Part shown: piece after piece, positions 1 through 64,000 of the stretch
Numbering within the stretch: the stretch's first letter is position 1
How the letters are laid out: each line of letters opens with the position of its first letter
NCBI RefSeq assembly: GCF_016411825.1
Contig: NZ_JAEKMH010000002.1
Location: 1-64,000 of the forward strand
Reading direction: 5' to 3'
Source of the DNA: Devosia sediminis
Lineage (GTDB): Bacteria > Pseudomonadota > Alphaproteobacteria > Rhizobiales > Devosiaceae
Length of the DNA stretch: 64,000 nucleotides
Position numbers and translations under genes: made by a program
The notes under the pieces: generated by a model
Told to the model about the DNA's origin: nothing
Databases searched by the model: none
What the model saw: the letters and a program-made list of their open reading frames with translations, nothing else

Positions 1-44
1 GTCTGCCAAAAACACCCAATCTCTCAACGATAACCAAACCATCA

Positions 45-72
45 AAAGCCCCGATCAATCGATCGGGGCTTT
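45..72. terminator. Rho-independent terminator hairpin, probably bidirectional
   Basis: A perfect 12-bp stem (arms at 45-56 and 61-72) closes a 4-nt AATC loop. The arm bases AAA/TTT give a short U-tract when read on either strand. It lies 33 bp beyond the stop of the leftward ABC importer operon and so is a good terminator for it. Confidence 0.8.
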
Positions 73-105
73 CGTGCTTTAGGCGGCATGAAAGGCCCAT
101 TTCGC

Positions 106-915
106 CTAGCCCGGCTGCCGGCCAAAAAAGGCCGAGGCTGGATCCGACAGCACCAAATGGCGGATCTGCGACCACAGCCGGGCCCGGAGCGTGGCATAGG
201 CGGGGAGGCCCTGTAGTCCCTCAATGGACCGGGGCCGCGGCAGGTCCACCTCGATATCGTCGAGCACGGCGCCTCGGCCCATGACGATGATCCGATCGGC
301 CAGCAGCAGGGCTTCGTCGACGCTGTGCGTGACGAACAGCACGGTCGGCTGCCGCTCGGCATGAAGCCGCAGCAGGTCCTCCTGCATCAGCTCGCGGGTC
401 TGCGCGTCGAGGCTGGCAAAGGGCTCGTCCATTAGGAGAATATCGGGATCGCCGACCAGGGCGCGCGCCAGGGCCACGCGCTGCTTCATGCCGCCCGAGA
501 GTTGTGCCGGATACTGATCCGCCCAGGCTTCGAGCCCGACTTTTCGGAGCTGGGCCATGGCGCGGTCGCGCCGGTCCGGCGGTGAGTATCCGCTTCCCTC
601 CAGCGCGAAGCCGACATTGTCGAGCACGCTGCGCCAGGGGAGGAGGCGGAAATTCTGGAACACGAAGCCGATCCTCGGACCGGGCACCGGCGCCGCGCCA
701 TCGATGGTCACCGTTCCCATATCGGGCGTGATGAGACCATCGGCGAGGCGCAGCAGGGTGGATTTGCCGCAACCCGATGGACCGACCACGGCGACGAATT
801 GCCGGGCCGGTACGTCGAGATCGATGGCCTGGACGGCCTGGATCGAACTCCCATCGCGTTGCCGGAAGGCCTTGCTGACACCGGCAAAGCGGATGGTTGG
901 GTGGGTCGGGGTCAT
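106..915 (-). CDS. ABC importer ATP-binding protein, nitrate/sulfonate/taurine (SsuB/TauB) type
   Basis: Cytoplasmic ATPase of a three-gene importer. The 269-residue protein shows Walker A (GPSGCGKST, about 45-53), the Q-loop (VFQNF), the ABC signature ([15 protein letters not shown], from about 139) and Walker B (ILLMDEP, about 159-165) followed by the D-loop SLD. The sequence style matches the SsuB/TauB/NrtD group, whose partners are NMT1-type binding proteins like the one just upstream. Its start codon overlaps the stop of the binding-protein gene in an ATGA, which indicates translational coupling. The substrate cannot be read from the ATPase; alkanesulfonates, nitrate or an organic nitrogen compound are all possible. 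Confidence 0.9.
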
Positions 916-1940
916 CGATCCGCCGGGTCAGCGCCGTCGACAATGCCGACTTCCGCGAGGACCGCGTCAAGGGGGCCGAAATCCACCCAGGCATCGAGGC
1001 TCGGGGCCGTCATGCCGGCGAAGTCCGCGGTGCGGTAGAGCCAGTCGGTGGTTTCGCGCAGTTCGGCAGCGCTCATGCCGCCATTGATGCTCCAGCTCCC
1101 GGCATAGCTCGGCGCGAGCGTTTCGAGCGTCTGGCGGTCGACATGCGGCAGCGCTTCGGCCATGGCATCCACCCACAATTGCGGATCGGCGGCGAAGTCG
1201 CGGCTGATCCGTATAAGGGCACGGATGACCGCCTCGACGTCCTCGGGCCGCTCCGCGAGCACCGAGGCGGGGACGGCGTTGACTTTGCTGACGACAGGCG
1301 CCGCCGCATAGTAGGCGTCTTGGTCGATGAGCACATGGAGGCCGGCTCTGTCGGGCAGGCTAACCCAGGTGCCGATGGACATGGTCGTGGCGTCCACCTG
1401 GCCGGCCGCGAGCGCCTGGGCCCGCACATTGGGCTGGCCAACGCTGAAGAGCTGCATGGAGTCGATATCGACGCCGAGCGTGTCGAACACTTCGGCGGAA
1501 AGGCTGTGGTCGACGCTGCCGATCCGGCCGATGGCGAAGACGGCGCCTTCGAGATCGGATGGCGCCGCGACGCTGTCTTTGGCGGCAATCAGGAACGGGA
1601 GCGACTTGTTGGGCGAAGTGACGGCGCGCAGGTCGTCGGCGCCGACTGCAATGGCCTGCAGCAGCGCATCGACGCCGATATTGGCCATGTCGCCATCGCC
1701 CGACTGGAGAGCGGCCAGTGCGGAGGGCGTCTGTTGCACCCGTACCAGTTCCACATCAACGCCTTCGCGCTCGAAATATCCCAGGGTCAAGGCAAGATCC
1801 ATGACTGAACTGGGCACCAGCGGCGGCTCAAGGTGGGTGACGACGAGGCGGAACGGCTCATCCGATTGCGCCAGGGCCGGGCCGGAAAGCAGCATAGCGA
1901 ACAGGAGCATGGAGGCGACGGTCGAGGTGATCTTGGGCAT
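912..1940 (-). CDS. ABC importer substrate-binding protein, NMT1/SsuA-like
   Basis: Periplasmic receptor of about 342 residues for the importer encoded here. The start at 1940 is chosen because it gives a signal peptide (MPKITSTVASMLLFAMLLSG, cleavage after PALA-QS); the frame is open much further upstream only because it shadows the permease gene. The mature protein has NMT1/THI5-like features: an early helix with LTLGYFEREGVDVELV, an LQSGDGDMANIGVDALLQA segment and a C-terminal helical region. The gene follows the permease with only 2 bp between them and overlaps the ATPase gene. Ligand unknown; no thiamine riboswitch was seen upstream, so a pyrimidine precursor is not favoured. Confidence 0.85.
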   Translation of the reverse strand: MPKITSTVASMLLFAMLLSGPALAQSDEPFRLVVTHLEPPLVPSSVMDLALTLGYFEREGVDVELVRVQQTPSALAALQSGDGDMANIGVDALLQAIAVGADDLRAVTSPNKSLPFLIAAKDSVAAPSDLEGAVFAIGRIGSVDHSLSAEVFDTLGVDIDSMQLFSVGQPNVRAQALAAGQVDATTMSIGTWVSLPDRAGLHVLIDQDAYYAAAPVVSKVNAVPASVLAERPEDVEAVIRALIRISRDFAADPQLWVDAMAEALPHVDRQTLETLAPSYAGSWSINGGMSAAELRETTDWLYRTADFAGMTAPSLDAWVDFGPLDAVLAEVGIVDGADPADR

Positions 1941-1942
1941 GA

Positions 1943-2716
1943 CTAGGTTGACCAACGGGTGAGATGGGCTTCGAGAAGCCGGAGCAGTTCGGTGACCAGG
2001 ACGCCGATGACGGCGAGGGTGAGGACCACGACGAAGTATTCGGCCATGCGGAAACTGTTTCCGTAAAGGGCGAGGAGCCCGCCAAGGCCGGTCACGGCGG
2101 TATAGAGTTCGGCGACCACGGTGTTGATCAGGCCGATCGTCGCGCCAATCCGAAGACCGGCGAGGATATAGGGCACGGCGCCGGGCAGGACCACGGCGCG
2201 GAAGATTTGCGCGCGGCCCGCGCCCACCGAGTGCGCCATCTCGACAAGATCGACATCGGCCTGCCGCACCCCGGCATAGGTGTTGATGACGATGGGCATG
2301 ACGGCGCCGAGAAAGACGACGAAGAGTTTTGCCTCGATGCCGAGGCCGAGCAGGACGATGATGAGCGGAATGAAGGCGACGCGCGGCGTGGCGGCCAGCG
2401 CATAGACATAGATTTCCAGTGTTCGGCCAAGCAGGCCGAAGGCGCCCATGACGATGCCGAGCGGCAGGGCGACCAATACGGCCAAAGCAAAGCCGCCGAG
2501 ATAGGTGCCGAGGCTGGTGAGCACGGCGGCCGCGAGCCGTCCATCGGCCCAGAGTCGCGCCGCTGCCTCTGCCGTTGCGAGCGGCGTGGGAATGACATTG
2601 CGGCTGACGAGCTGGGAGGCGATCCACCAGAGGGCGAGCAGCAGCAGGAGGAAGCCGAGGCGCGTTACGGCGACGAGCCATGGCGATGCCACCCTTTCCT
2701 CCCGACTGCCGATCAT
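1943..2716 (-). CDS. ABC importer permease, SsuC/TauC type
   Basis: Inner-membrane permease of the same importer, about 257 residues. Several hydrophobic segments are visible, beginning with LVAVTRLGFLLLLLALWW, and the EAA-type cytoplasmic loop reads VEMAHSVGAGRAQIFRAVVLPGA, where G-x3-IF..V-x-LP is the binding site for the ATPase. I take the ATG at 2716 because a GAGGACAGAG ribosome-binding site lies just upstream; an in-frame ATG at 2749 is possible but has no such site. It is the first gene of the leftward operon permease, binding protein, ATPase. Confidence 0.87.
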   Translation of the reverse strand: MIGSREERVASPWLVAVTRLGFLLLLLALWWIASQLVSRNVIPTPLATAEAAARLWADGRLAAAVLTSLGTYLGGFALAVLVALPLGIVMGAFGLLGRTLEIYVYALAATPRVAFIPLIIVLLGLGIEAKLFVVFLGAVMPIVINTYAGVRQADVDLVEMAHSVGAGRAQIFRAVVLPGAVPYILAGLRIGATIGLINTVVAELYTAVTGLGGLLALYGNSFRMAEYFVVVLTLAVIGVLVTELLRLLEAHLTRWST

Positions 2717-2838
2717 GTCTCTGTCCTCAGCTCGCCCGCTGTGCGGCACATGTGATCAAGACTGCGGCGCTTGTCCAGTAGCCATGGCAAGGTGCCGCTC
2801 AGCGCCCGGCGCCTGCGGTTGGAGATGCTGATGGAGCC

Positions 2839-2892
2839 CCGAGGCGCCCTTTGTCCCTGAGTGAATAGATAATGAGACGCAGGGCGCCTCGG
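2839..2892. repeat. Inverted repeat, 12-bp perfect arms with a 30-nt spacer
   Basis: CCGAGGCGCCCT at 2839-2850 is matched by AGGGCGCCTCGG at 2881-2892. The 30-nt spacer is comparatively AT-rich (GTGAATAGATAATGAG). It lacks a U-tract on either side, so it is not a classical terminator. It could be an RNA hairpin or the remains of a mobile repeat. Confidence 0.7.
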
Positions 2893-3093
2893 AGCGACGG
2901 GATTTCAGGCAGGGAGTTTCACTAGGGCCGGCTTACGCCGGAATTTCCCATCTCCGGACCCAGGCTCCGTAACGATTCAGAACCCTCCCGACTGTCGCCG
3001 AACGGTTGATCGTTGCAACCCCATCATCGCCCGGCTGATGACGAGGAGTATCGCAGAGGATTTGAGTGGCGGGGATAAGTTTTATCGTAAGAC

Positions 3094-3240
3094 CACCCCC
3101 ACCTAACCTCCCCCTGAAGAAGGGGGAGGGATGGATCGAGTGTGTCGGGGCTTTCGCGCAAATACCGGACTGCCCTCTCCCCCATGCGGGAGAGGGGGAC
3201 CGCGCGAAGCGTGGTGGAGAGGGGAGCGGCTGGTGCCGGC
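3094..3240. repeat. Composite intergenic palindromic repeat (family A copy 1)
   Basis: One hairpin pairs CCTCCCCCT (3107-3115) with AGGGGGAGG (3121-3129). A second pairs CCCTCTCCC (3173-3181) with GGGAGAGGG (3188-3196). The 26 nt at 3194-3219, which contain CGCGCGAAGCGTGGTGGAG, recur with two differences at 43276-43301. This resembles the short palindromic elements scattered through rhizobial genomes. Confidence 0.75.
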
Positions 3241-3461
3241 CTTGCCGATGACGGCTCGGTGTTCGTTGCCCCCCTCCACCGCCTTTCGGCGGTCCTTTCG
3301 AGCACAGCTCTCAAGGCGTTCTCACCTAAATCGCGCCACCGGAGCGATTTCGCCCAAGGCCGGTTCCGTAAACGGGTGAGGAATGGCCGCGGCTTGGTGG
3401 ACTTGTCGCCCCCAAGGGCGCTAGAGGGTTTGGCCACATCTGGCGTGGTTCAGGAGACGGC

Positions 3462-4247
3462 ATGCCGCGCTTTTCCGCCAATCTGTCCATGCTCTATCCA
3501 GAACTGGACTTCTTGGAGCGCTTTGCGGCCGCTGCGGCGGACGGCTTTGCGGCGGTCGAATATGTCGGCGCCTATGACCGGGAGCCGCAGGTATTGCGGG
3601 ACCTGCTCGACCGGCACGACCTCACCCAGGCGCTGTTCAACCTGCCGGCGGGCAATTGGGCGGCGGGTGAGCGGGGGATCGCTTGCCTGCCCGATCGCAT
3701 CGACGCGTTTCGTGAGAGTGTCGATACCGCCATTCGCTATGCCGAGGCGACCCGCTGTAACCAGGTCAATTGCCTTGCCGGCATCGTACCGCCGGGTGTC
3801 GACCGCCAGGCGGCTGAGCAGGTGCTGGTGGACAATTTGCGCCATGCGGCACCGCGCCTTGCCGATGCGGGCATAAAGCTGCTGCTCGAACCGATCAATC
3901 CGCGTGACATGCCCGGCTTTCTCGTCAACTCCACCGCTGACTACGAGCGGATCGCCGCCGAGGTCGGACACAACAACCTCTTCCTGCAGTACGATTTTTA
4001 CCACATGCAGGTGGTGCAGGGAGACCTGCTCAACACCTTCCGGCGCCTGCAGGGACGCATCGCCCATGTGCAGGTGGCTGACAATCCCGGGAGGCACGAA
4101 CCGGGATCGGGTGAGATCAACTATGCCGCTATTTTCGCAGCGCTCGACGCGGCCGGATATGACGGCTGGGTCGGCGCCGAATACCGGCCCCGGGCCGGCA
4201 CCAGCGAAGGGCTTGGCTGGTTCGAGCCCTGGCGCCGACGCCGCTAG
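3462..4247 (+). CDS. hyi: Hydroxypyruvate isomerase family protein (Hyi/OtnI), TIM barrel
   Basis: Predicted aldose-ketose isomerase of 261 residues acting on hydroxypyruvate/tartronate semialdehyde or on 2-oxo-tetronates. It begins PRFSANLSMLYPELDFLERF and carries NLPAGNWAAGERGIACLP, the LLLEPINPRDMPGF strand with the metal-binding Glu, QYDFYHMQ, ADNPGRHEPGSGEINY and GWVGAEYRP, all close to E. coli Hyi from memory of that protein. It stands alone, with repeats upstream and a phnE gene downstream on the other strand; the two genes share their last four bases (CTAG, a stop for both). OtnI activity would fit the four-carbon acid-sugar genes near 49272 and 56701, but distance makes that an inference. 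Confidence 0.88.
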   Translation: MPRFSANLSMLYPELDFLERFAAAAADGFAAVEYVGAYDREPQVLRDLLDRHDLTQALFNLPAGNWAAGERGIACLPDRIDAFRESVDTAIRYAEATRCNQVNCLAGIVPPGVDRQAAEQVLVDNLRHAAPRLADAGIKLLLEPINPRDMPGFLVNSTADYERIAAEVGHNNLFLQYDFYHMQVVQGDLLNTFRRLQGRIAHVQVADNPGRHEPGSGEINYAAIFAALDAAGYDGWVGAEYRPRAGTSEGLGWFEPWRRRR

Positions 4248-5074
4248 ATCAGCCGCGCTCGAATGCGGCGTGAAATGGCGTCGATCACGGCCACGGTGAC
4301 GAGGATCATCAGGATGATGAAGGCCGCTTCCTGCCAGTTGTTGATGCGGATGCGGTCGGAGAGCTGGAGGCCGATGCCGCCGGCGCCGACAATGCCCAGA
4401 ATGGTGGCCGAGCGGACATTGGATTCGAAGAAATAGAGCGCGTGGCTCATCATGACCGGGAAGACCTGCGGGAAGACGCCGAGCCGCACGATGTGGAGTT
4501 CGCCCCCGCCCGAGGCGCGGACGCCCTCGACTGGCTTTCGGTCGACATTCTCGATTGCCTCGGCAAAGAGCTTGCCGAAGACCATGACGTCGCCCACCGC
4601 AATGGCGAGCACGCCGGCAAAGGGGCCGAGCCCGACGGCAGAGACGAAGATCAGCGCCCAGACGAGGCCATCGATGCCACGAAAGGCGTCGAAGAAGCGG
4701 CGGATGCCGAAGTGGAAAACCCAGTTGGGCACGATGTTCTTGGCGCCGAGGAAGCCAAGCGGCAGGGCGACGACGAAGGCGATGACGGTGCCTAGAAACG
4801 CCATTGCCACGGTTTCGAGCATGGCCAGCGTATAGTCCCAGAGCCCGTCGCCCGGCCAGGGCGGGATCATCAGGGTGACCAGCAGCCCGAGCTTGTTGAG
4901 GCCGTTGAGCAAGCGCATGGGGGAAGCGTCGATCCACCAAAGGCCGAAACCGAGCGCGGCGAAAAAGGCGAGCCACAGAGCCCAGTCGCGAAGGCGGTGC
5001 GGCAGGGGGCGCACGAAAAGGCCGGGATGGATGCGCTTGAGGCGGGCAATATCGGCGGGCTGGGCAAGGGTCAT
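4244..5074 (-). CDS. phnE: Phosphonate ABC transporter permease PhnE (importer 1, second permease)
   Basis: Inner-membrane channel subunit, 276 residues, of the phosphonate importer phnC-phnD-phnE-phnE. It has about six hydrophobic segments, and the cytoplasmic coupling loop is AIENVDRKPVEGVRASGGGELHIVRLGVFPQVFP. ESNVRSATILGIVGAGGIG is the characteristic PhnE segment before the last helices. The gene lies 3 bp after the first phnE, so the two subunits probably form a heterodimer. It is the last gene of the leftward phn operon. Confidence 0.93.
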   Translation of the reverse strand: MTLAQPADIARLKRIHPGLFVRPLPHRLRDWALWLAFFAALGFGLWWIDASPMRLLNGLNKLGLLVTLMIPPWPGDGLWDYTLAMLETVAMAFLGTVIAFVVALPLGFLGAKNIVPNWVFHFGIRRFFDAFRGIDGLVWALIFVSAVGLGPFAGVLAIAVGDVMVFGKLFAEAIENVDRKPVEGVRASGGGELHIVRLGVFPQVFPVMMSHALYFFESNVRSATILGIVGAGGIGLQLSDRIRINNWQEAAFIILMILVTVAVIDAISRRIRARLI

Positions 5075-5077
5075 GGA

Positions 5078-5989
5078 TCAGGCGCTCTGCTGAAGGCTGT
5101 GGCCGATGAGGCGATGGCGGATGGTTTCGCAGATGATGTCGATCACCGAGGTGGTGAGGATCAACAGCAGCATGATGGCGGAGATGTCGGTATATTCGAA
5201 CTGGCGAATGGCGACGTAGAGGTCCTCGCCAATGCCGCCGGCACCGACCAGGCCCAGCGCCGAAGCGCCACGGACATTGATCTCGAAGCGCAGCAGAAGA
5301 TAGCTGGCATAATTGGGCAGGGCCTGTGGCACGACGCCAAGGCGCATGATCATCGGCCAGTTGCCGCCCGAGGCGCGGACGCCCTCGATGGGGCCGGGAT
5401 CGACATTCTCGTTGACCTCGGCAAAGAGTTTTCCAAGCGAGCCTGCCGTGTGCACGGCGATGGCCAGAACACCGGCAAAGGGGCCGAGCCCGAAGGCGAA
5501 GACGAAGATCAGCGCAAAGACCAGTTCGGGCACGGTGCGGCAGAATTCGAGCGCGCGGCGGGCGGCAAAATAGATGCCTGAATTCTGCACCAGGTTGCGC
5601 GAAGCGGGAAAGCAGAGAGCAAGGGCGAGGACGCCGCCCAGCACGGTGCCGACAAAGCCCATGAGGATGGTTTCGACCAGGAGGCGCGTCCAGAAGCGGA
5701 GGCCCCAATACCATTCGGCCATGTCGGCGCCGAAATTTTCGAGCGTCAGCGTCGGTAGCGTTCCGGCAATGTAGTTCCAGGCCATGGGGAGGCCCTTGAT
5801 GAGCCCCGGAATGGAAAAGTCGCTGACGGCTACCGAGGCGACCAGCGCCACGAGGAACAGCGCGCCATACAGAAAGGTCCAGTTGCGGCGGGTGAACTGC
5901 TGCTGGCGATAGCGGTCCTCGAAGGAGGTGAGGCGCTCTTCGCGCGTCGTCGAGGACAATCTGCCATTGGTTTGGGTCAGGGTGGACAC
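5078..5989 (-). CDS. phnE: Phosphonate ABC transporter permease PhnE (importer 1, first permease)
   Basis: Inner-membrane permease of 303 residues, GTG start at 5989. The N terminus is a basic cytoplasmic extension of about 45 residues before the first hydrophobic helix (FLYGALFLVALVASVAVSDF). The coupling loop contains NVDPGPIEGVRASGGNWPMIMRLGVVPQALP, and the PhnE-specific RFEINVRGASALGLVGAGGIG follows. It is separated from phnD by about 60 bp containing a hairpin, and sits 3 bp before the second phnE. Confidence 0.93.
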   Translation of the reverse strand: MSTLTQTNGRLSSTTREERLTSFEDRYRQQQFTRRNWTFLYGALFLVALVASVAVSDFSIPGLIKGLPMAWNYIAGTLPTLTLENFGADMAEWYWGLRFWTRLLVETILMGFVGTVLGGVLALALCFPASRNLVQNSGIYFAARRALEFCRTVPELVFALIFVFAFGLGPFAGVLAIAVHTAGSLGKLFAEVNENVDPGPIEGVRASGGNWPMIMRLGVVPQALPNYASYLLLRFEINVRGASALGLVGAGGIGEDLYVAIRQFEYTDISAIMLLLILTTSVIDIICETIRHRLIGHSLQQSA

Positions 5990-6011
5990 GCGCGCCTCAC
6001 GAAGAAAAGAA

Positions 6012-6038
6012 GGCCGGCACGCGACATGCGCACCGGCC
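6012..6038 (-). terminator. Attenuator-type hairpin between phnD and phnE
   Basis: GGCCGG (6012-6017) pairs with CCGGCC (6033-6038), with three further inner pairs across two mismatches. Read on the minus strand the stem is followed by TTCTTTTCTTC. It lies just after the phnD stop, so it may lower expression of the permeases relative to the binding protein or protect the 3' end of phnD mRNA. Confidence 0.6.
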
Positions 6039-6049
6039 AGTCAGGGACA

Positions 6050-6970
6050 TCAGTTGCCGTTCTTGCGGCGCTCTTCGGCGTTGAATTCGGTGATCGCCAC
6101 CACGTCGAGATAGTCTTCGTGCTTGGCTTCGACATAACCGCTCGAGGTGCCGTTGCTGTAGGTGGCGAAGCCCTCAGGGTCCTTTTCCGGGAAGGCCATC
6201 AACGCGGCCTTGAACTCGTCCTGCAATTCCTGCGGCAGGGTCGTGTTGATCATGACCGGGGTGTTGGGGATGACCGGCGAGGTCCAGATGATACGGACGG
6301 AGCCGGGCTCGATCAGGCCCTTCTTTTCCATGGTCTGGATGTTGCCGGCAGTCTCGTTGCGCCAGTGGGTGGCGACGGCTTCGAACGTGCCGTTGACCAG
6401 GGCCATAACGGACTGCTCGTGGCCGCCCGAAAAGGCGACTTCGCTGAAATACTCGTCGGCCGAGGTCTGGAGTTCGGTCGCCAGGTAATAGGAGGGGACG
6501 GCATAGCCCGAGGTCGAATTCGGATCGGCAAAGGCGAAGGACTTGCCCTTGATGTCTTCGAGGCTCTGGTAGGGGCTGTCGGCGCGCACGGCGATGACGG
6601 AATAGTAGCCGAGATTACCTTCGGCATCGAGCGTCACGGCGACCGGGGCGATATCCTCGCCCATGATCTTGCGGGCCAGGGCATAGGCGGCCGGGCCGAC
6701 CGAGGCGATCTGCACATGGCCGGCGCGCATGGCTTCGATGACGGCGGCATAGTCGGTGCCGCGGATCATCTTGACCGGCACGCCCAGCTCGCGGCTGAGA
6801 TAGTCGGCATAGGGCTGGTTGCGGGCAATGGCGTCGGTCTCGTTCTCGCCCGAGGAAATGCCGATGGTGAGTTCGGGGAACTCGGCGCGCCAGTCCTGGG
6901 CCAGGGCCGGGGAGACGAGGGCGAGCGAAGCCAGCGCGGCCACAAGGCCACGACGCGTCAGGGTAAGCAT
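6050..6970 (-). CDS. phnD: Phosphonate ABC transporter substrate-binding protein PhnD (importer 1)
   Basis: Periplasmic receptor for alkylphosphonates, 306 residues. The signal peptide is RRGLVAALASLALVSPALAQ. PhnD-family features are LTIGISSGENETDAIARNQPYADYL near the mature N terminus, DYAAVIEAMRAGHVQIASVGPAAY, and KSFAFADPNSTSGYAVPSYYL, a loop that in this family contacts the phosphonate group. It is encoded between phnC and phnE. The second PhnD (17795) differs strongly in sequence, so the two receptors probably differ in ligand range. Confidence 0.94.
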   Translation of the reverse strand: MLTLTRRGLVAALASLALVSPALAQDWRAEFPELTIGISSGENETDAIARNQPYADYLSRELGVPVKMIRGTDYAAVIEAMRAGHVQIASVGPAAYALARKIMGEDIAPVAVTLDAEGNLGYYSVIAVRADSPYQSLEDIKGKSFAFADPNSTSGYAVPSYYLATELQTSADEYFSEVAFSGGHEQSVMALVNGTFEAVATHWRNETAGNIQTMEKKGLIEPGSVRIIWTSPVIPNTPVMINTTLPQELQDEFKAALMAFPEKDPEGFATYSNGTSSGYVEAKHEDYLDVVAITEFNAEERRKNGN

Positions 6971-7002
6971 GTCTGTTTCTCCGAGGTGGGGTTGGGCGGC
7001 GC

Positions 7003-7821
7003 TTAGTGCGCCGTCTCCATCTGTCGTTGGCCGGTGTGGCCAGTCGCAGCGATGGTCGAGGTCAGGCTCTCGTCCACGGCTGATTGGGTGTCGTCACCAT
7101 AGATCTGCTGGATCATGGCGCTGGTGAGCTGCGCCGGCGTGCCGTCGAAGACGACATGGCCATGGGCCATGCCGATGATGCGGTCGCAATAGGCGCGGGC
7201 CGCGTCCAGCGTGTGCAGATTGGTGATGACGGTGATCTTGTCCTGCTGGTTGATGGTGCGCAGGGCCTCCATCACCAGCCGCGCATTGCGCGGATCGAGC
7301 GAGGCGATGGGCTCGTCGGCAAGGATGATGCTGGGCTTCTGCATCAGGGCGCGGGCGATGGCGACGCGCTGCTGCTGGCCGCCCGAAAGGGTATCGGCGC
7401 GCTGCAGGGCCTGCGACAGAAGGTCGAGCCGGTCGAGCGCCATGGCCGCATTGGCGCGATCCGCCGCCGAAAAATGCTTGAACATGACCGGCAGGGTTCC
7501 GGCGCTGCCGATCCGGCCGATCAGCACATTGGTGAGCACGTCGAGCCGGTCGACGAGGTTGAACTGCTGGAAGATCATGGCGCAGCGGGCGCGCCAGGAT
7601 CGGAGGTCATTGCCCTTGAGACTGCCGACATTGACGTCACCGGAGGTGATCCGGCCCTCGTCGGCAGTGGCCAGCCGGTTGATCAGGCGGAGAAGCGTCG
7701 ACTTGCCGGCGCCGGACCGACCGATGACCCCGACCATCTGGCCGGGGACGAAACTGGTCGACACGTTGTTGACGGCAATGGTGTCGCCAAAGCGCTTGGT
7801 GACGTTTCTCAGCTCCAGCAT
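7003..7821 (-). CDS. phnC: Phosphonate ABC transporter ATP-binding protein PhnC (importer 1)
   Basis: ATPase of importer 1, 272 residues. Walker [10 protein letters not shown] is at 34-42, the Q-loop is [14 protein letters not shown], the signature [19 protein letters not shown], and Walker B IILADEP with IASLDP. The [14 protein letters not shown] and FQQFNLV segments are typical of PhnC. The start at 7821 has AAGGGGTGG upstream. The gene begins 54 bp downstream of phnM; the gap and the end of phnM carry a Pho-box-like array and a PhnF-type operator, so phnC-D-E-E can probably be transcribed from its own promoter as well as by read-through. Confidence 0.94.
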
Positions 7822-7866
7822 GGTCCACCCCTTGGGTTCGCTATGAGTTGACCCTAGTCCGGCTAG

Positions 7867-7906
7867 ATGACAGCGTTAACTCATTCGAATGACACGTCCG
7901 TGACGC
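7867..7906 (-). promoter_or_regulatory. Pho-box-like array ahead of phnC, partly inside phnM
   Basis: On the minus strand the heptamers GCGTCAC (7900-7906), GTGTCAT (7889-7895) and CTGTCAT (7867-7873) resemble the PhoB heptamer CTGTCAT/C. Their starts are 11 and 22 bp apart, which is the helical phasing PhoB binding requires. The last copy is a perfect match. The array overlaps the last codons of phnM and the PhnF-type palindrome at 7880-7893. Activation by PhoB under phosphate limitation is inferred. Confidence 0.7.
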
Positions 7907-9063
7907 TGCAGATCGAGCCTGCCATCGGCATGAACGAAACGGCCGCGCGACAGCGTGGCATGCACCTGGCCGACACCGGTTTCCGAGGCGACGAGCAGGT
8001 CTGCGCGAAGCCCGACGCGGATTTCGCCACGGTCTTCGAGCCCGAGAGCTTTGGCCGGATTGAGTGAGGTGAGCCGCGCCGCACCGGCCAGGCCATCGGG
8101 ATCGGTCTGGGCCAGCACCAGCACCGCCGGCAGCATGGCGGAAGGGTGGTAGTCGGCGGCGAGCAGGTCCAGCACGCCGGCTTCATGCGCCGCGCGGGCC
8201 GACAGATTGCCCGAATAGGACTGGCCGCGCAGCGCATTGGGGGCGCCCATGGCATTGAGCATGCCGCGCTTGTGGGCCTCCTGCGCCGCTTCCAGCGTCA
8301 CCGGGAATTCCGAAATATTGGCGCCGAGGCTATCCATCAGCGCCACCTTTTCGACCGTGTCGTCGTCATGGCTGGCGACCGGTACGCCGTGAAGCGCGCA
8401 ATATTGGGTAATGGCGCGCAGGGTCGCGGTCATGTCGCCGGCGGTTGCCTGCCGGTCGCGAATGCGCTGCTGCAGGTTTTCGTGAGCCGCCTCGAGCGAA
8501 ATGCCCTTGGTCTTGGAGATATTCGTGGCCTGCAGCTCGAGGTCGCGATACTGCCCCTGGCCCGGCGTGTGGTCGCAGAGCGAGACCAGGTCCACCGAGC
8601 CTTCGCCCACGAGTTCCTTCACCACCGACAGAGCCGCCGGAAAGGTCACCTCGAACCGCGCGTGGACGCGGTGGTCGATCAGCAGGTTCGGTCGCGCCGC
8701 AACGACGGCGCGGATCATCTCGCTGGTGAAGTCGTAGCTGCGCATATGGCCATAGGTGGAGCCGGGCGCGAAGCTCAGAGAGGCATAGGCGGTGGTGATG
8801 CCCGCGGTCGCGAGCTTCATGTCGAGATCGCGCAGGCCCATGGACATGGGCATGCGCACGCCGGGACGCGGCTCGATCTCGCGCTCGATCATGTCGCCAT
8901 GCATGTCGATCATGCCGGGCAGCAGCAAGAGACCATTACCCTCGACCTCGGCATGCGCCACGGGGGCCTCGCTGATCTCGGCGATCAGCCCGTCCTCGAT
9001 GCGCAGGGCGCCGCGCTCGATGACGCGGTCGGCAAGGACAATGCGGAAATCAGAGAGCCACAT
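7876..9063 (-). CDS. phnM: PhnM, alpha-D-ribose 1-methylphosphonate 5-triphosphate diphosphatase (operon copy)
   Basis: Amidohydrolase-fold enzyme that removes pyrophosphate from the ribose-triphosphate intermediate of the C-P lyase pathway. The 395-residue protein carries LLLPGMIDMHGDMIEREIEP, the metal site normally written H-x-D-x3-E, followed by RPGVRMPM, and PVASHDDDTVEK further on. It closes the phnF-G-H-I-J-K-L-M operon and overlaps phnL by 14 bp. A second phnM starts at 14495 with a canonical HTDHLE site. This copy is the more divergent of the two (HGDMIE) and may prefer another substrate or act on another phosphonate-derived triphosphate. Confidence 0.93.
   Translation of the reverse strand: MWLSDFRIVLADRVIERGALRIEDGLIAEISEAPVAHAEVEGNGLLLLPGMIDMHGDMIEREIEPRPGVRMPMSMGLRDLDMKLATAGITTAYASLSFAPGSTYGHMRSYDFTSEMIRAVVAARPNLLIDHRVHARFEVTFPAALSVVKELVGEGSVDLVSLCDHTPGQGQYRDLELQATNISKTKGISLEAAHENLQQRIRDRQATAGDMTATLRAITQYCALHGVPVASHDDDTVEKVALMDSLGANISEFPVTLEAAQEAHKRGMLNAMGAPNALRGQSYSGNLSARAAHEAGVLDLLAADYHPSAMLPAVLVLAQTDPDGLAGAARLTSLNPAKALGLEDRGEIRVGLRADLLVASETGVGQVHATLSRGRFVHADGRLDLQRHGRVIRMS
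7880..7893. promoter_or_regulatory. PhnF-type operator inside the 3' end of phnM
   Basis: CTCATTCGAATGAC contains the perfect 12-bp palindrome TCATTCGAATGA (7881-7892). The same palindrome occurs upstream of phnF (14340-14351) and, with one change, at 14422-14433. Its position on the Pho-box array before phnC suggests repression of the transporter genes by PhnF. Confidence 0.72.
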
Positions 9064-9781
9064 CTTCGCGTTCCGTCGTTTCGTCAGCCACCACGCGGGT
9101 GCTGAGGTTGATTTCGCGGTCGATCAGGGTTTCGACATCGCCCGGATGGTGGAAGACGCCGATAATGGCGACGCCCTGACGCTTGAGTTCGGCCAGACGG
9201 CGCAGCAGCGCGGCACGGGCGCCGGCATCGAGCGAGGCCGTGGGTTCGTCGAGCAGAAGCAGCTTCTGCGGCAGGATCAGGGCGCGGGCGAGGTTCACTT
9301 TCTGCTGCTCGCCACCCGAGAAGGTGGATGGATAGGCGCGCCAGAGTTCGGGGCGGACGCCGAACTGGTCGAGCCAGTGCCGGGCCTGGTCCAGCGCCTC
9401 GGCCCGTGACACCCCAGCCAAGAGCAGCGGCTCGGCGACGATGTCCTGCGCCGCGACGCGCGGGCGGGCATTGAGGAATTGGGTGACGAAGCCGATTTCC
9501 TCGCGGCGGAGGAGGGCAATATCGACATCGGCGGCGTTGGCGAGGTCGATCTCGCCATGATTGGAGCGATAAAACACATGGCCGCCGACCGGGAGGTAGG
9601 AGCGCCAGATGGTGCGGAGAAGCGTCGACTTGCCGGCGCCGTTGTGGCCGCGCAGCAGGATGAATTCGCCTTCGAACAGGTCGAAGCTGACGCCTTCGAA
9701 AGCGTGCAGCATGCTGTCGAGGTGATACATGCGGAAGGTCTTGGTGAGACCCTGGACGCGCAGGAGGGGCGTGGATGTCAT
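9050..9781 (-). CDS. phnL: PhnL, ABC-type ATPase subunit of the C-P lyase complex
   Basis: Soluble ABC-family ATPase of 243 residues. In characterised systems PhnL stacks with PhnK on the PhnG-H-I-J core and is not a transport protein. It has Walker A GHNGAGKST, the signature FSGGEQQKVNLARAL and Walker B LLLLDEPTASLD. The [21 protein letters not shown] and FVTQFLNARPRVAAQDIV segments are typical of PhnL. It lies 9 bp after phnK and overlaps the start of phnM by 14 bp. Confidence 0.94.
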   Translation of the reverse strand: MTSTPLLRVQGLTKTFRMYHLDSMLHAFEGVSFDLFEGEFILLRGHNGAGKSTLLRTIWRSYLPVGGHVFYRSNHGEIDLANAADVDIALLRREEIGFVTQFLNARPRVAAQDIVAEPLLLAGVSRAEALDQARHWLDQFGVRPELWRAYPSTFSGGEQQKVNLARALILPQKLLLLDEPTASLDAGARAALLRRLAELKRQGVAIIGVFHHPGDVETLIDREINLSTRVVADETTEREDVAL

Positions 9782-9790
9782 GGCGTCACC

Positions 9791-10612
9791 TCAGAGTTTC
9801 GCGTGGACGAGTTGCTGGGTATAGGCGTGCTGCGGGTCCTGAAAGACCTGGTCGGCGAGGCCCTGTTCCACCACTTCGCCATGACGCATGACCATGACGC
9901 GGTCGGCCATGGTGCGGATGACGCCGAGGTCGTGGCTGACCAGCACCATTGTGATCTTGCGGTCGCGCTGGAGCCTTTTGAGGGTATCGAGCACCAAAGC
10001 CTGCACCGAGACGTCGAGGCCGGTGGTCGGTTCGTCGAGCAGCAGCAGAGCCGGTTCGAGCGCGATGGCCTTGGCCAGTTGCACGCGCTGCTGCATGCCG
10101 CCCGAGAGTTCGATCGGGCGGGCATCCATGCGGTCGAGCGGAAATTCGGAGGCGTCGAGCGCCTCGCGTGCCTTGTCGCGCAGCACGTCGAAGCTGCGCT
10201 CGCCAGCGATGAGAAGGCGCTCGGCGACATTGCCGCTCGAGGAATGTTTCATCAATAGCCCCAGGTGCGGGTTCTGGTAGACGATGCCGATATGGCGGGC
10301 GCAGAGCATGCGGCGCTCATAGCGGGCGAGATCGAAGAGGTTCTCGTTCTCGCGGCCGGGCAGGCGCAAGGTGTAGTCGCCGGTGTCGGGAGTGTCCTCG
10401 AGGTTCATCATCCGCAAGAGCGTCGACTTGCCCGAGCCGCTTTCCCCGACAATGCCCATGACCTCGCCGGGATAGACTTTCGCGTCGACATTGCGCAAAG
10501 CGCGCACATTGCCGAAGCGCTTGGAAATGCCGCTCATGGTGAGCAGCGGCTCGGCCCGCATCAGGCGGGGTTCGGCGCGCTCCAGCGCCGGAAGTCCCAG
10601 ATCAAGGCTCAT
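9791..10612 (-). CDS. phnK: PhnK, ABC-type ATPase subunit of the C-P lyase complex
   Basis: 273-residue ATPase that docks onto PhnJ in the C-P lyase complex. Walker A is GESGSGKST, the signature LSGGMQQRVQLAKAIALEP, and Walker B LLLLDEPTTGLDVSVQALVLD. The segment YQNPHLGLLMKHSSSGNVAERLL marks it as PhnK rather than a dipeptide-importer ATPase. Its ATG overlaps the phnJ stop in ATGA. Confidence 0.94.
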   Translation of the reverse strand: MSLDLGLPALERAEPRLMRAEPLLTMSGISKRFGNVRALRNVDAKVYPGEVMGIVGESGSGKSTLLRMMNLEDTPDTGDYTLRLPGRENENLFDLARYERRMLCARHIGIVYQNPHLGLLMKHSSSGNVAERLLIAGERSFDVLRDKAREALDASEFPLDRMDARPIELSGGMQQRVQLAKAIALEPALLLLDEPTTGLDVSVQALVLDTLKRLQRDRKITMVLVSHDLGVIRTMADRVMVMRHGEVVEQGLADQVFQDPQHAYTQQLVHAKL

Positions 10613-11523
10613 GCGGAATACTCCCCGTTGCGATACCAGGTCTCGCCGATTTCCGTCGGCGCGCCCTCGGTCTTGTTGAGCGCCTTGATACCGAGATTGC
10701 TGTCCGAAACCTCGAACACCGAGCCGCCGCCATCCTGGGGCAGTTCGTTCATGAAGAAACCCTGGACGCCCGAGCGGCGGCAGGTGAGGTCGGCATGGTC
10801 CTCGACCAGATAAGGACGGTCGGAGAAAACCAGCGGTTCGACCCTGGTATAGGGCGGCACGGCATGGAGGCGCTTTTCGCGGCCAGCCGAGAGGAAGGTC
10901 AGGTGCCTGGCCATGTTGAGCTTGGGCACGTCCCAGCGCGGAATGGGCGAGGGGGTCATGACATGCCTGCCATTGACCATGGAGGGATACGATGCACCCT
11001 GCATGATGCGCCCTTTGCGCACGATCTGCTCATAGAGCGTCAGCCACAGCTTGCCGTAATCGGCATCGGCATGCATCTGCCGGGCGATGGAAATGTTGGG
11101 CTCGACCCCGCGCAGCGGTTCCGGGTTCGGCACCTGCAGCACGAGGATCTGGTCCTCGCGCATCATTTCCTCGGGAATGCGGTGGCGCGACTGCACGATG
11201 CTTGCGCCCAGCGTGTCCCAGGTTTCCGAAGCGCCGGAGACGCGGGAGATGAAGCGGCGGATCGAGGCGGCGTTGACGCCGTCATCGGCGCCCTGGTCGA
11301 TGACCTTTACCACCGAGGTGGGATTGACGAGGGTCAGCGTCACCTGGAGGCCGCCAGTCCCCCAGCCGCGCGCCATTGGTACTTCGCGGCTGGCATAGGG
11401 CATCTGGCAGCCCGGCACGGCGATGGCCTTCAGCATCTTGCGCCGCAATTCGCGCTTGGCCGAGGCGTCGAGGAAACCGTAGCTGGTCGCTGCCCAGTCC
11501 TTGGTCAGGGTTGCAAGGCTCAT
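10609..11523 (-). CDS. phnJ: PhnJ, C-P lyase catalytic subunit, lacking the canonical cysteines
   Basis: Homologue of the enzyme that cleaves the carbon-phosphorus bond of ribose 1-methylphosphonate 5-phosphate. Family landmarks are intact in its 304 residues: AIAVPGCQMPYASREVPM with the radical glycine (Gly38, equivalent to E. coli Gly32), GWGTGG, VIDQGADDGVNAASIR, QSRHRIPEE and GREKRLHAVPPYTRVEPLVF. The C-terminal region that in E. coli holds Cys241, Cys244, Cys266 (4Fe-4S) and Cys272 (thiyl radical) reads DLTCRRSGVQGFFMNELPQD and then VFEVSDSNLG. Aligned on the shared D..GG..F..SD pattern, none of the four cysteines is kept. The whole protein has only two cysteines, Cys39 and Cys248. The flanks stay in frame and the gene overlaps phnI and phnK by ATGA, so decay or frameshift is unlikely. 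Confidence 0.93.
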   Translation of the reverse strand: MSLATLTKDWAATSYGFLDASAKRELRRKMLKAIAVPGCQMPYASREVPMARGWGTGGLQVTLTLVNPTSVVKVIDQGADDGVNAASIRRFISRVSGASETWDTLGASIVQSRHRIPEEMMREDQILVLQVPNPEPLRGVEPNISIARQMHADADYGKLWLTLYEQIVRKGRIMQGASYPSMVNGRHVMTPSPIPRWDVPKLNMARHLTFLSAGREKRLHAVPPYTRVEPLVFSDRPYLVEDHADLTCRRSGVQGFFMNELPQDGGGSVFEVSDSNLGIKALNKTEGAPTEIGETWYRNGEYSA

Positions 11524-12614
11524 AGCGCGGGTTCCTCTTCGGGTTCGGCGACGTAAGTCTCGCCCTTGGCTTCGGCGGCGGCCTTCTTGGCCTTTGCGTC
11601 GCGCATGGCATCCAGGATCGACTGGAAGGTGACGTAGTGCGGCAGCTTGAAGTGAATGCAGAAGCCCGAGGCTTCCACGCTTTCCGTGTGGTAGAGATAG
11701 AACTCTTCATGCACGGCCGAACCGACCGGTGCCTCGTCGGAATTGAGGTCGAGCGTCGCGGCGGCGATGACCTTCACCTCGTTCCAGCCGAAGGTGGCGG
11801 CAAAGCCGAGTTCGAGATAGCCGCCCTTTTCCTTGGACGTCACTTCCGCCTGGCTGACGCGGACGCGCCCGGCTGAAAACTCGGTGCCGCGGGGGTGGCG
11901 GACGACGACATTGGCTTCGCCGATGCGGAGTTCGTTGACGGTCGGGTGGGCATTGCCATAGCCGCGCATGGCGGCATAGCCGAGCGCCAGCACGCCACCG
12001 GTTTCGGCGCGCGCGAGGCTTTGCAGGCGGTGGGCGCGCGAGGCCGGGAACAGCAGCGGCTCGCGCGTCAGGTCGGGAATGTCCTCCGGCGCCACGTCCG
12101 AGGCATTGGCCGGGGCGACGAGGCCCTGCTGGCGCTGCCATTCGGCGAGCGAGGGCTGCTGCGCCGGGGCGGGGCTTGCTGCCTTGTCAACCTCGGGCGG
12201 GGCAAAGGGCTTGCCTTCGAGCACGTCGGTCGCCAGCACGCGGTGGGAATAGTCAAGCGTCGGCCCCAAGATCTGCCCGCCCGGAATATCCTTGAAGGCG
12301 GCCGAGATGCGGCGCTGGGTCAGGATTTCGTGCTGCTGCACCGGCCGCGATATGGCGAGGCGCGGCTGGGTGGTGCGCCAGGCGCGCAGCACCAGCACGG
12401 CTTCGGACAATTCGCCGCCGGTCTGTGCCAGGGCCAGGGCCGCCAGCTCCTCGTCATAGAGCGAGGCTTCGCCCATCACCCGGTCGATGAGATAGGGCAT
12501 GGTGGAGCGGATGGTCTCGACGCGCGCGGCATCGATGGTGCCGAGGTCCTGGCGGAAGAGGCGTTCAGCCTGTTCGATGGCCTTTTCGCCACCACGGGTT
12601 GCTACATAGGCCAT
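11520..12614 (-). CDS. phnI: PhnI, ribosylating subunit of the C-P lyase complex
   Basis: Core subunit that, with PhnG, PhnH and PhnL, transfers the ribose triphosphate of ATP onto the phosphonate. The 364-residue protein starts MAYVATRGGEKAIEQAERLF, typical of PhnI, and contains TQRRISAAFKDIPGGQILGP, LDYSHRVLATDVLEGKPFAPPEVD and a C-terminal YLYHTESVEASGFCIHFKLP. It is directly adjacent to phnH and overlaps phnJ. The last 25 or so residues (AKKAAAEAKGETYVAEPEEE) are charged and probably disordered. Confidence 0.95.
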   Translation of the reverse strand: MAYVATRGGEKAIEQAERLFRQDLGTIDAARVETIRSTMPYLIDRVMGEASLYDEELAALALAQTGGELSEAVLVLRAWRTTQPRLAISRPVQQHEILTQRRISAAFKDIPGGQILGPTLDYSHRVLATDVLEGKPFAPPEVDKAASPAPAQQPSLAEWQRQQGLVAPANASDVAPEDIPDLTREPLLFPASRAHRLQSLARAETGGVLALGYAAMRGYGNAHPTVNELRIGEANVVVRHPRGTEFSAGRVRVSQAEVTSKEKGGYLELGFAATFGWNEVKVIAAATLDLNSDEAPVGSAVHEEFYLYHTESVEASGFCIHFKLPHYVTFQSILDAMRDAKAKKAAAEAKGETYVAEPEEEPAL

Positions 12615-13145
12615 TTACAGCACCTCCACCTTGGTCGAGCGCGGAATGCCGATGACTGAGGTGCCATCGACGAAGAAGATGTCAAAGCCTTCGGGGTAGA
12701 TGCAGAGCATGTCCCGCATGGCCCAGAAGCCGGGCGATACGGCGAGGGTCACGTCCTTGCTGCCGTTGATGCCGGGACCCGTCAGCCGCAGGCGCTGGCC
12801 CTGATGGGCGCAGGCAAGGACGAGAGTCGCGCCGTCATCGGGATAAAGCGCACTGCCGCAATTGAGCTCCGCAATGTCGGCACTGTCGAGCTCGGACAGG
12901 AACACATGGTCGGCAGCGCTGACTTTCTCCGCCAGCATCGCGCCGCTGGCGACGATGCGCGCCCGCATCTCGGGCGTGTCGGCATAGGCGGCGCATTCGA
13001 GATCAACCAGGGTTTCGACGATGGCGCCGAAACCGGCTTCGGGCAGCGTACGCACATCGCCGGGGCGCGACAGGGACCACATCAGCGCTTCGAACGTGGC
13101 ATTGGCGCGCAGTTCGACGGCGTCGGGGGGAGCGACGGTCAGCAT
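12615..13145 (-). CDS. phnH: PhnH, C-P lyase complex subunit
   Basis: Small core subunit (176 residues) of the PhnG-H-I-J complex. The fold resembles PLP-dependent transferases but has no PLP site. Family features are ATFEALMWSLSRPGDVRTLP near the N terminus, RLRLTGPGI and a C-terminal FFVDGTSVIGIPRSTKVEV. Its start overlaps the phnG stop by one base (TGATG), and phnI follows without a gap. It has four cysteines (51, 96, 112, 148), more than the E. coli protein as I remember it. Confidence 0.93.
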   Translation of the reverse strand: MLTVAPPDAVELRANATFEALMWSLSRPGDVRTLPEAGFGAIVETLVDLECAAYADTPEMRARIVASGAMLAEKVSAADHVFLSELDSADIAELNCGSALYPDDGATLVLACAHQGQRLRLTGPGINGSKDVTLAVSPGFWAMRDMLCIYPEGFDIFFVDGTSVIGIPRSTKVEVL

Positions 13146-13588
13146 CAGAAAGTCTCCATTTCGACGCGGGTGGCTTCCACCTGCCGCATGCGCTCGGCAT
13201 CGGCATGGGCCTGGTGCGCCTTTTCCTCGACAAGGAACTGCGCGGTGGCGGCGTCCTCGCCACGGGCCGCGACGGAGAGGTCGATGACAGCCATGGCCAT
13301 GGCACGCTCGAGGTCGCGTCCGGTGACCATGCCATAGCCGGTGTGTCCCGCGGGATCGGTGATATGGGCTTCGCTCACCAGCACTTCACCGAGGTGAAAG
13401 TCGACATTCTGGACGGTGTCGCGCATCGGCACCATGACGAGGCCGGTGCGGTTGGCGACCACGGAAATCTCGCCCATGTCCGTGAGCAGGGTTTCGGCAT
13501 GGTGCTTGAGGCGCTCGGGGCGGGCGCGGGCGAGGATGTCGAGCATCTCGCCATGCGCGGAGCCTCCGGATGGGGTTTCATTGAACAT
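13145..13588 (-). CDS. phnG: PhnG, C-P lyase complex subunit
   Basis: 147-residue core subunit of the C-P lyase complex. The ATG at 13588 is chosen over an in-frame ATG at 13627 because AAAGGAA precedes it at the right distance. It contains LARARPERLKHHAETLLTDM, RTGLVMVPMRDTV, FHLGEVLVSEAHI and GYGMVTGRDLERAMAMAVID, all characteristic of PhnG. It overlaps the end of phnF by 11 bp and so is translated with the regulator. Confidence 0.93.
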   Translation of the reverse strand: MFNETPSGGSAHGEMLDILARARPERLKHHAETLLTDMGEISVVANRTGLVMVPMRDTVQNVDFHLGEVLVSEAHITDPAGHTGYGMVTGRDLERAMAMAVIDLSVAARGEDAATAQFLVEEKAHQAHADAERMRQVEATRVEMETF

Positions 13589-14330
13589 CGCTGTTCCTTT
13601 CGGTGACCATTGGCTGGTCGGTTTCAAAGGTGAACTGGACGCGGTCGCCGGCCCACACGGCTTCGGAAAAGCCGATGGGATTGCCGTCGAGATCCGCGTC
13701 GATTTTCTGCACCACCAGCACCGACTGGCCCGGCCGCAGCATCAGCATGCTGGCCTCCTGCTCCGAGGCGAGCCGGGTGAAGACCGTGGTGCGCTGGCGG
13801 CGGTAGTCGAGGATGCCGTAGGTCCGGTAGACCTGGGTGATGGACTCTTCCCCGCGCCGCCTTTCGGGCAGGTCGGGAAAACGGGTGGCGTCGTGATAGG
13901 CCCAGCCGATGGAAATCGGCAGGTCATTGGCAAAGCCGCGCCAGGAGCGCGCAAAGACCGGGGCGTCCTTGTCGATCCCCAAAGCCGCGGCGACACGGCC
14001 GCTGGCCGGCAGCTTCATTTCCGCCAGCGTTTCGCCCGAAGCGGTGAGACCCTGGCTCATCAGGTTCTCGTGCCAGCGGGTGCGGGTGCCGATGACGTAG
14101 TTGAGGAGCGGGGCGCGCTCGACGAAAGTGCCGCGCCCATGCTCGACGCGCAACTTGCCCTCGCCGACCAGCACCGCCAGCGCCTTGCGCAGCGAATGGC
14201 GGCGCACGCCGTACAGCACGCACAATTCCGGCTCGGAAGGCAGCCGCGTATCGGCCGCCAACCGCCCCGAGGTAATCTCTTCGCTGATCCGGTCCCGGGT
14301 GTCTTCCCAGGAATGTCCATGGCTTCGCAT
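13578..14330 (-). CDS. phnF: PhnF, GntR/HutC-family repressor of the phn genes
   Basis: Transcription regulator of 250 residues and first gene of the leftward operon. An N-terminal winged helix-turn-helix (RISEEITSGRLAADTRLPSE, YGVRRHSLRKALAVLVGEGK) is followed by a UTRA ligand domain that includes LPISIGWAYHDATRFPDL and GQSVLVVQKIDADLDGNPIG. UTRA regulators in phn operons sense phosphonates or pathway intermediates. Two palindromes with TCATTCGAATG lie just upstream, the nearer one 8 bp before the start codon, so PhnF most likely represses itself and both divergent operons. Confidence 0.93.
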   Translation of the reverse strand: MRSHGHSWEDTRDRISEEITSGRLAADTRLPSEPELCVLYGVRRHSLRKALAVLVGEGKLRVEHGRGTFVERAPLLNYVIGTRTRWHENLMSQGLTASGETLAEMKLPASGRVAAALGIDKDAPVFARSWRGFANDLPISIGWAYHDATRFPDLPERRRGEESITQVYRTYGILDYRRQRTTVFTRLASEQEASMLMLRPGQSVLVVQKIDADLDGNPIGFSEAVWAGDRVQFTFETDQPMVTERNSDVQ

Positions 14331-14338
14331 ATCGTCAA

Positions 14339-14352
14339 CTCATTCGAATGAG
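14339..14352. promoter_or_regulatory. PhnF-type operator 1 (phnF promoter)
   Basis: CTCATTCGAATGAG is a perfect 14-bp palindrome ending 9 bp before the phnF start codon. It lies downstream of the Pho-box-like repeat for the leftward promoter, where a bound repressor would block initiation or clearance. Confidence 0.78.
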
Positions 14353-14372
14353 CTGGGTTCTAGCGACGGGAA

Positions 14373-14390
14373 GTGACACTGAAATGACGG
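14373..14390 (-). promoter_or_regulatory. Pho-box-like repeat of the leftward phnF-GHIJKLM promoter
   Basis: On the minus strand CCGTCAT (14384-14390) and GTGTCAC (14373-14379) are spaced by four bases (TTCA), giving the 11-bp period of PhoB boxes (consensus CTGTCAT-n4-CTGTCAC). Each half differs from the consensus by one base. A -10-like TAGAAC follows downstream. Confidence 0.72.
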
Positions 14391-14411
14391 TATAGAGGTC
14401 GTGCGACAGGG

Positions 14412-14434
14412 ATGAGTCGACTCATTCGAATGTC
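14412..14434. promoter_or_regulatory. PhnF-type operator 2, overlapping a second palindrome
   Basis: ACTCATTCGAATGTC (14420-14434) repeats the PhnF palindrome with one change at the right edge. The left half also belongs to a perfect 14-bp palindrome, ATGAGTCGACTCAT (14412-14425). The site lies just upstream of the rightward Pho-box-like repeat. Confidence 0.68.
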
Positions 14435-14441
14435 GCGCCAT

Positions 14442-14459
14442 CTGTCGTCGGCCTGTCAC
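14442..14459 (+). promoter_or_regulatory. Pho-box-like repeat of the rightward phnM-phnN promoter
   Basis: CTGTCGT (14442-14448) and CTGTCAC (14453-14459) are spaced by CGGC. The second heptamer is a perfect match to the PhoB consensus and the first differs by one base. It lies 35 bp before the start codon of the second phnM, consistent with a short leader. Confidence 0.75.
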
Positions 14460-14494
14460 AGAGCATGAGTAGGGGATGGCAAAGGAGACACGCA

Positions 14495-15643
14495 ATGACT
14501 GCCATCGGCCTCGACCAGACCACGCTCACCAATGCCCGCATCGTCCTGGGTGACCAGGTGCTGGAGGGCGCGATCGAGATGGCGGGTGGCGTCATCACCG
14601 ATATCGGTTCGGCCAGCTCGCGCGGCACCGATCTCGAGGGCGATTTCCTCATCCCAGGTCTCGTCGAGCTCCACACCGACCACCTCGAGACCCATTATGC
14701 ACCGCGTCCGAAAGTGCGCTGGCATCCGGTCGCCGCCGTGCAGGCGCACGATGCGCAGATTGCTGCGTCCGGCATCACCACGGTTTTCGACGCTATCCGC
14801 GTCGGCATCGACGAACATGCCGACATGGGCGCCGCCGAGTTGCGCATTCTCGCCGATGCGGTCACGGCAGGGGTCGAGGCGCGGCGCCTGCGCGCCGACC
14901 ATTTCATCCACCTGCGCTGCGAAGTGTCGGCGCCCGATTGCCTTGAGGCTTTCGAGGGCATTATGGACCATCCCCTGGTGCGCCTTGCTTCGCTGATGGA
15001 TCACGCACCGGGCCAGCGGCAGTTCGCCAATCCCGACGCCTATCGCGCCTATTACCAAGGCAAGCTCAAGATGAGCGATGCGCAACTGGCTGAATTCATC
15101 GCCCGCCGGACGCTGGAATCGATCAGCTATTCCGACCGCCATCGCAAGGCACTGGCCGCGCTCTGTCATGCCCGCGGCATTGCGCTGGCGAGCCACGACG
15201 ACGCCACCGCAGCCCATGTCGATGAATCGCTCGAACTCGGTATCCGCATCGCCGAATTCCCCACCACGATGGAAGCGGCGCAGGCCTCGCGCGAGGCCGG
15301 GCTTTCCATTCTCATGGGCGGGCCCAACGTGGTGCGCGGTGGCTCGCATTCGGGCAATGTTTCCGCGCGTGACCTGGCTGCTGCGGGTCTCCTCGATATC
15401 CTCTCCTCCGACTACATTCCCTTCTCCATGCTGCAATCGGCCTTCTGCCTGGTCGATGAAGTGGCGGGCGTCGATGTGCCCCAGGCCATCAGCCTCGTCA
15501 CCAAGCGGCCCGCCGAGGCGGCGGGGCTCGACGATCGCGGCGAGATCGCCCTGGGCAAGCGCGCCGACCTGGTGCAGGTGCGCATCGAGGATGGCGTGCC
15601 GATCGTGCGCACCGTCTGGCGGCAGGGCAGGCGGGTGCTATGA
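14495..15643 (+). CDS. phnM: PhnM, alpha-D-ribose 1-methylphosphonate 5-triphosphate diphosphatase (second copy)
   Basis: Second PhnM paralogue, 382 residues. The ATG at 14495 is chosen because AAAGGAGA lies 7 bp before it; an upstream ATG at 14465 would start within the promoter. The metal site is the canonical form, IPGLVELHTDHLETHYAPRP then KVRW, and LASHDDAT, FPTTMEAAQASREAGLSILM, GGPNVVRGGSHSGNVSA and LSSDYIPFSMLQSAF follow. It is more like textbook PhnM than the copy in the phnF-M operon. It overlaps phnN by ATGA and is transcribed away from phnF. Confidence 0.94.
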   Translation: MTAIGLDQTTLTNARIVLGDQVLEGAIEMAGGVITDIGSASSRGTDLEGDFLIPGLVELHTDHLETHYAPRPKVRWHPVAAVQAHDAQIAASGITTVFDAIRVGIDEHADMGAAELRILADAVTAGVEARRLRADHFIHLRCEVSAPDCLEAFEGIMDHPLVRLASLMDHAPGQRQFANPDAYRAYYQGKLKMSDAQLAEFIARRTLESISYSDRHRKALAALCHARGIALASHDDATAAHVDESLELGIRIAEFPTTMEAAQASREAGLSILMGGPNVVRGGSHSGNVSARDLAAAGLLDILSSDYIPFSMLQSAFCLVDEVAGVDVPQAISLVTKRPAEAAGLDDRGEIALGKRADLVQVRIEDGVPIVRTVWRQGRRVL

Positions 15644-16191
15644 CCGGCACCTTCGTCGCCGTCGTCGGCCCCAGCGGCGCCGGCAAGGACAGCGTCATCA
15701 ATTTTGCCCGTGATTGCCTCGTGGACCAGGTCGTGGTGGTGCGCCGCACCGTCACCCGCGATGCCGATGGCGGCAGCGAGGATCACGACAGCCTCTCGCC
15801 CGCAGCCTTTGCCGCCGCCGAACGGGACGGACAGTTCGCGCTCTCCTGGGAAGCGCATGGCCTCTGCTATGGCCTGCCTATTGCGCTGGACGACGATCTT
15901 GCCGAGGGGCGGGTCGTCATCGCCAATCTCTCCCGCGCCGTCCTGCCGAAACTGCTTGCGCGCTACCCCACGGCGCTGGTGGTGGAAGTGACGGCCGAGC
16001 CCGAGATCATCGCCCGGCGCCTCGCCGGTCGCGGTCGCGAGGGCGGCGAGGAGATCAGGCGCCGCATGGAGCGTGGTGCCGGTTTCCACCTGCCTTCAAG
16101 CACGGTGCAAATCGACAATTCCGGCGCTCTCGATCTTGCCGGCAACCGCTTCGTTGCCCTGCTGCGCGACATCTTGCGCCTTCCCGCCTGA
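15640..16191 (+). CDS. phnN: PhnN, ribose 1,5-bisphosphate phosphokinase
   Basis: 183-residue P-loop kinase that converts ribose 1,5-bisphosphate to PRPP, the exit of the C-P lyase pathway into nucleotide metabolism. Walker A is GPSGAGKDS, VRRTVTRDADGGSEDHDSLS is the guanylate-kinase-like acceptor region, and AGRGREGGEEIRRRMERGA holds the lid arginines. It overlaps phnM by ATGA and the hexapeptide transferase follows after 10 bp. No phnP (cyclic phosphodiesterase) is present in the window, so that step must be encoded elsewhere. Confidence 0.94.
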   Translation: MTGTFVAVVGPSGAGKDSVINFARDCLVDQVVVVRRTVTRDADGGSEDHDSLSPAAFAAAERDGQFALSWEAHGLCYGLPIALDDDLAEGRVVIANLSRAVLPKLLARYPTALVVEVTAEPEIIARRLAGRGREGGEEIRRRMERGAGFHLPSSTVQIDNSGALDLAGNRFVALLRDILRLPA

Positions 16192-16201
16192 GGATTTTCC
16201 G

Positions 16202-16819
16202 ATGAAGAAGCTGAGCGAGACGCCGTTTGTCCACGAAACGGCAAAGGTCACGCAATCGACCCTGGGGCGCTATACCGAGGTCGGCGCCCATTGCCATGTC
16301 GCCTATTCGACCATGGGTGACTATTCCTACTGTGTCGGCGGCACCCAGATCGCCTATTCCGATATCGGCAAATTTTCCAACATCGCCGCCAATGTGCGCA
16401 TCTATGCCAGCATGCACCCGATGGAGCGGGCGTCGCTGCACCACTTCACCTATCGCTCGGCGCAGTATTTCGAGGGCGAGGAGGACGATGCCGCCTTCTT
16501 CGAATGGCGCGAAAGCACCCCGATCAGCATCGGCCACGATACCTGGATCGGCCATGGCGCGGTGATCATGCCGGGCGTGACCATCGGCAATGGCGCCATC
16601 ATCGGCTCCAATGCGGTGGTGACGAAGGATGTGGCGGATTTCGCCATCGCCGTCGGTGTGCCGGCAAAGACCATCCGCCAGCGCTTCGCCGATCCGATCG
16701 CTGCACGGCTCGACGCCCTCAAGTGGTGGGACTGGAGCCATGAGCAGTTGCACCTGGCGCTGCCCGACTTCAGGACGCTGGCGATCGAGCCGCGACACCC
16801 CGCCACACCGATCCCGTGA
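16202..16819 (+). CDS. Phosphonate-associated hexapeptide-repeat acyltransferase
   Basis: 205-residue left-handed beta-helix protein of the type found in phn operons and sometimes called a chloramphenicol-acetyltransferase-like protein. Hexapeptide turns run through TLGRYTEVGAHCHVAYSTMG, IGKFSNIAANVRI, IGHDTWIGHGAVIMPGVTIG and NGAIIGSNAVVTKDVADFAI; HPMERASLHHF is the region that usually carries the catalytic His. It may acetylate aminoalkylphosphonates, taking the place of PhnO, but that is inferred from context. It closes the phnM-phnN transcript. Confidence 0.88.
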   Translation: MKKLSETPFVHETAKVTQSTLGRYTEVGAHCHVAYSTMGDYSYCVGGTQIAYSDIGKFSNIAANVRIYASMHPMERASLHHFTYRSAQYFEGEEDDAAFFEWRESTPISIGHDTWIGHGAVIMPGVTIGNGAIIGSNAVVTKDVADFAIAVGVPAKTIRQRFADPIAARLDALKWWDWSHEQLHLALPDFRTLAIEPRHPATPIP

Positions 16820-16820
16820 A

Positions 16821-16849
16821 TAGTCATGGAACCGTCACCCAAGTGTAAT
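16821..16849 (+). promoter_or_regulatory. Pho-box-like array before the second phnC
   Basis: TAGTCAT (16821-16827), CCGTCAC (16832-16838) and GTGTAAT (16843-16849) recur every 11 bp. They match the PhoB heptamer at 5, 6 and 5 of 7 positions. The array lies 56 bp before the phnC start. No PhnF-type palindrome is present here, so this importer may respond to phosphate only. Confidence 0.58.
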
Positions 16850-16866
16850 GGGGACGTTACGTCCCC
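16850..16866. promoter_or_regulatory. 17-bp perfect palindrome upstream of the second phnC
   Basis: GGGGACGTTACGTCCCC has 8-bp arms around a single T. It lies between the Pho-box-like array and phnC, where a -10 element or an operator would sit. It is unrelated to the PhnF palindrome. Confidence 0.5.
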
Positions 16867-16905
16867 GCCCTAGGTCTGCCGCAGTTCAACGACCGGGGCA
16901 CACCC

Positions 16906-17733
16906 ATGCTGAAGATTTCGCACGTTACGCGACGTTTTGGTGACAAGATCGCCGTCGACGACGTGACGCTGGAAATCCCGCACGGCCAAATGGTGGGTAT
17001 CATCGGCCGCTCCGGCGCCGGCAAGTCGACCCTCCTGCGCATGATCAACCGTCTTAACGACGTGTCCTCCGGCTATATCGAATATGACGGCGTGAAGACA
17101 TCCGAGCTGCGCGGCCAGGACCTGCGCAACTGGCAGCGCGACTGCGCCATGATCTTCCAGCAGTTCAATCTCGTGCCGCGCCTCGACGTCATCACCAATG
17201 TCATGCTCGGGCGCCTCAACGGCCGCAACGGAATGCTGAACCTGCTGCAGCTCTTTTCCGCCGAGGAGCAGTACGAAGCCCTTCAGGCGCTCGAGCGCCT
17301 CGACATCGCCCAGACGGCGACCCAGTGGGCTCAGACCTTGTCCGGTGGCCAACAGCAGCGCGTCGCCATTGCCCGGGCCCTGATGCAGAAGCCCAAGATG
17401 ATCCTGGCCGACGAGCCCATCGCTTCGCTCGATCCACGCAATGCCCAGATCGTCATGGACTCGCTGCGCGACATCAACAGCGAAGGCATCACCGTCATCA
17501 CCAACCTGCATACGCTCGACACCGCCCGCGCCTATTGCGAGCGCATTGTCGGCATGGCCCAGGGCAAGGTGGTGTTCGACGGCACACCCGACGAGCTGAC
17601 CACCGATGTCGCTCGCTCCATCTACGGCGCCGATGGTTTGAAGGAAGCTTTTTCGGAAGCCATGACCTCGACCTCGATCGCGCCTGTCCAGTTCCTGCCG
17701 CGTACCCCAAGCAACGCCCAGCAGGCTCCCTAA
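16906..17733 (+). CDS. phnC: Phosphonate/phosphate ABC transporter ATP-binding protein PhnC (importer 2)
   Basis: 275-residue ATPase of the second phn-type importer. Walker [10 protein letters not shown] is at 34-42, with [33 protein letters not shown] and [12 protein letters not shown]. It is clearly paralogous to the phnC at 7003. The following binding protein and two permeases match the arrangement of rhizobial PhoCDET, which is reported to carry phosphate as well as phosphonates; the assignment to that group is by order and similarity only. Confidence 0.93.
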
Positions 17734-17794
17734 GTCATTCGGCTTCTCCCTGTCGCCGAAAGGCCCAATCCCGCGTCACCAAAGGAGACTTCCC

Positions 17795-18703
17795 GTGTCC
17801 GCGATCCGTAAACTGCTCCTCGCCTCCGTCGCTCTGTCCATGTCCACCGCTGCCTTCGCCCAGGACGGCCTCGTCCTGCGCATCGGCCTCGATGGTGGTG
17901 AAAACGAAGCCGACCAGCTGCGTCGCTCCGAATGCGTCGCCGAGCCGCTGAAGGCCGCTACCGGCGCCACCGAAGTCCAGTTCTTCCCCTCGCCGGACTA
18001 TAACGGCATCATCCAGGGCCTGCTCGGCGGCACCATCGACATCGCCATCATGGGCGCCTCGTCCTACGCTGCCATCGAACTGCAGAGCCCCGACGCCGTT
18101 GACCCGGTTCTCGTCGCCCAGCAGGCCGACGGTTCGACCGGCTACCACACGATCATGGTCGCCCGTTCGGATTCGGGCATCACCGACCTGGCCTCGACCG
18201 AAGGCAAGAAGCTCGGCTTCGCCGATCCGGACTCGACCTCGGGCTACCTGATCCCGAACGTTGCCCTGCCGGCTGACCTCGGCAAGTCGATCGAAGAATT
18301 CTACGCTGAAACCGGCTTCGGTGGCGGCCACGAAAACCTCGTTCTCGGCGTCCTCGACGGCACCTGGGATGTCGGCACCACCTTCGGTTCGGGCCAAGGC
18401 GAATTCTCGGAAGGCTACACTTCCGGCAACCTGCGCATCATGGTCGACAAGGGCATGCTCGACATGGACGACCTGGTCGAAGTCTGGCAGTCGCCGATCA
18501 TCCCGAATGGCCCGCTGATGGTCTCGAACAGCCTCGCTCCGGAAGTCAAGCAGCAGGTCACCGACATGTTCATGGCCCTGCCGGAAACCGATTTCGAGTG
18601 CTTCGACGCCTTCACCGCCGGCGGCTACACCAAGTTCGTCGAGGCCGACAAGGCTCTCTACCAGACCATCATCGACGCCCGTCGCTCGGTCATCGGTAGC
18701 TGA
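17795..18703 (+). CDS. phnD: Phosphonate/phosphate ABC transporter binding protein PhnD/PhoD (importer 2)
   Basis: 302-residue periplasmic receptor with signal peptide LLLASVALSMSTAAFAQ. The mature protein starts GLVLRIGLDGGENEADQLRR and keeps SPDYNGIIQGLLGGTIDIAI, GASSYAAIELQ, LGFADPDSTSGYLIPN and GFGGGHENLVLGVLDGTWDV. The two cysteines, in RRSECVAEP and TDFECFDAF, may form a disulfide. It lacks the RGTDYAAVIEAM segment of PhnD1, which suggests a different ligand, possibly phosphate or phosphonoacetate-like compounds. Confidence 0.92.
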   Translation: MSAIRKLLLASVALSMSTAAFAQDGLVLRIGLDGGENEADQLRRSECVAEPLKAATGATEVQFFPSPDYNGIIQGLLGGTIDIAIMGASSYAAIELQSPDAVDPVLVAQQADGSTGYHTIMVARSDSGITDLASTEGKKLGFADPDSTSGYLIPNVALPADLGKSIEEFYAETGFGGGHENLVLGVLDGTWDVGTTFGSGQGEFSEGYTSGNLRIMVDKGMLDMDDLVEVWQSPIIPNGPLMVSNSLAPEVKQQVTDMFMALPETDFECFDAFTAGGYTKFVEADKALYQTIIDARRSVIGS

Positions 18704-18747
18704 TCTGCCCTGGCTGTGGTGACGTCACCACGGCCTCCCCATACGCG

Positions 18748-18822
18748 GTGTCATCCCGGCGAAAGCCGGGATCCATCCTGAGATCTCAAGATGGGCCCCG
18801 GCTGTCGCCGGGGTGACATCGG
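18748..18822. repeat. Palindromic element between the second phnD and phnE
   Basis: Two hairpins, CCCGGC-GAAA-GCCGGG (18755-18770) and CCCCGGC-TGTC-GCCGGGG (18796-18813), are flanked by GTGTCATC and GTGACATC-like arms, so the whole element is also an imperfect inverted repeat. Elements with the core TCATCCCGGCGAAAGCCGGG are widespread in bacterial intergenic regions. Here it may stabilise the phnD transcript. Confidence 0.75.
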
Positions 18823-18844
18823 GTTTGTGGAGACTACAAGCCAA

Positions 18845-19816
18845 ATGGCCGACATCGCCCCATCCACTGGCCTGGCGCCAGCGACCGAGACTCTGCTGAA
18901 GCACTACCGTGCCCAGGTCATGACGCGCCGGGTCTATTCGATCCTGGTTGCCCTTGGCGTGCTGGTGGCCCTGTTCCTGGCGATGAACTACGCCAATGCC
19001 GCCAATTCCGGGAAGTTCTTCGACCGGCTTCCCTACATGTTCGACTTCGTGAAGAATTTCCTGCCGCGCGATCCGCTGGAAATCTTCCGCGCGATGTTCG
19101 ATCTGCCCTCGCCCTATTTCGACGGCTCGGCGAAGTACGACTATACGTCCGAGCGGGTCTACATAACCGTCAACCTCTATATCCCGCACCTGATCTACCA
19201 GCTGATCATCACGGTCAACATCGCCATCGTTTCGACGATCATCGGCGGCACCTTGGCCTTCTGCCTCTGCTTCTTCGCGGCCACCAACCTCGTTGGCGCG
19301 GGTGCGGTGCGCTGGTTCGTCCGCCGCGTCATGGAAGTGCTGCGCGCCTTTCCCGAAATCGTCATTGCCGGCATGCTGACGGCCATTCTTTCCATCGGCC
19401 CGATCGCCGCCATCGTCGCCGTGTCGCTGCATACGATCGGCGCGCTGGGCAAGCTGTTCTTCGAAGTGGTCGAAAATGCCGACATGAAGCCCGATGAGGG
19501 TTTGAAATCGGTCGGTGCCACCTGGCTCGAGCGCGTGCGCTACGCCATCGTGCCGCAGGTGCTCCCCAATTTCGTCTCCTATGGGCTATTGCGCATGGAG
19601 ATCAATGTCCGCGCCTCGACCATTATCGGCGCGGTGGGCGGCGGCGGCATCGGCGAAGTGTTCCGCCTTTCCATCGGCCGCGACTATGCCGCCCAGACCT
19701 ATGCCATCATCATCATGCTGCTGGTGACCATCATCGTCATCGACCAGTTCTCGGGCTGGCTGCGCCGGCGCCTGGTCGGCAACCAGGGTTTCGATATCGC
19801 CAGGGGGAGCGTCTGA
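18845..19816 (+). CDS. phnE: Phosphonate/phosphate ABC transporter permease PhnE/PhoE (importer 2, first permease)
   Basis: 323-residue permease. The ATG at 18845 lies outside the repeat element and has GTGGAGA upstream. The first membrane helix is VYSILVALGVLVALFLAMNY, followed by an extracytoplasmic stretch of roughly 65 residues before LIYQLIITVNIAIVSTIIGG. The coupling loop is NADMKPDEGLKSVGATWLERVRYAIVPQVLP, and RMEINVRASTIIGAVGGGGIG follows. The gene ends 1 bp before the next permease gene. Confidence 0.93.
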   Translation: MADIAPSTGLAPATETLLKHYRAQVMTRRVYSILVALGVLVALFLAMNYANAANSGKFFDRLPYMFDFVKNFLPRDPLEIFRAMFDLPSPYFDGSAKYDYTSERVYITVNLYIPHLIYQLIITVNIAIVSTIIGGTLAFCLCFFAATNLVGAGAVRWFVRRVMEVLRAFPEIVIAGMLTAILSIGPIAAIVAVSLHTIGALGKLFFEVVENADMKPDEGLKSVGATWLERVRYAIVPQVLPNFVSYGLLRMEINVRASTIIGAVGGGGIGEVFRLSIGRDYAAQTYAIIIMLLVTIIVIDQFSGWLRRRLVGNQGFDIARGSV

Positions 19817-19817
19817 C

Positions 19818-21170
19818 ATGACCGCCATCAGCAGCGCCGAACGCGCCCGCCTCGAAAAGAAGTTTCCCGACGTCTTCAAGCGGAGCTTTTTCAAGCAATA
19901 TGGCTTGCCGCTCGGCATCGGCCTGACGCTCGCCTATCTCGTTTTCTGCTGGTTCTTCTTCAATGTCGGCCCGGCGCTGCAGAATGGCAAATGGGACCGC
20001 GCCTCGATCTATGTGCAGGACTGGTATTCGTGGCGCGCCCAGCCGCGCCTGCGCTTCGGCGACGATGGCGTGGTCACCGCGCAGTGGTCGAGCCGCGGCC
20101 AGTATCCCGAGGGCGCAAACATCCCCTGGCTGACGCCGCATGACGATGGCAGCATGACGGCTGTTTTCGACGGTGAAGCCAACCGCCTCGACATCTCGAC
20201 CACCGGCGTCGACGTCTATATCGACGGCGTAGCCTGGCCCGTCACCATCACCGCCGATGGCGCCTATGCCCCGGAAAATGCCCCTCCCGCCATCGAGCAG
20301 GACCGCGATAAGGTCTGGGTGCACTACGGTTTCGCCGGGCAGGCGGAAATCCGCGACAACCAGGTTGCGGTGCAACGCCGGTTCTTCGGCTGGGCCAACT
20401 TCCTCTACGACCCGCGCTCGGTGCTCTGGGGCAATGACCTGTTCTCAAGCATCGGCCTCGCCTTCTCCGGTGACCAGGTGGTCGAGGGTAAGCCCAATAT
20501 CCAACTGATCTGGGAACAGTGGCTGGGCAACCAGGCCTGGCAGCATGCCGATATTCTGGTGAAGCTGTTCCAGACCCTGGTCATGGCCTTTGTCGGCACG
20601 CTCCTGGCAACCCTCATCGCCTTCCCGCTGGCCTTCTTTGCCGCCCGCAACATTACCCAGAACCGTCCGACCAACTGGCTGATGAAGCGCTTCTTCGATT
20701 TCATCCGCTCGGTCGACATGCTGATCTGGGCGCTGTTCTTCACCCGCGGCTTCGGGCCCGGACCGATCCCCGGCATTGCCGCGATCTTCCTCACCGATAC
20801 TGGCGCACTGGGCAAGGTCTATGCCGAGGCGCTGGAAAATGTCGACGACAAGCAGCGCGAGGGCATGAAGTCGGTCGGCGCCCACCCGGTCTCGGTCAAC
20901 CGCTATGGCGTCGTGCCGCAGGTGCTGCCGGTCTTCGTCTCGCAGTCCCTCTACTTCTGGGAATCGAACACCCGTTCGGCCACCGTCATTGGCGCCGTCG
21001 GCGCCGGCGGCATTGGTCTCAAACTGCTCGAAACCATGGGCACCAATTCCGACTGGGACAAGGTCGCCTATATGGTGCTGCTGATCCTCTTCGTGGTCTT
21101 CCTCTTCGACAACATCTCCACCGCCATCCGCCAGCGCCTCATCGTCGGCCCGGGACAGGCCGCGCATTAG
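19818..21170 (+). CDS. phnE: Phosphonate/phosphate ABC transporter permease PhnE/PhoT (importer 2, long form)
   Basis: 450-residue permease, much longer than the usual 260-300 of PhnE. Helix 1 (FKQYGLPLGIGLTLAYLVFC) is followed by about 190 residues without membrane segments, rich in beta-type sequence (RLRFGDDGVVTAQWSSRGQY, SMTAVFDGEANRLDISTTG), before the standard permease core starting LVKLFQTLVMAFVGTLLATL. The core has NVDDKQREGMKSVGAHPVSV and ESNTRSATVIGAVGAGGIG. The insert should lie in the periplasm and might help receptor docking or ligand capture. Likely partner of the PhnE at 18845. Confidence 0.92.
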   Translation: MTAISSAERARLEKKFPDVFKRSFFKQYGLPLGIGLTLAYLVFCWFFFNVGPALQNGKWDRASIYVQDWYSWRAQPRLRFGDDGVVTAQWSSRGQYPEGANIPWLTPHDDGSMTAVFDGEANRLDISTTGVDVYIDGVAWPVTITADGAYAPENAPPAIEQDRDKVWVHYGFAGQAEIRDNQVAVQRRFFGWANFLYDPRSVLWGNDLFSSIGLAFSGDQVVEGKPNIQLIWEQWLGNQAWQHADILVKLFQTLVMAFVGTLLATLIAFPLAFFAARNITQNRPTNWLMKRFFDFIRSVDMLIWALFFTRGFGPGPIPGIAAIFLTDTGALGKVYAEALENVDDKQREGMKSVGAHPVSVNRYGVVPQVLPVFVSQSLYFWESNTRSATVIGAVGAGGIGLKLLETMGTNSDWDKVAYMVLLILFVVFLFDNISTAIRQRLIVGPGQAAH

Positions 21171-21173
21171 GCG

Positions 21174-22247
21174 TCAGCCCGCCCGAAAATGCCGGCCGAT
21201 TTCGGCGAAGAGCTTCAGGTCCTGCAGCGAGTCCTCGAGGCTGGTCTTGTTTGGCGTGCCGTTGACGACGCTGTCGAGGAAGGCGCCGAGCTCGATGCGA
21301 AACGGGTCCTCATAGATCGGCCCGATGATCTCGGTGCCTGTTTCCGTCGCCGACGACGTAGTGATTTCGAGCTTCGTCGGCAGGTTGCGGATATAGGGCG
21401 TGTCGTAGTTGAGCTTGAAATGCTGGGTCTGGGTCAGCACCTCGATGCCGGCATCGAAGCGCGACACGTCGTCGATCACCGCCTCGTAGAGCGCGGTGAA
21501 ATGGCCGTAGTCGAAGAGTGCGATGACCGTTTCCCCGCCATGCTGGGTCGCGTAGCGCACGCCCTTGGGCAGGCCCAGAAGATCGCGCATGGCGGAGATG
21601 CTGTGCGAGGAAAGGCCGGTCAGCACCTGGTAGGCGCGCAAGGCATCAGCCGGGCAATCCTCACCCATCACCGAGCGCAGCATGGACTGGGTGCGGGCCC
21701 GGCCGGTGGCGATGATGTCCGGGGAAACATCGTTTGGTTTGAAGACGTTACGCGTCTGGGCCACGAAAAACGGCGCTTCGCGGATGATGTCGCGGATGCG
21801 CACATGGCGGATCGTGTCGAGCGCAGGCAGGCGGGTCTTCAGCTCAAGGAAAGCCCTGGAAAACCGGCGCATATAGCCCACGAACACCACCTGGTCCGGC
21901 GGGCGCGGGACCGAGAGCAGGGGTTCGAGCTGAGCCGCGGTGAGGGCGGCCGGCTTTTCGATGAAGACATGCTTGCCCGAGCGGATGGCCTTGTCGAGGA
22001 GGTCGGCATGGAGGTGGTCGGGCGTCAGGATGAAGACCGCGTCGAGGTCCGAATTCGCTAGCAGACTGTCAGCATCAGCATGCACACGTGCGACGCCATA
22101 GCGACGCGCCACATAGTCGACGAGGCTGGGCGAGACATCGGTGATGGCGGCGATGGCAAACCGCTGGTCGTCGGCCAAGAGTGGCAGGTGCATGAGCTGG
22201 GCCACTTCCCCGAGGCCGATCAGGCCAACTCTCAATGGCGCGGTCAT
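21174..22247 (-). CDS. Gfo/Idh/MocA-family NAD(P)-dependent oxidoreductase
   Basis: 357-residue two-domain dehydrogenase. A Rossmann start (LRVGLIGLGEVAQLMHLPLL) is followed by ITDVSPSLVDYVARRYGVA, FILTPDHLHADLLDKAIRSG and the conserved KHVFIEKPAAL, in which the EKP lysine is the usual catalytic base. The C-terminal half is the alpha/beta substrate domain. It is the last gene of the LacI-controlled operon and overlaps the next gene upstream by ATGA. Together with the MocC-like gene it suggests oxidation of a cyclitol or sugar; the exact substrate cannot be read. Confidence 0.88.
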   Translation of the reverse strand: MTAPLRVGLIGLGEVAQLMHLPLLADDQRFAIAAITDVSPSLVDYVARRYGVARVHADADSLLANSDLDAVFILTPDHLHADLLDKAIRSGKHVFIEKPAALTAAQLEPLLSVPRPPDQVVFVGYMRRFSRAFLELKTRLPALDTIRHVRIRDIIREAPFFVAQTRNVFKPNDVSPDIIATGRARTQSMLRSVMGEDCPADALRAYQVLTGLSSHSISAMRDLLGLPKGVRYATQHGGETVIALFDYGHFTALYEAVIDDVSRFDAGIEVLTQTQHFKLNYDTPYIRNLPTKLEITTSSATETGTEIIGPIYEDPFRIELGAFLDSVVNGTPNKTSLEDSLQDLKLFAEIGRHFRAG

Positions 22248-23098
22248 GCGGCAATTCCGTTCATATAGGCCAGGTTGCGGGCCGCCAGTTCGAGCGGCGT
22301 CTCGGACGCATTCGTGGCGATGTCCTGCTCCACCACGACCGGCCCGTCAAAGCCGCGCCGCTGGAGGAGGGCCATGACCGCCTTGATGTCGACGGCGCCG
22401 TCGGGCAACGGACACATGACCCCGGCGCCATAGGAGTCGGCCACCGAAAGCGCGCCGGCCAGTACGCGGGCCCGGACAGCGGGGTCGACATTCTTGAGAT
22501 GCATATAGGCGATGCGGGGGAAGACCTTTTCCATATAGGCGATCGGGTCCTGGTCCCAGAAGGCATGGTGGCCGGTATCGAAGCAGAGATCGATATCGGT
22601 TTCGGCGAGGAGCCGGTCGATCTGGTCCTCCTTTTCGACGGCCGTGCCGATATGGGGATGGAAGCTGAGGGTCAGGCCATAGTCGTCCTCGACCAGCGCC
22701 TGGGTATCGCGCACCATGGCGGTGAGGCTGTTCCAGCCCGCAGCGTCGAGCACGCCTTCCCTTCCCTTGGGGTAGGCATTGCTCTCATCCATGATGACGA
22801 GGTGTTTGGCGTCGAGCTTGACGAGGAGCGCGGCGAGTTCCTTCAGCGTCGCCATGAAGGCCGGCTGGCTCGTGGCATCGCTGAACACATGCACATGAGT
22901 GGCGCCGATCAGCGTCAGCCGCCGCCGCGCCAGCTCGTCCTTGAGGAGGCCCGCATCCTTGGGCAGGAAGCCGAAGGGCCCAAGCTCGGTGCCGCGATAG
23001 CCCGCAGCCGCTACCTCGTCGAGATACGCCTGCCAGCTATAGCGGTTGCCAGTGGGATAGTTGATGCCCCAGGAACAGGGCGCATTGCCGATCAGCAT
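22244..23098 (-). CDS. TIM-barrel sugar isomerase/dehydratase, MocC/IolE-like
   Basis: 284-residue xylose-isomerase-like TIM barrel. LIGNAPCSWGINYPTGNRYSW at the start is the signature of the MocC/IolE group (rhizopine catabolism protein and inosose dehydratase). Metal-binding strands follow: DESNAY, LSFHPHIGTAVE, DLCFDTGHHAFW, YMHLKNV and VVVEQD. It sits between the PHP hydrolase gene and the MocA-like gene. The pairing MocA plus MocC points to an inositol-type substrate, but scyllo-inosamine itself is only one option. Confidence 0.82.
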   Translation of the reverse strand: MLIGNAPCSWGINYPTGNRYSWQAYLDEVAAAGYRGTELGPFGFLPKDAGLLKDELARRRLTLIGATHVHVFSDATSQPAFMATLKELAALLVKLDAKHLVIMDESNAYPKGREGVLDAAGWNSLTAMVRDTQALVEDDYGLTLSFHPHIGTAVEKEDQIDRLLAETDIDLCFDTGHHAFWDQDPIAYMEKVFPRIAYMHLKNVDPAVRARVLAGALSVADSYGAGVMCPLPDGAVDIKAVMALLQRRGFDGPVVVEQDIATNASETPLELAARNLAYMNGIAA

Positions 23099-23099
23099 T

Positions 23100-24500
23100 T
23101 TACGTCTCGATGTAGATGGGATTGCTCAGCGCGCGGCGGATGGGCTGGGTTTCGAGGTCCGCGCCCTTGAGTTGCCAGGGCAGTTCGCGGCCATCGAGCG
23201 CGGCGGTGAATTGGGCAATGAGATCAGGCCGGCTGGCAGCGGCGACGATCTCGGCGCGGATGAATTTTTGCGGGGCGACCGGCACTGTAGTCTGCCAGTC
23301 GTCACCGCCGATTTCGAGATCGGCCAGTGGTCCAGTCGCGTCGATCAGAACCAGCCGGTCGCCTGGCGCACCCTTAGCATGAACGGCGATCTCGGTGACG
23401 TTGCGGACGCTACCGCCCATGACGGTGTCGCCGGCACGGATCTCGAGATGCGGGCCATCAGGGCTTTCGGTGATGTAGCCGTGGCCCGCTTTCATCGCCG
23501 CCAGCACCGCGTCTTCGCTGAGCTCGGGGAGCCAGAACACCGTCGTCGGCCGCGCCAGCACCAGGGGCCCTTCGGGCAGCAGGCGGTCGGGCTGATGATA
23601 GTCCGAGCCGCCAATGGCCGAGAGGTGCATGCCCGCCGCGAGCCGCTGCTGGTAGCGCTCCAGCGACACCCAGTTCCAGGCGAGCCAGGTCGATTGCCAC
23701 ACTTCCTGGCAGTCGGCGGCTGGAAAATCATAGTCCCAGGGAATGGTGGGCTTGTCGTGGTTGATCGACAGGAGCCCGCCCCGGTCATGCACGAGACTTT
23801 CCAGCACATGCGCATCGGCGGGCTTGGTCATGCGGAAGTCGATCCAGTCATCGACGCCGAACACATTGGCATGACCAACCGCGGTGGTGACTTCCATGGC
23901 GCGGATAAACACCAGGTCCGGCGAGGACTGCGGATGGAAATAGCGGCGCTGGGTCGTGGTGTTGTGGTCGGCAATGGCGAGGAAATCGAGCCCCGCCTGT
24001 TTGGCCGCCGCGTGCAGCAGCTCCGGTGCGCCGCGCGCATCGGAGTGATAGGTGTGGCAGTGAAGGTCGCCCTTGTACCAGCCGGCTTGATGGCGGACCG
24101 GAAAGGTGCGAGCCGGCTGTGGCTCGAGTTTTCGCGGGGTATCGTCGAGGGCAATGGTGACGGTGACGTCGGCGCCTGCTTCGGGGACCTTGTAGAGCCC
24201 GAGGATGACATTCCAGGTGCCCGGCTGAATGTCTCCATGCACATAGCCGGGCGTCGCATCATCGGTGGCGATGAAGTAGCTGTCGCGCGCCCCGCCGCTC
24301 CAGCCGCGAAAGCCCTCGGTGGTGGGATAGCCGCTGTCGCGCGGATCGAAGGCGCCAAGATCGATGATGCAATCCTCGGCCTTGGGATAGGCGAGGGTGA
24401 CATCGATGCGCGTTGTCCCGGCGGGGACGTCGAAGGGAATGTAGAAGTACGGGTTGGCAGCCTGGTCGGCGCGGGTGATGTGGGTGGTGATGGTTTTCAT
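23100..24500 (-). CDS. PHP-domain metallohydrolase, CehA/McbA family
   Basis: 466-residue predicted metal-dependent esterase or phosphoesterase. The first 135 or so residues form a beta-rich domain (PYFYIPFDVPAGTTRIDVTL, GTWNVILGLYKVP). The PHP domain follows with GDLHCHTYHSD, FLAIADHNTTT, AMEVTTAVGHANVFG, LSINHDKP and AIGGSDYHQPD, which together provide the metal ligands. No signal peptide is seen, so it acts in the cytoplasm on an imported compound. It lies 1 bp before the MocC-like gene. Confidence 0.87.
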   Translation of the reverse strand: MKTITTHITRADQAANPYFYIPFDVPAGTTRIDVTLAYPKAEDCIIDLGAFDPRDSGYPTTEGFRGWSGGARDSYFIATDDATPGYVHGDIQPGTWNVILGLYKVPEAGADVTVTIALDDTPRKLEPQPARTFPVRHQAGWYKGDLHCHTYHSDARGAPELLHAAAKQAGLDFLAIADHNTTTQRRYFHPQSSPDLVFIRAMEVTTAVGHANVFGVDDWIDFRMTKPADAHVLESLVHDRGGLLSINHDKPTIPWDYDFPAADCQEVWQSTWLAWNWVSLERYQQRLAAGMHLSAIGGSDYHQPDRLLPEGPLVLARPTTVFWLPELSEDAVLAAMKAGHGYITESPDGPHLEIRAGDTVMGGSVRNVTEIAVHAKGAPGDRLVLIDATGPLADLEIGGDDWQTTVPVAPQKFIRAEIVAAASRPDLIAQFTAALDGRELPWQLKGADLETQPIRRALSNPIYIET

Positions 24501-24530
24501 GGGCGGGGGCCAGAGGTCATGTGTGCCTTA

Positions 24531-24706
24531 TGAGAAACCCCCACCCTGCTCGATGACGGACTTAGCGAAGCGCTAAGTCCTATCTCGCTTCCCTCCCCAC
24601 AAGGGGGAGGGTGGGCAGGAGCCGATGCATCGGGAAGTCCGAGATACCGAACCCAGCGTCTCCCTCCCCCTTGTGGGGAGGGACCAAGGGTGGGGGTACC
24701 TCGCAT
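24531..24706. repeat. Repeat cluster with family B palindromes and a strong hairpin
   Basis: A 21-bp unit built as CCCTCCCCACAAGGGGGAGG plus G lies at 24591-24611 and its exact reverse complement at 24662-24682; the same unit recurs at 43356-43376. A separate hairpin, GGACTTAGCG-AAG-CGCTAAGTCC, occupies 24558-24580. The cluster separates the ATPase gene from the PHP hydrolase gene and could cut or modulate the operon transcript. Confidence 0.8.
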
Positions 24707-24709
24707 GAG

Positions 24710-25813
24710 CTATTCCCCCACGGCCGGGATGCGATTGCCGGCCGAGTCGAAGAGATGCACGTGCTCGGCCGAAAAGCCGAGGGTGACCGTGTCGGAGACG
24801 TCGAGATGGTCGTCGGTGAAGATGCGGGCGGTGACGCGGGCGCCTTCGCCGCGATCGAGCGTGACGAGGCTTTCGGGGCCCATATTCTCATTGGCAAAGA
24901 GCGGCGCGACGATGGTGTTCTGGGCGCCGGCGCCAGCCAGCGAGAGGTGTTCGGGCCGCACGCCCAGGGTCAGCCTGTTGCTGGTGGCCAGCGCCTTGCC
25001 GATCGCGTCGGTCATGGGCAAGGCGCCGATGCCAAGACCCTCGGCCTTGAGCGCGAGGCGCCCATCGGCCTGCGCGCCCTCGACCTCGACCAGGTTCATC
25101 GGCGGATTGCCGACGAAATTGGCGACGAAAGTGGTGGCTGGGCGCCGGTAGATTTCGATGGGCGAGGCATATTGGACGATCTTGCCTTGGTCCATCACGG
25201 CGATGCGGGTGGCAAGCGCCATGGCCTCGGCCTGGTCATGGGTGACATAGACCGCGGTCATGCCCATGTCGCGCTGCAGGTGATTGAGGAAACCACGGGC
25301 CTCGAGGCGCAGTTTGGCGTCGAGATTGGAGAGCGGCTCGTCGAAGAGATAGACCTTTGCGGGATAAACCAGCGCGCGGGCCAGCGAGGTGCGCTGCTGC
25401 TGGCCGCCGGAAATCTGGCTCGGCAGGCGATCCATGAGATGGCCGATCTTGAGCACATCGGCCACTTCGCGGGCGCGGGCATGGCGCTTGTCGACCGGCT
25501 CGCCGCGCACCTTCAGCGGATAGGCGATGTTGTCGGCCAGGTTCATATGCGGATAGAGCGCGTAATCCTGGAACACCATGGCGATGTTGCGGTCCTTGGG
25601 GTGGAGATGGGTCACCTCCTGGCCGCCAATGAAAATCTGCCCCGAGGTCGGGGTTTCGAGCCCCGCCATCATGCGCAGCGACGTCGTCTTGCCGCAGCCC
25701 GACGGACCGAGCAGGCACACGAACTCCCCGTCGCCGATATCGAAATTGACGTCCGAGACGGCGTGGAAGTTGCCGAAGCTCTTGGTGACGTTCTTGAATT
25801 CAACTGAAGCCAT
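24710..25813 (-). CDS. Carbohydrate ABC transporter ATP-binding protein (UgpC/MsmK/MalK type)
   Basis: 367-residue ATPase with Walker A GPSGCGKTT, MVFQDYALYPHMNLADNIAYPL, the signature ISGGQQQRTSLARAL and Walker B VYLFDEPLSNLDAKLR. The C-terminal regulatory OB-type domain (from about 240) is present: LTLGVRPEHLSLAGAG and GFSAEHVHLFD. Such ATPases often serve several CUT1 importers in one cell; the arabinoside importer at 42007-45276 has no ATPase of its own. It follows the permease gene by 6 bp. Confidence 0.92.
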   Translation of the reverse strand: MASVEFKNVTKSFGNFHAVSDVNFDIGDGEFVCLLGPSGCGKTTSLRMMAGLETPTSGQIFIGGQEVTHLHPKDRNIAMVFQDYALYPHMNLADNIAYPLKVRGEPVDKRHARAREVADVLKIGHLMDRLPSQISGGQQQRTSLARALVYPAKVYLFDEPLSNLDAKLRLEARGFLNHLQRDMGMTAVYVTHDQAEAMALATRIAVMDQGKIVQYASPIEIYRRPATTFVANFVGNPPMNLVEVEGAQADGRLALKAEGLGIGALPMTDAIGKALATSNRLTLGVRPEHLSLAGAGAQNTIVAPLFANENMGPESLVTLDRGEGARVTARIFTDDHLDVSDTVTLGFSAEHVHLFDSAGNRIPAVGE

Positions 25814-25819
25814 GGATGA

Positions 25820-26650
25820 TCAAGCCTTGATGCCGCCGAAGAACCGGAAGCCGAACTTCCAGCTGACGAAGAGATAGAGAGCCACGACGGGCAGCGAATA
25901 GATGAGCGCATAGGCGGCGAGCAGCGTGACGATGGGCGTGCCCGCTTCCGAATAGAAGGAATAGATCGCCACCGATGCCGGCATGTTGTCCGAACTGCGC
26001 AGGAGGATGAAGGGGATGAGGAAGCTCCCCCAGATATTGACGAAGGCCCAGACCACGACGACCACGATGCCGGGGCGGATGACGGGCAGGGCCACGTCGA
26101 AAAAGGCCTGCACCGGCGAGGCCCCGGCCACCATGGCGCTTTCCTCGTAGGACTTCGGGATCGAGTCGATGAAGTCGCGGAGGATGAACATGGCGGTGGG
26201 CAGCAGCCCGCCGGCAAAGGTCAGGATGACCGCGACATGCGTATCCATGATCCCGGCTGCCGAAATGATGAGGAAGATCGGCACCATGGCCGCCGAGCCG
26301 GAGACGACCGAGGAAAACAGCAGCAGCGTATAGGTGACGGCGCCCTTGCCCGGGATCGATGAGCGGCTGAGGGCATATGCCGCCAAGGTGGCCGCCGCGC
26401 CCACGAGGATGACCCCGCCGGTGGCCTGGATGAAACTGTTCCACAGCGCCTGCACGGCATAGGAATTGCCGAAGACGGTGACGAAGTTATTGAGGGTCCA
26501 GGGGTCCGGGATGGCAAGGCCCAGTTCGGCCCGCGCATTGAACGGCGCGAACAGGAACCAGATCAGCGGCAAGGCGAAGGCGGCGCCGATCAGCGCGGCC
26601 AGGGCCGAAAAGGCGATGCGGCCGACAAAGGCGGGCAGGGAGATCTTCAT
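25820..26650 (-). CDS. Carbohydrate ABC transporter permease (MalG/UgpE type)
   Basis: 276-residue inner-membrane permease with six hydrophobic segments. The cytoplasmic EAA loop reads ESAMVAGASPVQAFFDVALPVIRPG. DPWTLNNFVTVFGNSYAVQA after helix 1 is typical of the second CUT1 permease. It overlaps the first permease gene by ATGA. Confidence 0.91.
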   Translation of the reverse strand: MKISLPAFVGRIAFSALAALIGAAFALPLIWFLFAPFNARAELGLAIPDPWTLNNFVTVFGNSYAVQALWNSFIQATGGVILVGAAATLAAYALSRSSIPGKGAVTYTLLLFSSVVSGSAAMVPIFLIISAAGIMDTHVAVILTFAGGLLPTAMFILRDFIDSIPKSYEESAMVAGASPVQAFFDVALPVIRPGIVVVVVWAFVNIWGSFLIPFILLRSSDNMPASVAIYSFYSEAGTPIVTLLAAYALIYSLPVVALYLFVSWKFGFRFFGGIKA

Positions 26651-27588
26651 TTCGGTGCCCTCTTGCGCCCGAGGCTGAGATAGATCAGCGCGAAAGCCAG
26701 GTTAATCAGCATCATGATGACGCCCACCGCCGCCCCCTTGCCGAACTGGAAGTCCTGGAAGGCGACGCGATAATTGTAGATCGACACCAGTTCCGTCCGG
26801 TAGCTCGGCCCGCCATTGGTGAGCAGGAACGGCGTGAAGGTGTTGAAGGTCCACATGGTGATGAGGATGAGGTCGGTGACGATATGGCCGCGGATGAGCG
26901 GCAGGCCGATATCGCGGAATTTCTGCCACGACGACGCGCCGGCGACATCGGCCGCCTGGAAATAGCTGGGCGGGATCGACGAGAAGGCCGAGTTGAACAG
27001 CATCATCGAGAAGGCGGCGCCGCGCCAGGTGTTGAACACCACGATGACCCAGAACGGCTGCTGCAGGAGGAAATCGCCCGGCGGCAGGCCGAGGCTTTCG
27101 AGCAGCATGTTGAAGGTGCCGTTGTCGTAGTCGAGGAAGGCGAACCAGGCAAAGCCGATGACCACTTCGGGCAGGATCCAGGCGGCGATGACGAAGGTCT
27201 CGGTGATGCGCTTGATCCAGGGCGGCACGGTCTGGATCAGCCAGGCGAGGAGGAGCCCCAAGAGTGCCTGTCCGAGCAGCGCCGAGGCCAGCACGAATTG
27301 CGTGGTGAGGATCAGCGAAAAGCCGAATTGGCCGCGCTGGAAGAAAGTCGCGGGATCGAACAGCGCCAGGTAATTGCCGAGGCCGACGAATTGCGGATTG
27401 AGCGCTGTGGCGCCGATCAGCGTGCGGTTGGTGAAGGAAACGAAGATCACCCAGAAGAAGGGGACGATCACGAAGACCGAAACCAGGAGCCCCGCCGGCA
27501 GCATGAAGGCTGCGCCGGCCCGATTGGAGAGCAACGCGAAATTGCGGGTCTTTCGCTTGGGCGGTGTGGCAAGGGGTTCGGTGGTCAT
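26647..27588 (-). CDS. Carbohydrate ABC transporter permease (MalF/UgpA type)
   Basis: About 313 residues. The ATG at 27588 is taken because the frame upstream runs through a palindromic repeat. Helix 1 is AGAAFMLPAGLLVSVFVIVP, and the coupling loop is QAADVAGASSWQKFRDIGLPLIRGH. QFVGLGNYLALFDPATFFQR is typical of first CUT1 permeases. It is separated from its binding-protein gene by 210 bp that hold two hairpins. Confidence 0.9.
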   Translation of the reverse strand: MTTEPLATPPKRKTRNFALLSNRAGAAFMLPAGLLVSVFVIVPFFWVIFVSFTNRTLIGATALNPQFVGLGNYLALFDPATFFQRGQFGFSLILTTQFVLASALLGQALLGLLLAWLIQTVPPWIKRITETFVIAAWILPEVVIGFAWFAFLDYDNGTFNMLLESLGLPPGDFLLQQPFWVIVVFNTWRGAAFSMMLFNSAFSSIPPSYFQAADVAGASSWQKFRDIGLPLIRGHIVTDLILITMWTFNTFTPFLLTNGGPSYRTELVSIYNYRVAFQDFQFGKGAAVGVIMMLINLAFALIYLSLGRKRAPK

Positions 27589-27649
27589 GGTTCTTCGGCC
27601 TTTGTCTGAGGCAGCGGCGGGTCCTGGCATGTGCCACCCCACGGCGCCG

Positions 27650-27722
27650 CCCTCGGGCTTGACCCGAGGGCCACGCAAAGCTTGTGCAGGTGTCGAGAGG
27701 TCCTCGGGTCAAGTCCGAGGAC
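27650..27722. repeat. Two related hairpins between binding-protein and permease genes
   Basis: CCCTCGGG-CTTGA-CCCGAGGG (27650-27670) and CCTCGG/CCGAGG around GTCAAGT (27702-27720) are near reverse complements of one another. They fill the gap between the binding-protein gene (ends 27799) and the permease gene (starts 27588). Confidence 0.7.
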
Positions 27723-27798
27723 GGAAATGTGGGTGTGGACGACGAGGTGGCCTCCCGCAGCCCCGGCGCGAAGCACGCCGGGACCACGAGGGAGGAGG

Positions 27799-29142
27799 CT
27801 AGAGCAGGCTCACGGTGTTTTCTTCACCGACAATGCCGATCACTGCGGCCTTGTACTGGGCCATGGCGTCTTCCGGCGAGAGTTCGCCCGAGACCACTGC
27901 TTCGGTCATGCGCTGGATTTCCTGCGATACCGCATTGTAGTTCGGATCGTTCGGACGCGCCGTGGTCAGCGGCAGGAGGGTCTGGCTGGTCTCGGTCAGG
28001 AACGGGCTGTTCGGAATGGCCACGTCGGAGCGCGAGCGGATGCCCGGCTGATATTCCTGGAAGGCCGTCATCTGCTCCTGGCTCATCATGAACGAGAGCA
28101 GCTTCCAGGCTTCCTGGGGCGTGTCGGTATTGGGATTGATGACAAAGCCCGTGCCGCCCGAGATGGAGACGAAGTCCTGGCCACGGATGGCCGCGCCCGG
28201 TTCCTGTGCCGGCATCTTGGCCCAGCTCATGACATTGTCACGGTCGGCCACTTCGAATTCGGCGCCCGGCGCGGTGACCGAGCGGTAGAACCAGTCGCCT
28301 TCGACCAGCAGCGCGGTCTTGCCGTCGCGGAAATTGGCAAAGCTGCGATTGCGGCCATCGGCCAGGAGCTGCGCGCGCTGGTCGCCCAGGCCCTCATCGA
28401 CATAGACGGTCTTGTAGAGATTGAGCACGTCGAGAATGCCCTGGCTTTCGACGATGAACTTGCCGTTCTCGTCGGTGACGCCTTCGCCCGTGCCGAGCAG
28501 GGCCATCCAGTAGCCTTGCATGGTGGTGGCTTCGCCCATGGCGACGCCGGCATTGAGCTGCAGCGGGGCTTCGACGCCGGCTTCCTTGAGCTTGCGGGCA
28601 GCGTCGAGCACGTCGGCCCAGGAGGTCGGCTGCCAGTCGGCTGGCAGGCCGGCCTTTTCCATCAGGTCCTTGCGCACGAAGATCATGCGCACGTCGGTGC
28701 CCAGACCAATGCCATAGGTCTGGCCGTCATAGGACATGATCGAGCGGATGCCGTCGGAAATGTGGTTCCAGCCTTCCCAATTGGCGTAATCGTCGCCGAT
28801 CAGCTCGTCGAGCGACTTGAGCTGGCCGCCGGCGGCGAAGGCCGGGATCAGGAAGCCATCAAAGGCGGAAATGTCGGGGCCGGCGCCGGTCGAGAAGTCG
28901 AGCGCGAGCTGCTGGGTGAGCTGGGCGTCCTCGCCACCGAACTGGTTGAGCGTGACGTTGATGTCGGGGTTGGCCGCTTCGAAGGCCGGGATGACCTTCT
29001 CTTCCAGCCACTGCGCGGTCGCGCTGTTGACGCCGCCGATGACGCAGCGGCAGGTGATGTCGAGATCCACGGCAAATGCCGGCACGGCCATGGACGTCGC
29101 GCCCAAAAGGCCGAGCGCAAGCGCACGCATACGATTCATCAT
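27799..29142 (-). CDS. Carbohydrate ABC transporter substrate-binding protein (CUT1, family 1)
   Basis: 447-residue periplasmic sugar receptor. The start at 29142 is set by a strong GGGAGGA ribosome-binding site and a signal peptide (MRALALGLLGATSMAVPAFA). Family 1 features include AFEAANPDINVTLNQFGGED, GPDISAFDGFLIPAFA, DGQTYGIGLGTDVRMIFVRK and KTALLVEGDWFYRSV. The mature N terminus carries an unusual C-R-C pair (ITCRCVIGG). First gene of the leftward operon; an operator for the divergent LacI lies 87 bp upstream. Confidence 0.92.
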   Translation of the reverse strand: MMNRMRALALGLLGATSMAVPAFAVDLDITCRCVIGGVNSATAQWLEEKVIPAFEAANPDINVTLNQFGGEDAQLTQQLALDFSTGAGPDISAFDGFLIPAFAAGGQLKSLDELIGDDYANWEGWNHISDGIRSIMSYDGQTYGIGLGTDVRMIFVRKDLMEKAGLPADWQPTSWADVLDAARKLKEAGVEAPLQLNAGVAMGEATTMQGYWMALLGTGEGVTDENGKFIVESQGILDVLNLYKTVYVDEGLGDQRAQLLADGRNRSFANFRDGKTALLVEGDWFYRSVTAPGAEFEVADRDNVMSWAKMPAQEPGAAIRGQDFVSISGGTGFVINPNTDTPQEAWKLLSFMMSQEQMTAFQEYQPGIRSRSDVAIPNSPFLTETSQTLLPLTTARPNDPNYNAVSQEIQRMTEAVVSGELSPEDAMAQYKAAVIGIVGEENTVSLL

Positions 29143-29228
29143 CGCGAAAAATCCTCCCAAATGGTGGCTCCGAATTCTCCGGTAGCCGGTTTTGGCCGAA
29201 TGCCTCCTCGCACCCGACCGGGTCAGAA

Positions 29229-29242
29229 TGAACACGTTTTCA
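29229..29242. promoter_or_regulatory. LacI-family operator, importer side
   Basis: TGAACACGTTTTCA is an imperfect palindrome centred on ACGT, in the style of LacI/GalR operators. It lies 87 bp before the start of the binding-protein gene. Confidence 0.75.
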
Positions 29243-29403
29243 AAATTCGTCAATGCGGAGAATTCGCGACGAATAGAGCAGACTGAGGAGTGCAGGCGTT
29301 TGATGGCAGCGATTGACGACATTCCGGTGACAATCGGGCAATCAGTTGCGGTGCATGGGGTGCTGCGCTAGGTTGACAATGACGGGCAAAAATCAGAACA
29401 GAT

Positions 29404-29417
29404 TGAACACGTTTTCA
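29404..29417. promoter_or_regulatory. LacI-family operator, regulator side
   Basis: Exact second copy of TGAACACGTTTTCA, 28 bp before the GTG start of the regulator gene. The pair is 175 bp apart centre to centre, compatible with looping and with autoregulation. Confidence 0.77.
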
Positions 29418-29444
29418 GTGTGGCCCAGTTCAGGGAGGGGTGCG

Positions 29445-30485
29445 GTGACCGAAACGACCGGAACACCGCGAGGTCGGGCGACGGCCGAAATGGTGGCGAC
29501 GCGCGCCAAGGTTTCGCGCGTGGCCGTGTCGCGCGCCTTCAACCCGCACACCTCGCTCAAGCCCGAAAAGCGCGAGCTGATCCTCAAGATCGCGCAGGAG
29601 CTGAACTATACGCCGGACCGTGCGGCGCGGGCGCTGGTCAGCGGCCGCACCCATCTCGTCGGCGTCATCGTACCCGATGTATGCAGCAATTGGGAAAGCC
29701 AGGAGATCGACGCGCTGACGACGGCGCTCCAAGCCGAAGGCTTCGCCACCTTGCTGTTCAAGACCCGCACCGACTATTCCATGGACGAGCAATTGCTCGC
29801 CTATATGCGCGGCTTCAATCCGGACTCGGTCATCGCCTTCGTCGAGAACGTCAAGCCGACAACGCTGACCCGCTTCCTCGATCGGGCCGTGCCCATTTAT
29901 GTCGATTACCCGCTGCCGGGCGACCCCGAGCCGCAGGAGAGCGGGCCGCTCTTTGACCGGCTCAACATCCTCCAATATGACGGCATCGACCAGGCGGTGG
30001 CGCTGCTCCAGGGCTATGGCGTCGAGCGCGTCGCCTATCTCGCCGGTGTCGGCAAGTCGCGCGCCAGCCTTGCCCGCGAAACCACGCTGCGCAAGGTCAT
30101 GGCCGAGCGCGGCATGGCCCCGCCCACGGTGATCCAGGGCGATTTCGGCTATGACGCCGCCTACCAGGCCACCATCGACCTGTTCCGGGTCGGCGAGGGC
30201 GCCGATGCCATCTTTGCCGCCAATGACGTCAGCGCCTTTGGCGCCATGGATGCGCTGCGCCACACCCTGAAACTGCGGGTGCCGCAGGACGTGCGCGTCG
30301 TCGGCTTCGACGACATCGCCCAGGCCCACTGGAAAAGCTACAACCTGACCACAGTCAAGTTCGACCTCGACGAGCGCGTGCGCGCGCTGGTGCGGCTGAT
30401 CCTGCGGCGGCTCAACACGCCCCAGGCGCCCTGCCTCGAAGAAACCCTCACCACCAGGCTCGTCGTGCGCGGCACGGTCGGCTGA
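29445..30485 (+). CDS. LacI-family transcription regulator
   Basis: 346-residue regulator with GTG start at 29445, chosen because GGGAGGGG precedes it and because a start further upstream (29346) would translate across the operator. The N-terminal HTH reads ATAEMVATRAKVSRVAVSRAF, with the hinge helix near YTPDRAARALVSG. The periplasmic-binding-like sensor domain follows (HLVGVIVPDV, AIFAANDVSAFGAMDALRHT, VVGFDDIAQAHW). It probably represses the divergent importer operon and its own transcript, which includes the hydrolase gene 8 bp downstream. Confidence 0.92.
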   Translation: MTETTGTPRGRATAEMVATRAKVSRVAVSRAFNPHTSLKPEKRELILKIAQELNYTPDRAARALVSGRTHLVGVIVPDVCSNWESQEIDALTTALQAEGFATLLFKTRTDYSMDEQLLAYMRGFNPDSVIAFVENVKPTTLTRFLDRAVPIYVDYPLPGDPEPQESGPLFDRLNILQYDGIDQAVALLQGYGVERVAYLAGVGKSRASLARETTLRKVMAERGMAPPTVIQGDFGYDAAYQATIDLFRVGEGADAIFAANDVSAFGAMDALRHTLKLRVPQDVRVVGFDDIAQAHWKSYNLTTVKFDLDERVRALVRLILRRLNTPQAPCLEETLTTRLVVRGTVG

Positions 30486-30493
30486 TTGCGCCC

Positions 30494-32410
30494 ATGACCC
30501 GGAAAACCATCCACCTCGTCTTCAAGACCCATCTCGATATCGGCTTCACCGATCATGCCGCGCGGGTGCGCCGGCAATATCATGAGCAGTTCATCCCCCA
30601 GGCCATTGCGACGGGCGAACACTTCTTCAACGAGAGCCCGGAAAACCCGGCCTTCATCTGGACCACCGGCGCCTGGCTGATCTGGGATCATCTTAATTCG
30701 CAGCCGCCTGAGCGGGTCAAAAAACTCGAGGAGGCGATCGAGCGCGGATTGATCGTCTGGCACGGCCTGCCTTTCACCACTCATACCGAACTGATGAGCC
30801 CCGCCCTGTTCCGCGCCGGGCTTTCCTATGCGGCCGAGCTCGATCAGCGCTTCGGGCGGAAAACCATAGCGGCCAAGATGACCGACGTGCCGGGCCACAC
30901 CTTGGGCATGGTGCCGCTCCTCGCCGAGGCGGGCATCCGCTTTCTCCATCTGGGGGTCAATACGGCGAGCCCCGTGCCCGACGTGCCGCCGATTTTCCGC
31001 TGGCGCGCGCCAGGGGGCGAAGAGGTCGTGGTCATGTACCAGGCCTCCTATGGCGCCACCGACTTTCCGGCGGGCGAGGACATCGGTCTCAGTTTTGCCC
31101 ACACCAACGACAATATCGGCCCGCAAAGCGTGGGGCAGACGGTCGAAGCGCTGCGCCACATGCATCACGCCAATCCGGGCGCTGTGATCAAGGCCTCGAC
31201 GCTGGATGCCTTCGGCGCCGAAATGTGGTCGCGGCGCGAGAGCTTTCCGGTCGTCACCACGGAGATCGGCGATAGCTGGATCCACGGCACCGCCACCGAC
31301 CCGATCAAGCTCCAGCGCTATCGCACCCTGTCGCGGCTTTATGACGGCTGGGCCGAGGCACTGACCCCTGAGCGCCGTGCCTTCGGGCGTGGTCTCACCA
31401 TGGTGGCCGAGCACACCTGGGGCGTCGACATCAAGACCTACCTGCGGGACGACAAGGCCTGGGATCGCGCCGATTTCGACGCCGCCCGAAAAGGCGATTA
31501 TCGCTTTGCCTATGCCGAGCAATCTTGGGCCGAGCAGCGTGGCTATATGACCACGGCGCTGGAAAGCCTCGGGACCGAGGATCGGGCGCTGGCGGACGAG
31601 GAATTGGCTGCGCTCGACGCGCTGGTGCCCGCAATGGGTGAACCCCAGGCGGGGACGCAATTGCGCCACGGCGGCTGGGCGGCTGACCTTGACCCGGCGA
31701 CGGGCGACATTACCCGCCTCACCGCGCCGGATGGCCGCGTGATCGCGGGGCAGGGGGGCAGCCTCATCGGCTACCGCCACGAAAGCTATGACTGGCAGAC
31801 GATGCAGACCCATCTCGACAGCTATCTCCAGCATCGCGACGAATGGGCCATTCTCGACCACGACAAGCCGGGCCTCGGCAGCGCGAAGACCGCCCGCACG
31901 GCCAGCTTTGCACCCCGCCACCTGGGCATTGCGGGGCATGCCGGCCTTGCGGCCATGCCCGCCGAAGCCAGTGCCCAGCTCGGCGCGCCGGTCCGCAACG
32001 CGCTCTCGATCCGCGGTCTCGACGCCGACAGGGTCGAGGTCACCCTGGTGCTGTTCGACAAACCGGCCAATCGCATGCCCGAAGCCGGGTTCCTGAGCTT
32101 CACGCCTGCAACTGCGGGTGAATGGGAGCTGCGAAAAATGGGCCTCTGGAATGACGGCCGCAACATCGCCCGGCGCGGCGGCGGTCAGTTGCAGGCCATT
32201 GAATCCGCCCGCAGTGTCGGTGTGACCGTTACGCCGGTCGACTCTGCCCTCGTCGCTCCCGCAACCGCGCCATTCATCCCCTTCCAGCCCGACATACCGG
32301 ATTTTACCGGTGGGCTGCGCTTCAATCTCTACAACAACAAATGGGGCACCAATTTCCCCATGTGGTGGGATGGCAGCGTGGCGTTCCGCTTTGTGGTGGA
32401 GCTGACCTAA
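30494..32410 (+). CDS. DUF5054 protein, GH38-like glycoside hydrolase
   Basis: 638-residue predicted cytoplasmic hydrolase. The N-terminal THLDIGFTDHA matches the metal-binding H-x-D of the GH38 alpha-mannosidase fold, and AAKMTDVPGHTLGMVPLLAE carries the likely second Asp and His. C-terminal beta domains follow (AATAGEWELRKMGLW, FNLYNNKWGTNFPMWW, the latter characteristic of DUF5054). No signal peptide. Its place after the LacI gene suggests it cleaves the imported glycoside, giving substrates for the PHP hydrolase and the MocA/MocC-like enzymes. Confidence 0.83.
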   Translation: MTRKTIHLVFKTHLDIGFTDHAARVRRQYHEQFIPQAIATGEHFFNESPENPAFIWTTGAWLIWDHLNSQPPERVKKLEEAIERGLIVWHGLPFTTHTELMSPALFRAGLSYAAELDQRFGRKTIAAKMTDVPGHTLGMVPLLAEAGIRFLHLGVNTASPVPDVPPIFRWRAPGGEEVVVMYQASYGATDFPAGEDIGLSFAHTNDNIGPQSVGQTVEALRHMHHANPGAVIKASTLDAFGAEMWSRRESFPVVTTEIGDSWIHGTATDPIKLQRYRTLSRLYDGWAEALTPERRAFGRGLTMVAEHTWGVDIKTYLRDDKAWDRADFDAARKGDYRFAYAEQSWAEQRGYMTTALESLGTEDRALADEELAALDALVPAMGEPQAGTQLRHGGWAADLDPATGDITRLTAPDGRVIAGQGGSLIGYRHESYDWQTMQTHLDSYLQHRDEWAILDHDKPGLGSAKTARTASFAPRHLGIAGHAGLAAMPAEASAQLGAPVRNALSIRGLDADRVEVTLVLFDKPANRMPEAGFLSFTPATAGEWELRKMGLWNDGRNIARRGGGQLQAIESARSVGVTVTPVDSALVAPATAPFIPFQPDIPDFTGGLRFNLYNNKWGTNFPMWWDGSVAFRFVVELT

Positions 32411-32532
32411 CCCGCCTCGGCGCCGCTGCGCCCAATTCCGTTCAACGGGCCTCTCTCCCAGGCACGCCATGTGTGCCCGGCACCCGTCCGCTCGCCTCGA
32501 AGTCGTAACATTCGTAAGGCACCCAGTTGTAC

Positions 32533-32553
32533 GTTGTCATACATCGTGATAAC
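32533..32553. promoter_or_regulatory. Candidate FadR-type operator before the enolase-superfamily gene
   Basis: GTTGTCA (32533-32539) and TGATAAC (32547-32553) form an inverted repeat with one mismatch. Within it TCATACATC (32537-32545) recurs on the minus strand at 40745-40753, upstream of the oligopeptide-type importer. GntR/FadR sites often have a GT-n3-AC core, as in GTCATAC here. Confidence 0.42.
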
Positions 32554-32580
32554 GACGTCGATGTGATGATAGGAGGCTCC

Positions 32581-33729
32581 ATGAAAATCGTGGATGTTAA
32601 GGTGCGCCGCTTCTGGCACACCACGAATGAGGAAATTGACAGCGACGGTCATGCGCATCCGGGTCCGGAGCGCAAGATCAAGAAGGCCCTGCTGACGCTG
32701 GTGGCCGATGATGGCACCGAAGGCCACACCGTGACCTCCCCGGAGATCGTCCGGCCCTATCTCGTCGACGCTTATTTGAAGCCCGTCCTCCTGGGCAAGG
32801 ATCCGATGAACCGCGAGGCGCTCTGGCAGGATCTCGCCCATTGGCAGCGCGGCAGCTCCATGCAGCTCACCGACCGTACCCTGGCCGTGGTCGATATCGC
32901 GCTTTGGGACCTCGCCGGCAACAAGCTGGGCATGCCGGTCTACAAGCTCATCGGCGGCTATCGCGACAAGGTCCCGGCCTATGGCTCGATCATGTGCGGC
33001 GACGAGATCGAAGGTGGTCTCGCGACCCCCGAGGACTATGGCCGCTTTGCCGAAAAGCTGGTCAAGCGCGGCTACAAGGCCATCAAGCTTCACACCTGGA
33101 TGCCGCCGGTCTCCTGGTCGCCCAATGTCGACATGGACATCAAGGCCTGCGCCGCGGTGCGCGAGGCTGTCGGCCCTGATATAGACCTGATGCTGGACGC
33201 CTATCACTGGTATTCGCGCACCGATGCCCTCAAGCTCGGCCGCGGTCTCGAAAAGCTCAACTTCACCTGGATCGAAGAGGTGATTGACGAGCAGTCGATG
33301 GCCTCCTATGTCTGGCTCACCGAGCAGCTCGATATTCCGGTCATCGGCCCCGAAAGCATGGGTGGTAAGTATTTCCACCGTGCCGAATGGATCACGGCCA
33401 AGGCCTGCGACATCCTGCGTACAGGCGTCGACGACGTGGGCGGCATTTCCCCGGCCCTCAAGACCATGCACCTGGCCGAATCCTTCGGCATGAACTGCGA
33501 AGTGCACGGTCACGGCGCCGCCAACCTCATCGTCGCCGCGGTCAGCAAGAATGCCCGCTGGTACGAGCGCGGCCTGCTCCATCCCTTCCTCGAATACGAC
33601 GATTGCGAGGATTACCTCCACGCCATCCCCGACCCGATGGACGACGAGGGCTTCGTGCACCTCTCGCAGAAGCCGGGCGTCGGCGAGGATTTCAACTTCG
33701 ACTATATCAACGACAACCTGGCCGACTAA
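32581..33729 (+). CDS. Enolase-superfamily acid-sugar dehydratase (mandelate racemase/muconate lactonising enzyme type)
   Basis: 382-residue predicted dehydratase. ATG at 32581 with ATAGGAGGC upstream. The capping domain is N-terminal; the barrel shows K169-x-H171 (AIKLHTW), metal ligands D206 (LMLDAYHWY), E232 (WIEEVID) and E258 (GPESMGG), and the base His on strand 7 (CEVHGHGAANL). It should abstract a proton alpha to a carboxylate and eliminate water. Adjacent kdgD-like gene suggests an aldarate or related acid as substrate. It is not close enough to any named dehydratase for me to give a symbol. Confidence 0.88.
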   Translation: MKIVDVKVRRFWHTTNEEIDSDGHAHPGPERKIKKALLTLVADDGTEGHTVTSPEIVRPYLVDAYLKPVLLGKDPMNREALWQDLAHWQRGSSMQLTDRTLAVVDIALWDLAGNKLGMPVYKLIGGYRDKVPAYGSIMCGDEIEGGLATPEDYGRFAEKLVKRGYKAIKLHTWMPPVSWSPNVDMDIKACAAVREAVGPDIDLMLDAYHWYSRTDALKLGRGLEKLNFTWIEEVIDEQSMASYVWLTEQLDIPVIGPESMGGKYFHRAEWITAKACDILRTGVDDVGGISPALKTMHLAESFGMNCEVHGHGAANLIVAAVSKNARWYERGLLHPFLEYDDCEDYLHAIPDPMDDEGFVHLSQKPGVGEDFNFDYINDNLAD

Positions 33730-33771
33730 CGCGCCGGCCAGCGTGTCGCTTCCCTTGGAAAGCGGATTACA

Positions 33772-34698
33772 GTGACAAAAACGTCCATTTCACCGGCAGC
33801 ACTCAGGGATATCCTGTCCTCAGGCCTGATGTCGTTCCCCCTGACCGATTTCGATGACAACGGTGATTTCAACCCGGCCGGCTATCGCGCCCGGCTCGAA
33901 TGGCTCATGCCCTATGGCGCCACAGTGCTGTTCGCGCCGGGTGGCACGGGCGAAGTGTTCTCGCTGACCATTCCGGAACACGAGGACGTGGTTCGGGTGG
34001 CTGTCGATACCTGCGGCAGCCATACACCGGTCATCGCCGGCGCCGGCTATGGCACGCGCATGGCCATCGAAATGGCGCAGAATGCCGAAAAGGCCGGTGC
34101 GGCGGGCATCCTGCTGATGCCGCACTACCTCACCGAAACCAGCATGCGCGGGATCAAGGCGCATGTGGAAGCGGTGTGCCGCTCGGTCGAAATCGGCGTC
34201 ATCGTCTACAACCGCAATGTGTGCCGGCTCGATGCCGACGCCATGGAAGAACTGGTGGACCGCAACCCCAACCTGATCGGCTTCAAGGACGGGGTGGGCG
34301 ATATCGAAGCTGTCGGCGCCATCCGCAGCCGCCTGGGCGACCGGGTCAGCTATCTCGGTGGCCTGCCCACGGCCGAGATCTTCGCCGAGGCCTATAATGC
34401 AGCCGGTTTCCCGGTCTATTCCTCGGCTGTGTTCAACTTCATCCCGCGTACCGCGCAGGAGTTCTACGCGGCCGTGCGGAGCGGCGACTCGGCGACCACC
34501 AGCCGCCTGCTGCGGGATTTCTTCTTCCCCTATATCGCCATCCGCAACCGCTCGGCCGGCTATGCCGTGTCGATCGTCAAGGCCGGTGCGCACGTGGTGG
34601 GGCATTCGGCCGGCGCCGTGCGTCCGCCGCTGCCGCCCTGCACCGACCAGGACCTCAAGGAGCTGTCCGTGCTGATCGAAAAACTTGGGGCCCAGTAG
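33772..34698 (+). CDS. 5-dehydro-4-deoxyglucarate dehydratase (KdgD), DapA superfamily
   Basis: 308-residue class I aldolase-type enzyme that converts 5-dehydro-4-deoxyglucarate to 2,5-dioxopentanoate with loss of water and CO2. GTG start at 33772. The family signature [20 protein letters not shown] is clear, with [25 protein letters not shown] carrying the active-site Tyr and [12 protein letters not shown] with the Schiff-base Lys. It follows the enolase-superfamily gene by 42 bp and is closed by a terminator that overlaps its stop codon. Confidence 0.9.
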
Positions 34699-34714
34699 GG
34701 CCCCAAGACTTTTT
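34684..34714 (+). terminator. Rho-independent terminator enclosing the kdgD stop codon
   Basis: CTTGGGGCCC (34684-34693) pairs perfectly with GGGCCCCAAG (34698-34707) around an AGTA loop; the TAG stop is formed by the loop and first stem base (34696-34698). TTTTT at 34710-34714 completes the terminator. Translation to the stop would disturb the stem, so terminator strength may depend on ribosome release. Confidence 0.88.
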
Positions 34715-34746
34715 CTGCGCTGTGATTGAAGCTCTCGGAGCGCCGC

Positions 34747-35499
34747 TCAGCTATTGGCGGCCGATGTCTGTTTGGGATGCAGCAGACGCTCGCGGCTGCC
34801 GCCCAGATGCATCCGCATCCCGGCGCGTGCGCCATCGGGGTCGCTGGCCTCTATTGCGGAAAGAATGCGCCGGTGCTCGGCCCCGATCCGGGCGATGTAC
34901 TGCGAGGGCTGAGCGGCATCGAACCGGTGCGTGGCCAGCCGCGTGCGCGGGATCAGCACTTCGCCCAGATAATTGAAGATCTTGAGGAAGTGCTCGTTCC
35001 TTGTGGCGCGCGCCACGGCCCGGTGGAAGCCGAGATCCGCCGCGATCGTGTCGGTGGGGTCGAGCCCGGCCTCCATCTGCGCGCAGGCTTCGCGCATGGC
35101 CTCGAGATCTTCAGCGTCGCGGCGCATGGCCGCGAGGGCGGCCGCCTCGGATTCGATGGCAATGCGCAATTCCAGCGCCTTGACCACGTCCTCGATGACC
35201 GAGAGGCTCTGCTGGTCGATGCGGAAGGCCGACGGCGCGGTTGATTGCTGCACGAAGGCGCCAATACCCTGACGGGTGGCGACAAGGCCATTGGCGCGCA
35301 GGTTGGCGATGGCTTCCCGCACCACGGTGCGGCTGACGCCGAATTCGTCGATCAGGTCCTTTTCCGTGGGCAATTGCAGTCCGCGCGGATAAAGCCCCTT
35401 TTCGATCCTGTCGGTAATTTCCCTGACCAGTTGCGATGTCAGGGTTTCCCGTTTCCCAAATCCCACCAGTTCCGTTCTCCCCACTGGCCGATTCATCAT
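34747..35499 (-). CDS. GntR/FadR-family transcription regulator
   Basis: 250-residue regulator. The winged HTH contains TSQLVREITDRIEKGLYPRG, QLPTEKDLIDEFGVSRTVVR and VATRQGIGAFV. The FCD effector domain follows with ALELRIAIESEAAALAA, ADLGFHRAVARATRNEHFLK and a closing H-R-x-I (GAEHRRILSAIEASD), where His/Asp residues bind a metal in this family. Last gene of the leftward importer operon, overlapping the ATPase gene by ATGA. It probably controls both this operon and the convergent dehydratase genes, sensing an acid sugar. Confidence 0.9.
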   Translation of the reverse strand: MMNRPVGRTELVGFGKRETLTSQLVREITDRIEKGLYPRGLQLPTEKDLIDEFGVSRTVVREAIANLRANGLVATRQGIGAFVQQSTAPSAFRIDQQSLSVIEDVVKALELRIAIESEAAALAAMRRDAEDLEAMREACAQMEAGLDPTDTIAADLGFHRAVARATRNEHFLKIFNYLGEVLIPRTRLATHRFDAAQPSQYIARIGAEHRRILSAIEASDPDGARAGMRMHLGGSRERLLHPKQTSAANS

Positions 35500-36257
35500 A
35501 TGGCCCGATCATAATCCAGGCTGGCCTGGATCAGCGAACGGGAATAATCGTTCGTTACCTGCAGGTTCGCTATGGCTTCGCGCGGTAGCACTTCGAGCAG
35601 CCGACCATGCTGCATGACGGCGAACTGATCGCATAGGTGGTCGATGACCGCCAGATCATGACTGACCAGGAGATAGGTCAGGCCGCGCTTTGTCCTCAGG
35701 TCGCTGAGCAGATTGAGCACCTCGGCCTGGACCGAGACGTCGAGCGCGGAGGTCGGCTCGTCGAGGAGGAGTATGCTGGGATCAAGGATCAGCGCGCGCG
35801 CAATGGCGACGCGCTGGCGCTGGCCGCCGGAAAGTTCATGCGGATAGCGATAAAGGAAATCCCCCGGCAGGCCCACATCGGCCAATGCCGCCTCCGCCCT
35901 TTCCTGGTGGCGGTCGAGCTTGTGCGTGCGCAGCGGCTCGAACAGCGCCGTCGCCACAGACTGGCGGGGGTGGAGCGATCCATAAGGGTCCTGGAACACC
36001 ATCTGCACCTGACGGCAATATTCGGCACGCGGAATGTCTCGCACCGGGCGGCCATTGATGTCGATATCGCCCGACCAGCCGCGCAGCAGCAGCGCGATGC
36101 AGCGCAACACAGTCGACTTGCCCGAACCGGATTCGCCGACAAGGCCGAAACAGGCGCCCTGCGGCACGTCGAGCGCCACGCCATCGAGGATCAGGCGCCG
36201 GCTGGCGCCGAAGCCCAGTTCGATGTCGAGGTCACGGATGCTGACCGCCGCCGTCAT
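35496..36257 (-). CDS. Oligopeptide-type ABC transporter ATP-binding protein (DppF/OppF type)
   Basis: 253-residue ATPase with Walker A GESGSGKST, VFQDPYGSLHPRQSV, the signature [19 protein letters not shown] and Walker B ILLLDEPTSALDVSVQ. VFQDPYGSLHPRQSV is the DppF/OppF form of the Q-loop region. It lacks the longer C-terminal Fe-S extension of many OppF proteins. It overlaps the DppD-type gene by ATGA. Confidence 0.9.
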   Translation of the reverse strand: MTAAVSIRDLDIELGFGASRRLILDGVALDVPQGACFGLVGESGSGKSTVLRCIALLLRGWSGDIDINGRPVRDIPRAEYCRQVQMVFQDPYGSLHPRQSVATALFEPLRTHKLDRHQERAEAALADVGLPGDFLYRYPHELSGGQRQRVAIARALILDPSILLLDEPTSALDVSVQAEVLNLLSDLRTKRGLTYLLVSHDLAVIDHLCDQFAVMQHGRLLEVLPREAIANLQVTNDYSRSLIQASLDYDRAI

Positions 36258-37102
36258 GGTGCTTTCTCCTCGAGCCAGGCCGGATCGCGCTTCAGCACCG
36301 CCAGGGGCTGGCGATTGCCGCCGATGCGCGGCTGGGCGGCCATCAGGCCTCTTGTATAGGGGTGCTGGGCGGCGCCCATGTTCCGCGCGTCGAGCATTTC
36401 GACGATTCGTCCGGCATACATGATCAGCACGCGGTCGCAGAAATTGCGCACGAGGTTAAGGTCATGGCTGATCATGATCAGGCCCGAGCCGCGACTGGTG
36501 ACGAGGTCATCGAGCAGCTTCAGCACATCGAGACGGATGGTGACGTCGAGCGCCGAAGTGGGTTCGTCGGCGATGATCACTTCCGGCCCGGCAATCAGCA
36601 TCATGGCGATCATGATGCGCTGGCCCATGCCGCCCGACACTTCGTGCGGATAAAGCCCATAGACGCGTTCCGGATCGTTGATGCGAACGGCCTTGAGCAT
36701 TTTCAGCGCCTTGGCCTTCGCCTCGCTCCGCGTGCAGCGATGGTGGATGCGGAAGGCTTCCGCCACCTGGTCGCCGACCGGACGCACCGGATTGAGCGAA
36801 AATTTTGGATCCTGAAGGATCATCGACATGTGCCGGCCGCGGATATCGAGCATCTGCCGCTCGCTGGCCCTGGTCAGGTCATGCTGGCCGAACTGAATGC
36901 GGTCGGCGGTGATCTGGGCTGTCGGCAGCAGGCGCAGCAAGGCGCGGCCGATGGTGGATTTGCCCGAGCCCGATTCCCCCACGATCCCTAGCCGCTCGCG
37001 GCCCAGCGTGAAGCTGACATTGCGCACGGCCGGCACCATGCCGTCCTCGCCGCGATAGGCGACGGAGAGATTGCGGATATCGAGCAGAACTGTGTCGTCC
37101 AT
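36254..37102 (-). CDS. Oligopeptide-type ABC transporter ATP-binding protein (DppD/OppD type)
   Basis: 282-residue ATPase. The ATG at 37102 fits the domain start (DDTVLLDIRNLSVAYRGEDG); the frame is open further upstream only as a shadow of the permease gene. Walker A GESGSGKST, MILQDPKFSLNPVRPVGDQV, signature VSGGMGQRIMIAMMLIAGP and Walker B VIIADEPTSALDVTIR are present. The C terminus HPYTRGLMAAQPRIGG is typical of OppD/DppD. Confidence 0.91.
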   Translation of the reverse strand: MDDTVLLDIRNLSVAYRGEDGMVPAVRNVSFTLGRERLGIVGESGSGKSTIGRALLRLLPTAQITADRIQFGQHDLTRASERQMLDIRGRHMSMILQDPKFSLNPVRPVGDQVAEAFRIHHRCTRSEAKAKALKMLKAVRINDPERVYGLYPHEVSGGMGQRIMIAMMLIAGPEVIIADEPTSALDVTIRLDVLKLLDDLVTSRGSGLIMISHDLNLVRNFCDRVLIMYAGRIVEMLDARNMGAAQHPYTRGLMAAQPRIGGNRQPLAVLKRDPAWLEEKAP

Positions 37103-37107
37103 GGTCT

Positions 37108-38001
<894 letters not shown>

Positions 38002-38002
38002 T

Positions 38003-39028
38003 TCAGCGGGTCCTGGGATCAAAGAGCCGGTAGAGAATGTCGGACAAGAGATTGAGCCCGACAAAGACGACGCCCACGATGAGCACGCAGGTCATCACCG
38101 CGTTCATGTCGCCGATCAGCATGTTGTTGGTCATGTACTGGCCAAAGCCGGGCCAGCCGAAAACGGTCTCGATCAGCACCGCCCCTTCGAGCAGACCGCC
38201 ATAGGCCAGCGCGACGATGGTGACGAGCTGCACGCGGATATTCATGAAGGCATGGCGCCACACGGCCTGGCGCACCGAGAGGCCTTTGACGCGCGCCGTC
38301 GTCACATATTCCTGGCTCAACTGGTCGAGCATGAAGCTGCGCGTCATGCGGGTGATATAGGCCATGGAGGCATAGCCGAGGATACTGGCGGGCAGCACGA
38401 TGTGGTTGAGCGCGTCCCAGAACACGTCCCAGTCGCCCGCAAGCAGGCTATCGATCAGCAGGAACCCGGTCACCTCGGGCACGAGGCCGATATAATAGTC
38501 GCTGATGCGCCCGCCGCCCGACACCCAGCCGAGCATGGCATAGAAGATGATGAGGCCGATCATGCCGATCCAGAAGATGGGCATGGAATGGCCGATCAGC
38601 GTCACGACGCGCACGATATGGTCGAGGGCACGGTTGCGGTTGACGGCGGCGATGACGCCCAGCGGGATGCCGAGCCCGGCGCCGATCAGGACGGCAAAGG
38701 TCGCGAGTTCGATCGTGGCGGGCAGGGCGCGGGCAATGTCGGTGGCGACAGGCTGGCCGGTGCGCAGCGAGATGCCGAAATTGCCCTGCAGCAGATCGCC
38801 GACATAGCGCAGGAACTGTTCGGGAACCGGCCGGTCGAGCCCGAGGCGGACCACGGCCTGTTCATAGGCGGCCTGGCTCGCATCCTCGCCCACCAGCAGG
38901 CGGGCCGGGTCGACGGGCATGACGCGCCCGATGATGAAGGTCAGCAGCAACAGGCCAAGCAGCGTCACCAGGATCGTCATGGTGCCGCGCAGGGCGGCCC
39001 AGCTCATCTGCATCCAGCGTGAAGTCAT
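38003..39028 (-). CDS. Oligopeptide-type ABC transporter permease (DppB type)
   Basis: 341-residue permease. Helix 1 is TMTILVTLLGLLLLTFIIGR, followed by MPVDPARLLVGEDASQAAYE and LGLDRPVPEQFLRYVGDLLQ, the DppB landmarks. The coupling loop is YVTTARVKGLSVRQAVWRHA, and AVLIETVFGWPGFGQYM is strongly conserved in the family. It lies 58 bp after the binding-protein gene, with a hairpin in the gap. Confidence 0.92.
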   Translation of the reverse strand: MTSRWMQMSWAALRGTMTILVTLLGLLLLTFIIGRVMPVDPARLLVGEDASQAAYEQAVVRLGLDRPVPEQFLRYVGDLLQGNFGISLRTGQPVATDIARALPATIELATFAVLIGAGLGIPLGVIAAVNRNRALDHIVRVVTLIGHSMPIFWIGMIGLIIFYAMLGWVSGGGRISDYYIGLVPEVTGFLLIDSLLAGDWDVFWDALNHIVLPASILGYASMAYITRMTRSFMLDQLSQEYVTTARVKGLSVRQAVWRHAFMNIRVQLVTIVALAYGGLLEGAVLIETVFGWPGFGQYMTNNMLIGDMNAVMTCVLIVGVVFVGLNLLSDILYRLFDPRTR

Positions 39029-39052
39029 GGAACTCTCGTTCGAAAATGAGAA

Positions 39053-39077
39053 ACCGCTCCGCTTGAAGCGGAGCGGT
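39053..39077 (-). terminator. Attenuator-type hairpin between binding-protein and permease genes
   Basis: ACCGCTCCGC (39053-39062) pairs perfectly with GCGGAGCGGT (39068-39077) around TTGAA. On the minus strand it is followed by TTCTCATTTTC. Position and tail suit a partial terminator that favours the binding protein over the permeases. Confidence 0.72.
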
Positions 39078-39086
39078 CGGTTGGGT

Positions 39087-40697
39087 TCAGCGCTGCTTGG
39101 AAACAGTGCTGAGGTCGGTCTGCCAGGACGGGTGCAGCACGAGGCCCTCGATGTCGGAGCGGTAGGTCACCGAGTCCGACACCTGCGAGATCGGCTGGAT
39201 GGCAGGCACCACCTCCTCGTAGCGCAACTGGATGTCTTCATACATCTTGCGCTGCGCTTCCGGGTCGGTTTCGAGAATGGCGGCGTCGATCATCTCGTTG
39301 ATCTGCTCGTCATAGAATGAGGCGCGCCATCCCTGGAGGCCCACGAGGCGGGCTTCGTCGCTATTATCCGGATTGTAGGCGAGGGCGCGCAGGTCCGCAT
39401 CGGGATGCGGCACCTGACCGCCGCTGCGACCCACGATCAGGTCGAAGTTGCGTTCGCGCATGGCGCCATAGGTCTGGTCGCCCGAGCCGGGAATGATCTC
39501 GGCTTCGATGCCGCCCTCGGCCAAAGTCGCCTGAATGGCGGTGGCAAGGCTGAGGAAGGGCGCGTCGGGCAGGGTGCGGATCGTGAGTTTCAGGCCATCG
39601 GGATGACCGGCTTCCGCCAGATATTCCTTGGCCCGCTCGACATCCAGCGTATAGCCGGGCGAGGGCAGGTCGCCGAGGAGACCGGCATGGATCGGCCGCT
39701 GGTGCGACACGCCGTAATACGGCATGACGGCCTCGTTGATGCCTTCATAGTCGATGAGGTAACGCAGCGCCAGGCGGACATTGGGATCGGCCAGGACTTC
39801 GTTCTTCATGCTGGCGGCGAGATAGTAGAAGCCGCCACCGCCATTGGTCTGCACCACGACATCCTCATTGCCGGCGAGGGCCGCGAGGTCCGGTGCGGCC
39901 AGCGAATAGGCTACGTCGATGTCGCCGCGTTCGATCTGCAGGCGCTGCGACTGCGACTCCGGCAGGTGACGCATGACGATGCGGCGCAGGGCAGGAGCCT
40001 CACCCCAATAATTGTCGTTGCGATCGAGCAGCAGCATTTCGTTGGACCGCAACTGGGTGACCACGAAGGGGCCGGAGCCTGCAGCATTGACGGCCAGCCA
40101 GGCGGCGGCCTTGTCGCCGTTGGTTTCGTTTTCCAGCGCCAGCTTGCTGTCGATGATCGAGCCGGGTCCGACGACGCCAAGCGTCATGACCACGAGGTTC
40201 GGGTCCGTCGGCTGGGGTAGGTTGATCACGAAGGTGCGGTCGTCGACGGCGACGAAAACCTCGTCCTTGTTCTCGGCCGTGAGCCCGAAGACGCTGAGCT
40301 TGGGCGCCTGGGTCAGGTTGAGCTCGAGCAGGCGGTCGAGCGACCACTTGACGTCGGCGGCGGTGACCGGATTGCCCGAGGCGAAGGTCGCGCCTTCGCG
40401 GATGGTGAAGGTAATGGTGCGCGCGTCTTCCGAGATGGTCCAGCTTTCGGCCAGTTCCGGGATCAGCTTGGAGCGGTCGACCGGGTCCAGGTCCACGAGG
40501 CCTTGGTACACATTGGTCAGGATCTGCACGCTTTCCTTGCCCGTCAGGCCTGCCGGATCGAGCGTGATCAGGTTGGTCATGGACAGGGCCACGATCAACT
40601 GGTCAGCGGGCGTTTCCGCATGGGCCGCGGTCGGCAAGGCTGCCACCGAGATGAGCATCGAGGCAGCCATGAGGGCTGCTCCCCACTTCTTAATCAC
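39087..40697 (-). CDS. Oligopeptide-type ABC transporter substrate-binding protein (family 5)
   Basis: 536-residue periplasmic receptor. The GTG at 40697 is preferred to an ATG 30 bp upstream because GGAGGAG sits 5 bp before it and the protein then begins with a clean signal peptide (KKWGAALMAASMLISVAALP, cleavage after AHA). Family 5 features: KLIPELAESWTISEDARTIT, FTIREGATFASGNPVTAADV, DIDVAYSLAAPDLAAL and ADLRALAYNPDNSDEARLVG. With acid-sugar enzymes and a FadR regulator in the locus, an acidic sugar or glycoside is a more likely ligand than a peptide; this is inference. Confidence 0.92.
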   Translation of the reverse strand: MIKKWGAALMAASMLISVAALPTAAHAETPADQLIVALSMTNLITLDPAGLTGKESVQILTNVYQGLVDLDPVDRSKLIPELAESWTISEDARTITFTIREGATFASGNPVTAADVKWSLDRLLELNLTQAPKLSVFGLTAENKDEVFVAVDDRTFVINLPQPTDPNLVVMTLGVVGPGSIIDSKLALENETNGDKAAAWLAVNAAGSGPFVVTQLRSNEMLLLDRNDNYWGEAPALRRIVMRHLPESQSQRLQIERGDIDVAYSLAAPDLAALAGNEDVVVQTNGGGGFYYLAASMKNEVLADPNVRLALRYLIDYEGINEAVMPYYGVSHQRPIHAGLLGDLPSPGYTLDVERAKEYLAEAGHPDGLKLTIRTLPDAPFLSLATAIQATLAEGGIEAEIIPGSGDQTYGAMRERNFDLIVGRSGGQVPHPDADLRALAYNPDNSDEARLVGLQGWRASFYDEQINEMIDAAILETDPEAQRKMYEDIQLRYEEVVPAIQPISQVSDSVTYRSDIEGLVLHPSWQTDLSTVSKQR

Positions 40698-40895
40698 ATT
40701 CTCCTCCAGAACGTCAGTATTCTTCAAAACAAGGTCACACCTATGATGTATGATGACTTATGTCAACACGGTGACGGAGGCGTGTCCTGGGTCAAGTCCG
40801 GTGGCTTTCGCGTGGAGAAACCGGCGCGCCGTTCACTTTGCCCAGTGTTTCAAGAGCAGCGGAAAAATGCCAGCGAACCTGCTTGACACTTTTGT

Positions 40896-40932
40896 GAGAA
40901 AAGGATTTCTCTAGTTGAGAAAAGGGTTTTCC
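40896..40932. promoter_or_regulatory. Tandem LacI-type operators before the arabinoside regulon
   Basis: GAGAAAAGGATTTCTC (40896-40911, 6-bp perfect arms) and GAGAAAAGGGTTTTCC (40917-40932, GAAAA/TTTTC arms) share GAGAAAAGG and lie 21 bp apart, two helical turns. A -35-like TTGACA is at 40883-40888. They are just upstream of the LacI gene at 40938, so autoregulation plus control of the downstream genes is likely. Confidence 0.68.
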
Positions 40933-40937
40933 AAAGG

Positions 40938-41960
40938 GTGCGATCTTTGTCTCTAGTGGCTCCGAAACGCGTGCGGATTTATGACGTGGCCCAGGCGGCC
41001 GGCGTCAGCGTCGCGACGGCTTCCAAGGCGTTGAATGACACCGGCCGCATGACCGACGAGACCCGCACCCGCGTCAAGGATGCGGCCACAAGGCTCGGCT
41101 TCCGGCCCAATGCCATGGCCCGCGCGCTGATCCAGAAGCGCAGCTTCACCGTCGGGCTCCTCACCAACGATACCTATGGCCGCTTCACCCTGCCGCTTAT
41201 GGCCGGTGTCTCAGAAGCGCTGGTCGACCAGGGCGTCTCGGTGTTTCTCTGTGCCATCGAGGATGATCCGGCTTTGGCCAAGATCCATGTCGATGCCATG
41301 CTCGACAAACAGGTCGACGGCATCATCGCCTCTGGCAAGCGTATCGACCGGCAATTGCCGGTGGATCTCGAAAATCTCAGCGTCCCCGTGGTCTATGCCT
41401 TTACCCAGGCGCCGGCAAATGGCGTGAGCCTCGTTTCGGACGATGCGGCGGGCTCACGCGAGGCCGTCGAATGGCTCAAGAGCCTCGGGCGCCGGCGCAT
41501 CGTCCATGTCACCGGGCCACGCAGCTTCGCCTCGGTGGAGGAGCGCGCCGGGGCCTATCGCGACGCGGTCGGGCCGACCGCCGAAGTTCTGTTCGGCACC
41601 TGGTCCGAGCAATGGGGCCACGAGGCCGTCGCCCAGCTCTGGGATGCTGCGGGCGAAACGCCCGACGCCATTTTCTGCGGCAATGACCAGATCGCCCGCG
41701 GCGTCGTCGATGCCCTGCGCGAGCGCGGGGTTGCGGTCCCCGCCGATGTCTCGGTCGTCGGCTTCGACAATTGGGAGATCGTCGCCGCGGCCACGCGCCC
41801 GCCGCTCACCACGGTCGACATGAATCTGAAGGAACTGGGCCGGGAAGCCGGCCGCCTGGTTCTGGCTCTGGCGGCGGGAGAGACCGTCGAGCCGGGAATT
41901 CGCAAGCTGCCTTGCGCGCTTGTGGTCAGACAATCCTGTGGGGGTGGTCCCCGCAGTTGA
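40938..41960 (+). CDS. LacI-family transcription regulator of the arabinoside locus
   Basis: Up to 340 residues; GTG at 40938 is used, but an in-frame GTG at 40956 also fits. The HTH is VRIYDVAQAAGVSVATASKA with hinge FRPNAMARALIQK. The sensor domain contains FTVGLLTNDTYGRFTLPLMA, VDGIIASGKRIDR, IFCGNDQIARGVVDALRE and VVGFDNWEIVAAATRPPLTT. It is 46 bp from the binding-protein gene and probably heads the same transcript, with tandem operators directly upstream. Confidence 0.9.
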   Translation: MRSLSLVAPKRVRIYDVAQAAGVSVATASKALNDTGRMTDETRTRVKDAATRLGFRPNAMARALIQKRSFTVGLLTNDTYGRFTLPLMAGVSEALVDQGVSVFLCAIEDDPALAKIHVDAMLDKQVDGIIASGKRIDRQLPVDLENLSVPVVYAFTQAPANGVSLVSDDAAGSREAVEWLKSLGRRRIVHVTGPRSFASVEERAGAYRDAVGPTAEVLFGTWSEQWGHEAVAQLWDAAGETPDAIFCGNDQIARGVVDALRERGVAVPADVSVVGFDNWEIVAAATRPPLTTVDMNLKELGREAGRLVLALAAGETVEPGIRKLPCALVVRQSCGGGPRS

Positions 41961-42006
41961 AAACGCAAGGACCGGCGTACGGGTCCGCTTTGGGAGGAGT
42001 GAAACC

Positions 42007-43245
42007 ATGATCCGCAAACTACTGGCCGCGACCAGTCTTGCTTCGCTATGCCTGGTGTCCAACGCCATGGCCCAGGAAACCATCAACATGTGGGTGCGTA
42101 CCGGCATCGGTACCGCCTTCACCTCGCTGGCCGACGCCTACAATGCCAGCCACGAAAACCAGATCGCATTGACCGAAGTGCCCTTCGCAGAGCTGGTGCA
42201 GAAATATGCGACCGCCATCGCCGGCGGCCAGGCGCCCGACGCGCTCTCGCTCGATCTCATCTATACCCCGGCCTTCGCGGCCGCCGGCCAGCTCGAAGAC
42301 CTGACGCCCTGGGCCTCGAGCCTCGACTATTTCGACGACCTCGCCCCCTCGCACGTCAAGCTCGGGACCTTCGAAGACAAGGTCTATGGCCTGCCGCTCC
42401 TCGTCGAGACTTCGATCCTCGCCTGGAACAAGGGGCTTTACGAAGAGGCCGGTCTCGATCCCGAAGTCGGCCCGACGAGCTGGGCGGAAGTCGAAGCCAA
42501 TGGCGAAAAGATCCGTGCCCTGGGCGGCGACAATTACGGCTTCTATTTCTCCGGCGGCAATTGCGGCGGCTGCATGATCTTCACCTTCACGCCGCTCACC
42601 TGGGCCTCGGGCGCCGACATCCTCTCGGAGGATGGTCAGACCGCTACCCTCGACACGCCGCAGATGCGCGCCGCCGTCGCTGCCTATCGCTCCATGGTCG
42701 AAAAGGATCTCGTGCCCGAAGGCTCGGCCACCGACAATGGCGTCAACTTCATGAGTTTCACCAATGGCAAGATCGGCCACCAGTCGATCGGCGCCTTCGG
42801 CATGGGCTCGCTGATCAATGACTACCCGGATGTCGATTTCGGCGTCACCATGATCCCGGGCATCGAAGGCGGCACCTCGTCCTTTGCCGGCGGCGACAAT
42901 ATCGTCGTCACCAAGGGCACGCCGCGCCTCGCCGCCGTGCAGGAATTCATCGAGTTCGCCTATTCCCCCGAGGGCCAGAAAATCCTCGCCCAGAATGGCT
43001 CGCTGCCGACCCGTCTCGATATCGCTGCCGAGACGCTCGAAGGCCTCGATCCGCGCCTGCAGGTGGCCGTCGACGCCATCAGCGTCGCCAAGACGCCTTA
43101 TACGCTGCTGTTCAACGACCTGATCAACAGCGCCAACAGCCCGTGGGCCACCTTCACCAATGCCGCCATCTATGGCGACGACGTGGACGGCGCCTTCGCC
43201 AACGCCCAGGCCGAAATGCAGTCGATCATCGACAACGCACCGTGA
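42007..43245 (+). CDS. Carbohydrate ABC transporter substrate-binding protein (arabinoside locus)
   Basis: 412-residue periplasmic receptor. ATG at 42007 with GGGAGGAG upstream; signal peptide LLAATSLASLCLVSNAMAQ. Family 1 features: YATAIAGGQAPDALSLDLIY, YTPAFAAAGQLEDLTPWASS, VYGLPLLVETSILAWNKGLY and FAGGDNIVVTKGTPRLAAVQ. The CGGC motif at about 180 (GGNCGGCMIF) may form a disulfide. Downstream GH127 enzyme suggests beta-L-arabinofuranosides as ligand. Confidence 0.91.
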   Translation: MIRKLLAATSLASLCLVSNAMAQETINMWVRTGIGTAFTSLADAYNASHENQIALTEVPFAELVQKYATAIAGGQAPDALSLDLIYTPAFAAAGQLEDLTPWASSLDYFDDLAPSHVKLGTFEDKVYGLPLLVETSILAWNKGLYEEAGLDPEVGPTSWAEVEANGEKIRALGGDNYGFYFSGGNCGGCMIFTFTPLTWASGADILSEDGQTATLDTPQMRAAVAAYRSMVEKDLVPEGSATDNGVNFMSFTNGKIGHQSIGAFGMGSLINDYPDVDFGVTMIPGIEGGTSSFAGGDNIVVTKGTPRLAAVQEFIEFAYSPEGQKILAQNGSLPTRLDIAAETLEGLDPRLQVAVDAISVAKTPYTLLFNDLINSANSPWATFTNAAIYGDDVDGAFANAQAEMQSIIDNAP

Positions 43246-43249
43246 CCCT

Positions 43250-43443
43250 TTCTGTCCTCCCCCGCTTGCGGGGGAGGGGGACCACGCCAAGCGTGGTGGA
43301 GGGGGGTGTGCTGCACTCTAACAGGTGGGAGTTCCGCAAGAACCCCACCCTTGATCCCTCCCCACAAGGGGGAGGGAGACTATGAACTCAGCCATCCCGC
43401 CCAGCGCCTCCCTCCCCTCGATGGGGAGGGACCGAGGGTGGGG
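43250..43443. repeat. Palindromic repeat cluster (families A and B) between binding-protein and permease genes
   Basis: Family A: CCTCCCCC/GGGGGAGG hairpin near 43256-43276 followed by a 26-nt tail (43276-43301) matching 3194-3219 at 24 positions. Family B: the 21-bp unit also seen at 24591-24611 lies at 43356-43376, and a variant with CTCGAT in the loop at 43410-43430. The cluster fills most of the 241-bp gap. Confidence 0.8.
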
Positions 43444-43486
43444 TGGAGCGGCAAAAGCCCTAGACAGTGACGTTTCGGAGCCCAGC

Positions 43487-44413
43487 ATGACCATCACCGC
43501 CGCCTCGCCCCTTGCGGCCGCAACGGCCCCCCGCATCCGCGGCTCCGCGCGCCGGCAGTGGCTGGGTCTGCTCTACATCGCCCCGGCGATGGCCTTGGTC
43601 ATCGTCTTCTTCATCGCCCCGGTCGTCTTCACCGTGTGGATGAGTTTTCACAACTGGCCGCTCTTGGGGTCGCCGAGCTGGATTGGCCTTGGCAATTACA
43701 CCCGCATGCTGACCGACAACCGCTTCATGGCGGCCCTGGGCTTTACCGCCTACTATACGGTCATCGTCACCCTCGCCATCTTCGCGCTGGCCTTTCCGCT
43801 GGCCCTCTTTGTCGAGCGTGAGCGGCGCGGGGTCGGCGCCTATCGCACCATCTTCTTCATGCCCGTCGTCGTCGGGCTCGCCACCGCCTCGCTGCTCTGG
43901 GTGTGGCTGGCCAATGTCGATAGCGGCCTTTTCAGCCCTATCCTCAGGATGTTCGGCGTCACCGGCCGCAGCGCCAACCTGCTCGCCACCTTCGACAATG
44001 CCTTCTGGACCATCATCGTCATGGTGGTGTGGAAGATCGTCGGCTTCACCATGATCATCCTGCTCACAGGTCTCCAGTCCATCCCCACCGACCTCATCGA
44101 AGCCGCGCGCATCGATGGCGCCACCGCCTGGCAGCGGTTCCGCATGATCACCCTGCCGCTGATGCGCCGCACCTTGGCGCTGGCGCTGATCCTTTCGGTC
44201 ACCGGCTCGGTCCTCGCCTTCGACCAGTTCTACATCATGACCTCGGGCGGGCCGCAGAACCGCATGATTTCAGTGGTCTACTATATCTTCAACCAGTCCT
44301 TCGTGTCCTTCCAGCTCGGCTATGGCTCGGCGCTTTCCATCGCATTGCTGGGCATCCTGGTCGCGCTTTCGGTCATCCAGCTTTGGCTGCTGCGCGGGGA
44401 TGAAGACAAATGA
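43487..44413 (+). CDS. Carbohydrate ABC transporter permease (MalF/UgpA type, arabinoside locus)
   Basis: 308-residue permease. ATG at 43487 with GGAG upstream; the frame before it runs through repeats. Helix 1 is LLYIAPAMALVIVFFIAPVV, followed by FTVWMSFHNWPLLGSPSWIG and LGNYTRMLTDNRF. The coupling loop is EAARIDGATAWQRFRMITLPLMR. It overlaps the next permease gene by ATGA. Confidence 0.91.
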   Translation: MTITAASPLAAATAPRIRGSARRQWLGLLYIAPAMALVIVFFIAPVVFTVWMSFHNWPLLGSPSWIGLGNYTRMLTDNRFMAALGFTAYYTVIVTLAIFALAFPLALFVERERRGVGAYRTIFFMPVVVGLATASLLWVWLANVDSGLFSPILRMFGVTGRSANLLATFDNAFWTIIVMVVWKIVGFTMIILLTGLQSIPTDLIEAARIDGATAWQRFRMITLPLMRRTLALALILSVTGSVLAFDQFYIMTSGGPQNRMISVVYYIFNQSFVSFQLGYGSALSIALLGILVALSVIQLWLLRGDEDK

Positions 44414-45276
44414 CCGACCTTGCCAACGCACCGCTCCGCCGCCGCCGGCTCCTCGGCAATATCGGCTTTCACGGCTTTGGGGTCGTGGCTTCGTTCTTCT
44501 TCCTCGCCCCCTTTATCTGGGCAGGGCTGGCCTCCCTGCGGCCAGGCGCGGAAGCATCGACCCCGCCCCTGCCGCCCTGGCCGACCACGGGCATCAGCTT
44601 CGACAATTATGCCACGCTCGACCTCTTCGGCGCCGGTATCTGGCAGCACACGATCAATTCGCTGCTGGTGTCGCTGGGCACGGTAGTGCTCACCGTGCTC
44701 GTCTCGGTGCTGGCCGGATACGGCTTTTCCCGCTTCCGCTTCCCGCTCAAGAACGTCTTTTTCGTCCTGATCATCGCCACGCTGATGATCCCGTTTCAGT
44801 CGATCCTGACGCCGCTCTTCATCATCCTGGCGCGGCTCGGGCTCAACAATTCGCTGGTCGGGCTGATGCTGGTCTATGTCACCCTGCAATTGCCCTTCTC
44901 GGTCTTCATGATGCGCAATGCCTTCGACGCGGTGCCGCGCGAAATCGAGGAGGCTGCCCGCATCGATGGCGCCACGGACTGGACGCTGTTGGTCCGGGTG
45001 CTTCTGCCGCTGGTCATGCCGGGCGTCGCCACGGTGGGGATTTTCGCCTTCCTCAACGCCTGGAACGAGTTCCTCGCGGCGCTGATCCTCCTTTCCGACA
45101 ACGACAAATACACCCTGCCGGTGCTGATAACCGCCGTCCGCGCCGGTCGCCTCGGCGCCATCAACTGGGGTGCGGTGCAGGCCGGCGTGATGGTCATGAC
45201 CATCCCCTGCCTCGTCGTCTTCCTCCTCCTGCAACGCTACTACATGCGCGGCCTCATGGCCGGCGCAGTCAAATGA
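44410..45276 (+). CDS. Carbohydrate ABC transporter permease (MalG/UgpE type, arabinoside locus)
   Basis: 288-residue permease with six hydrophobic segments. Conserved blocks are PFQSILTPLFIILARLGLNN, FMMRNAFDAVPREIEEAARI and DGATDWTLLVRVLLPLVMPG, the last being the ATPase-docking loop. No ATPase gene follows; the operon goes straight to the GH127 gene with an ATGA overlap, so the importer must borrow an ATPase such as those at 24710 or 58446. Confidence 0.91.
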   Translation: MTDLANAPLRRRRLLGNIGFHGFGVVASFFFLAPFIWAGLASLRPGAEASTPPLPPWPTTGISFDNYATLDLFGAGIWQHTINSLLVSLGTVVLTVLVSVLAGYGFSRFRFPLKNVFFVLIIATLMIPFQSILTPLFIILARLGLNNSLVGLMLVYVTLQLPFSVFMMRNAFDAVPREIEEAARIDGATDWTLLVRVLLPLVMPGVATVGIFAFLNAWNEFLAALILLSDNDKYTLPVLITAVRAGRLGAINWGAVQAGVMVMTIPCLVVFLLLQRYYMRGLMAGAVK

Positions 45277-47204
45277 CCATGGAAAGCCAAATGACCTCTT
45301 CGAGCACACGCCAGTTCCGTCCGCTTCCCGTCCCCTCCGTCACCGTCGGCGGCTATTGGGGCGATTGGCAGGACGCCGTCTGCGACCACACCGCCGCCAT
45401 CCTGCTCGATCGCTGCGTCGCCGCGCGCATGCTCGAACAGGTCAATCCCGATGTCCCGAGCCCCGGCATCGTCATTCCCATCATCCACTGGCTGGGCACG
45501 CCGCAGATGTTCTGGGACAGCGACCTCGGCAAATCGATCGAGACCATCGCCTATTCGCTCTATCGCAAGCCCAATCCCGAGCTCGAAGCCCGGGCCGATG
45601 CCATTATCGACATGTATGAGAAGCTGCAGGACGCGGACGGCTACCTCAATTCCTTCTTCCAGCGCATCAAGCCCGAATGGAAGTGGACCAATCTCCGCGA
45701 CTTCCACGAGCTCTATTGCGCCGGCCACATGATCGAGGGCGCCGTCGCCTATTACCAGGCCACCGGCAAGCGCAAGTTCCTCGACGTCATGTGCCGGATG
45801 GCCGACTATTGCGTGAAGAAGTTCGGTCGTGGTCCCGGCCAGGTGCGCGGTTATTGCGGCCACGAGGAGATCGAGCTGGCGCTGGTGCGGCTCGCCCGTG
45901 TCACCGGCAACCAGGCTTATATGGACCTGGCGAAATTCTTCGTCGACGAGCGCGGCCAGGCGCCCAATTTCTTCATCGAGGAGGCGATCGCCCACAATCG
46001 CGATCCCAAGGGCGTGCAGAAGAACACGCTCGAATACAACCAGTCCCACCTTCCAGTGCGCGAGCAGACCAAGGTCGTCGGCCATGCCGTGCGGGCCATG
46101 TACCTGTATTCGGCCATGGCGGACCTTGCGACCGAATACAATGACGACAGCCTCACCGAGGCGCTGGAAACCCTCTGGGCCGACCTCACGCAGAAGCAGA
46201 TGTATATTACCGGCGGCATCGGCCCCGCTGAATCCAACGAGGGTTTCACCGACTATTACGACCTGCCCAATGACACCGCCTATGCCGAGACCTGCGCCTC
46301 GGTCGGCCTCGTCTTCTGGGCCTCGCGTATGCTTGGTCGCGGCCCCAAGCGCGTCTATGCCGACACCATGGAACAGGCGCTCTACAACGGCGCCATCACC
46401 GGCCTTTCCACCGACGGCAAGACCTTCTTCTACGACAACCCGCTCGAGAGCACCGGCAAGCACCATCGCTGGACCTGGCACGCCTGTCCCTGCTGCCCGC
46501 CCAATATCGCGCGGCTGGTGACCTCGCTCGGCTCCTATATCTACGCCGTCGCCGACGACGAAATCGCCGTGCATCTCTATGCGCAGAGCGAGGCGCGGGT
46601 GGAGCTGGCCAATGGTGCGAAATTCACCCTGAGGCAGGACACCGACTATCCCTGGTCCGGCAAGATCGGCATTGCCGTCGATCCCGAAACCACGGCCCGC
46701 TTCGCCGTTTCCCTGCGCATCCCCGGCTGGGCCCGCGGCGCAAAGCTTGCCGTCAACGGCCAGCCCCTTGACCTCGCCGTCGATGCCGGCGGTTATGTGC
46801 GACTGGAGCGGGAATGGCAGAAAGGGGATCGCCTTGCCCTCGACCTGCCGCTCGAGCCGCGGGTGCTCCGCGCCAATCCACAGGTGCGCCAGGATGCCGG
46901 CCGCGTCGCCATCATGCGCGGGCCGCTGGTCTACTGCCTCGAGGGTGCGGACAACGGCGCCGGTCTCAATTCCATCCTGCTCCAGCATGGTGCGGGCCGT
47001 GTCGAGACCGCCGCCATTCCCGACCTGCGCGGCGCCATCGCCATCGACCTGCCCGCCCTGCGCGAGCAGGCCAATAGCTGGGGCGCCGATCTCTATGCCG
47101 AAAAGGCGGCCGATACCGAAGCCACCACGGCCCGGCTCGTGCCCTACCATCTCTGGGACAATCGCGAGCCGGGCGAAATGCTGGTCTGGCTTCGCGAACG
47201 CTGA
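45273..47204 (+). CDS. Glycoside hydrolase family 127, beta-L-arabinofuranosidase-like
   Basis: 643-residue cytoplasmic hydrolase predicted to release L-arabinofuranose from imported oligosaccharides. ATG at 45273 overlaps the permease stop; ATGs at 45279 and 45291 are possible. The (alpha/alpha)6 barrel holds ELYCAGHMIEGAVAYYQATG, RGYCGHEEIELALVRLARVT and YITGGIGPAESNEGFTDYYD. The cysteine-based zinc site of GH127 is present: AETCASVGLVFWASRML and WHACPCCPPNIARLV. No signal peptide. A much longer open frame beginning at 44322 is an out-of-frame shadow of the permease. Confidence 0.92.
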   Translation: MTMESQMTSSSTRQFRPLPVPSVTVGGYWGDWQDAVCDHTAAILLDRCVAARMLEQVNPDVPSPGIVIPIIHWLGTPQMFWDSDLGKSIETIAYSLYRKPNPELEARADAIIDMYEKLQDADGYLNSFFQRIKPEWKWTNLRDFHELYCAGHMIEGAVAYYQATGKRKFLDVMCRMADYCVKKFGRGPGQVRGYCGHEEIELALVRLARVTGNQAYMDLAKFFVDERGQAPNFFIEEAIAHNRDPKGVQKNTLEYNQSHLPVREQTKVVGHAVRAMYLYSAMADLATEYNDDSLTEALETLWADLTQKQMYITGGIGPAESNEGFTDYYDLPNDTAYAETCASVGLVFWASRMLGRGPKRVYADTMEQALYNGAITGLSTDGKTFFYDNPLESTGKHHRWTWHACPCCPPNIARLVTSLGSYIYAVADDEIAVHLYAQSEARVELANGAKFTLRQDTDYPWSGKIGIAVDPETTARFAVSLRIPGWARGAKLAVNGQPLDLAVDAGGYVRLEREWQKGDRLALDLPLEPRVLRANPQVRQDAGRVAIMRGPLVYCLEGADNGAGLNSILLQHGAGRVETAAIPDLRGAIAIDLPALREQANSWGADLYAEKAADTEATTARLVPYHLWDNREPGEMLVWLRER

Positions 47205-47212
47205 GGCGGGAG

Positions 47213-47239
47213 GGGCCGCGTTCGCCTAGAGCGCGGCCC
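47213..47239. terminator. Hairpin between convergent operons
   Basis: GGGCCGCG (47213-47220) pairs with CGCGGCCC (47232-47239) around 11 nt. It overlaps the last codons of the iron alcohol dehydrogenase gene and follows the GH127 stop by 8 bp. No U-tract, so a weak or Rho-assisted terminator at best. Confidence 0.4.
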
Positions 47240-48353
47240 TGTAGATGCCGAGGATATCCTCGAGCCCGAGCGGCCGGGGATTGTTGTCGATCAGGCGCTT
47301 GATGGCGAAAGCCTCTTCGCTCCAGAGCGGCAATTGGTCCTCGCTCGCCCCGTGCCGGGAAAGCTGCGTCTCGACGCCGAGGTCGCGGCACCAGGTGACC
47401 GCGCCCGAGGTCAGGTCGGCCTTGCCCGACAGGCCGAGCGCCCGCGCCACCACGGCCGTCTTTTCGGGACGGACGGTCTCGTTGAAGGCCAGGACATGGG
47501 GGAAGATGATCGCATTGGCGAGGCCATGCGGCAGCTTCAGCCGCGTGCCCAGCGGATAGGCGAGGGCATGGCCGCCGGCCGTGTTGACCGGCCCGAGGCA
47601 CAGCCCGCCATAATAGGAGGCGAGCATCATTCCGGCCCGCGCTTCGGTATCGGCGCCATCCTGGACGGCGCGGGCAAGAAATTTTCCGACCAGTTCGATG
47701 CCGAGGCCGGCATAGCCGTCGATCAGCGGATGCGCCTTGATATTGGTGAAGCTTTCGACGCAATGGGCCAGCGCGTCGATGCCGGTGGCGGCGGTGACGG
47801 CGGCTGGCACCGAATAGGTCAGTTCCGGGTCGAGCACGGCGATATCGGCCAGCATGTGCCGGCTTTCGATAGCCAGTTTCGCCAGCGTCTCGGGATTGGT
47901 GACGAGCGCGCGGATGCCCGCTTCCGAGCCGGTGCCCGATGTGGTCGGGACCTGCGCCAGCGCGGCACGGCGGCCGGCGACCTTGTCGACGCCGACGACA
48001 TCGAGCACGCTCTGCTCGCTGTCCCAGAGCACGGCAACGAGTTTTGCCACATCCATCACCGAACCGCCGCCAAGGCCGATCACCAGGTCGGGCTCGAAGG
48101 CACGGGCCGCTGCCAGCACCGCCTGGACGGCCGGCAGATCCGGCTCGGGTGGAATGTCGGTAAAGGTCTCGACCACGCCACGGAGCCCGATGCGCGCGAC
48201 ATAGCCGACCGTCGGGGCCATGGCGACGACGAAAATGCGCTTATAGGCGGCAGCCCATTCGCCTAGCTTGCCGATGGCGCCAGCCCCGATTTCGAGCCGT
48301 GCCGGCTGCAGCAGCGTGATCGGCCTCGCCATGGAGAGCGCGGAACTAGACAT
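47226..48353 (-). CDS. Iron-containing alcohol dehydrogenase family protein
   Basis: 375-residue group III dehydrogenase. GLGGGSVMDVAKLVAVL binds the nucleotide, and VPTTSGTGSEAGIRALV is the family signature. Metal ligands lie in GIDALAHCVESF (Asp, His), GGHALAYPLG (His) and KLPHGLANAIIFPH (His). It resembles maleylacetate reductases and lactaldehyde-type dehydrogenases; the substrate here is probably an aldehyde or keto acid produced by the DapA-family enzyme encoded 8 bp overlapping upstream. Last gene of the leftward operon. Confidence 0.87.
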   Translation of the reverse strand: MSSSALSMARPITLLQPARLEIGAGAIGKLGEWAAAYKRIFVVAMAPTVGYVARIGLRGVVETFTDIPPEPDLPAVQAVLAAARAFEPDLVIGLGGGSVMDVAKLVAVLWDSEQSVLDVVGVDKVAGRRAALAQVPTTSGTGSEAGIRALVTNPETLAKLAIESRHMLADIAVLDPELTYSVPAAVTAATGIDALAHCVESFTNIKAHPLIDGYAGLGIELVGKFLARAVQDGADTEARAGMMLASYYGGLCLGPVNTAGGHALAYPLGTRLKLPHGLANAIIFPHVLAFNETVRPEKTAVVARALGLSGKADLTSGAVTWCRDLGVETQLSRHGASEDQLPLWSEEAFAIKRLIDNNPRPLGLEDILGIYRAAL

Positions 48354-49275
48354 GTTCTTCGCCCTCCAGCGCGGCCATCTTGGCCCAGACCGTATCGAGC
48401 TCGACCGGGGTCAGTTCGACCAGAGGCGGGCGGACGCGGGTCCAGCCGGGGTGATTGCGGCGCCGGGCCAGCATGGCTTTGATGGTTGGAAGCTGCACAT
48501 AGGCATTGGACAAGTCACGCCAGGCATTGATGCGGGCCTGCGCGGCGTCGACTTCGGCTTGCTTGGCCGGGTCGAACCAGTTGTCGAAGACCACCCGCAA
48601 GTGCCTGCCGATGAGATTGGAGCTTGACGTGATGCAGCCCGCTCCGCCGGCGCGCAGCAGCGGCAGCATGAAGGGGTCGGCACCGGCCAGCACCGAGAAA
48701 TTCTCGAACGCCTTGGCAAAGGCTTCCATGCTCTCGATCTTGCCCGAGCTGTCCTTGACCCCGACGATGATGCCCGGAAAGGCCTCGCGCAGCCGCGCCG
48801 TCAGCTCGATGGAAATGCCGATCTGGGCGATGGGCGGAATGTGGTAGAGCACGATGCGCAGGTCATCGCGCCCGACGCCCTCGATCAGCTCGGCATAGAA
48901 GCGGAAGAGGCCCTCGTCGGAAACGCCCTTGTAGTAAAAGGGCGGCAGCACCACGCAGGCTTTCACGCCCGCCTCGACAGCATGCTTCACAAGGGTGACG
49001 CTGTCGGGGACATTGGTCTGCGAAGTGCCGGGCAGCAGCCGCTGCGGATCGATCCCGGCCGCGATGACGCTGTCCAGCAGCGCCTGGCGCTGCGCGATGC
49101 TGAACGAGTTCGCTTCGCCGGTCGTGCCGAGCAGGGCGACGCCATCGCAGCCTTCCTCGATCAGCGCCTTGCAATGGGTGGCGAAGGCCGCGTGATCGGG
49201 CGCGCCGTCCTCGCGGACGGGTGTCGCCGAGGCGCAGAACACGCCGGAGACGGGAAGCTGGCGGGCGGGGTTCAT
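48346..49275 (-). CDS. DapA-family aldolase/dehydratase
   Basis: 309-residue class I lyase of the dihydrodipicolinate synthase/N-acetylneuraminate lyase superfamily. [20 protein letters not shown] carries the GTTGE carboxylate-binding loop, [15 protein letters not shown] the active-site Tyr, and [14 protein letters not shown] the Schiff-base Lys. A biosynthetic DapA would usually not sit in a catabolic operon, and YHIPP differs from the YNVP of most DapA enzymes. With a sialidase-like protein in the operon a sialic-acid-type lyase is conceivable, but the sequence does not settle it. Confidence 0.85.
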
Positions 49276-50222
49276 GACGTTTTCCCAGCAACGAGCCGCC
49301 GCGCATAGGCGATGGCCGAGTTCATGTTGACGTGGTTGGCCTTGCCTGTGCCGGCAATGTCGAAGGCGGTGCCATGATCGACCGAGGTGCGGTCGATGGG
49401 TAGGCCGACGGAGACATTGACCGCGGTATCGAAGGCCACGAGCTTGATCGGGATATGCCCCTGGTCGTGGTACTGCGCGATGACGAGGTCGAAGGCGCCG
49501 CTATAGGCACGATGGTAGACGGTGTCGGCCGAGATCGGCCCCTGCACGTCGATGCCCTCGGCGCGCGCCGTGGCCACGGCCGGCACGACCTGCAGGTCGT
49601 CCTCGTTGCCGAACAGTCCGCTTTCCCCGCAATGGGGATTGATGCCGGCCACGGCAATGCGCGGCTTGTCGTAGCCGATGCGCCTGAGATGATCGTTGCC
49701 GGCGCGGATGGTCGCGAGGATGCGCTCGGGCGTGGCGCGGTCGATGGCGGTCTTGAGCGAAACGTGGGTCGAAACGTGGATGACCTTGAGTCGCTCCGAA
49801 GCCAGCAGCATGAAGGCCGATTTCTGGCCGGTCAGCGCCGTCAGCATGCCGGTATGCCCGTCATAGTGATGGCCCGCGAGATTGAGTGCTTCCTTGTTGA
49901 TCGGCGCCGTGACGATGCAGCCGATGGCCTCGGCTTCGGCGTCGCGCACGGCCTTTTCGATGAACCGGAAGGCTGCGTCGCCGCCGCGCGGATCGAGCTT
50001 GCCCCAGGGCAGGGGCCCGCCTTCGATCGGCAGATCAACGACGACAGGCGCCAGATCGAGCGCAATGCCGAGCGCTTCCCGAGCCCGTTCCAGCGTGTCG
50101 CGATTGCCGTAGATGCGGGTCCGGGCGCGGTCATCGGCGGACATTTCCGCCACGGCCTTGACGGAAATCTCCGGGCCGACGCCGGCCGGGTCGCCCATGG
50201 TAATGCCGATAATCTCGCTCAC
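49272..50222 (-). CDS. pdxA2: PdxA2-like D-threonate/D-erythronate 4-phosphate dehydrogenase
   Basis: 316-residue member of the PdxA family, which oxidises and decarboxylates 4-phosphorylated four-carbon acids; PdxA2 forms yield dihydroxyacetone phosphate. It starts [20 protein letters not shown] and contains [57 protein letters not shown] and [20 protein letters not shown], with the zinc-binding His and Asp residues. The assignment as PdxA2 rather than vitamin B6 PdxA rests on the DUF1537 kinase encoded at 56701 in the divergent operon. Confidence 0.86.
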
Positions 50223-51382
50223 GCTACAGCTCCGTCGATCCAGCCCGCGGGGAGACGGACATATTTTATGGCGCGCCGGAAGTAGGTATAGGCGACATGG
50301 ATTTCGCCATCCTCGCCTTCCAGCAGATAGGGATAAGACAGTTCCTGGTTGCGGCCGTCGGTCGAATTGTTCGAGAGGCAGGTGCCGGTGCTGTCGTCGA
50401 CCACGCGGCGCAGGGGCCAGGTCCGCCCGCCATCGCTGGAGATGCAGAGGGTCAGCGGCGCGCGCGGCACCCCCCAGATGGGCGAGCAGCCGCCCGAGGC
50501 ATCCGGCCGGTCGTCGCCCGCCTCGATCTCGTCATAGAGGGAAACCCGGCGATCGCTGGAGGTCGCGGCGGAAGTGGGGTTGCAGACCATTGCCAGCCTG
50601 CCGTCGCGCAGCCGGACCACATTGATCGATGAATTGTTGTTCGGGACATCGGTGGCCTCAGGCGCCGACCAGGAGACGCCCCCATCCAGGCTTTCCGAGC
50701 GATGCACGAAATCGGACTGGCGGCGGCGATAGAAGGCCACCATGTGCTCGCCATCGAGCGGCACAATGGTCATGTGCACCGAGCCGATGGAGCCGGGCAC
50801 TTCCGACAGCGTCCAGCTTTCGCCTTCGTCGTGGCTCACGGCCACCGCAGCGGTGTCGTGGCTGCCGTTCCAGCGCTGGCCCGGGCGCGAAATGCAGCGG
50901 AAGACCGGCATCATCCAGGCGCCGTCCTTGCGCCTGACGAACCGGCCGCGGATGAAGCTGCCCAGTGGCAATCCGATCTCGCGCGGCGTGCCGCCCCGAA
51001 GGGTGCCGTCAAAGCGGATAGGGCGGGCGCGCAGCAGGCATTCGTCCTGGTTGCCGGCCGGCTGGGCGGTATGAAAAAGCTGCCAGTCGCCGCGTCCATT
51101 GCGCCACAGCACCGGGTTCTGTTCGGAACGCGCGGGATCGTCGCTGAGCTGCATTGCAGCGCTCCAGCGATCCGCGCCGGGCGCCAGCGTCGAAGCATAG
51201 ATGGAAATGTCCGACTTGCCCTCGAGCGTGCCGCCGAACCAGAGACAGGCCAGCGTGCCATCGTCCAGCCGCTCGATGAAGGCGGCGTGGTTCTGCACCA
51301 TGTGCGAAGGCAGGAAGGCCTCGACCCTGTCCATGCCAGTGAGCTCCCCATTCATTCGCGCTGCGATCTCGTCCGGCGACAT
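50219..51382 (-). CDS. Sialidase-like beta-propeller protein (BNR/Asp-box repeats)
   Basis: 387-residue predicted six-bladed propeller. ATG at 51382 chosen for its AGGGAAG site; an upstream start adds only 15 residues. Three Asp boxes of the S-x-D-x-G-x-x-W type are seen: [16 protein letters not shown] and [28 protein letters not shown] and [20 protein letters not shown] lie on inner strands. No signal peptide, so it is cytoplasmic and acts on an imported molecule if it is an enzyme. It heads the leftward operon and overlaps pdxA2 by ATGA. Confidence 0.84.
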
Positions 51383-51426
51383 GCTTCTTCCCTGCTGTTT
51401 GATGCCGCAAACTTCACTTGTCAGCA

Positions 51427-51437
51427 CATGTTGTCAA
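51427..51437. promoter_or_regulatory. Candidate operator, sialidase side
   Basis: CATGTTGTCAA, 45 bp before the sialidase-like gene. Its exact reverse complement lies at 51552-51562, giving a symmetric pair across the divergent promoter region. A second TTGTCA is present just upstream at 51419-51424. Confidence 0.55.
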
Positions 51438-51551
51438 GTTCGTTGTTTGCTATTTTGACCGAGTTCCGGCGCTTATGGAAAAGAAAAGCAAACAAAAACA
51501 ATGATATAAAACGCTTGAATTCCTGGTATCAAAGGTTTTGGATTATTTAAT

Positions 51552-51562
51552 TTGACAACATG
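51552..51562. promoter_or_regulatory. Candidate operator, importer side
   Basis: TTGACAACATG, reverse complement of 51427-51437, about 120 bp before the binding-protein gene. The likely binder is the FadR-type regulator encoded at 57734. The region between the two sites (51440-51550) is markedly AT-rich for this window, as expected for promoters. Confidence 0.55.
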
Positions 51563-51679
51563 AGGCGAAGTCGGAATAGTGCCGACCCATTGGCGTGCGA
51601 CCTCGCACCCAGCAATTCGCGCATGAGCGCATCTGCAGCGACGCTCATGATAGCCGCCAAGCTGCAATGGGAGGAAAGT

Positions 51680-53185
51680 GTGCAATTCAAACCCCTATTC
51701 ATCGGGGCGCTTCTGGCTTCGGTATCCATCGTACCGGCCATGGCGCAGGCCGATACCGACATTGTCGTGGTGCTCAGTGAGGAGCTGGACCTGGTCGAGC
51801 CCTGCATGGCCACGCGCTCCAATATCGGCCGCGTCGTCATGCAGAATATCAGCGAGACGCTGACCGAGCTCGACGTGCGCGGCGATGCCGGCCTGATGCC
51901 GCGCCTGGCAGAATCGTGGGAAGACCTGGGCGATGGCACCTGGCAGTTCAAGCTGCGCCAGGGCGTGACCTTCTCCGATGGGTCTGCCTTCGACGCCGCC
52001 GACGTGCAGCACTCGTTCGATCGCGTCTTCTCCGACCAGATCACCTGCGAAAGCGCGCGCTATTTCGCCGACACCGACCTGACCTTCGAAATCGTCGACG
52101 ACAACACCATCAACATCACCGCCTCGCCGGCGCAGCCGATCCTGCCGCTCTTGATGAGCCTCGTGACCATCGTGCCGTCGGAAACCCCGATGGAATTCGT
52201 GCGCGATCCCATCGGCACCGGCCCCTATGTGATGTCTGAATGGACCGCCGGCCAGCAGATCGTGCTGGACCGCCGCGACGACTATTGGGGCGAGCAGCCC
52301 GAGGTCACCAAGGCCACCTATGTGTTCCGCTCCGAGCCTGCCGTCCGCGCCGGCATGGTGGCAGCCGGTGAAGCCGATATCGCGCCGCAGATCACGGCTG
52401 AATCCGCCGACAACAAGGCCCTCGACTTCGCCTATCCGAACTCGGAAACGGTCTACCTGCGCATCGACAGCCAGGACGCGCCGACCGATGACATTCGCGT
52501 TCGCAAGGCGCTCAACGCCGCCATCGACCGCGAGGCCTTTATCGGCACCGTCCTGCCCGAAGGCACCGAACTGGCCGTTGCCATGACCCCGCCGACCACG
52601 CTGGGCTGGAACCCCAACCTGACCCCGCCGGCCTATGATCCGGACCAGGCCAAGGCCTGGCTCGAAGAAGCCAAGGCCGATGGCGTCGACACGAGCCTGC
52701 CCATCGAGATCATTGCCCGTACCGAAAACTTCCCCAATGTCACCGAAGTGGCCGAGGCGATCACCCAGATGCTGACCGATGTCGGCTTCAACGCGACCGT
52801 CCGCATGGTGGAAGTGGCCGAGCACGAGCAGTTCTACTCCAAGCCCTATCCGGAAAGCGAAGGCACGCGCCTGATCATGGCGCAGCATGACAACAGCCGC
52901 GGCGATCCGGTCTTCTCGATGTTCTTCAAGTATGCCAGCGATGGCACTCAGTCCGGCGTTGCCGATCCCAAGCTCGACGAGATGATCGCCGCTGCTTCGG
53001 CGGCCACCGGCGACGAACGCGCCGCGCTCTGGTCGGAAGTCTTCGCCTATGTCCACGACGAGATCGTCGCCGACGTGCTCCTGTTCCACATGGTGGGTCT
53101 CAGCCGCGTCAGCGAACGTCTGGACTTCACGCCGACCATCGCCACCAATGCGCAACTGCAGTTGAGCGAAATCGGCTTCAAGTAA
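51680..53185 (+). CDS. Oligopeptide-type ABC transporter substrate-binding protein (family 5)
   Basis: 501-residue periplasmic receptor. GTG at 51680 with GGGAGGAAA upstream; signal peptide FKPLFIGALLASVSIVPAMA. Family 5 blocks are GLMPRLAESWEDLGDGTWQF, KLRQGVTFSDGSAFDAADVQ, PIGTGPYVMSEWTAGQQIVL and VRKALNAAIDREAFIGTVLP. It heads the rightward operon. Ligand unknown; operon partners argue for a four-carbon acid or a glycoside containing one. Confidence 0.91.
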   Translation: MQFKPLFIGALLASVSIVPAMAQADTDIVVVLSEELDLVEPCMATRSNIGRVVMQNISETLTELDVRGDAGLMPRLAESWEDLGDGTWQFKLRQGVTFSDGSAFDAADVQHSFDRVFSDQITCESARYFADTDLTFEIVDDNTINITASPAQPILPLLMSLVTIVPSETPMEFVRDPIGTGPYVMSEWTAGQQIVLDRRDDYWGEQPEVTKATYVFRSEPAVRAGMVAAGEADIAPQITAESADNKALDFAYPNSETVYLRIDSQDAPTDDIRVRKALNAAIDREAFIGTVLPEGTELAVAMTPPTTLGWNPNLTPPAYDPDQAKAWLEEAKADGVDTSLPIEIIARTENFPNVTEVAEAITQMLTDVGFNATVRMVEVAEHEQFYSKPYPESEGTRLIMAQHDNSRGDPVFSMFFKYASDGTQSGVADPKLDEMIAAASAATGDERAALWSEVFAYVHDEIVADVLLFHMVGLSRVSERLDFTPTIATNAQLQLSEIGFK

Positions 53186-53202
53186 GCCGCTTGTCTTGAC
53201 CA

Positions 53203-53231
53203 GGGCGATGCCGGACCATCCGGCATCGCCC
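53203..53231 (+). terminator. Attenuator-type hairpin between binding-protein and permease genes
   Basis: GGGCGATGCCGG (53203-53214) pairs perfectly with CCGGCATCGCCC (53220-53231) around ACCAT, followed by GCTTTTCG. It lies 17 bp after the binding-protein stop and 24 bp before the permease gene, so it is placed to terminate part of the transcripts. Confidence 0.75.
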
Positions 53232-53255
53232 GCTTTTCGACCCGGGAAACGCACC

Positions 53256-54170
53256 ATGACCAAAATGATCGGACAGCGCGCCATAGCGAGCCTCCTGTCC
53301 CTGCTGGGCCTGATGGTCCTGGTCTTCTTCCTGTCGCGCCTGACCGGCGACCCCGCGGTACTCTTCCTGCCCATCGACGCCACCGAAGAGATGAAGCAGC
53401 AGTTCCGGGCCCTGCATGGTCTCGATCTGCCGCTGATCGAACAGTTTGGCCGCTATGTCTGGGACCTTCTCCACCTCGATTTCGGCGAGAGCCTGCGCAA
53501 GGCCCGCCCCGCCATAGACATCGTGCTCGAAGCCTATGCCTGGACCCTGCCGCTGGCCCTCATCACCATGAGCCTGGTCGTCGTCGCGGCCATCGTGCTC
53601 GGCTCGCTCGCGGCCTTCAATGTCGGCGGCTTCTTCGACCGCCTCGTGTCCATCATCTCGCTGGTCGGCGCGTCGGCGCCCGATTTCTGGATTGCCATTG
53701 TCGCGATCGTGGTCTTTTCGCTCGGCCTCGGCTGGTTGCCCACCTCGGGCGTCGGCACGCCGTGGCACTGGATCCTGCCGGTCGCCGTGCTGTTCATCCG
53801 GCCCTTCGGCCTCGTCGTCCAGGTGGTGCGCGGCTCCATGCTCTCGGCGCTGGCCGCGCCCTATGTGAAGACGGCACGCGCCAAGGGCGTCAAGAACCTG
53901 CCGCTGATCTTCGTCCACACGCTGCGCAACGGCATGCTGCCGGTGATCACCGTCATCGGCGACCAGGCCGCCGCCATGCTCAACGGCGCCGTCATCGTCG
54001 AAACCATTTTCGGGTTTCCCGGCATCGGCAAGCTGATGATCGACTCCATCCTGCAGCGCGATTTCAACGTGGTGCTGGCCGCCATCATGGTCACCGCCAT
54101 AGCCATCTTCATCATGAACATCCTGATCGATATCGCCTATGGCCTGCTCGATCCGCGGATCCGGCACTAG
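53256..54170 (+). CDS. Oligopeptide-type ABC transporter permease (DppB type)
   Basis: 304-residue permease. Helix 1 is SLLSLLGLMVLVFFLSRLTG, followed by DPAVLFLPIDATEEMKQQFR and LHGLDLPLIEQFGRYVWDLL. The coupling loop is PYVKTARAKGVKNLPLIFVH, then AVIVETIFGFPGIGKLMIDS. It is followed after 5 bp by the DppC-type gene. Confidence 0.92.
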   Translation: MTKMIGQRAIASLLSLLGLMVLVFFLSRLTGDPAVLFLPIDATEEMKQQFRALHGLDLPLIEQFGRYVWDLLHLDFGESLRKARPAIDIVLEAYAWTLPLALITMSLVVVAAIVLGSLAAFNVGGFFDRLVSIISLVGASAPDFWIAIVAIVVFSLGLGWLPTSGVGTPWHWILPVAVLFIRPFGLVVQVVRGSMLSALAAPYVKTARAKGVKNLPLIFVHTLRNGMLPVITVIGDQAAAMLNGAVIVETIFGFPGIGKLMIDSILQRDFNVVLAAIMVTAIAIFIMNILIDIAYGLLDPRIRH

Positions 54171-54175
54171 GAGCG

Positions 54176-55094
54176 ATGATGGCAGACCTTTCCCTGGCCA
54201 AGCCGGCCAATCCCTCCGAGCCGCGCGGCCCGTCGCTGCTGTCCATGCTGTGGCGCGATAAGCTCGCCTTCATCTCCGCCGTGGTGCTGATCCTGATCGT
54301 GCTGTTCGCCCTGTTCGGGCCCTGGCTCTTGGGCGACATGGCGATCAAGCAGAACCTGCGCGGCCGCAACCTGCCGCCCTTCAGTCTCGATCGCGGCTGG
54401 CAGTTCTTCCTTGGCGGCGACTCCCTGGGGCGCCCCATGCTGGCGCGCCTCGTCGTCGCCGCGCACAGCACCATCCTCATCGCTGCCGGCACGGTGTTCT
54501 CGGCGCTGCTCGTGGGGGCGGGGCTGGGGCTTGTCGCCGGCTACATGGGCAAGACCACGTCACAGGTGATCATGCGCCTCGCCGACGTCATCATGAGCTT
54601 CCCCTCGCTGTTGATCGCCGTGGTCGTGCTCTACGTGCTGGGGCCATCCATCCCCAACATGATCCTCGTCCTCGCCATCACCCGCATCCCGATCTACCTG
54701 CGCACCACCCGCGCCGAGGTGCTCGAAGTGCGCGAGCGCATGTTCGTGCAGGCGGCGATCGTCATGGGCGCCAATCACGGGCGCATCATCGTCCGGCACA
54801 TCCTGCCTGTGGTGGCCCCGACGCTGGTCACCATCGCCACGCTCGACTTTGCCTTCGTCATGCTGGCCGAGTCGTCGCTCTCGTTCCTCGGCATTGGCGT
54901 GCAGCCGCCGGAAATCACCTGGGGCCTGATGGTGGCGCAGGGCCGCCCCTATCTCAACACCGCCTGGTGGCTGGCCTTCTGGCCGGGGCTGATGATCGTC
55001 ATCACTGCCCTCTCGCTCAACCTGCTCTCGAACTGGATGCGTGTGGCGCTCGACCCCGCCCAGCGCTGGCGCCTGGAATCGCGGAAGACCAAAA

Positions 55095-55102
<8 letters not shown>
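54176..55102 (+). CDS. Oligopeptide-type ABC transporter permease (DppC type)
   Basis: 308-residue permease starting at tandem ATGs (54176 and 54179) preceded by AGGAG. FFLGGDSLGRPMLARLVVAA corresponds to the GTDxxGRD block of DppC, here with S-L-G-R-P in place of the usual L-G-R-D. The coupling loop is FVQAAIVMGANHGRIIVRHI, and LNLLSNWMRVALDPAQRW closes the protein. It overlaps the ATPase gene by 8 bp. Confidence 0.92.
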
Positions 55103-56700
<1,598 letters not shown>

Positions 56701-56708
<8 letters not shown>

Positions 56709-57744
56709 GCTCGCGATCATTGCCGATGACCTGAGCGGAGCGCTGGATGCCGCTGCGCCCTTCGCCATGCGGGGCATCCCGACTGCTGTCGCCCTCGACG
56801 TCGCGGCCCTCCCCGAGGCGCTGGCCACCGGCGCCCGCATCGTGGGCGTTTCCACCCATAGCCGCGAGATTTCGGCCGATGCGGCAAGGCAGGCCGTCGC
56901 TGCTGCCCTGCAGGCTTTGCCTGTCGGCATGCGCCTCTTCAAGAAGATCGACTCTCGCCTCAAGGGCAATATCGCCGCCGAACTCGACGCGCTCGACTAC
57001 ACGACAGGGCTTGTCGTGCCCGCGATTCCCGCCTTCGGCCGCTGGGTCCGGAACGGCCAGCTCGGCGGTTTCGGCGTTTCATACCCTATCGACATCGCCA
57101 CCACGCTGGGCGCCCATGCGGTGCGCGCCCTGATCCCCGATATTGAAAAGCAGGCCGATATCGAACGGGCCCTGGGGTCCGGCTTCGATCTCGCCATCGG
57201 TGCAAGGAGCCTCGCCGAAGCCATGGCCAGGGCGATGGCGCCCGGGGCGAGGGCGGCGACACCGGCTTTTGTCGGCAAGGCGGCCTATTGCGTCATCGGC
57301 TCGACCGATCCGATCACGCTGGCCCAGCTTCGGCATCTCCGCGACGCCAATCCGAATATTCTCCATATCGAGGCACCCAACGGCGTCGCCACGCCGCTGC
57401 GCGTCAGCGCCGGCCTCACCATCATTCAGGCGACACCCGGCCCCGTTCAGGCCGGCGGGCCCGAAGTGGCCGAGGCGCTCGGCGCGACGCTAGAGGCGCT
57501 GGCGCCCGCGCCCGGTTCTTTGCTGGTCCTCTCAGGAGGCGCCACGGCCCAGGCCATCCTGTCTCGTTTGCGCATAAAGGTGCTGACGCTTCTGGGGGAA
57601 GCGCTGCCCGGCCTGCCCGTGGCAGAGGCCGGTGGCTTGACTGTCGTCACCAAATCGGGCGGTTTTGGCGATCCGGACTGCCTTTCGCGTCTGTTCGCCC
57701 CCTATTTGAGCCTCGGGAGCCCTGTGCACACTCATGTCGGATAG
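56701..57744 (+). CDS. Four-carbon acid-sugar kinase, DUF1537 family (DtnK/DenK/OtnK-like)
   Basis: 347-residue kinase that should phosphorylate a threonate, erythronate or 2-oxo-tetronate on C4. It starts MAELAIIADDLSGALDAAAP, the DUF1537 signature, and contains RLFKKIDSRLKGNIAAELDA, IPAFGRWVRNGQLGGFGVSY and a C-terminal GALLVLSGG-like ATP loop (GSLLVLSGGATAQAIL) ending TVVTKSGGFGDPDCL. The product fits PdxA2 at 49272. It is followed by the regulator gene with an 11-bp overlap. Confidence 0.88.
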
Positions 57745-58435
57745 TTTAGTTGGCCGGCGCAGCCTTTCCGAAACGGTGTTCGACCGCATCCAGCGCTCGA
57801 TCAAGTCCGGCGCCTATGCGGTGGATGAGCGGCTGCCGACCGAGCATGCGCTGGCTGCCGAATTCCAGGTGTCCCGCCCCGTCATTCGCGACGCGCTGCA
57901 ACGGCTGCGCGACCAGGGCCTCATCTATTCCCGCCGCGGCGCCGGCAGTTTCGTGCGCGAGCAGGGCATTCGCGAGCCGCTCGGCTTCGGGCAGATGGAA
58001 AATCTCTCCGACCTGCAGCACTGCTACGATTTCCGCCTGACCATCGAGCCGCAGGCGGCGGCCATGGCAGCGCAGCGCCGGACGCCCGAGGCGCTGGAGC
58101 GGGTCAAGACTGCACTCAACCTGCTGCGCGATGCCACCAACCGCCAGGCCCACCGCGCCGATGCCGATTTCATGTTCCATCTCAGCATCGCCCAGGCCTC
58201 GGTGAACCCTTATTTCGTCACCGCCATGCAGGCGCTCGAAGATCACATCGCCGTCGGCATGCGGCTGCATGGGCTGTCGCTGAAAAGTACCCAGGACGGG
58301 CTGCGGCACGTCCTGGTCGAACACGCCGCCGTCTACGAGGCGATCCGCGAAGGCGATGCCGAGCGCGCCCAGCGCCTGATGCACGAACACCTGACCGGCT
58401 CACGCGACCGTCTGTTCTCCAGCAAGCCGGCTTAA
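57734..58435 (+). CDS. GntR/FadR-family transcription regulator
   Basis: 233-residue regulator. The HTH reads LSETVFDRIQRSIKSGAYAV, DERLPTEHALAAEFQVSRPV and SRRGAGSFVREQG; the FCD domain has LQHCYDFRLTIEPQAAAMAA, ADADFMFHLSIAQASVNPYF and VLVEHAAVYEAIREGDAERA. Last gene of the rightward operon. It probably binds the paired CATGTTGTCAA sites at 51427 and 51552 and controls both divergent operons. Confidence 0.9.
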   Translation: MSDSLVGRRSLSETVFDRIQRSIKSGAYAVDERLPTEHALAAEFQVSRPVIRDALQRLRDQGLIYSRRGAGSFVREQGIREPLGFGQMENLSDLQHCYDFRLTIEPQAAAMAAQRRTPEALERVKTALNLLRDATNRQAHRADADFMFHLSIAQASVNPYFVTAMQALEDHIAVGMRLHGLSLKSTQDGLRHVLVEHAAVYEAIREGDAERAQRLMHEHLTGSRDRLFSSKPA

Positions 58436-58445
58436 TGCGCCGGGA

Positions 58446-59450
58446 TCAGGCCGTCGTGAGCCGTTTGCCTGTGGCGTCGAAGCGGTGGATTTTTGCCGGC
58501 TGGAAACCGAAGGCCATGGTGGTGCCATCGGGATAGTCGGCCTTGCCCGGCACACGCGCCGTCAGCCGTCCGGCCACCGGCTCGTCGAGATAAACGAAGC
58601 TGTCGGCGCCCAGATATTCCTTGTGCGTCACCCGTCCCTGATAGGGCCCTTCACCCAGGATCACGTCCTCGGGGCGGATGCCGATCGTCGGGGCGCCGAG
58701 GCCTTCGGCAAAGGCACCGGAAATGATGTTCATCGAGGGCGAGCCGATGAAGCCGGCGACGAACAGCGAGCCCGGCGCCTCGTAGAGCTCCTCGGGCGTT
58801 CCGACCTGTTCCACCCGGCCGGCATTCAGCACCACGATACGGTCGGCCAGGGTCATGGCCTCGACCTGGTCATGGGTCACATAGATCATGGTGGTCTGGG
58901 GCAGGGTTTCCTTGAGCGCCGCGATCTCGAGGCGGGTCGCGACCCGCAGGGCCGCGTCGAGATTGGACAGCGGTTCGTCGAACAGGAACACCGCCGGATC
59001 GCGCACGATGGCGCGGCCGATGGCGACGCGTTGCCTCTGCCCGCCCGACAGCTCGCGCGGGAAGCGATCGAGATAGGGCTGGAGTTGCAGCTTGGCCGCA
59101 GCCTCGTTGACCCGTGCCTCGGTCTCGGCCCGCGAGGCGCGGCGCAGCCGCAGCGAATAGCCCATATTGTCCCGCACATTCATATGCGGATAAAGCGCGT
59201 AGGACTGGAAAACCATGGCGATGCCGCGCTTGCTGGGCGGCACCTGGTTCACCACCTTGCCGCCGATTTCCAGCCGCCCCGAGGTAATGCTCTCGAGGCC
59301 GGAAATGCAGCGCAGCAGGGTGGACTTGCCACAGCCCGAAGGCCCGACAAAGATCACGAACTCACCCGAGCCGATATCGAGGTTGATATCCCTCAGGACT
59401 TCCACGGCGCCGTAGCTCTTGCGCAGGTTGCTGACCTTGATGTCGGACAT
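58446..59450 (-). CDS. Carbohydrate ABC transporter ATP-binding protein (UgpC/MalK type)
   Basis: 334-residue ATPase with Walker [30 protein letters not shown], the signature LSGGQRQRVAIGRAIVRDP and Walker B VFLFDEPLSNLDAALRVATR. The C-terminal regulatory domain has TIGIRPEDVILGEG and MAFGFQPAKIHRFDATGKRL. It closes the leftward operon and ends 10 bp from the convergent regulator gene. Confidence 0.92.
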   Translation of the reverse strand: MSDIKVSNLRKSYGAVEVLRDINLDIGSGEFVIFVGPSGCGKSTLLRCISGLESITSGRLEIGGKVVNQVPPSKRGIAMVFQSYALYPHMNVRDNMGYSLRLRRASRAETEARVNEAAAKLQLQPYLDRFPRELSGGQRQRVAIGRAIVRDPAVFLFDEPLSNLDAALRVATRLEIAALKETLPQTTMIYVTHDQVEAMTLADRIVVLNAGRVEQVGTPEELYEAPGSLFVAGFIGSPSMNIISGAFAEGLGAPTIGIRPEDVILGEGPYQGRVTHKEYLGADSFVYLDEPVAGRLTARVPGKADYPDGTTMAFGFQPAKIHRFDATGKRLTTA

Positions 59451-59467
59451 GGGCTTGGCTTTCCGGG

Positions 59468-60247
59468 TTATGCGGTTTCGAGCAGGGTGCGAACCTGCGG
59501 CAGGGCCTCGGCCGTGGAGCCCACGGGCCGGTATTCGAGCCCGACGGCGCCGGCATAGCCATTGGCGAAGAGCCAGGCGAGGCGCTTGCCGAGGTCGATG
59601 TCCCCCTGGCCCGGATCGTTGCGGCCCGGATGATCGGCAACATGGGCGTGGAGCACATGCCCGACACGGCCAGCCAGCACATCCTCGATGCGCTCGCCCA
59701 TGACCGCGGAATGATAGAGGTCATAGACGATGCCGATTTCCGGCCGCCCGACCTCGTCCACGATGTCGAGCGCTTCGGCCGTCGAACCGAGGAAATAGCC
59801 CTTGTGGTCGATCAGCGTATTGAGCGGCTCGACGCCCAGCTTCACGCCGGTCCCCTTCAGCACATCGGCCGCGGCGCGCAGGGTATCCACGAGGCTGGCT
59901 CGCTGTTCGGCGCGGCCACGACCCGGCAGGTCGTCACCCGCCTGGGCGATCAGCACCTTGGCGCCCAGGCGCTGCGCCGTCTCGACGCTGACCCTGAGAC
60001 CGGCGAGGAATTTCGCCCGGTTGGCCGGGTCGGTCAGCGGGATCATCGGTTCGGCCACGAAGCCGCTGAGGCTGAGGCCCGTTTCCTTGAGCGCCGCCTC
60101 GACCGCGTCGAGATCCTTGTTGCTCCAGAACCAGAATTCGACGGCCTCGAGACCCGAGGCCTTGGCCAGGCGGATCCGTTCGGCAAAGTCGTCGGTGGCA
60201 TCGGCAAACAGCCATTCGATGCAGGCGGAGAGTTTCATGTCATGCAT
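59468..60247 (-). CDS. Sugar isomerase/epimerase, hydroxypyruvate-isomerase-like TIM barrel
   Basis: 259 residues from ATG 60247 (ATG 60238 also possible). It begins KLSACIEWLFADATDDFAER and carries EAVEFWFW, VKLGVEPLNTLIDHKGYFLG, IVYDLYHSAVMGERIEDVL, VLHAHVADHPGRNDPGQGDI and VGLEYRPVGSTAE, which match the metal-binding Glu/Asp/His set of the Hyi/xylose-isomerase-like superfamily. It is clearly distinct from the Hyi at 3462. It lies between the ATPase and dehydrogenase genes. Confidence 0.85.
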   Translation of the reverse strand: MHDMKLSACIEWLFADATDDFAERIRLAKASGLEAVEFWFWSNKDLDAVEAALKETGLSLSGFVAEPMIPLTDPANRAKFLAGLRVSVETAQRLGAKVLIAQAGDDLPGRGRAEQRASLVDTLRAAADVLKGTGVKLGVEPLNTLIDHKGYFLGSTAEALDIVDEVGRPEIGIVYDLYHSAVMGERIEDVLAGRVGHVLHAHVADHPGRNDPGQGDIDLGKRLAWLFANGYAGAVGLEYRPVGSTAEALPQVRTLLETA

Positions 60248-60252
60248 TCCGG

Positions 60253-61302
60253 TCAGGATTGACGATAGTCGATGAGCACCTGCATGACGTCGGGCGAACC
60301 CTGGTCGAGCAGGCTGTAGCCGCGTCCGGCCTCGGCGAGCGGTACGCGATGGGTGACGAAACCCTTCAGGTCGGGCGCGAGCTCGCCGAGATATTCGCGG
60401 ACGATCTGGCCCCGCCGCCCCACCGACCACAGCGGGCCGAGGAAGGGGTTCACTGTGCCCACCTGCGAGGAAATGATGCGCGGGCGGTTGTGGTGGAATT
60501 CGCCCGAAAGGCTGAGGCTCTCGAAGGTCCCGCCATACCAGGACATGGCCACGACCGTGCCATTGAAGCCGGCGGTGCGGATCGCCTCATTGAGGGCGGG
60601 TGCGGCTCCGGAGACTTCGATGACGGTATCGGCGCCGCGTCCGTCGGTCAGCTCGCGCACCCGTTCGGCCACCGATCCGTCAAAGGGGCTGAGCGCCACG
60701 GTCGCGCCACCGGCCAGGGCCGCCGCCCGGCGCTGCTCGATGCCGTCGACGACGATGATCCGCCGCGCGCCATTGCGACGCAGCAGCCGGGTGACCATCT
60801 GCCCGATCACCCCGAGCCCGCTCACGACCACATCGGCGCCGAGTGGAATATTGGCGTCGAGCACGCCGTTATAGGCGGTGTTGAGATTGGCAAAGAAGAC
60901 GCCCAGTTCCGGATCGTCCAGCGTGCCCAGCGGCACGACCGCATCGGCGGAAACCACGGCGTGGCGGCCATGGGGCACATAGGCGAACACCAGGTCGCCC
61001 TGCTTGAGGCCCGATATGGCTGGACCGACTTCGCTCACATGACCGACGGCGGCATAGCCGTAGCGCGCCGGCCAGCTCCAGTCCGACCCGTTGGCGTCGG
61101 AAAAGAGCCGTGTCTTGGGGTCCATCGACTGGCGCCATTGCGGCGCGAGCCCGCGGAACACATTGAGTTCGGTACCGGCGCTGATCCCTGAAACCAGGAG
61201 GTCGAGCCGCACCTGGCCCTTTCCGGGATCGGCAAGGTCCTCGTCGCGGATATCGACCGCACGCGGGCCGGTGAAATAAAGGGACTGGGTTCTGATGGAC
61301 AC
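60253..61302 (-). CDS. Medium-chain dehydrogenase/reductase, without a visible zinc site
   Basis: 349-residue MDR-fold protein, GTG start. The Rossmann motif is VVVSGLGVIGQMVTRLLRRN, and YGYAAVGHVSEVGPAISGLK corresponds to the GHE-type region. Neither the catalytic Cys nor the four-Cys structural zinc loop of classical alcohol dehydrogenases is present; the protein has no cysteine that I can find. It may be a zinc-independent reductase like those acting on sugars or bacteriochlorophyllide intermediates. Operon position suggests oxidation of the imported sugar. Confidence 0.83.
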   Translation of the reverse strand: MSIRTQSLYFTGPRAVDIRDEDLADPGKGQVRLDLLVSGISAGTELNVFRGLAPQWRQSMDPKTRLFSDANGSDWSWPARYGYAAVGHVSEVGPAISGLKQGDLVFAYVPHGRHAVVSADAVVPLGTLDDPELGVFFANLNTAYNGVLDANIPLGADVVVSGLGVIGQMVTRLLRRNGARRIIVVDGIEQRRAAALAGGATVALSPFDGSVAERVRELTDGRGADTVIEVSGAAPALNEAIRTAGFNGTVVAMSWYGGTFESLSLSGEFHHNRPRIISSQVGTVNPFLGPLWSVGRRGQIVREYLGELAPDLKGFVTHRVPLAEAGRGYSLLDQGSPDVMQVLIDYRQS

Positions 61303-61309
61303 GGGCGGA

Positions 61310-62134
61310 TTATCCCTTGATGCCGCCAGCGGTGAGGCCGCCGACGAGTTGGTTGCGGAACAGCAGGAACAGGACCACGGTCGGCACGGCGATCACCACA
61401 CCACCCGCCATGACCTCGCCCCAACTGAAGGAATAGGGGTCGAAGAGGGTTTGCAAGGCCAGCGGCAGCGTCTTGACCTCGGTCTTGGAAATCAGCGCCA
61501 GGGCCAGGAGGAACTCGCCCCATGACAGGACGAAGGCAAAGGTTCCCACGGCGATCACGGCTGGCCGGATCAGCGGCAGGGTGATGCGGAACATCGCCCC
61601 GAGCTGCGTCGAGCCGTCGATGATCGAGGCCTCTTCGAGCTCGCGCGGCACCGCGTCGATATAGCCTTTGAGCATCCACACGGCGATGGGCAGGCCGAGC
61701 GCGAGATGGGTGAAGGTCAGCGCCGTCAGCGTATTGGTGAGGCCCAGCGAACGGATCAGCACCACGATGGGCACCAGCACCGCGACGGCCGGCAGCATCT
61801 GCGTGGCGAGGATCAGAAACCCCATGAAATCGCGGCCGAGATAGGTGAAGCGGCTCAGCGAATAGGAGGCCGGCACCGCGATCAGCACCGTGCAGATCGA
61901 CACGACCACGCCCACGATCAGGCTGTTGCGCAGCGCCACGAGGAAGTCGCTGCGCGCAAAGATGGCGAGGAAGTGCTCGACGGTGAAGCGCGTCGGGATG
62001 AGGCCGCCGGTCATGATGTCGGCGTCGGGCCGGATCGAGGCGATGAACACCCAGATGATCGGGAGGAGCACCAGGATCAGCGCAACCAGGGTGACGGCGT
62101 CGAGCAGCCCGTCGCGGAGGCGGTTATCGGTCAT
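61310..62134 (-). CDS. Carbohydrate ABC transporter permease (MalG/UgpE type)
   Basis: 274-residue permease; ATG at 62134 with AGGAGA upstream. Helix 1 is AVTLVALILVLLPIIWVFIA, followed by SIRPDADIMTGGLIPTRFTV. The coupling loop is VPRELEEASIIDGSTQLGAM with FRITLPLIRPA. It overlaps the preceding permease gene by ATGA. Confidence 0.91.
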   Translation of the reverse strand: MTDNRLRDGLLDAVTLVALILVLLPIIWVFIASIRPDADIMTGGLIPTRFTVEHFLAIFARSDFLVALRNSLIVGVVVSICTVLIAVPASYSLSRFTYLGRDFMGFLILATQMLPAVAVLVPIVVLIRSLGLTNTLTALTFTHLALGLPIAVWMLKGYIDAVPRELEEASIIDGSTQLGAMFRITLPLIRPAVIAVGTFAFVLSWGEFLLALALISKTEVKTLPLALQTLFDPYSFSWGEVMAGGVVIAVPTVVLFLLFRNQLVGGLTAGGIKG

Positions 62135-63027
62135 TGCCGTCTCCTGAGCTTGAGCGAGAGGAAGGAGGCCACGGCCAGCACAAGCAGCATCACCACGCTG
62201 ATTGCTGCGGCATAGGAGGGCCTCAAGTCGGTAAAGACCGCCTTGTACATGCTGATCCCGAGAATGGTGGTGGCGTCCTGCGGGCCGCCACGGGTCATGA
62301 TCCAGGGCAGGTCGAAACTGTAGAAGGCGAGGATCCCGAGCACCAAGCCGATCACCAGCATGGTGTTCTGGATCGAGGGCAAGGTGATGGTGACGAAGCG
62401 CTGCCAGTGGCTGGCCCCGTCCATTTCGGCGGCTTCGTAGAGTTCGGCGGGGATGGATTTCAGCGCCGCCAGGAGCGCCAGCACCATGAAAGGCATGCCC
62501 TTCCAGCCGGAAATGAAGATGATGACAGCCAGCGCCATGTTGGGGTCGTTGAGGATGGAGCTGTTGCCGGCAATGCCGACGGCTTCGAGCAGCGCATGGA
62601 TGGGTCCGGCCTCGCTGTCGAGCAGGAACCGCCAGCCATAGCCGAGCACGATGAACGGCATCACCCAGGGCAGGAGGATCAATGCCGAGGCCGCCTTGGC
62701 CATGGGCGTGTCGCGGTTGAGCAAGAGCGCCAGCGGCAGGGCCAGCGCCACTTCCACCACCACGGTGCCGATCGTCCACACCCAGGTGCGCCAGAAGGCG
62801 CGCCAGAGGCCCGCATCGCCAAGCAGCGCCTGGTAGTTGACGAGGCCGCCCCAGACCGGCTGCGGATTGCGCAGGAGATACCAGTCCTGGAACGACAGGT
62901 AGAGCGCATAGATCAGCGGGATGACGGCGATGGCGAGGGCCACGACGATGGCCGGGGCGATCAGCGCATAGGGCAGGGCCACCTCGCCGAAGGGCCGCGG
63001 ATAGGTCTCGGGACTTTGGGTGGACAT
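62131..63027 (-). CDS. Carbohydrate ABC transporter permease (MalF/UgpA type)
   Basis: 298-residue permease; ATG at 63027. Helix 1 is LIAPAIVVALAIAVIPLIYA, followed by LYLSFQDWYLLRNPQPVWGG. The coupling loop reads IPAELYEAAEMDGASHWQRF with VTITLPSIQ. It is separated from its binding-protein gene by about 70 bp that contain a hairpin. Confidence 0.9.
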   Translation of the reverse strand: MSTQSPETYPRPFGEVALPYALIAPAIVVALAIAVIPLIYALYLSFQDWYLLRNPQPVWGGLVNYQALLGDAGLWRAFWRTWVWTIGTVVVEVALALPLALLLNRDTPMAKAASALILLPWVMPFIVLGYGWRFLLDSEAGPIHALLEAVGIAGNSSILNDPNMALAVIIFISGWKGMPFMVLALLAALKSIPAELYEAAEMDGASHWQRFVTITLPSIQNTMLVIGLVLGILAFYSFDLPWIMTRGGPQDATTILGISMYKAVFTDLRPSYAAAISVVMLLVLAVASFLSLKLRRRQ

Positions 63028-63053
63028 GGGCGCGCCTTGGACTATCGGAATTG

Positions 63054-63083
63054 GCCCCGGGCGGGGAGAGTGGCGCCCGGGGC
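63054..63083. repeat. Hairpin between binding-protein and permease genes
   Basis: GCCCCGGGCG (63054-63063) pairs perfectly with CGCCCGGGGC (63074-63083) around 10 nt. There is no clear U-tract on the minus strand, so it more likely stabilises the upstream mRNA than terminates it. Confidence 0.65.
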
Positions 63084-63097
63084 GAGGTGCGGCCGGC

Positions 63098-64000
63098 TTA
63101 ACGCTGCAGCACCGTGTTGATGTCCGTGCAGAGGTCTGCGGTGGCCTGATCGACATCCTTCTGGCCCAGGGCCACGGCCTGCACGGCCTTCTGGATGGTG
63201 TCGACTTCAAGCTGCCCCATCTGGGCGATGGCCTCGCTCGGATACTGATAGGGACGGGCGTCCTGCAACTGCTCGACGAACAGCGGATAGGGCTCCTCGG
63301 TCCAGGGCGCGCCCTGGGCCAGCGAAATGCTGCCGGGGATGAAGCCGCCGGCAATCGCCAGGTCCTTGAAGGCGTCGCCATGGGTGGCGAACATGATGAA
63401 CTGGCCCGCCGCTTCCTTGTTCTGCGACGCTTCCCACATCACCAGCGGCCAGCCGCCGAGGAAGCCCGAGCGGTTTGCCGGCCCGGCCGGCACCTTGGCG
63501 ATGGCCACCTGGTCGAGCCATTCCGGCTGCTCGGTCTGGAGGTCGCGATAAAGGCTCGGATGCATCAGGATCATGGCATAGCGCCCATCGAGGAAGCCGC
63601 GCTGGAACGTGTCGCCATTCATGCTGGCCGCATCGGGATGGGTCGAGCCATCCAGCGCAATGCCGGTATAGACGCTGAGCGCTTCCTTGAACTCGGGCGT
63701 ATCGAAGCCGCAGGTGCCGTCATCATTGAGCATGCGGGCGCCATAGCCCAGATACGCGCTCATGAAATTGTGCACGGTGAAATAGTCGAGGCTGGTGCCA
63801 AGGCCGATGCCATAGACGCCGTCCTCGGACGCCTCGGTCAGCGTCTTGGCGGCGGCGCGCAGCTCTTCCCAGGTATCGGGCGGATCATTGGGATCGAGCC
63901 CAGCTGCCTCGAACAGGTCCTTGCGATAGTAGAGCGCGCGGGTTTCGACGGCGATGGGCGAGGCCCACCACTGGCCACCTAGGTTGTAATAGCCCTTGTC
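63098..64000 (-). CDS. Carbohydrate ABC transporter substrate-binding protein, partial (5' end outside the window)
   Basis: The last 300 residues of a CUT1 family 1 receptor; the reading frame stays open to the right edge of the window, so the start and signal peptide are not visible. Recognisable blocks are NLGGQWWASPIAVETRALYY, RKDLFEAAGLDPNDPPDTWE, FQRGFLDGRYAMILMHPSLY, FLGGWPLVMWEASQNKEAAG and ELEVD-type C-terminal helices. It is the upstream gene of the permease, dehydrogenase, isomerase and ATPase operon. Confidence 0.88.
   Translation of the reverse strand, partial: DKGYYNLGGQWWASPIAVETRALYYRKDLFEAAGLDPNDPPDTWEELRAAAKTLTEASEDGVYGIGLGTSLDYFTVHNFMSAYLGYGARMLNDDGTCGFDTPEFKEALSVYTGIALDGSTHPDAASMNGDTFQRGFLDGRYAMILMHPSLYRDLQTEQPEWLDQVAIAKVPAGPANRSGFLGGWPLVMWEASQNKEAAGQFIMFATHGDAFKDLAIAGGFIPGSISLAQGAPWTEEPYPLFVEQLQDARPYQYPSEAIAQMGQLEVDTIQKAVQAVALGQKDVDQATADLCTDINTVLQR

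Follow-up and report, generated by a model that had tools for sequence, protein, structure and literature searches.

By sequence alignment, the PhnJ protein encoded on the minus strand at 10609..11523 of the window, the 64,000-nucleotide stretch of Devosia sediminis DNA analysed here, retains the first ligand among the C-P lyase cysteines (C241 in E. coli numbering) and has lost the other three (C244, C266 and C272). We propose that it belongs to a separate functional PhnJ subfamily, in which these cluster and thiyl cysteines were apparently lost once and which would work in the PhnGHIJKL core without a PhnJ-bound 4Fe-4S cluster, scavenging phosphorus; we give this proposal an even chance of being correct. 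The 304-residue protein scores 374.5 bits against the Pfam PhnJ profile (PF06007; cut-off, 25), and its nearest PDB entries are the E. coli PhnJ chains 4xb6_D (E 5e-80) and 7z15_D (E 7e-80). The E. coli PhnJ fold is predicted for it, in a model whose confidence is low for residues 41-60 and 131-160, the pocket loop among them. A search of the window proteins against NCBIfam gave no model hit for PhnJ or PhnI. The radical glycine Gly32 is present as Gly38, the ribosyl-phosphate pocket (Arg107, His108, Gln124 and loop 47-50) and PhnI His219/328/333 are also present, and phnJ lies between phnI and phnK in the phn operon, in agreement with the sequence-only reading that the landmarks of PhnJ are otherwise kept. 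Both the translation and the DNA codons confirmed that the whole chain contains only two cysteines, Cys39 (codon 11407-11409) and Cys248 (codon 10780-10782).

The C-terminal alignment to E. coli, bridged via cyanobacterial-type PhnJ (CxRC) and Thermus PhnJ (RCRRTG), pairs Cys248 with Cys241, Ser251 (codon 10771-10773) with Cys244, Val272 (codon 10708-10710) with Cys266 and Gly278 (codon 10690-10692) with Cys272. The sequence-only reading had placed Thr, Arg, Val and Gly at these positions and had put Cys248 one position off the first ligand. The Val and Gly assignments stand, but Thr and Arg came from an alignment shifted by one residue, and Cys248 aligns on Cys241 itself. Given that only one of the four cysteines of a radical-SAM C-P lyase is left, a standard three-cysteine 4Fe-4S site in this PhnJ is impossible, as had been claimed. 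In the portions of text covered, PMC9947105 places a putative 4Fe-4S site at the four E. coli cysteines, with the radical glycine about 30 A away, and names the PhnI Zn-site and pocket residues of the E. coli C-P lyase, and PMC7916636 has Cys241/244/266 binding the cluster and Cys272 attacking phosphorus.

An alignment of the PhnJ family revealed a clade that lacks the C-terminal cysteines, as the sequence-only reading had envisaged. Cys244/266/272 were absent in 90/90 distinct Cys-poor relatives versus 0/44 canonical and 0/31 cyano-type rows, and all four cysteines were present in 44/44 and 31/31 of the latter two. The last 90 residues of the 90 distinct Cys-poor sequences contain no CxxC; position C266 is occupied by V (55), L (19), I (7), A (5), M (3) or T (1), and position C272 by G (87) or A (3). 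When duplicates are included, C241 is Cys in 111/111 Cys-poor rows, C244 is S in 109 and T in 2, and Gly32 is kept in 111/111, with the ribosyl-phosphate pocket residues likewise invariant in the clade rows counted. Locus L077, which is the same gene as L048, was excluded from the 90-row count, the 124-row tree described below and the conserved-residue comparison, and L072 was excluded from the last.

Canonical PhnJ (E. coli, PF06007; PDB 4xb6, 7z15-7z19) and the Cys-poor type share the predicted fold, Gly32, Arg107/His108/Gln124, loop 47-50 and the operon partners G-H-I-K-L-M, and they differ in that Cys241/244/266/272 are all present in the canonical form (44/44 rows). The cyanobacterial/Methylotenera type, for which "cyano-type" is our label, corresponds by its members to the second major PhnJ clade in the accessible part of PMC11978286; Glu25, Tyr43, Arg196, Pro230 and Arg250 are among the residues it has in common with the Cys-poor type, and it differs by its four cysteines (31/31 rows) and by Phe for Trp48. 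The 31 cyano-type rows comprise L048 and every fourth protein of P0121-P0240; Phe replaces Trp48 in 31/31 and His33 occurs in 6/31.

Among the best 120 of 7678 database homologs, identity to the window protein ranged from 67-100% (119/120 at 87% or above); Cys248, Ser251 and Gly278 were present in 120/120, position 272 was Val or Ile, and exactly two cysteines occurred in 113/120. Across 397 genomes of the order, 222 had a PhnJ match, 16 of them at 70-100% identity with the next best at 54%. The Cys-poor trait is uncommon at the class level, given that only 2 of 385 genomes, the window's own being one, had a match at E 1e-100. PhnJ relatives of any type were encoded in 545 genome stretches, the best 80 of which, at 75-95% identity, came from Devosia, Nitratireductor, Rhizobium, Agrobacterium, Paracoccus and many Rhodobacteraceae. 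Three PhnJ matches apiece were seen in genomes G305 (L071, L072, L171) and G195 (L073); L072 in G305 is a long-branch canonical-side PhnJ about 15 kb from the Cys-poor copy. The match on contig 1 of G038 (3300715-3301529) consists of two abutting pieces, perhaps a frameshift, and the match at L061 (G379) contains a TGA.

Gene decay, or an error of sequencing or alignment, would account for the missing cysteines and for nothing else. The dN/dS of Cys-poor phnJ is 0.03-0.05, indicating strong purifying selection, and this value together with the shared pattern in 90/90 distinct relatives argues that the losses are not due to chance, decay or sequencing error, leaving this explanation a negligible probability. 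The sequence error that the sequence-only reading had named as a possible refutation is thus not the case.

We considered several features that might compensate for the lost cysteines. Cys39, beside the radical glycine, had been suggested as a conserved partner of Gly38; the glycine holds (111/111), and Cys39 is common (103/111 Cys-poor rows, with 6 Tyr and 2 Ser) but not universal. Tyr or Ser occurs in L044-L047 and Tyr in Thermus, which argues against Cys39 as a fixed or general replacement thiyl. The suggestion that PhnH supplies the cluster did not hold up either, given that cysteine conservation in PhnH is poor across the clade (n=88; C51 0.91, C148 0.51, C96 0.27, C112 mostly Ala), with no conserved set. 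In PhnI, Cys319, next to the Zn ligand His321, is Cys in 84/84 alphaproteobacterial clade rows, and the 64 comparison rows have Val (55), Leu (6), Cys (2) or a gap (1), the two with Cys being two G397 loci that are cyano-type by sequence. Among the 120 proteins nearest to the G397 PhnI, 57 have Cys at this position and 61 have Ala, Val and Thr occur once each, and Thermus has Ala; a compensating gain of PhnI Cys319 is therefore untied from the loss. A new metal site formed by His243 and Cys248 was likewise rejected, since the pair is invariant in alphaproteobacterial rows and missing in Thermus. DUF1045 was tried as a marker for a cyclic-phosphate product and is not diagnostic, because it occurs in 83/101 relatives, including some without PhnJ; it was present in 2/97 locus neighbourhoods, a set that includes duplicates as well as L072 and L077, both not Cys-poor.

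The phnGHIJKL operon was described as complete, and it is in fact longer, comprising phnF-G-H-I-J-K-L-M plus phnC-D-E-E on the minus strand. Profiles identified phnF, a GntR/UTRA regulator (13578..14330), phnG (13145..13585, ATG start assumed), phnH (12615..13145, whose four cysteines are the unconserved ones above), phnI (11520..12614, with His223/His321/His326 equivalent to the E. coli Zn-site His219/328/333), and the ABC ATPases phnK (9791..10612) and phnL (9050..9781), both with intact Walker motifs. Downstream are phnM_a of the NF011988 type (7876..9063), the transporter ATPase phnC_a (7003..7821), the phosphonate-binding protein phnD_a (6050..6970, above the TIGR03431 cut-off) and the permeases phnE_a2 (5078..5989) and phnE_a1 (4244..5074). 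We named phnC_a and the permeases by translation and position, and an annotated phnC stands at the equivalent place in the Sinorhizobium plasmid locus L195. The profile model and the nearest solved relatives indicate a phosphonate-binding PhnD_a, and it is this PhnD homology that points to the substrate. Among 80 Cys-poor loci, some on contigs that end early, the GHIJKL core was found in 76, phnM in 79, phnF in 76, phnC in 75, phnD and phnE in 72 each, the hexapeptide transferase in 51 and phnN in 5. Elsewhere in the window, positions 106-2749 contain genes that by translation alone resemble a nitrate/sulfonate/taurine-type ABC transporter.

Two sites resembling what we take to be the Pho-box consensus lie between the divergent gene sets, one at 14373..14390 on the minus strand facing the Cys-poor operon (11 of 14) and one at 14442..14459 on the plus strand facing the plus-strand genes (12 of 14). 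A site with at least 11 of 14 was found 5' of phnF in 38/81 stretches, against background rates of 0.9% in random genomic sequence and 0.6% after shuffling, and was absent in 43/81; the 81 stretches came from 84 loci including the window, with a few species represented twice. The 15 best sites start about 48-75 bases ahead of the inferred phnF start. For canonical promoters, such sites were found at phnG in 6/13 and at phnF in 0/18.

Next to the Cys-poor operon and divergent from it, the plus strand from 14465-21170 carries phnM_b of the canonical-locus type (14465..15643, start 14465 or 14495), phnN, a ribose 1,5-bisphosphokinase (15640..16191, TIGR02322), the hexapeptide transferase of phn loci (16190..16819, TIGR03308) and phnC_b, phnD_b, phnE_b1 and phnE_b2 (16906..21170). 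The last four look like a former canonical transporter, with C and E named by translation and position and phnD_b scoring 254.5 against TIGR03431, slightly below the cut-off of 261.1. Canonical Devosia loci (L165, L167, L168, L169) are ordered phnM-phnN, phnF, phnGHIJKL, hexapeptide transferase, phnC-D-E-E, and the window's plus-strand set is this order minus phnF-L. The same layout as in the window was found in G024, D. marina and D. indica, and D. subaequoris and L083 retain just phnN and the hexapeptide transferase beside the Cys-poor operon. From this gene order, the canonical core seems to have been lost in the window's lineage, with its accessory genes, phnM_b among them, left alongside, a point on which the sequence-only reading had not remarked.

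No second PhnJ was found in the window's genome, so that the Cys-poor copy is the only one. The 42 genomes behind named loci, drawn from 42 of the 80 best loci and mostly isolates, comprised 6 with Cys-poor PhnJ only and 36 that, judged by score, also have a canonical PhnJ. Devosia marina L53-10-65, D. subaequoris DSM 23447 and D. indica IO390501 each gave a single PhnJ match, of the Cys-poor type. In the Pelagimonas family, 147/295 genomes had a PhnJ match, and G563 stood out in having just one full match, of low score; in G645, G721 and G724 the match came in pieces only. The G563 PhnJ is of the Cys-poor type (TCARSG, FELSD), with DUF1045 and phnN flanking the operon. Among 11 distinct lone-copy genomes, phnN lies within 10 kb in 8 (G000, G004, G008, G010, G024, G034, G461 and G563) and about 12 kb off in D. 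elaeis (G316), and G241 and G264 carry it on a separate contig; phnN was near the Cys-poor operon in 0/36 genomes that also have a canonical PhnJ, where some neighbourhoods end at contig ends. This association rests on few independent lineages, at least three (Devosia, Paenochrobactrum and G563), given that most of the eight are related and most lone-copy genomes are Devosia. The presence of phnN is weak evidence, since PhnN was also found in G001 and G003, genomes without PhnJ. A separate DUF1045-PhnM-PhnN set is present on contig 10 of G000, the window's own genome (287000-304000, L163), a different contig from that of the window. Curated PhnP above the cut-off was found in 0/24 genomes searched, and DUF1045 may be a stand-in for PhnP.

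A PhnJ tree of 124 rows (48 of the 90 distinct Cys-poor rows; every fourth cyano-type protein of P0121-P0240 plus L048) resolved Cys-poor, canonical and cyano-type groups with SH-aLRT of 98 to 100. A plasmid search found PhnJ on pVV8 of T. thermophilus HB8 and on seven further Thermus plasmids at 57-60% identity. The two Thermus proteins that we read, from another phylum, have one cysteine each and also lack Cys244/266/272 (RCRRTG, with YEVSD or YEISD), and the Thermus plasmid operon is ordered phnC-D-E-G-H-I-J-K-L-M. The pVV8 protein (NC_017767.1), 60.5% identical to the window PhnJ, belongs to the same clade and differs by Tyr at Cys39, Ala at PhnI Cys319 and a LacI-type regulator gene in place of phnF. 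The cysteines are retained in PhnJ of Haloferax, Haloarcula, Mesobacillus, Arthrobacter and Methylibium. In a tree built without the C-terminal region, the Thermus and alphaproteobacterial Cys-poor rows group together (22 versus 35 rows, support 99/96), and the single origin holds only without the very long-branched Arthrobacter row, which this tree leaves out. On this unrooted tree, the cyano-type together with haloarchaeal PhnJ neighbours the Cys-poor group. The simplest reading of these trees is that the cysteine loss apparently arose once for Alphaproteobacteria and Thermus; we infer loss rather than gain as the direction from an unrooted tree. The carriers include bacteria of soil, sea and hot springs. 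PhnJ at 75-91% identity, probably of the Cys-poor type, is also encoded on plasmids NZ_CP029209.1, NZ_CP035515.1, NZ_CP080526.1 and CP091033.1 (L195) of Nitratireductor, Haematobacter, Mesorhizobium and Sinorhizobium. The Sinorhizobium operon, the one of the four that we read, has a Cys-poor PhnJ. Spread of the Cys-poor operon via plasmids is likely.

How such a complex might act can be explained in several ways. Pyruvate formate-lyase relies on a separate activating enzyme, and ordinary radical C-P cleavage could persist if the cluster sat on a separate activating enzyme acting on Gly32, or if the C-terminal cysteines of E. coli were structural. The retention of Gly32 in every Cys-poor row is consistent with this, as is the distance of the canonical cluster site, already 30 A from the radical glycine in the parts of PMC9947105 and PMC7916636 covered. 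However, the operon spans of 80 loci contain 194 left-over ORFs, none with CxxxCxxC, Cys241 is the sole PhnJ cysteine common to all rows including Thermus, which leaves no obvious PhnJ thiyl, and PhnI Cys319 is Ala in Thermus; we consider this explanation unlikely. We also think it doubtful that the complex frees phosphorus from a P-N, P-S, P-O or activated C-P compound with the ribosyl-transfer front end kept. A dedicated importer, the Pho-box-like sites, pocket residues retained where cysteines are gone, and a canonical PhnJ alongside in 36/42 genomes, which suggests a different substrate, all point that way, but PhnD_a is predicted to be a phosphonate-binding protein. That coexistence, and the disappearance of three catalytic cysteines, would also suit a catalytically dead scaffold whose ribosyl phosphonates are cleaved by the canonical PhnJ of the same cell. 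Such a scaffold is very improbable in our judgment, given that lone-copy genomes exist, that the operon is under strong constraint, and that in the window's lineage the canonical core looks deleted and the Cys-poor one retained.

Returning to the proposed subfamily of phosphorus scavengers, its role is suggested by the importer, the Pho-box-like sites and phnN. A phosphonate-like compound would be imported under phosphate starvation, joined to ribose by PhnI/G/H/L and trimmed by PhnM. The PhnI-PhnJ His site would then release its phosphorus as a ribose phosphate usable by PhnN, with PhnJ contributing neither a 4Fe-4S cluster nor a Cys272 thiyl. More speculatively, for this release the ribose 2-OH could attack phosphorus in a non-radical step and expel a leaving group of greater stability than a methyl anion. 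Such chemistry would narrow the range of substrates, which would explain why most carriers keep a canonical C-P lyase, and the canonical PhnJ in 36/42 genomes means that the Cys-poor protein may not do the whole job alone. Only tentatively, and expecting it to prove wrong sooner than right, do we entertain that a phylum-spanning subfamily cleaves C-P bonds at the PhnI-PhnJ metal site without a PhnJ-bound cluster or thiyl and that in some Devosia it has taken the place of the canonical core.

The pVV8 description of Ohtani (2012) reportedly treats phosphonate genes, and PMC7694296 notes that many laboratory derivatives have lost this plasmid. Enrichment of pVV8 in phosphonate metabolism genes is stated in the part of PMC5529391 covered, and the covered text of PMC7840833 (an additional phn operon in Rhizobium) and of PMC6981132 (a survey of Devosia phosphonate genes) carries no remark on cysteines or their loss. 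A full-text literature search, in which subscription journals are thinly covered, found no earlier report of Cys-poor PhnJ. PMC11978286, in its accessible portion, recognizes two major PhnJ clades and four conserved cysteines, beside which the Cys-poor PhnJ would be a third major clade. As far as their accessible text goes, phnJ is a marker for aerobic methane production from methylphosphonate and is counted as one gene (KEGG K06163 in PMC8774927; PMC6852614), and methane is reported from a Sulfitobacter with C-P lyase (PMC5649143). A PhnJ class without the catalytic cysteines could skew metagenomic phnJ counts.

Collectively, the Cys-poor class represents a natural experiment on the 30 A gap between the proposed cluster and the radical glycine, and culturable lone-copy strains offer a way to test it, as do T. 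thermophilus stocks that have or lack pVV8. With these cysteines gone, either the C-P bond is cleaved another way or the textbook mechanism needs revising; if the cluster-free cleavage that we entertain is true, the C-P lyase scaffold would support a second, cluster-free chemistry.
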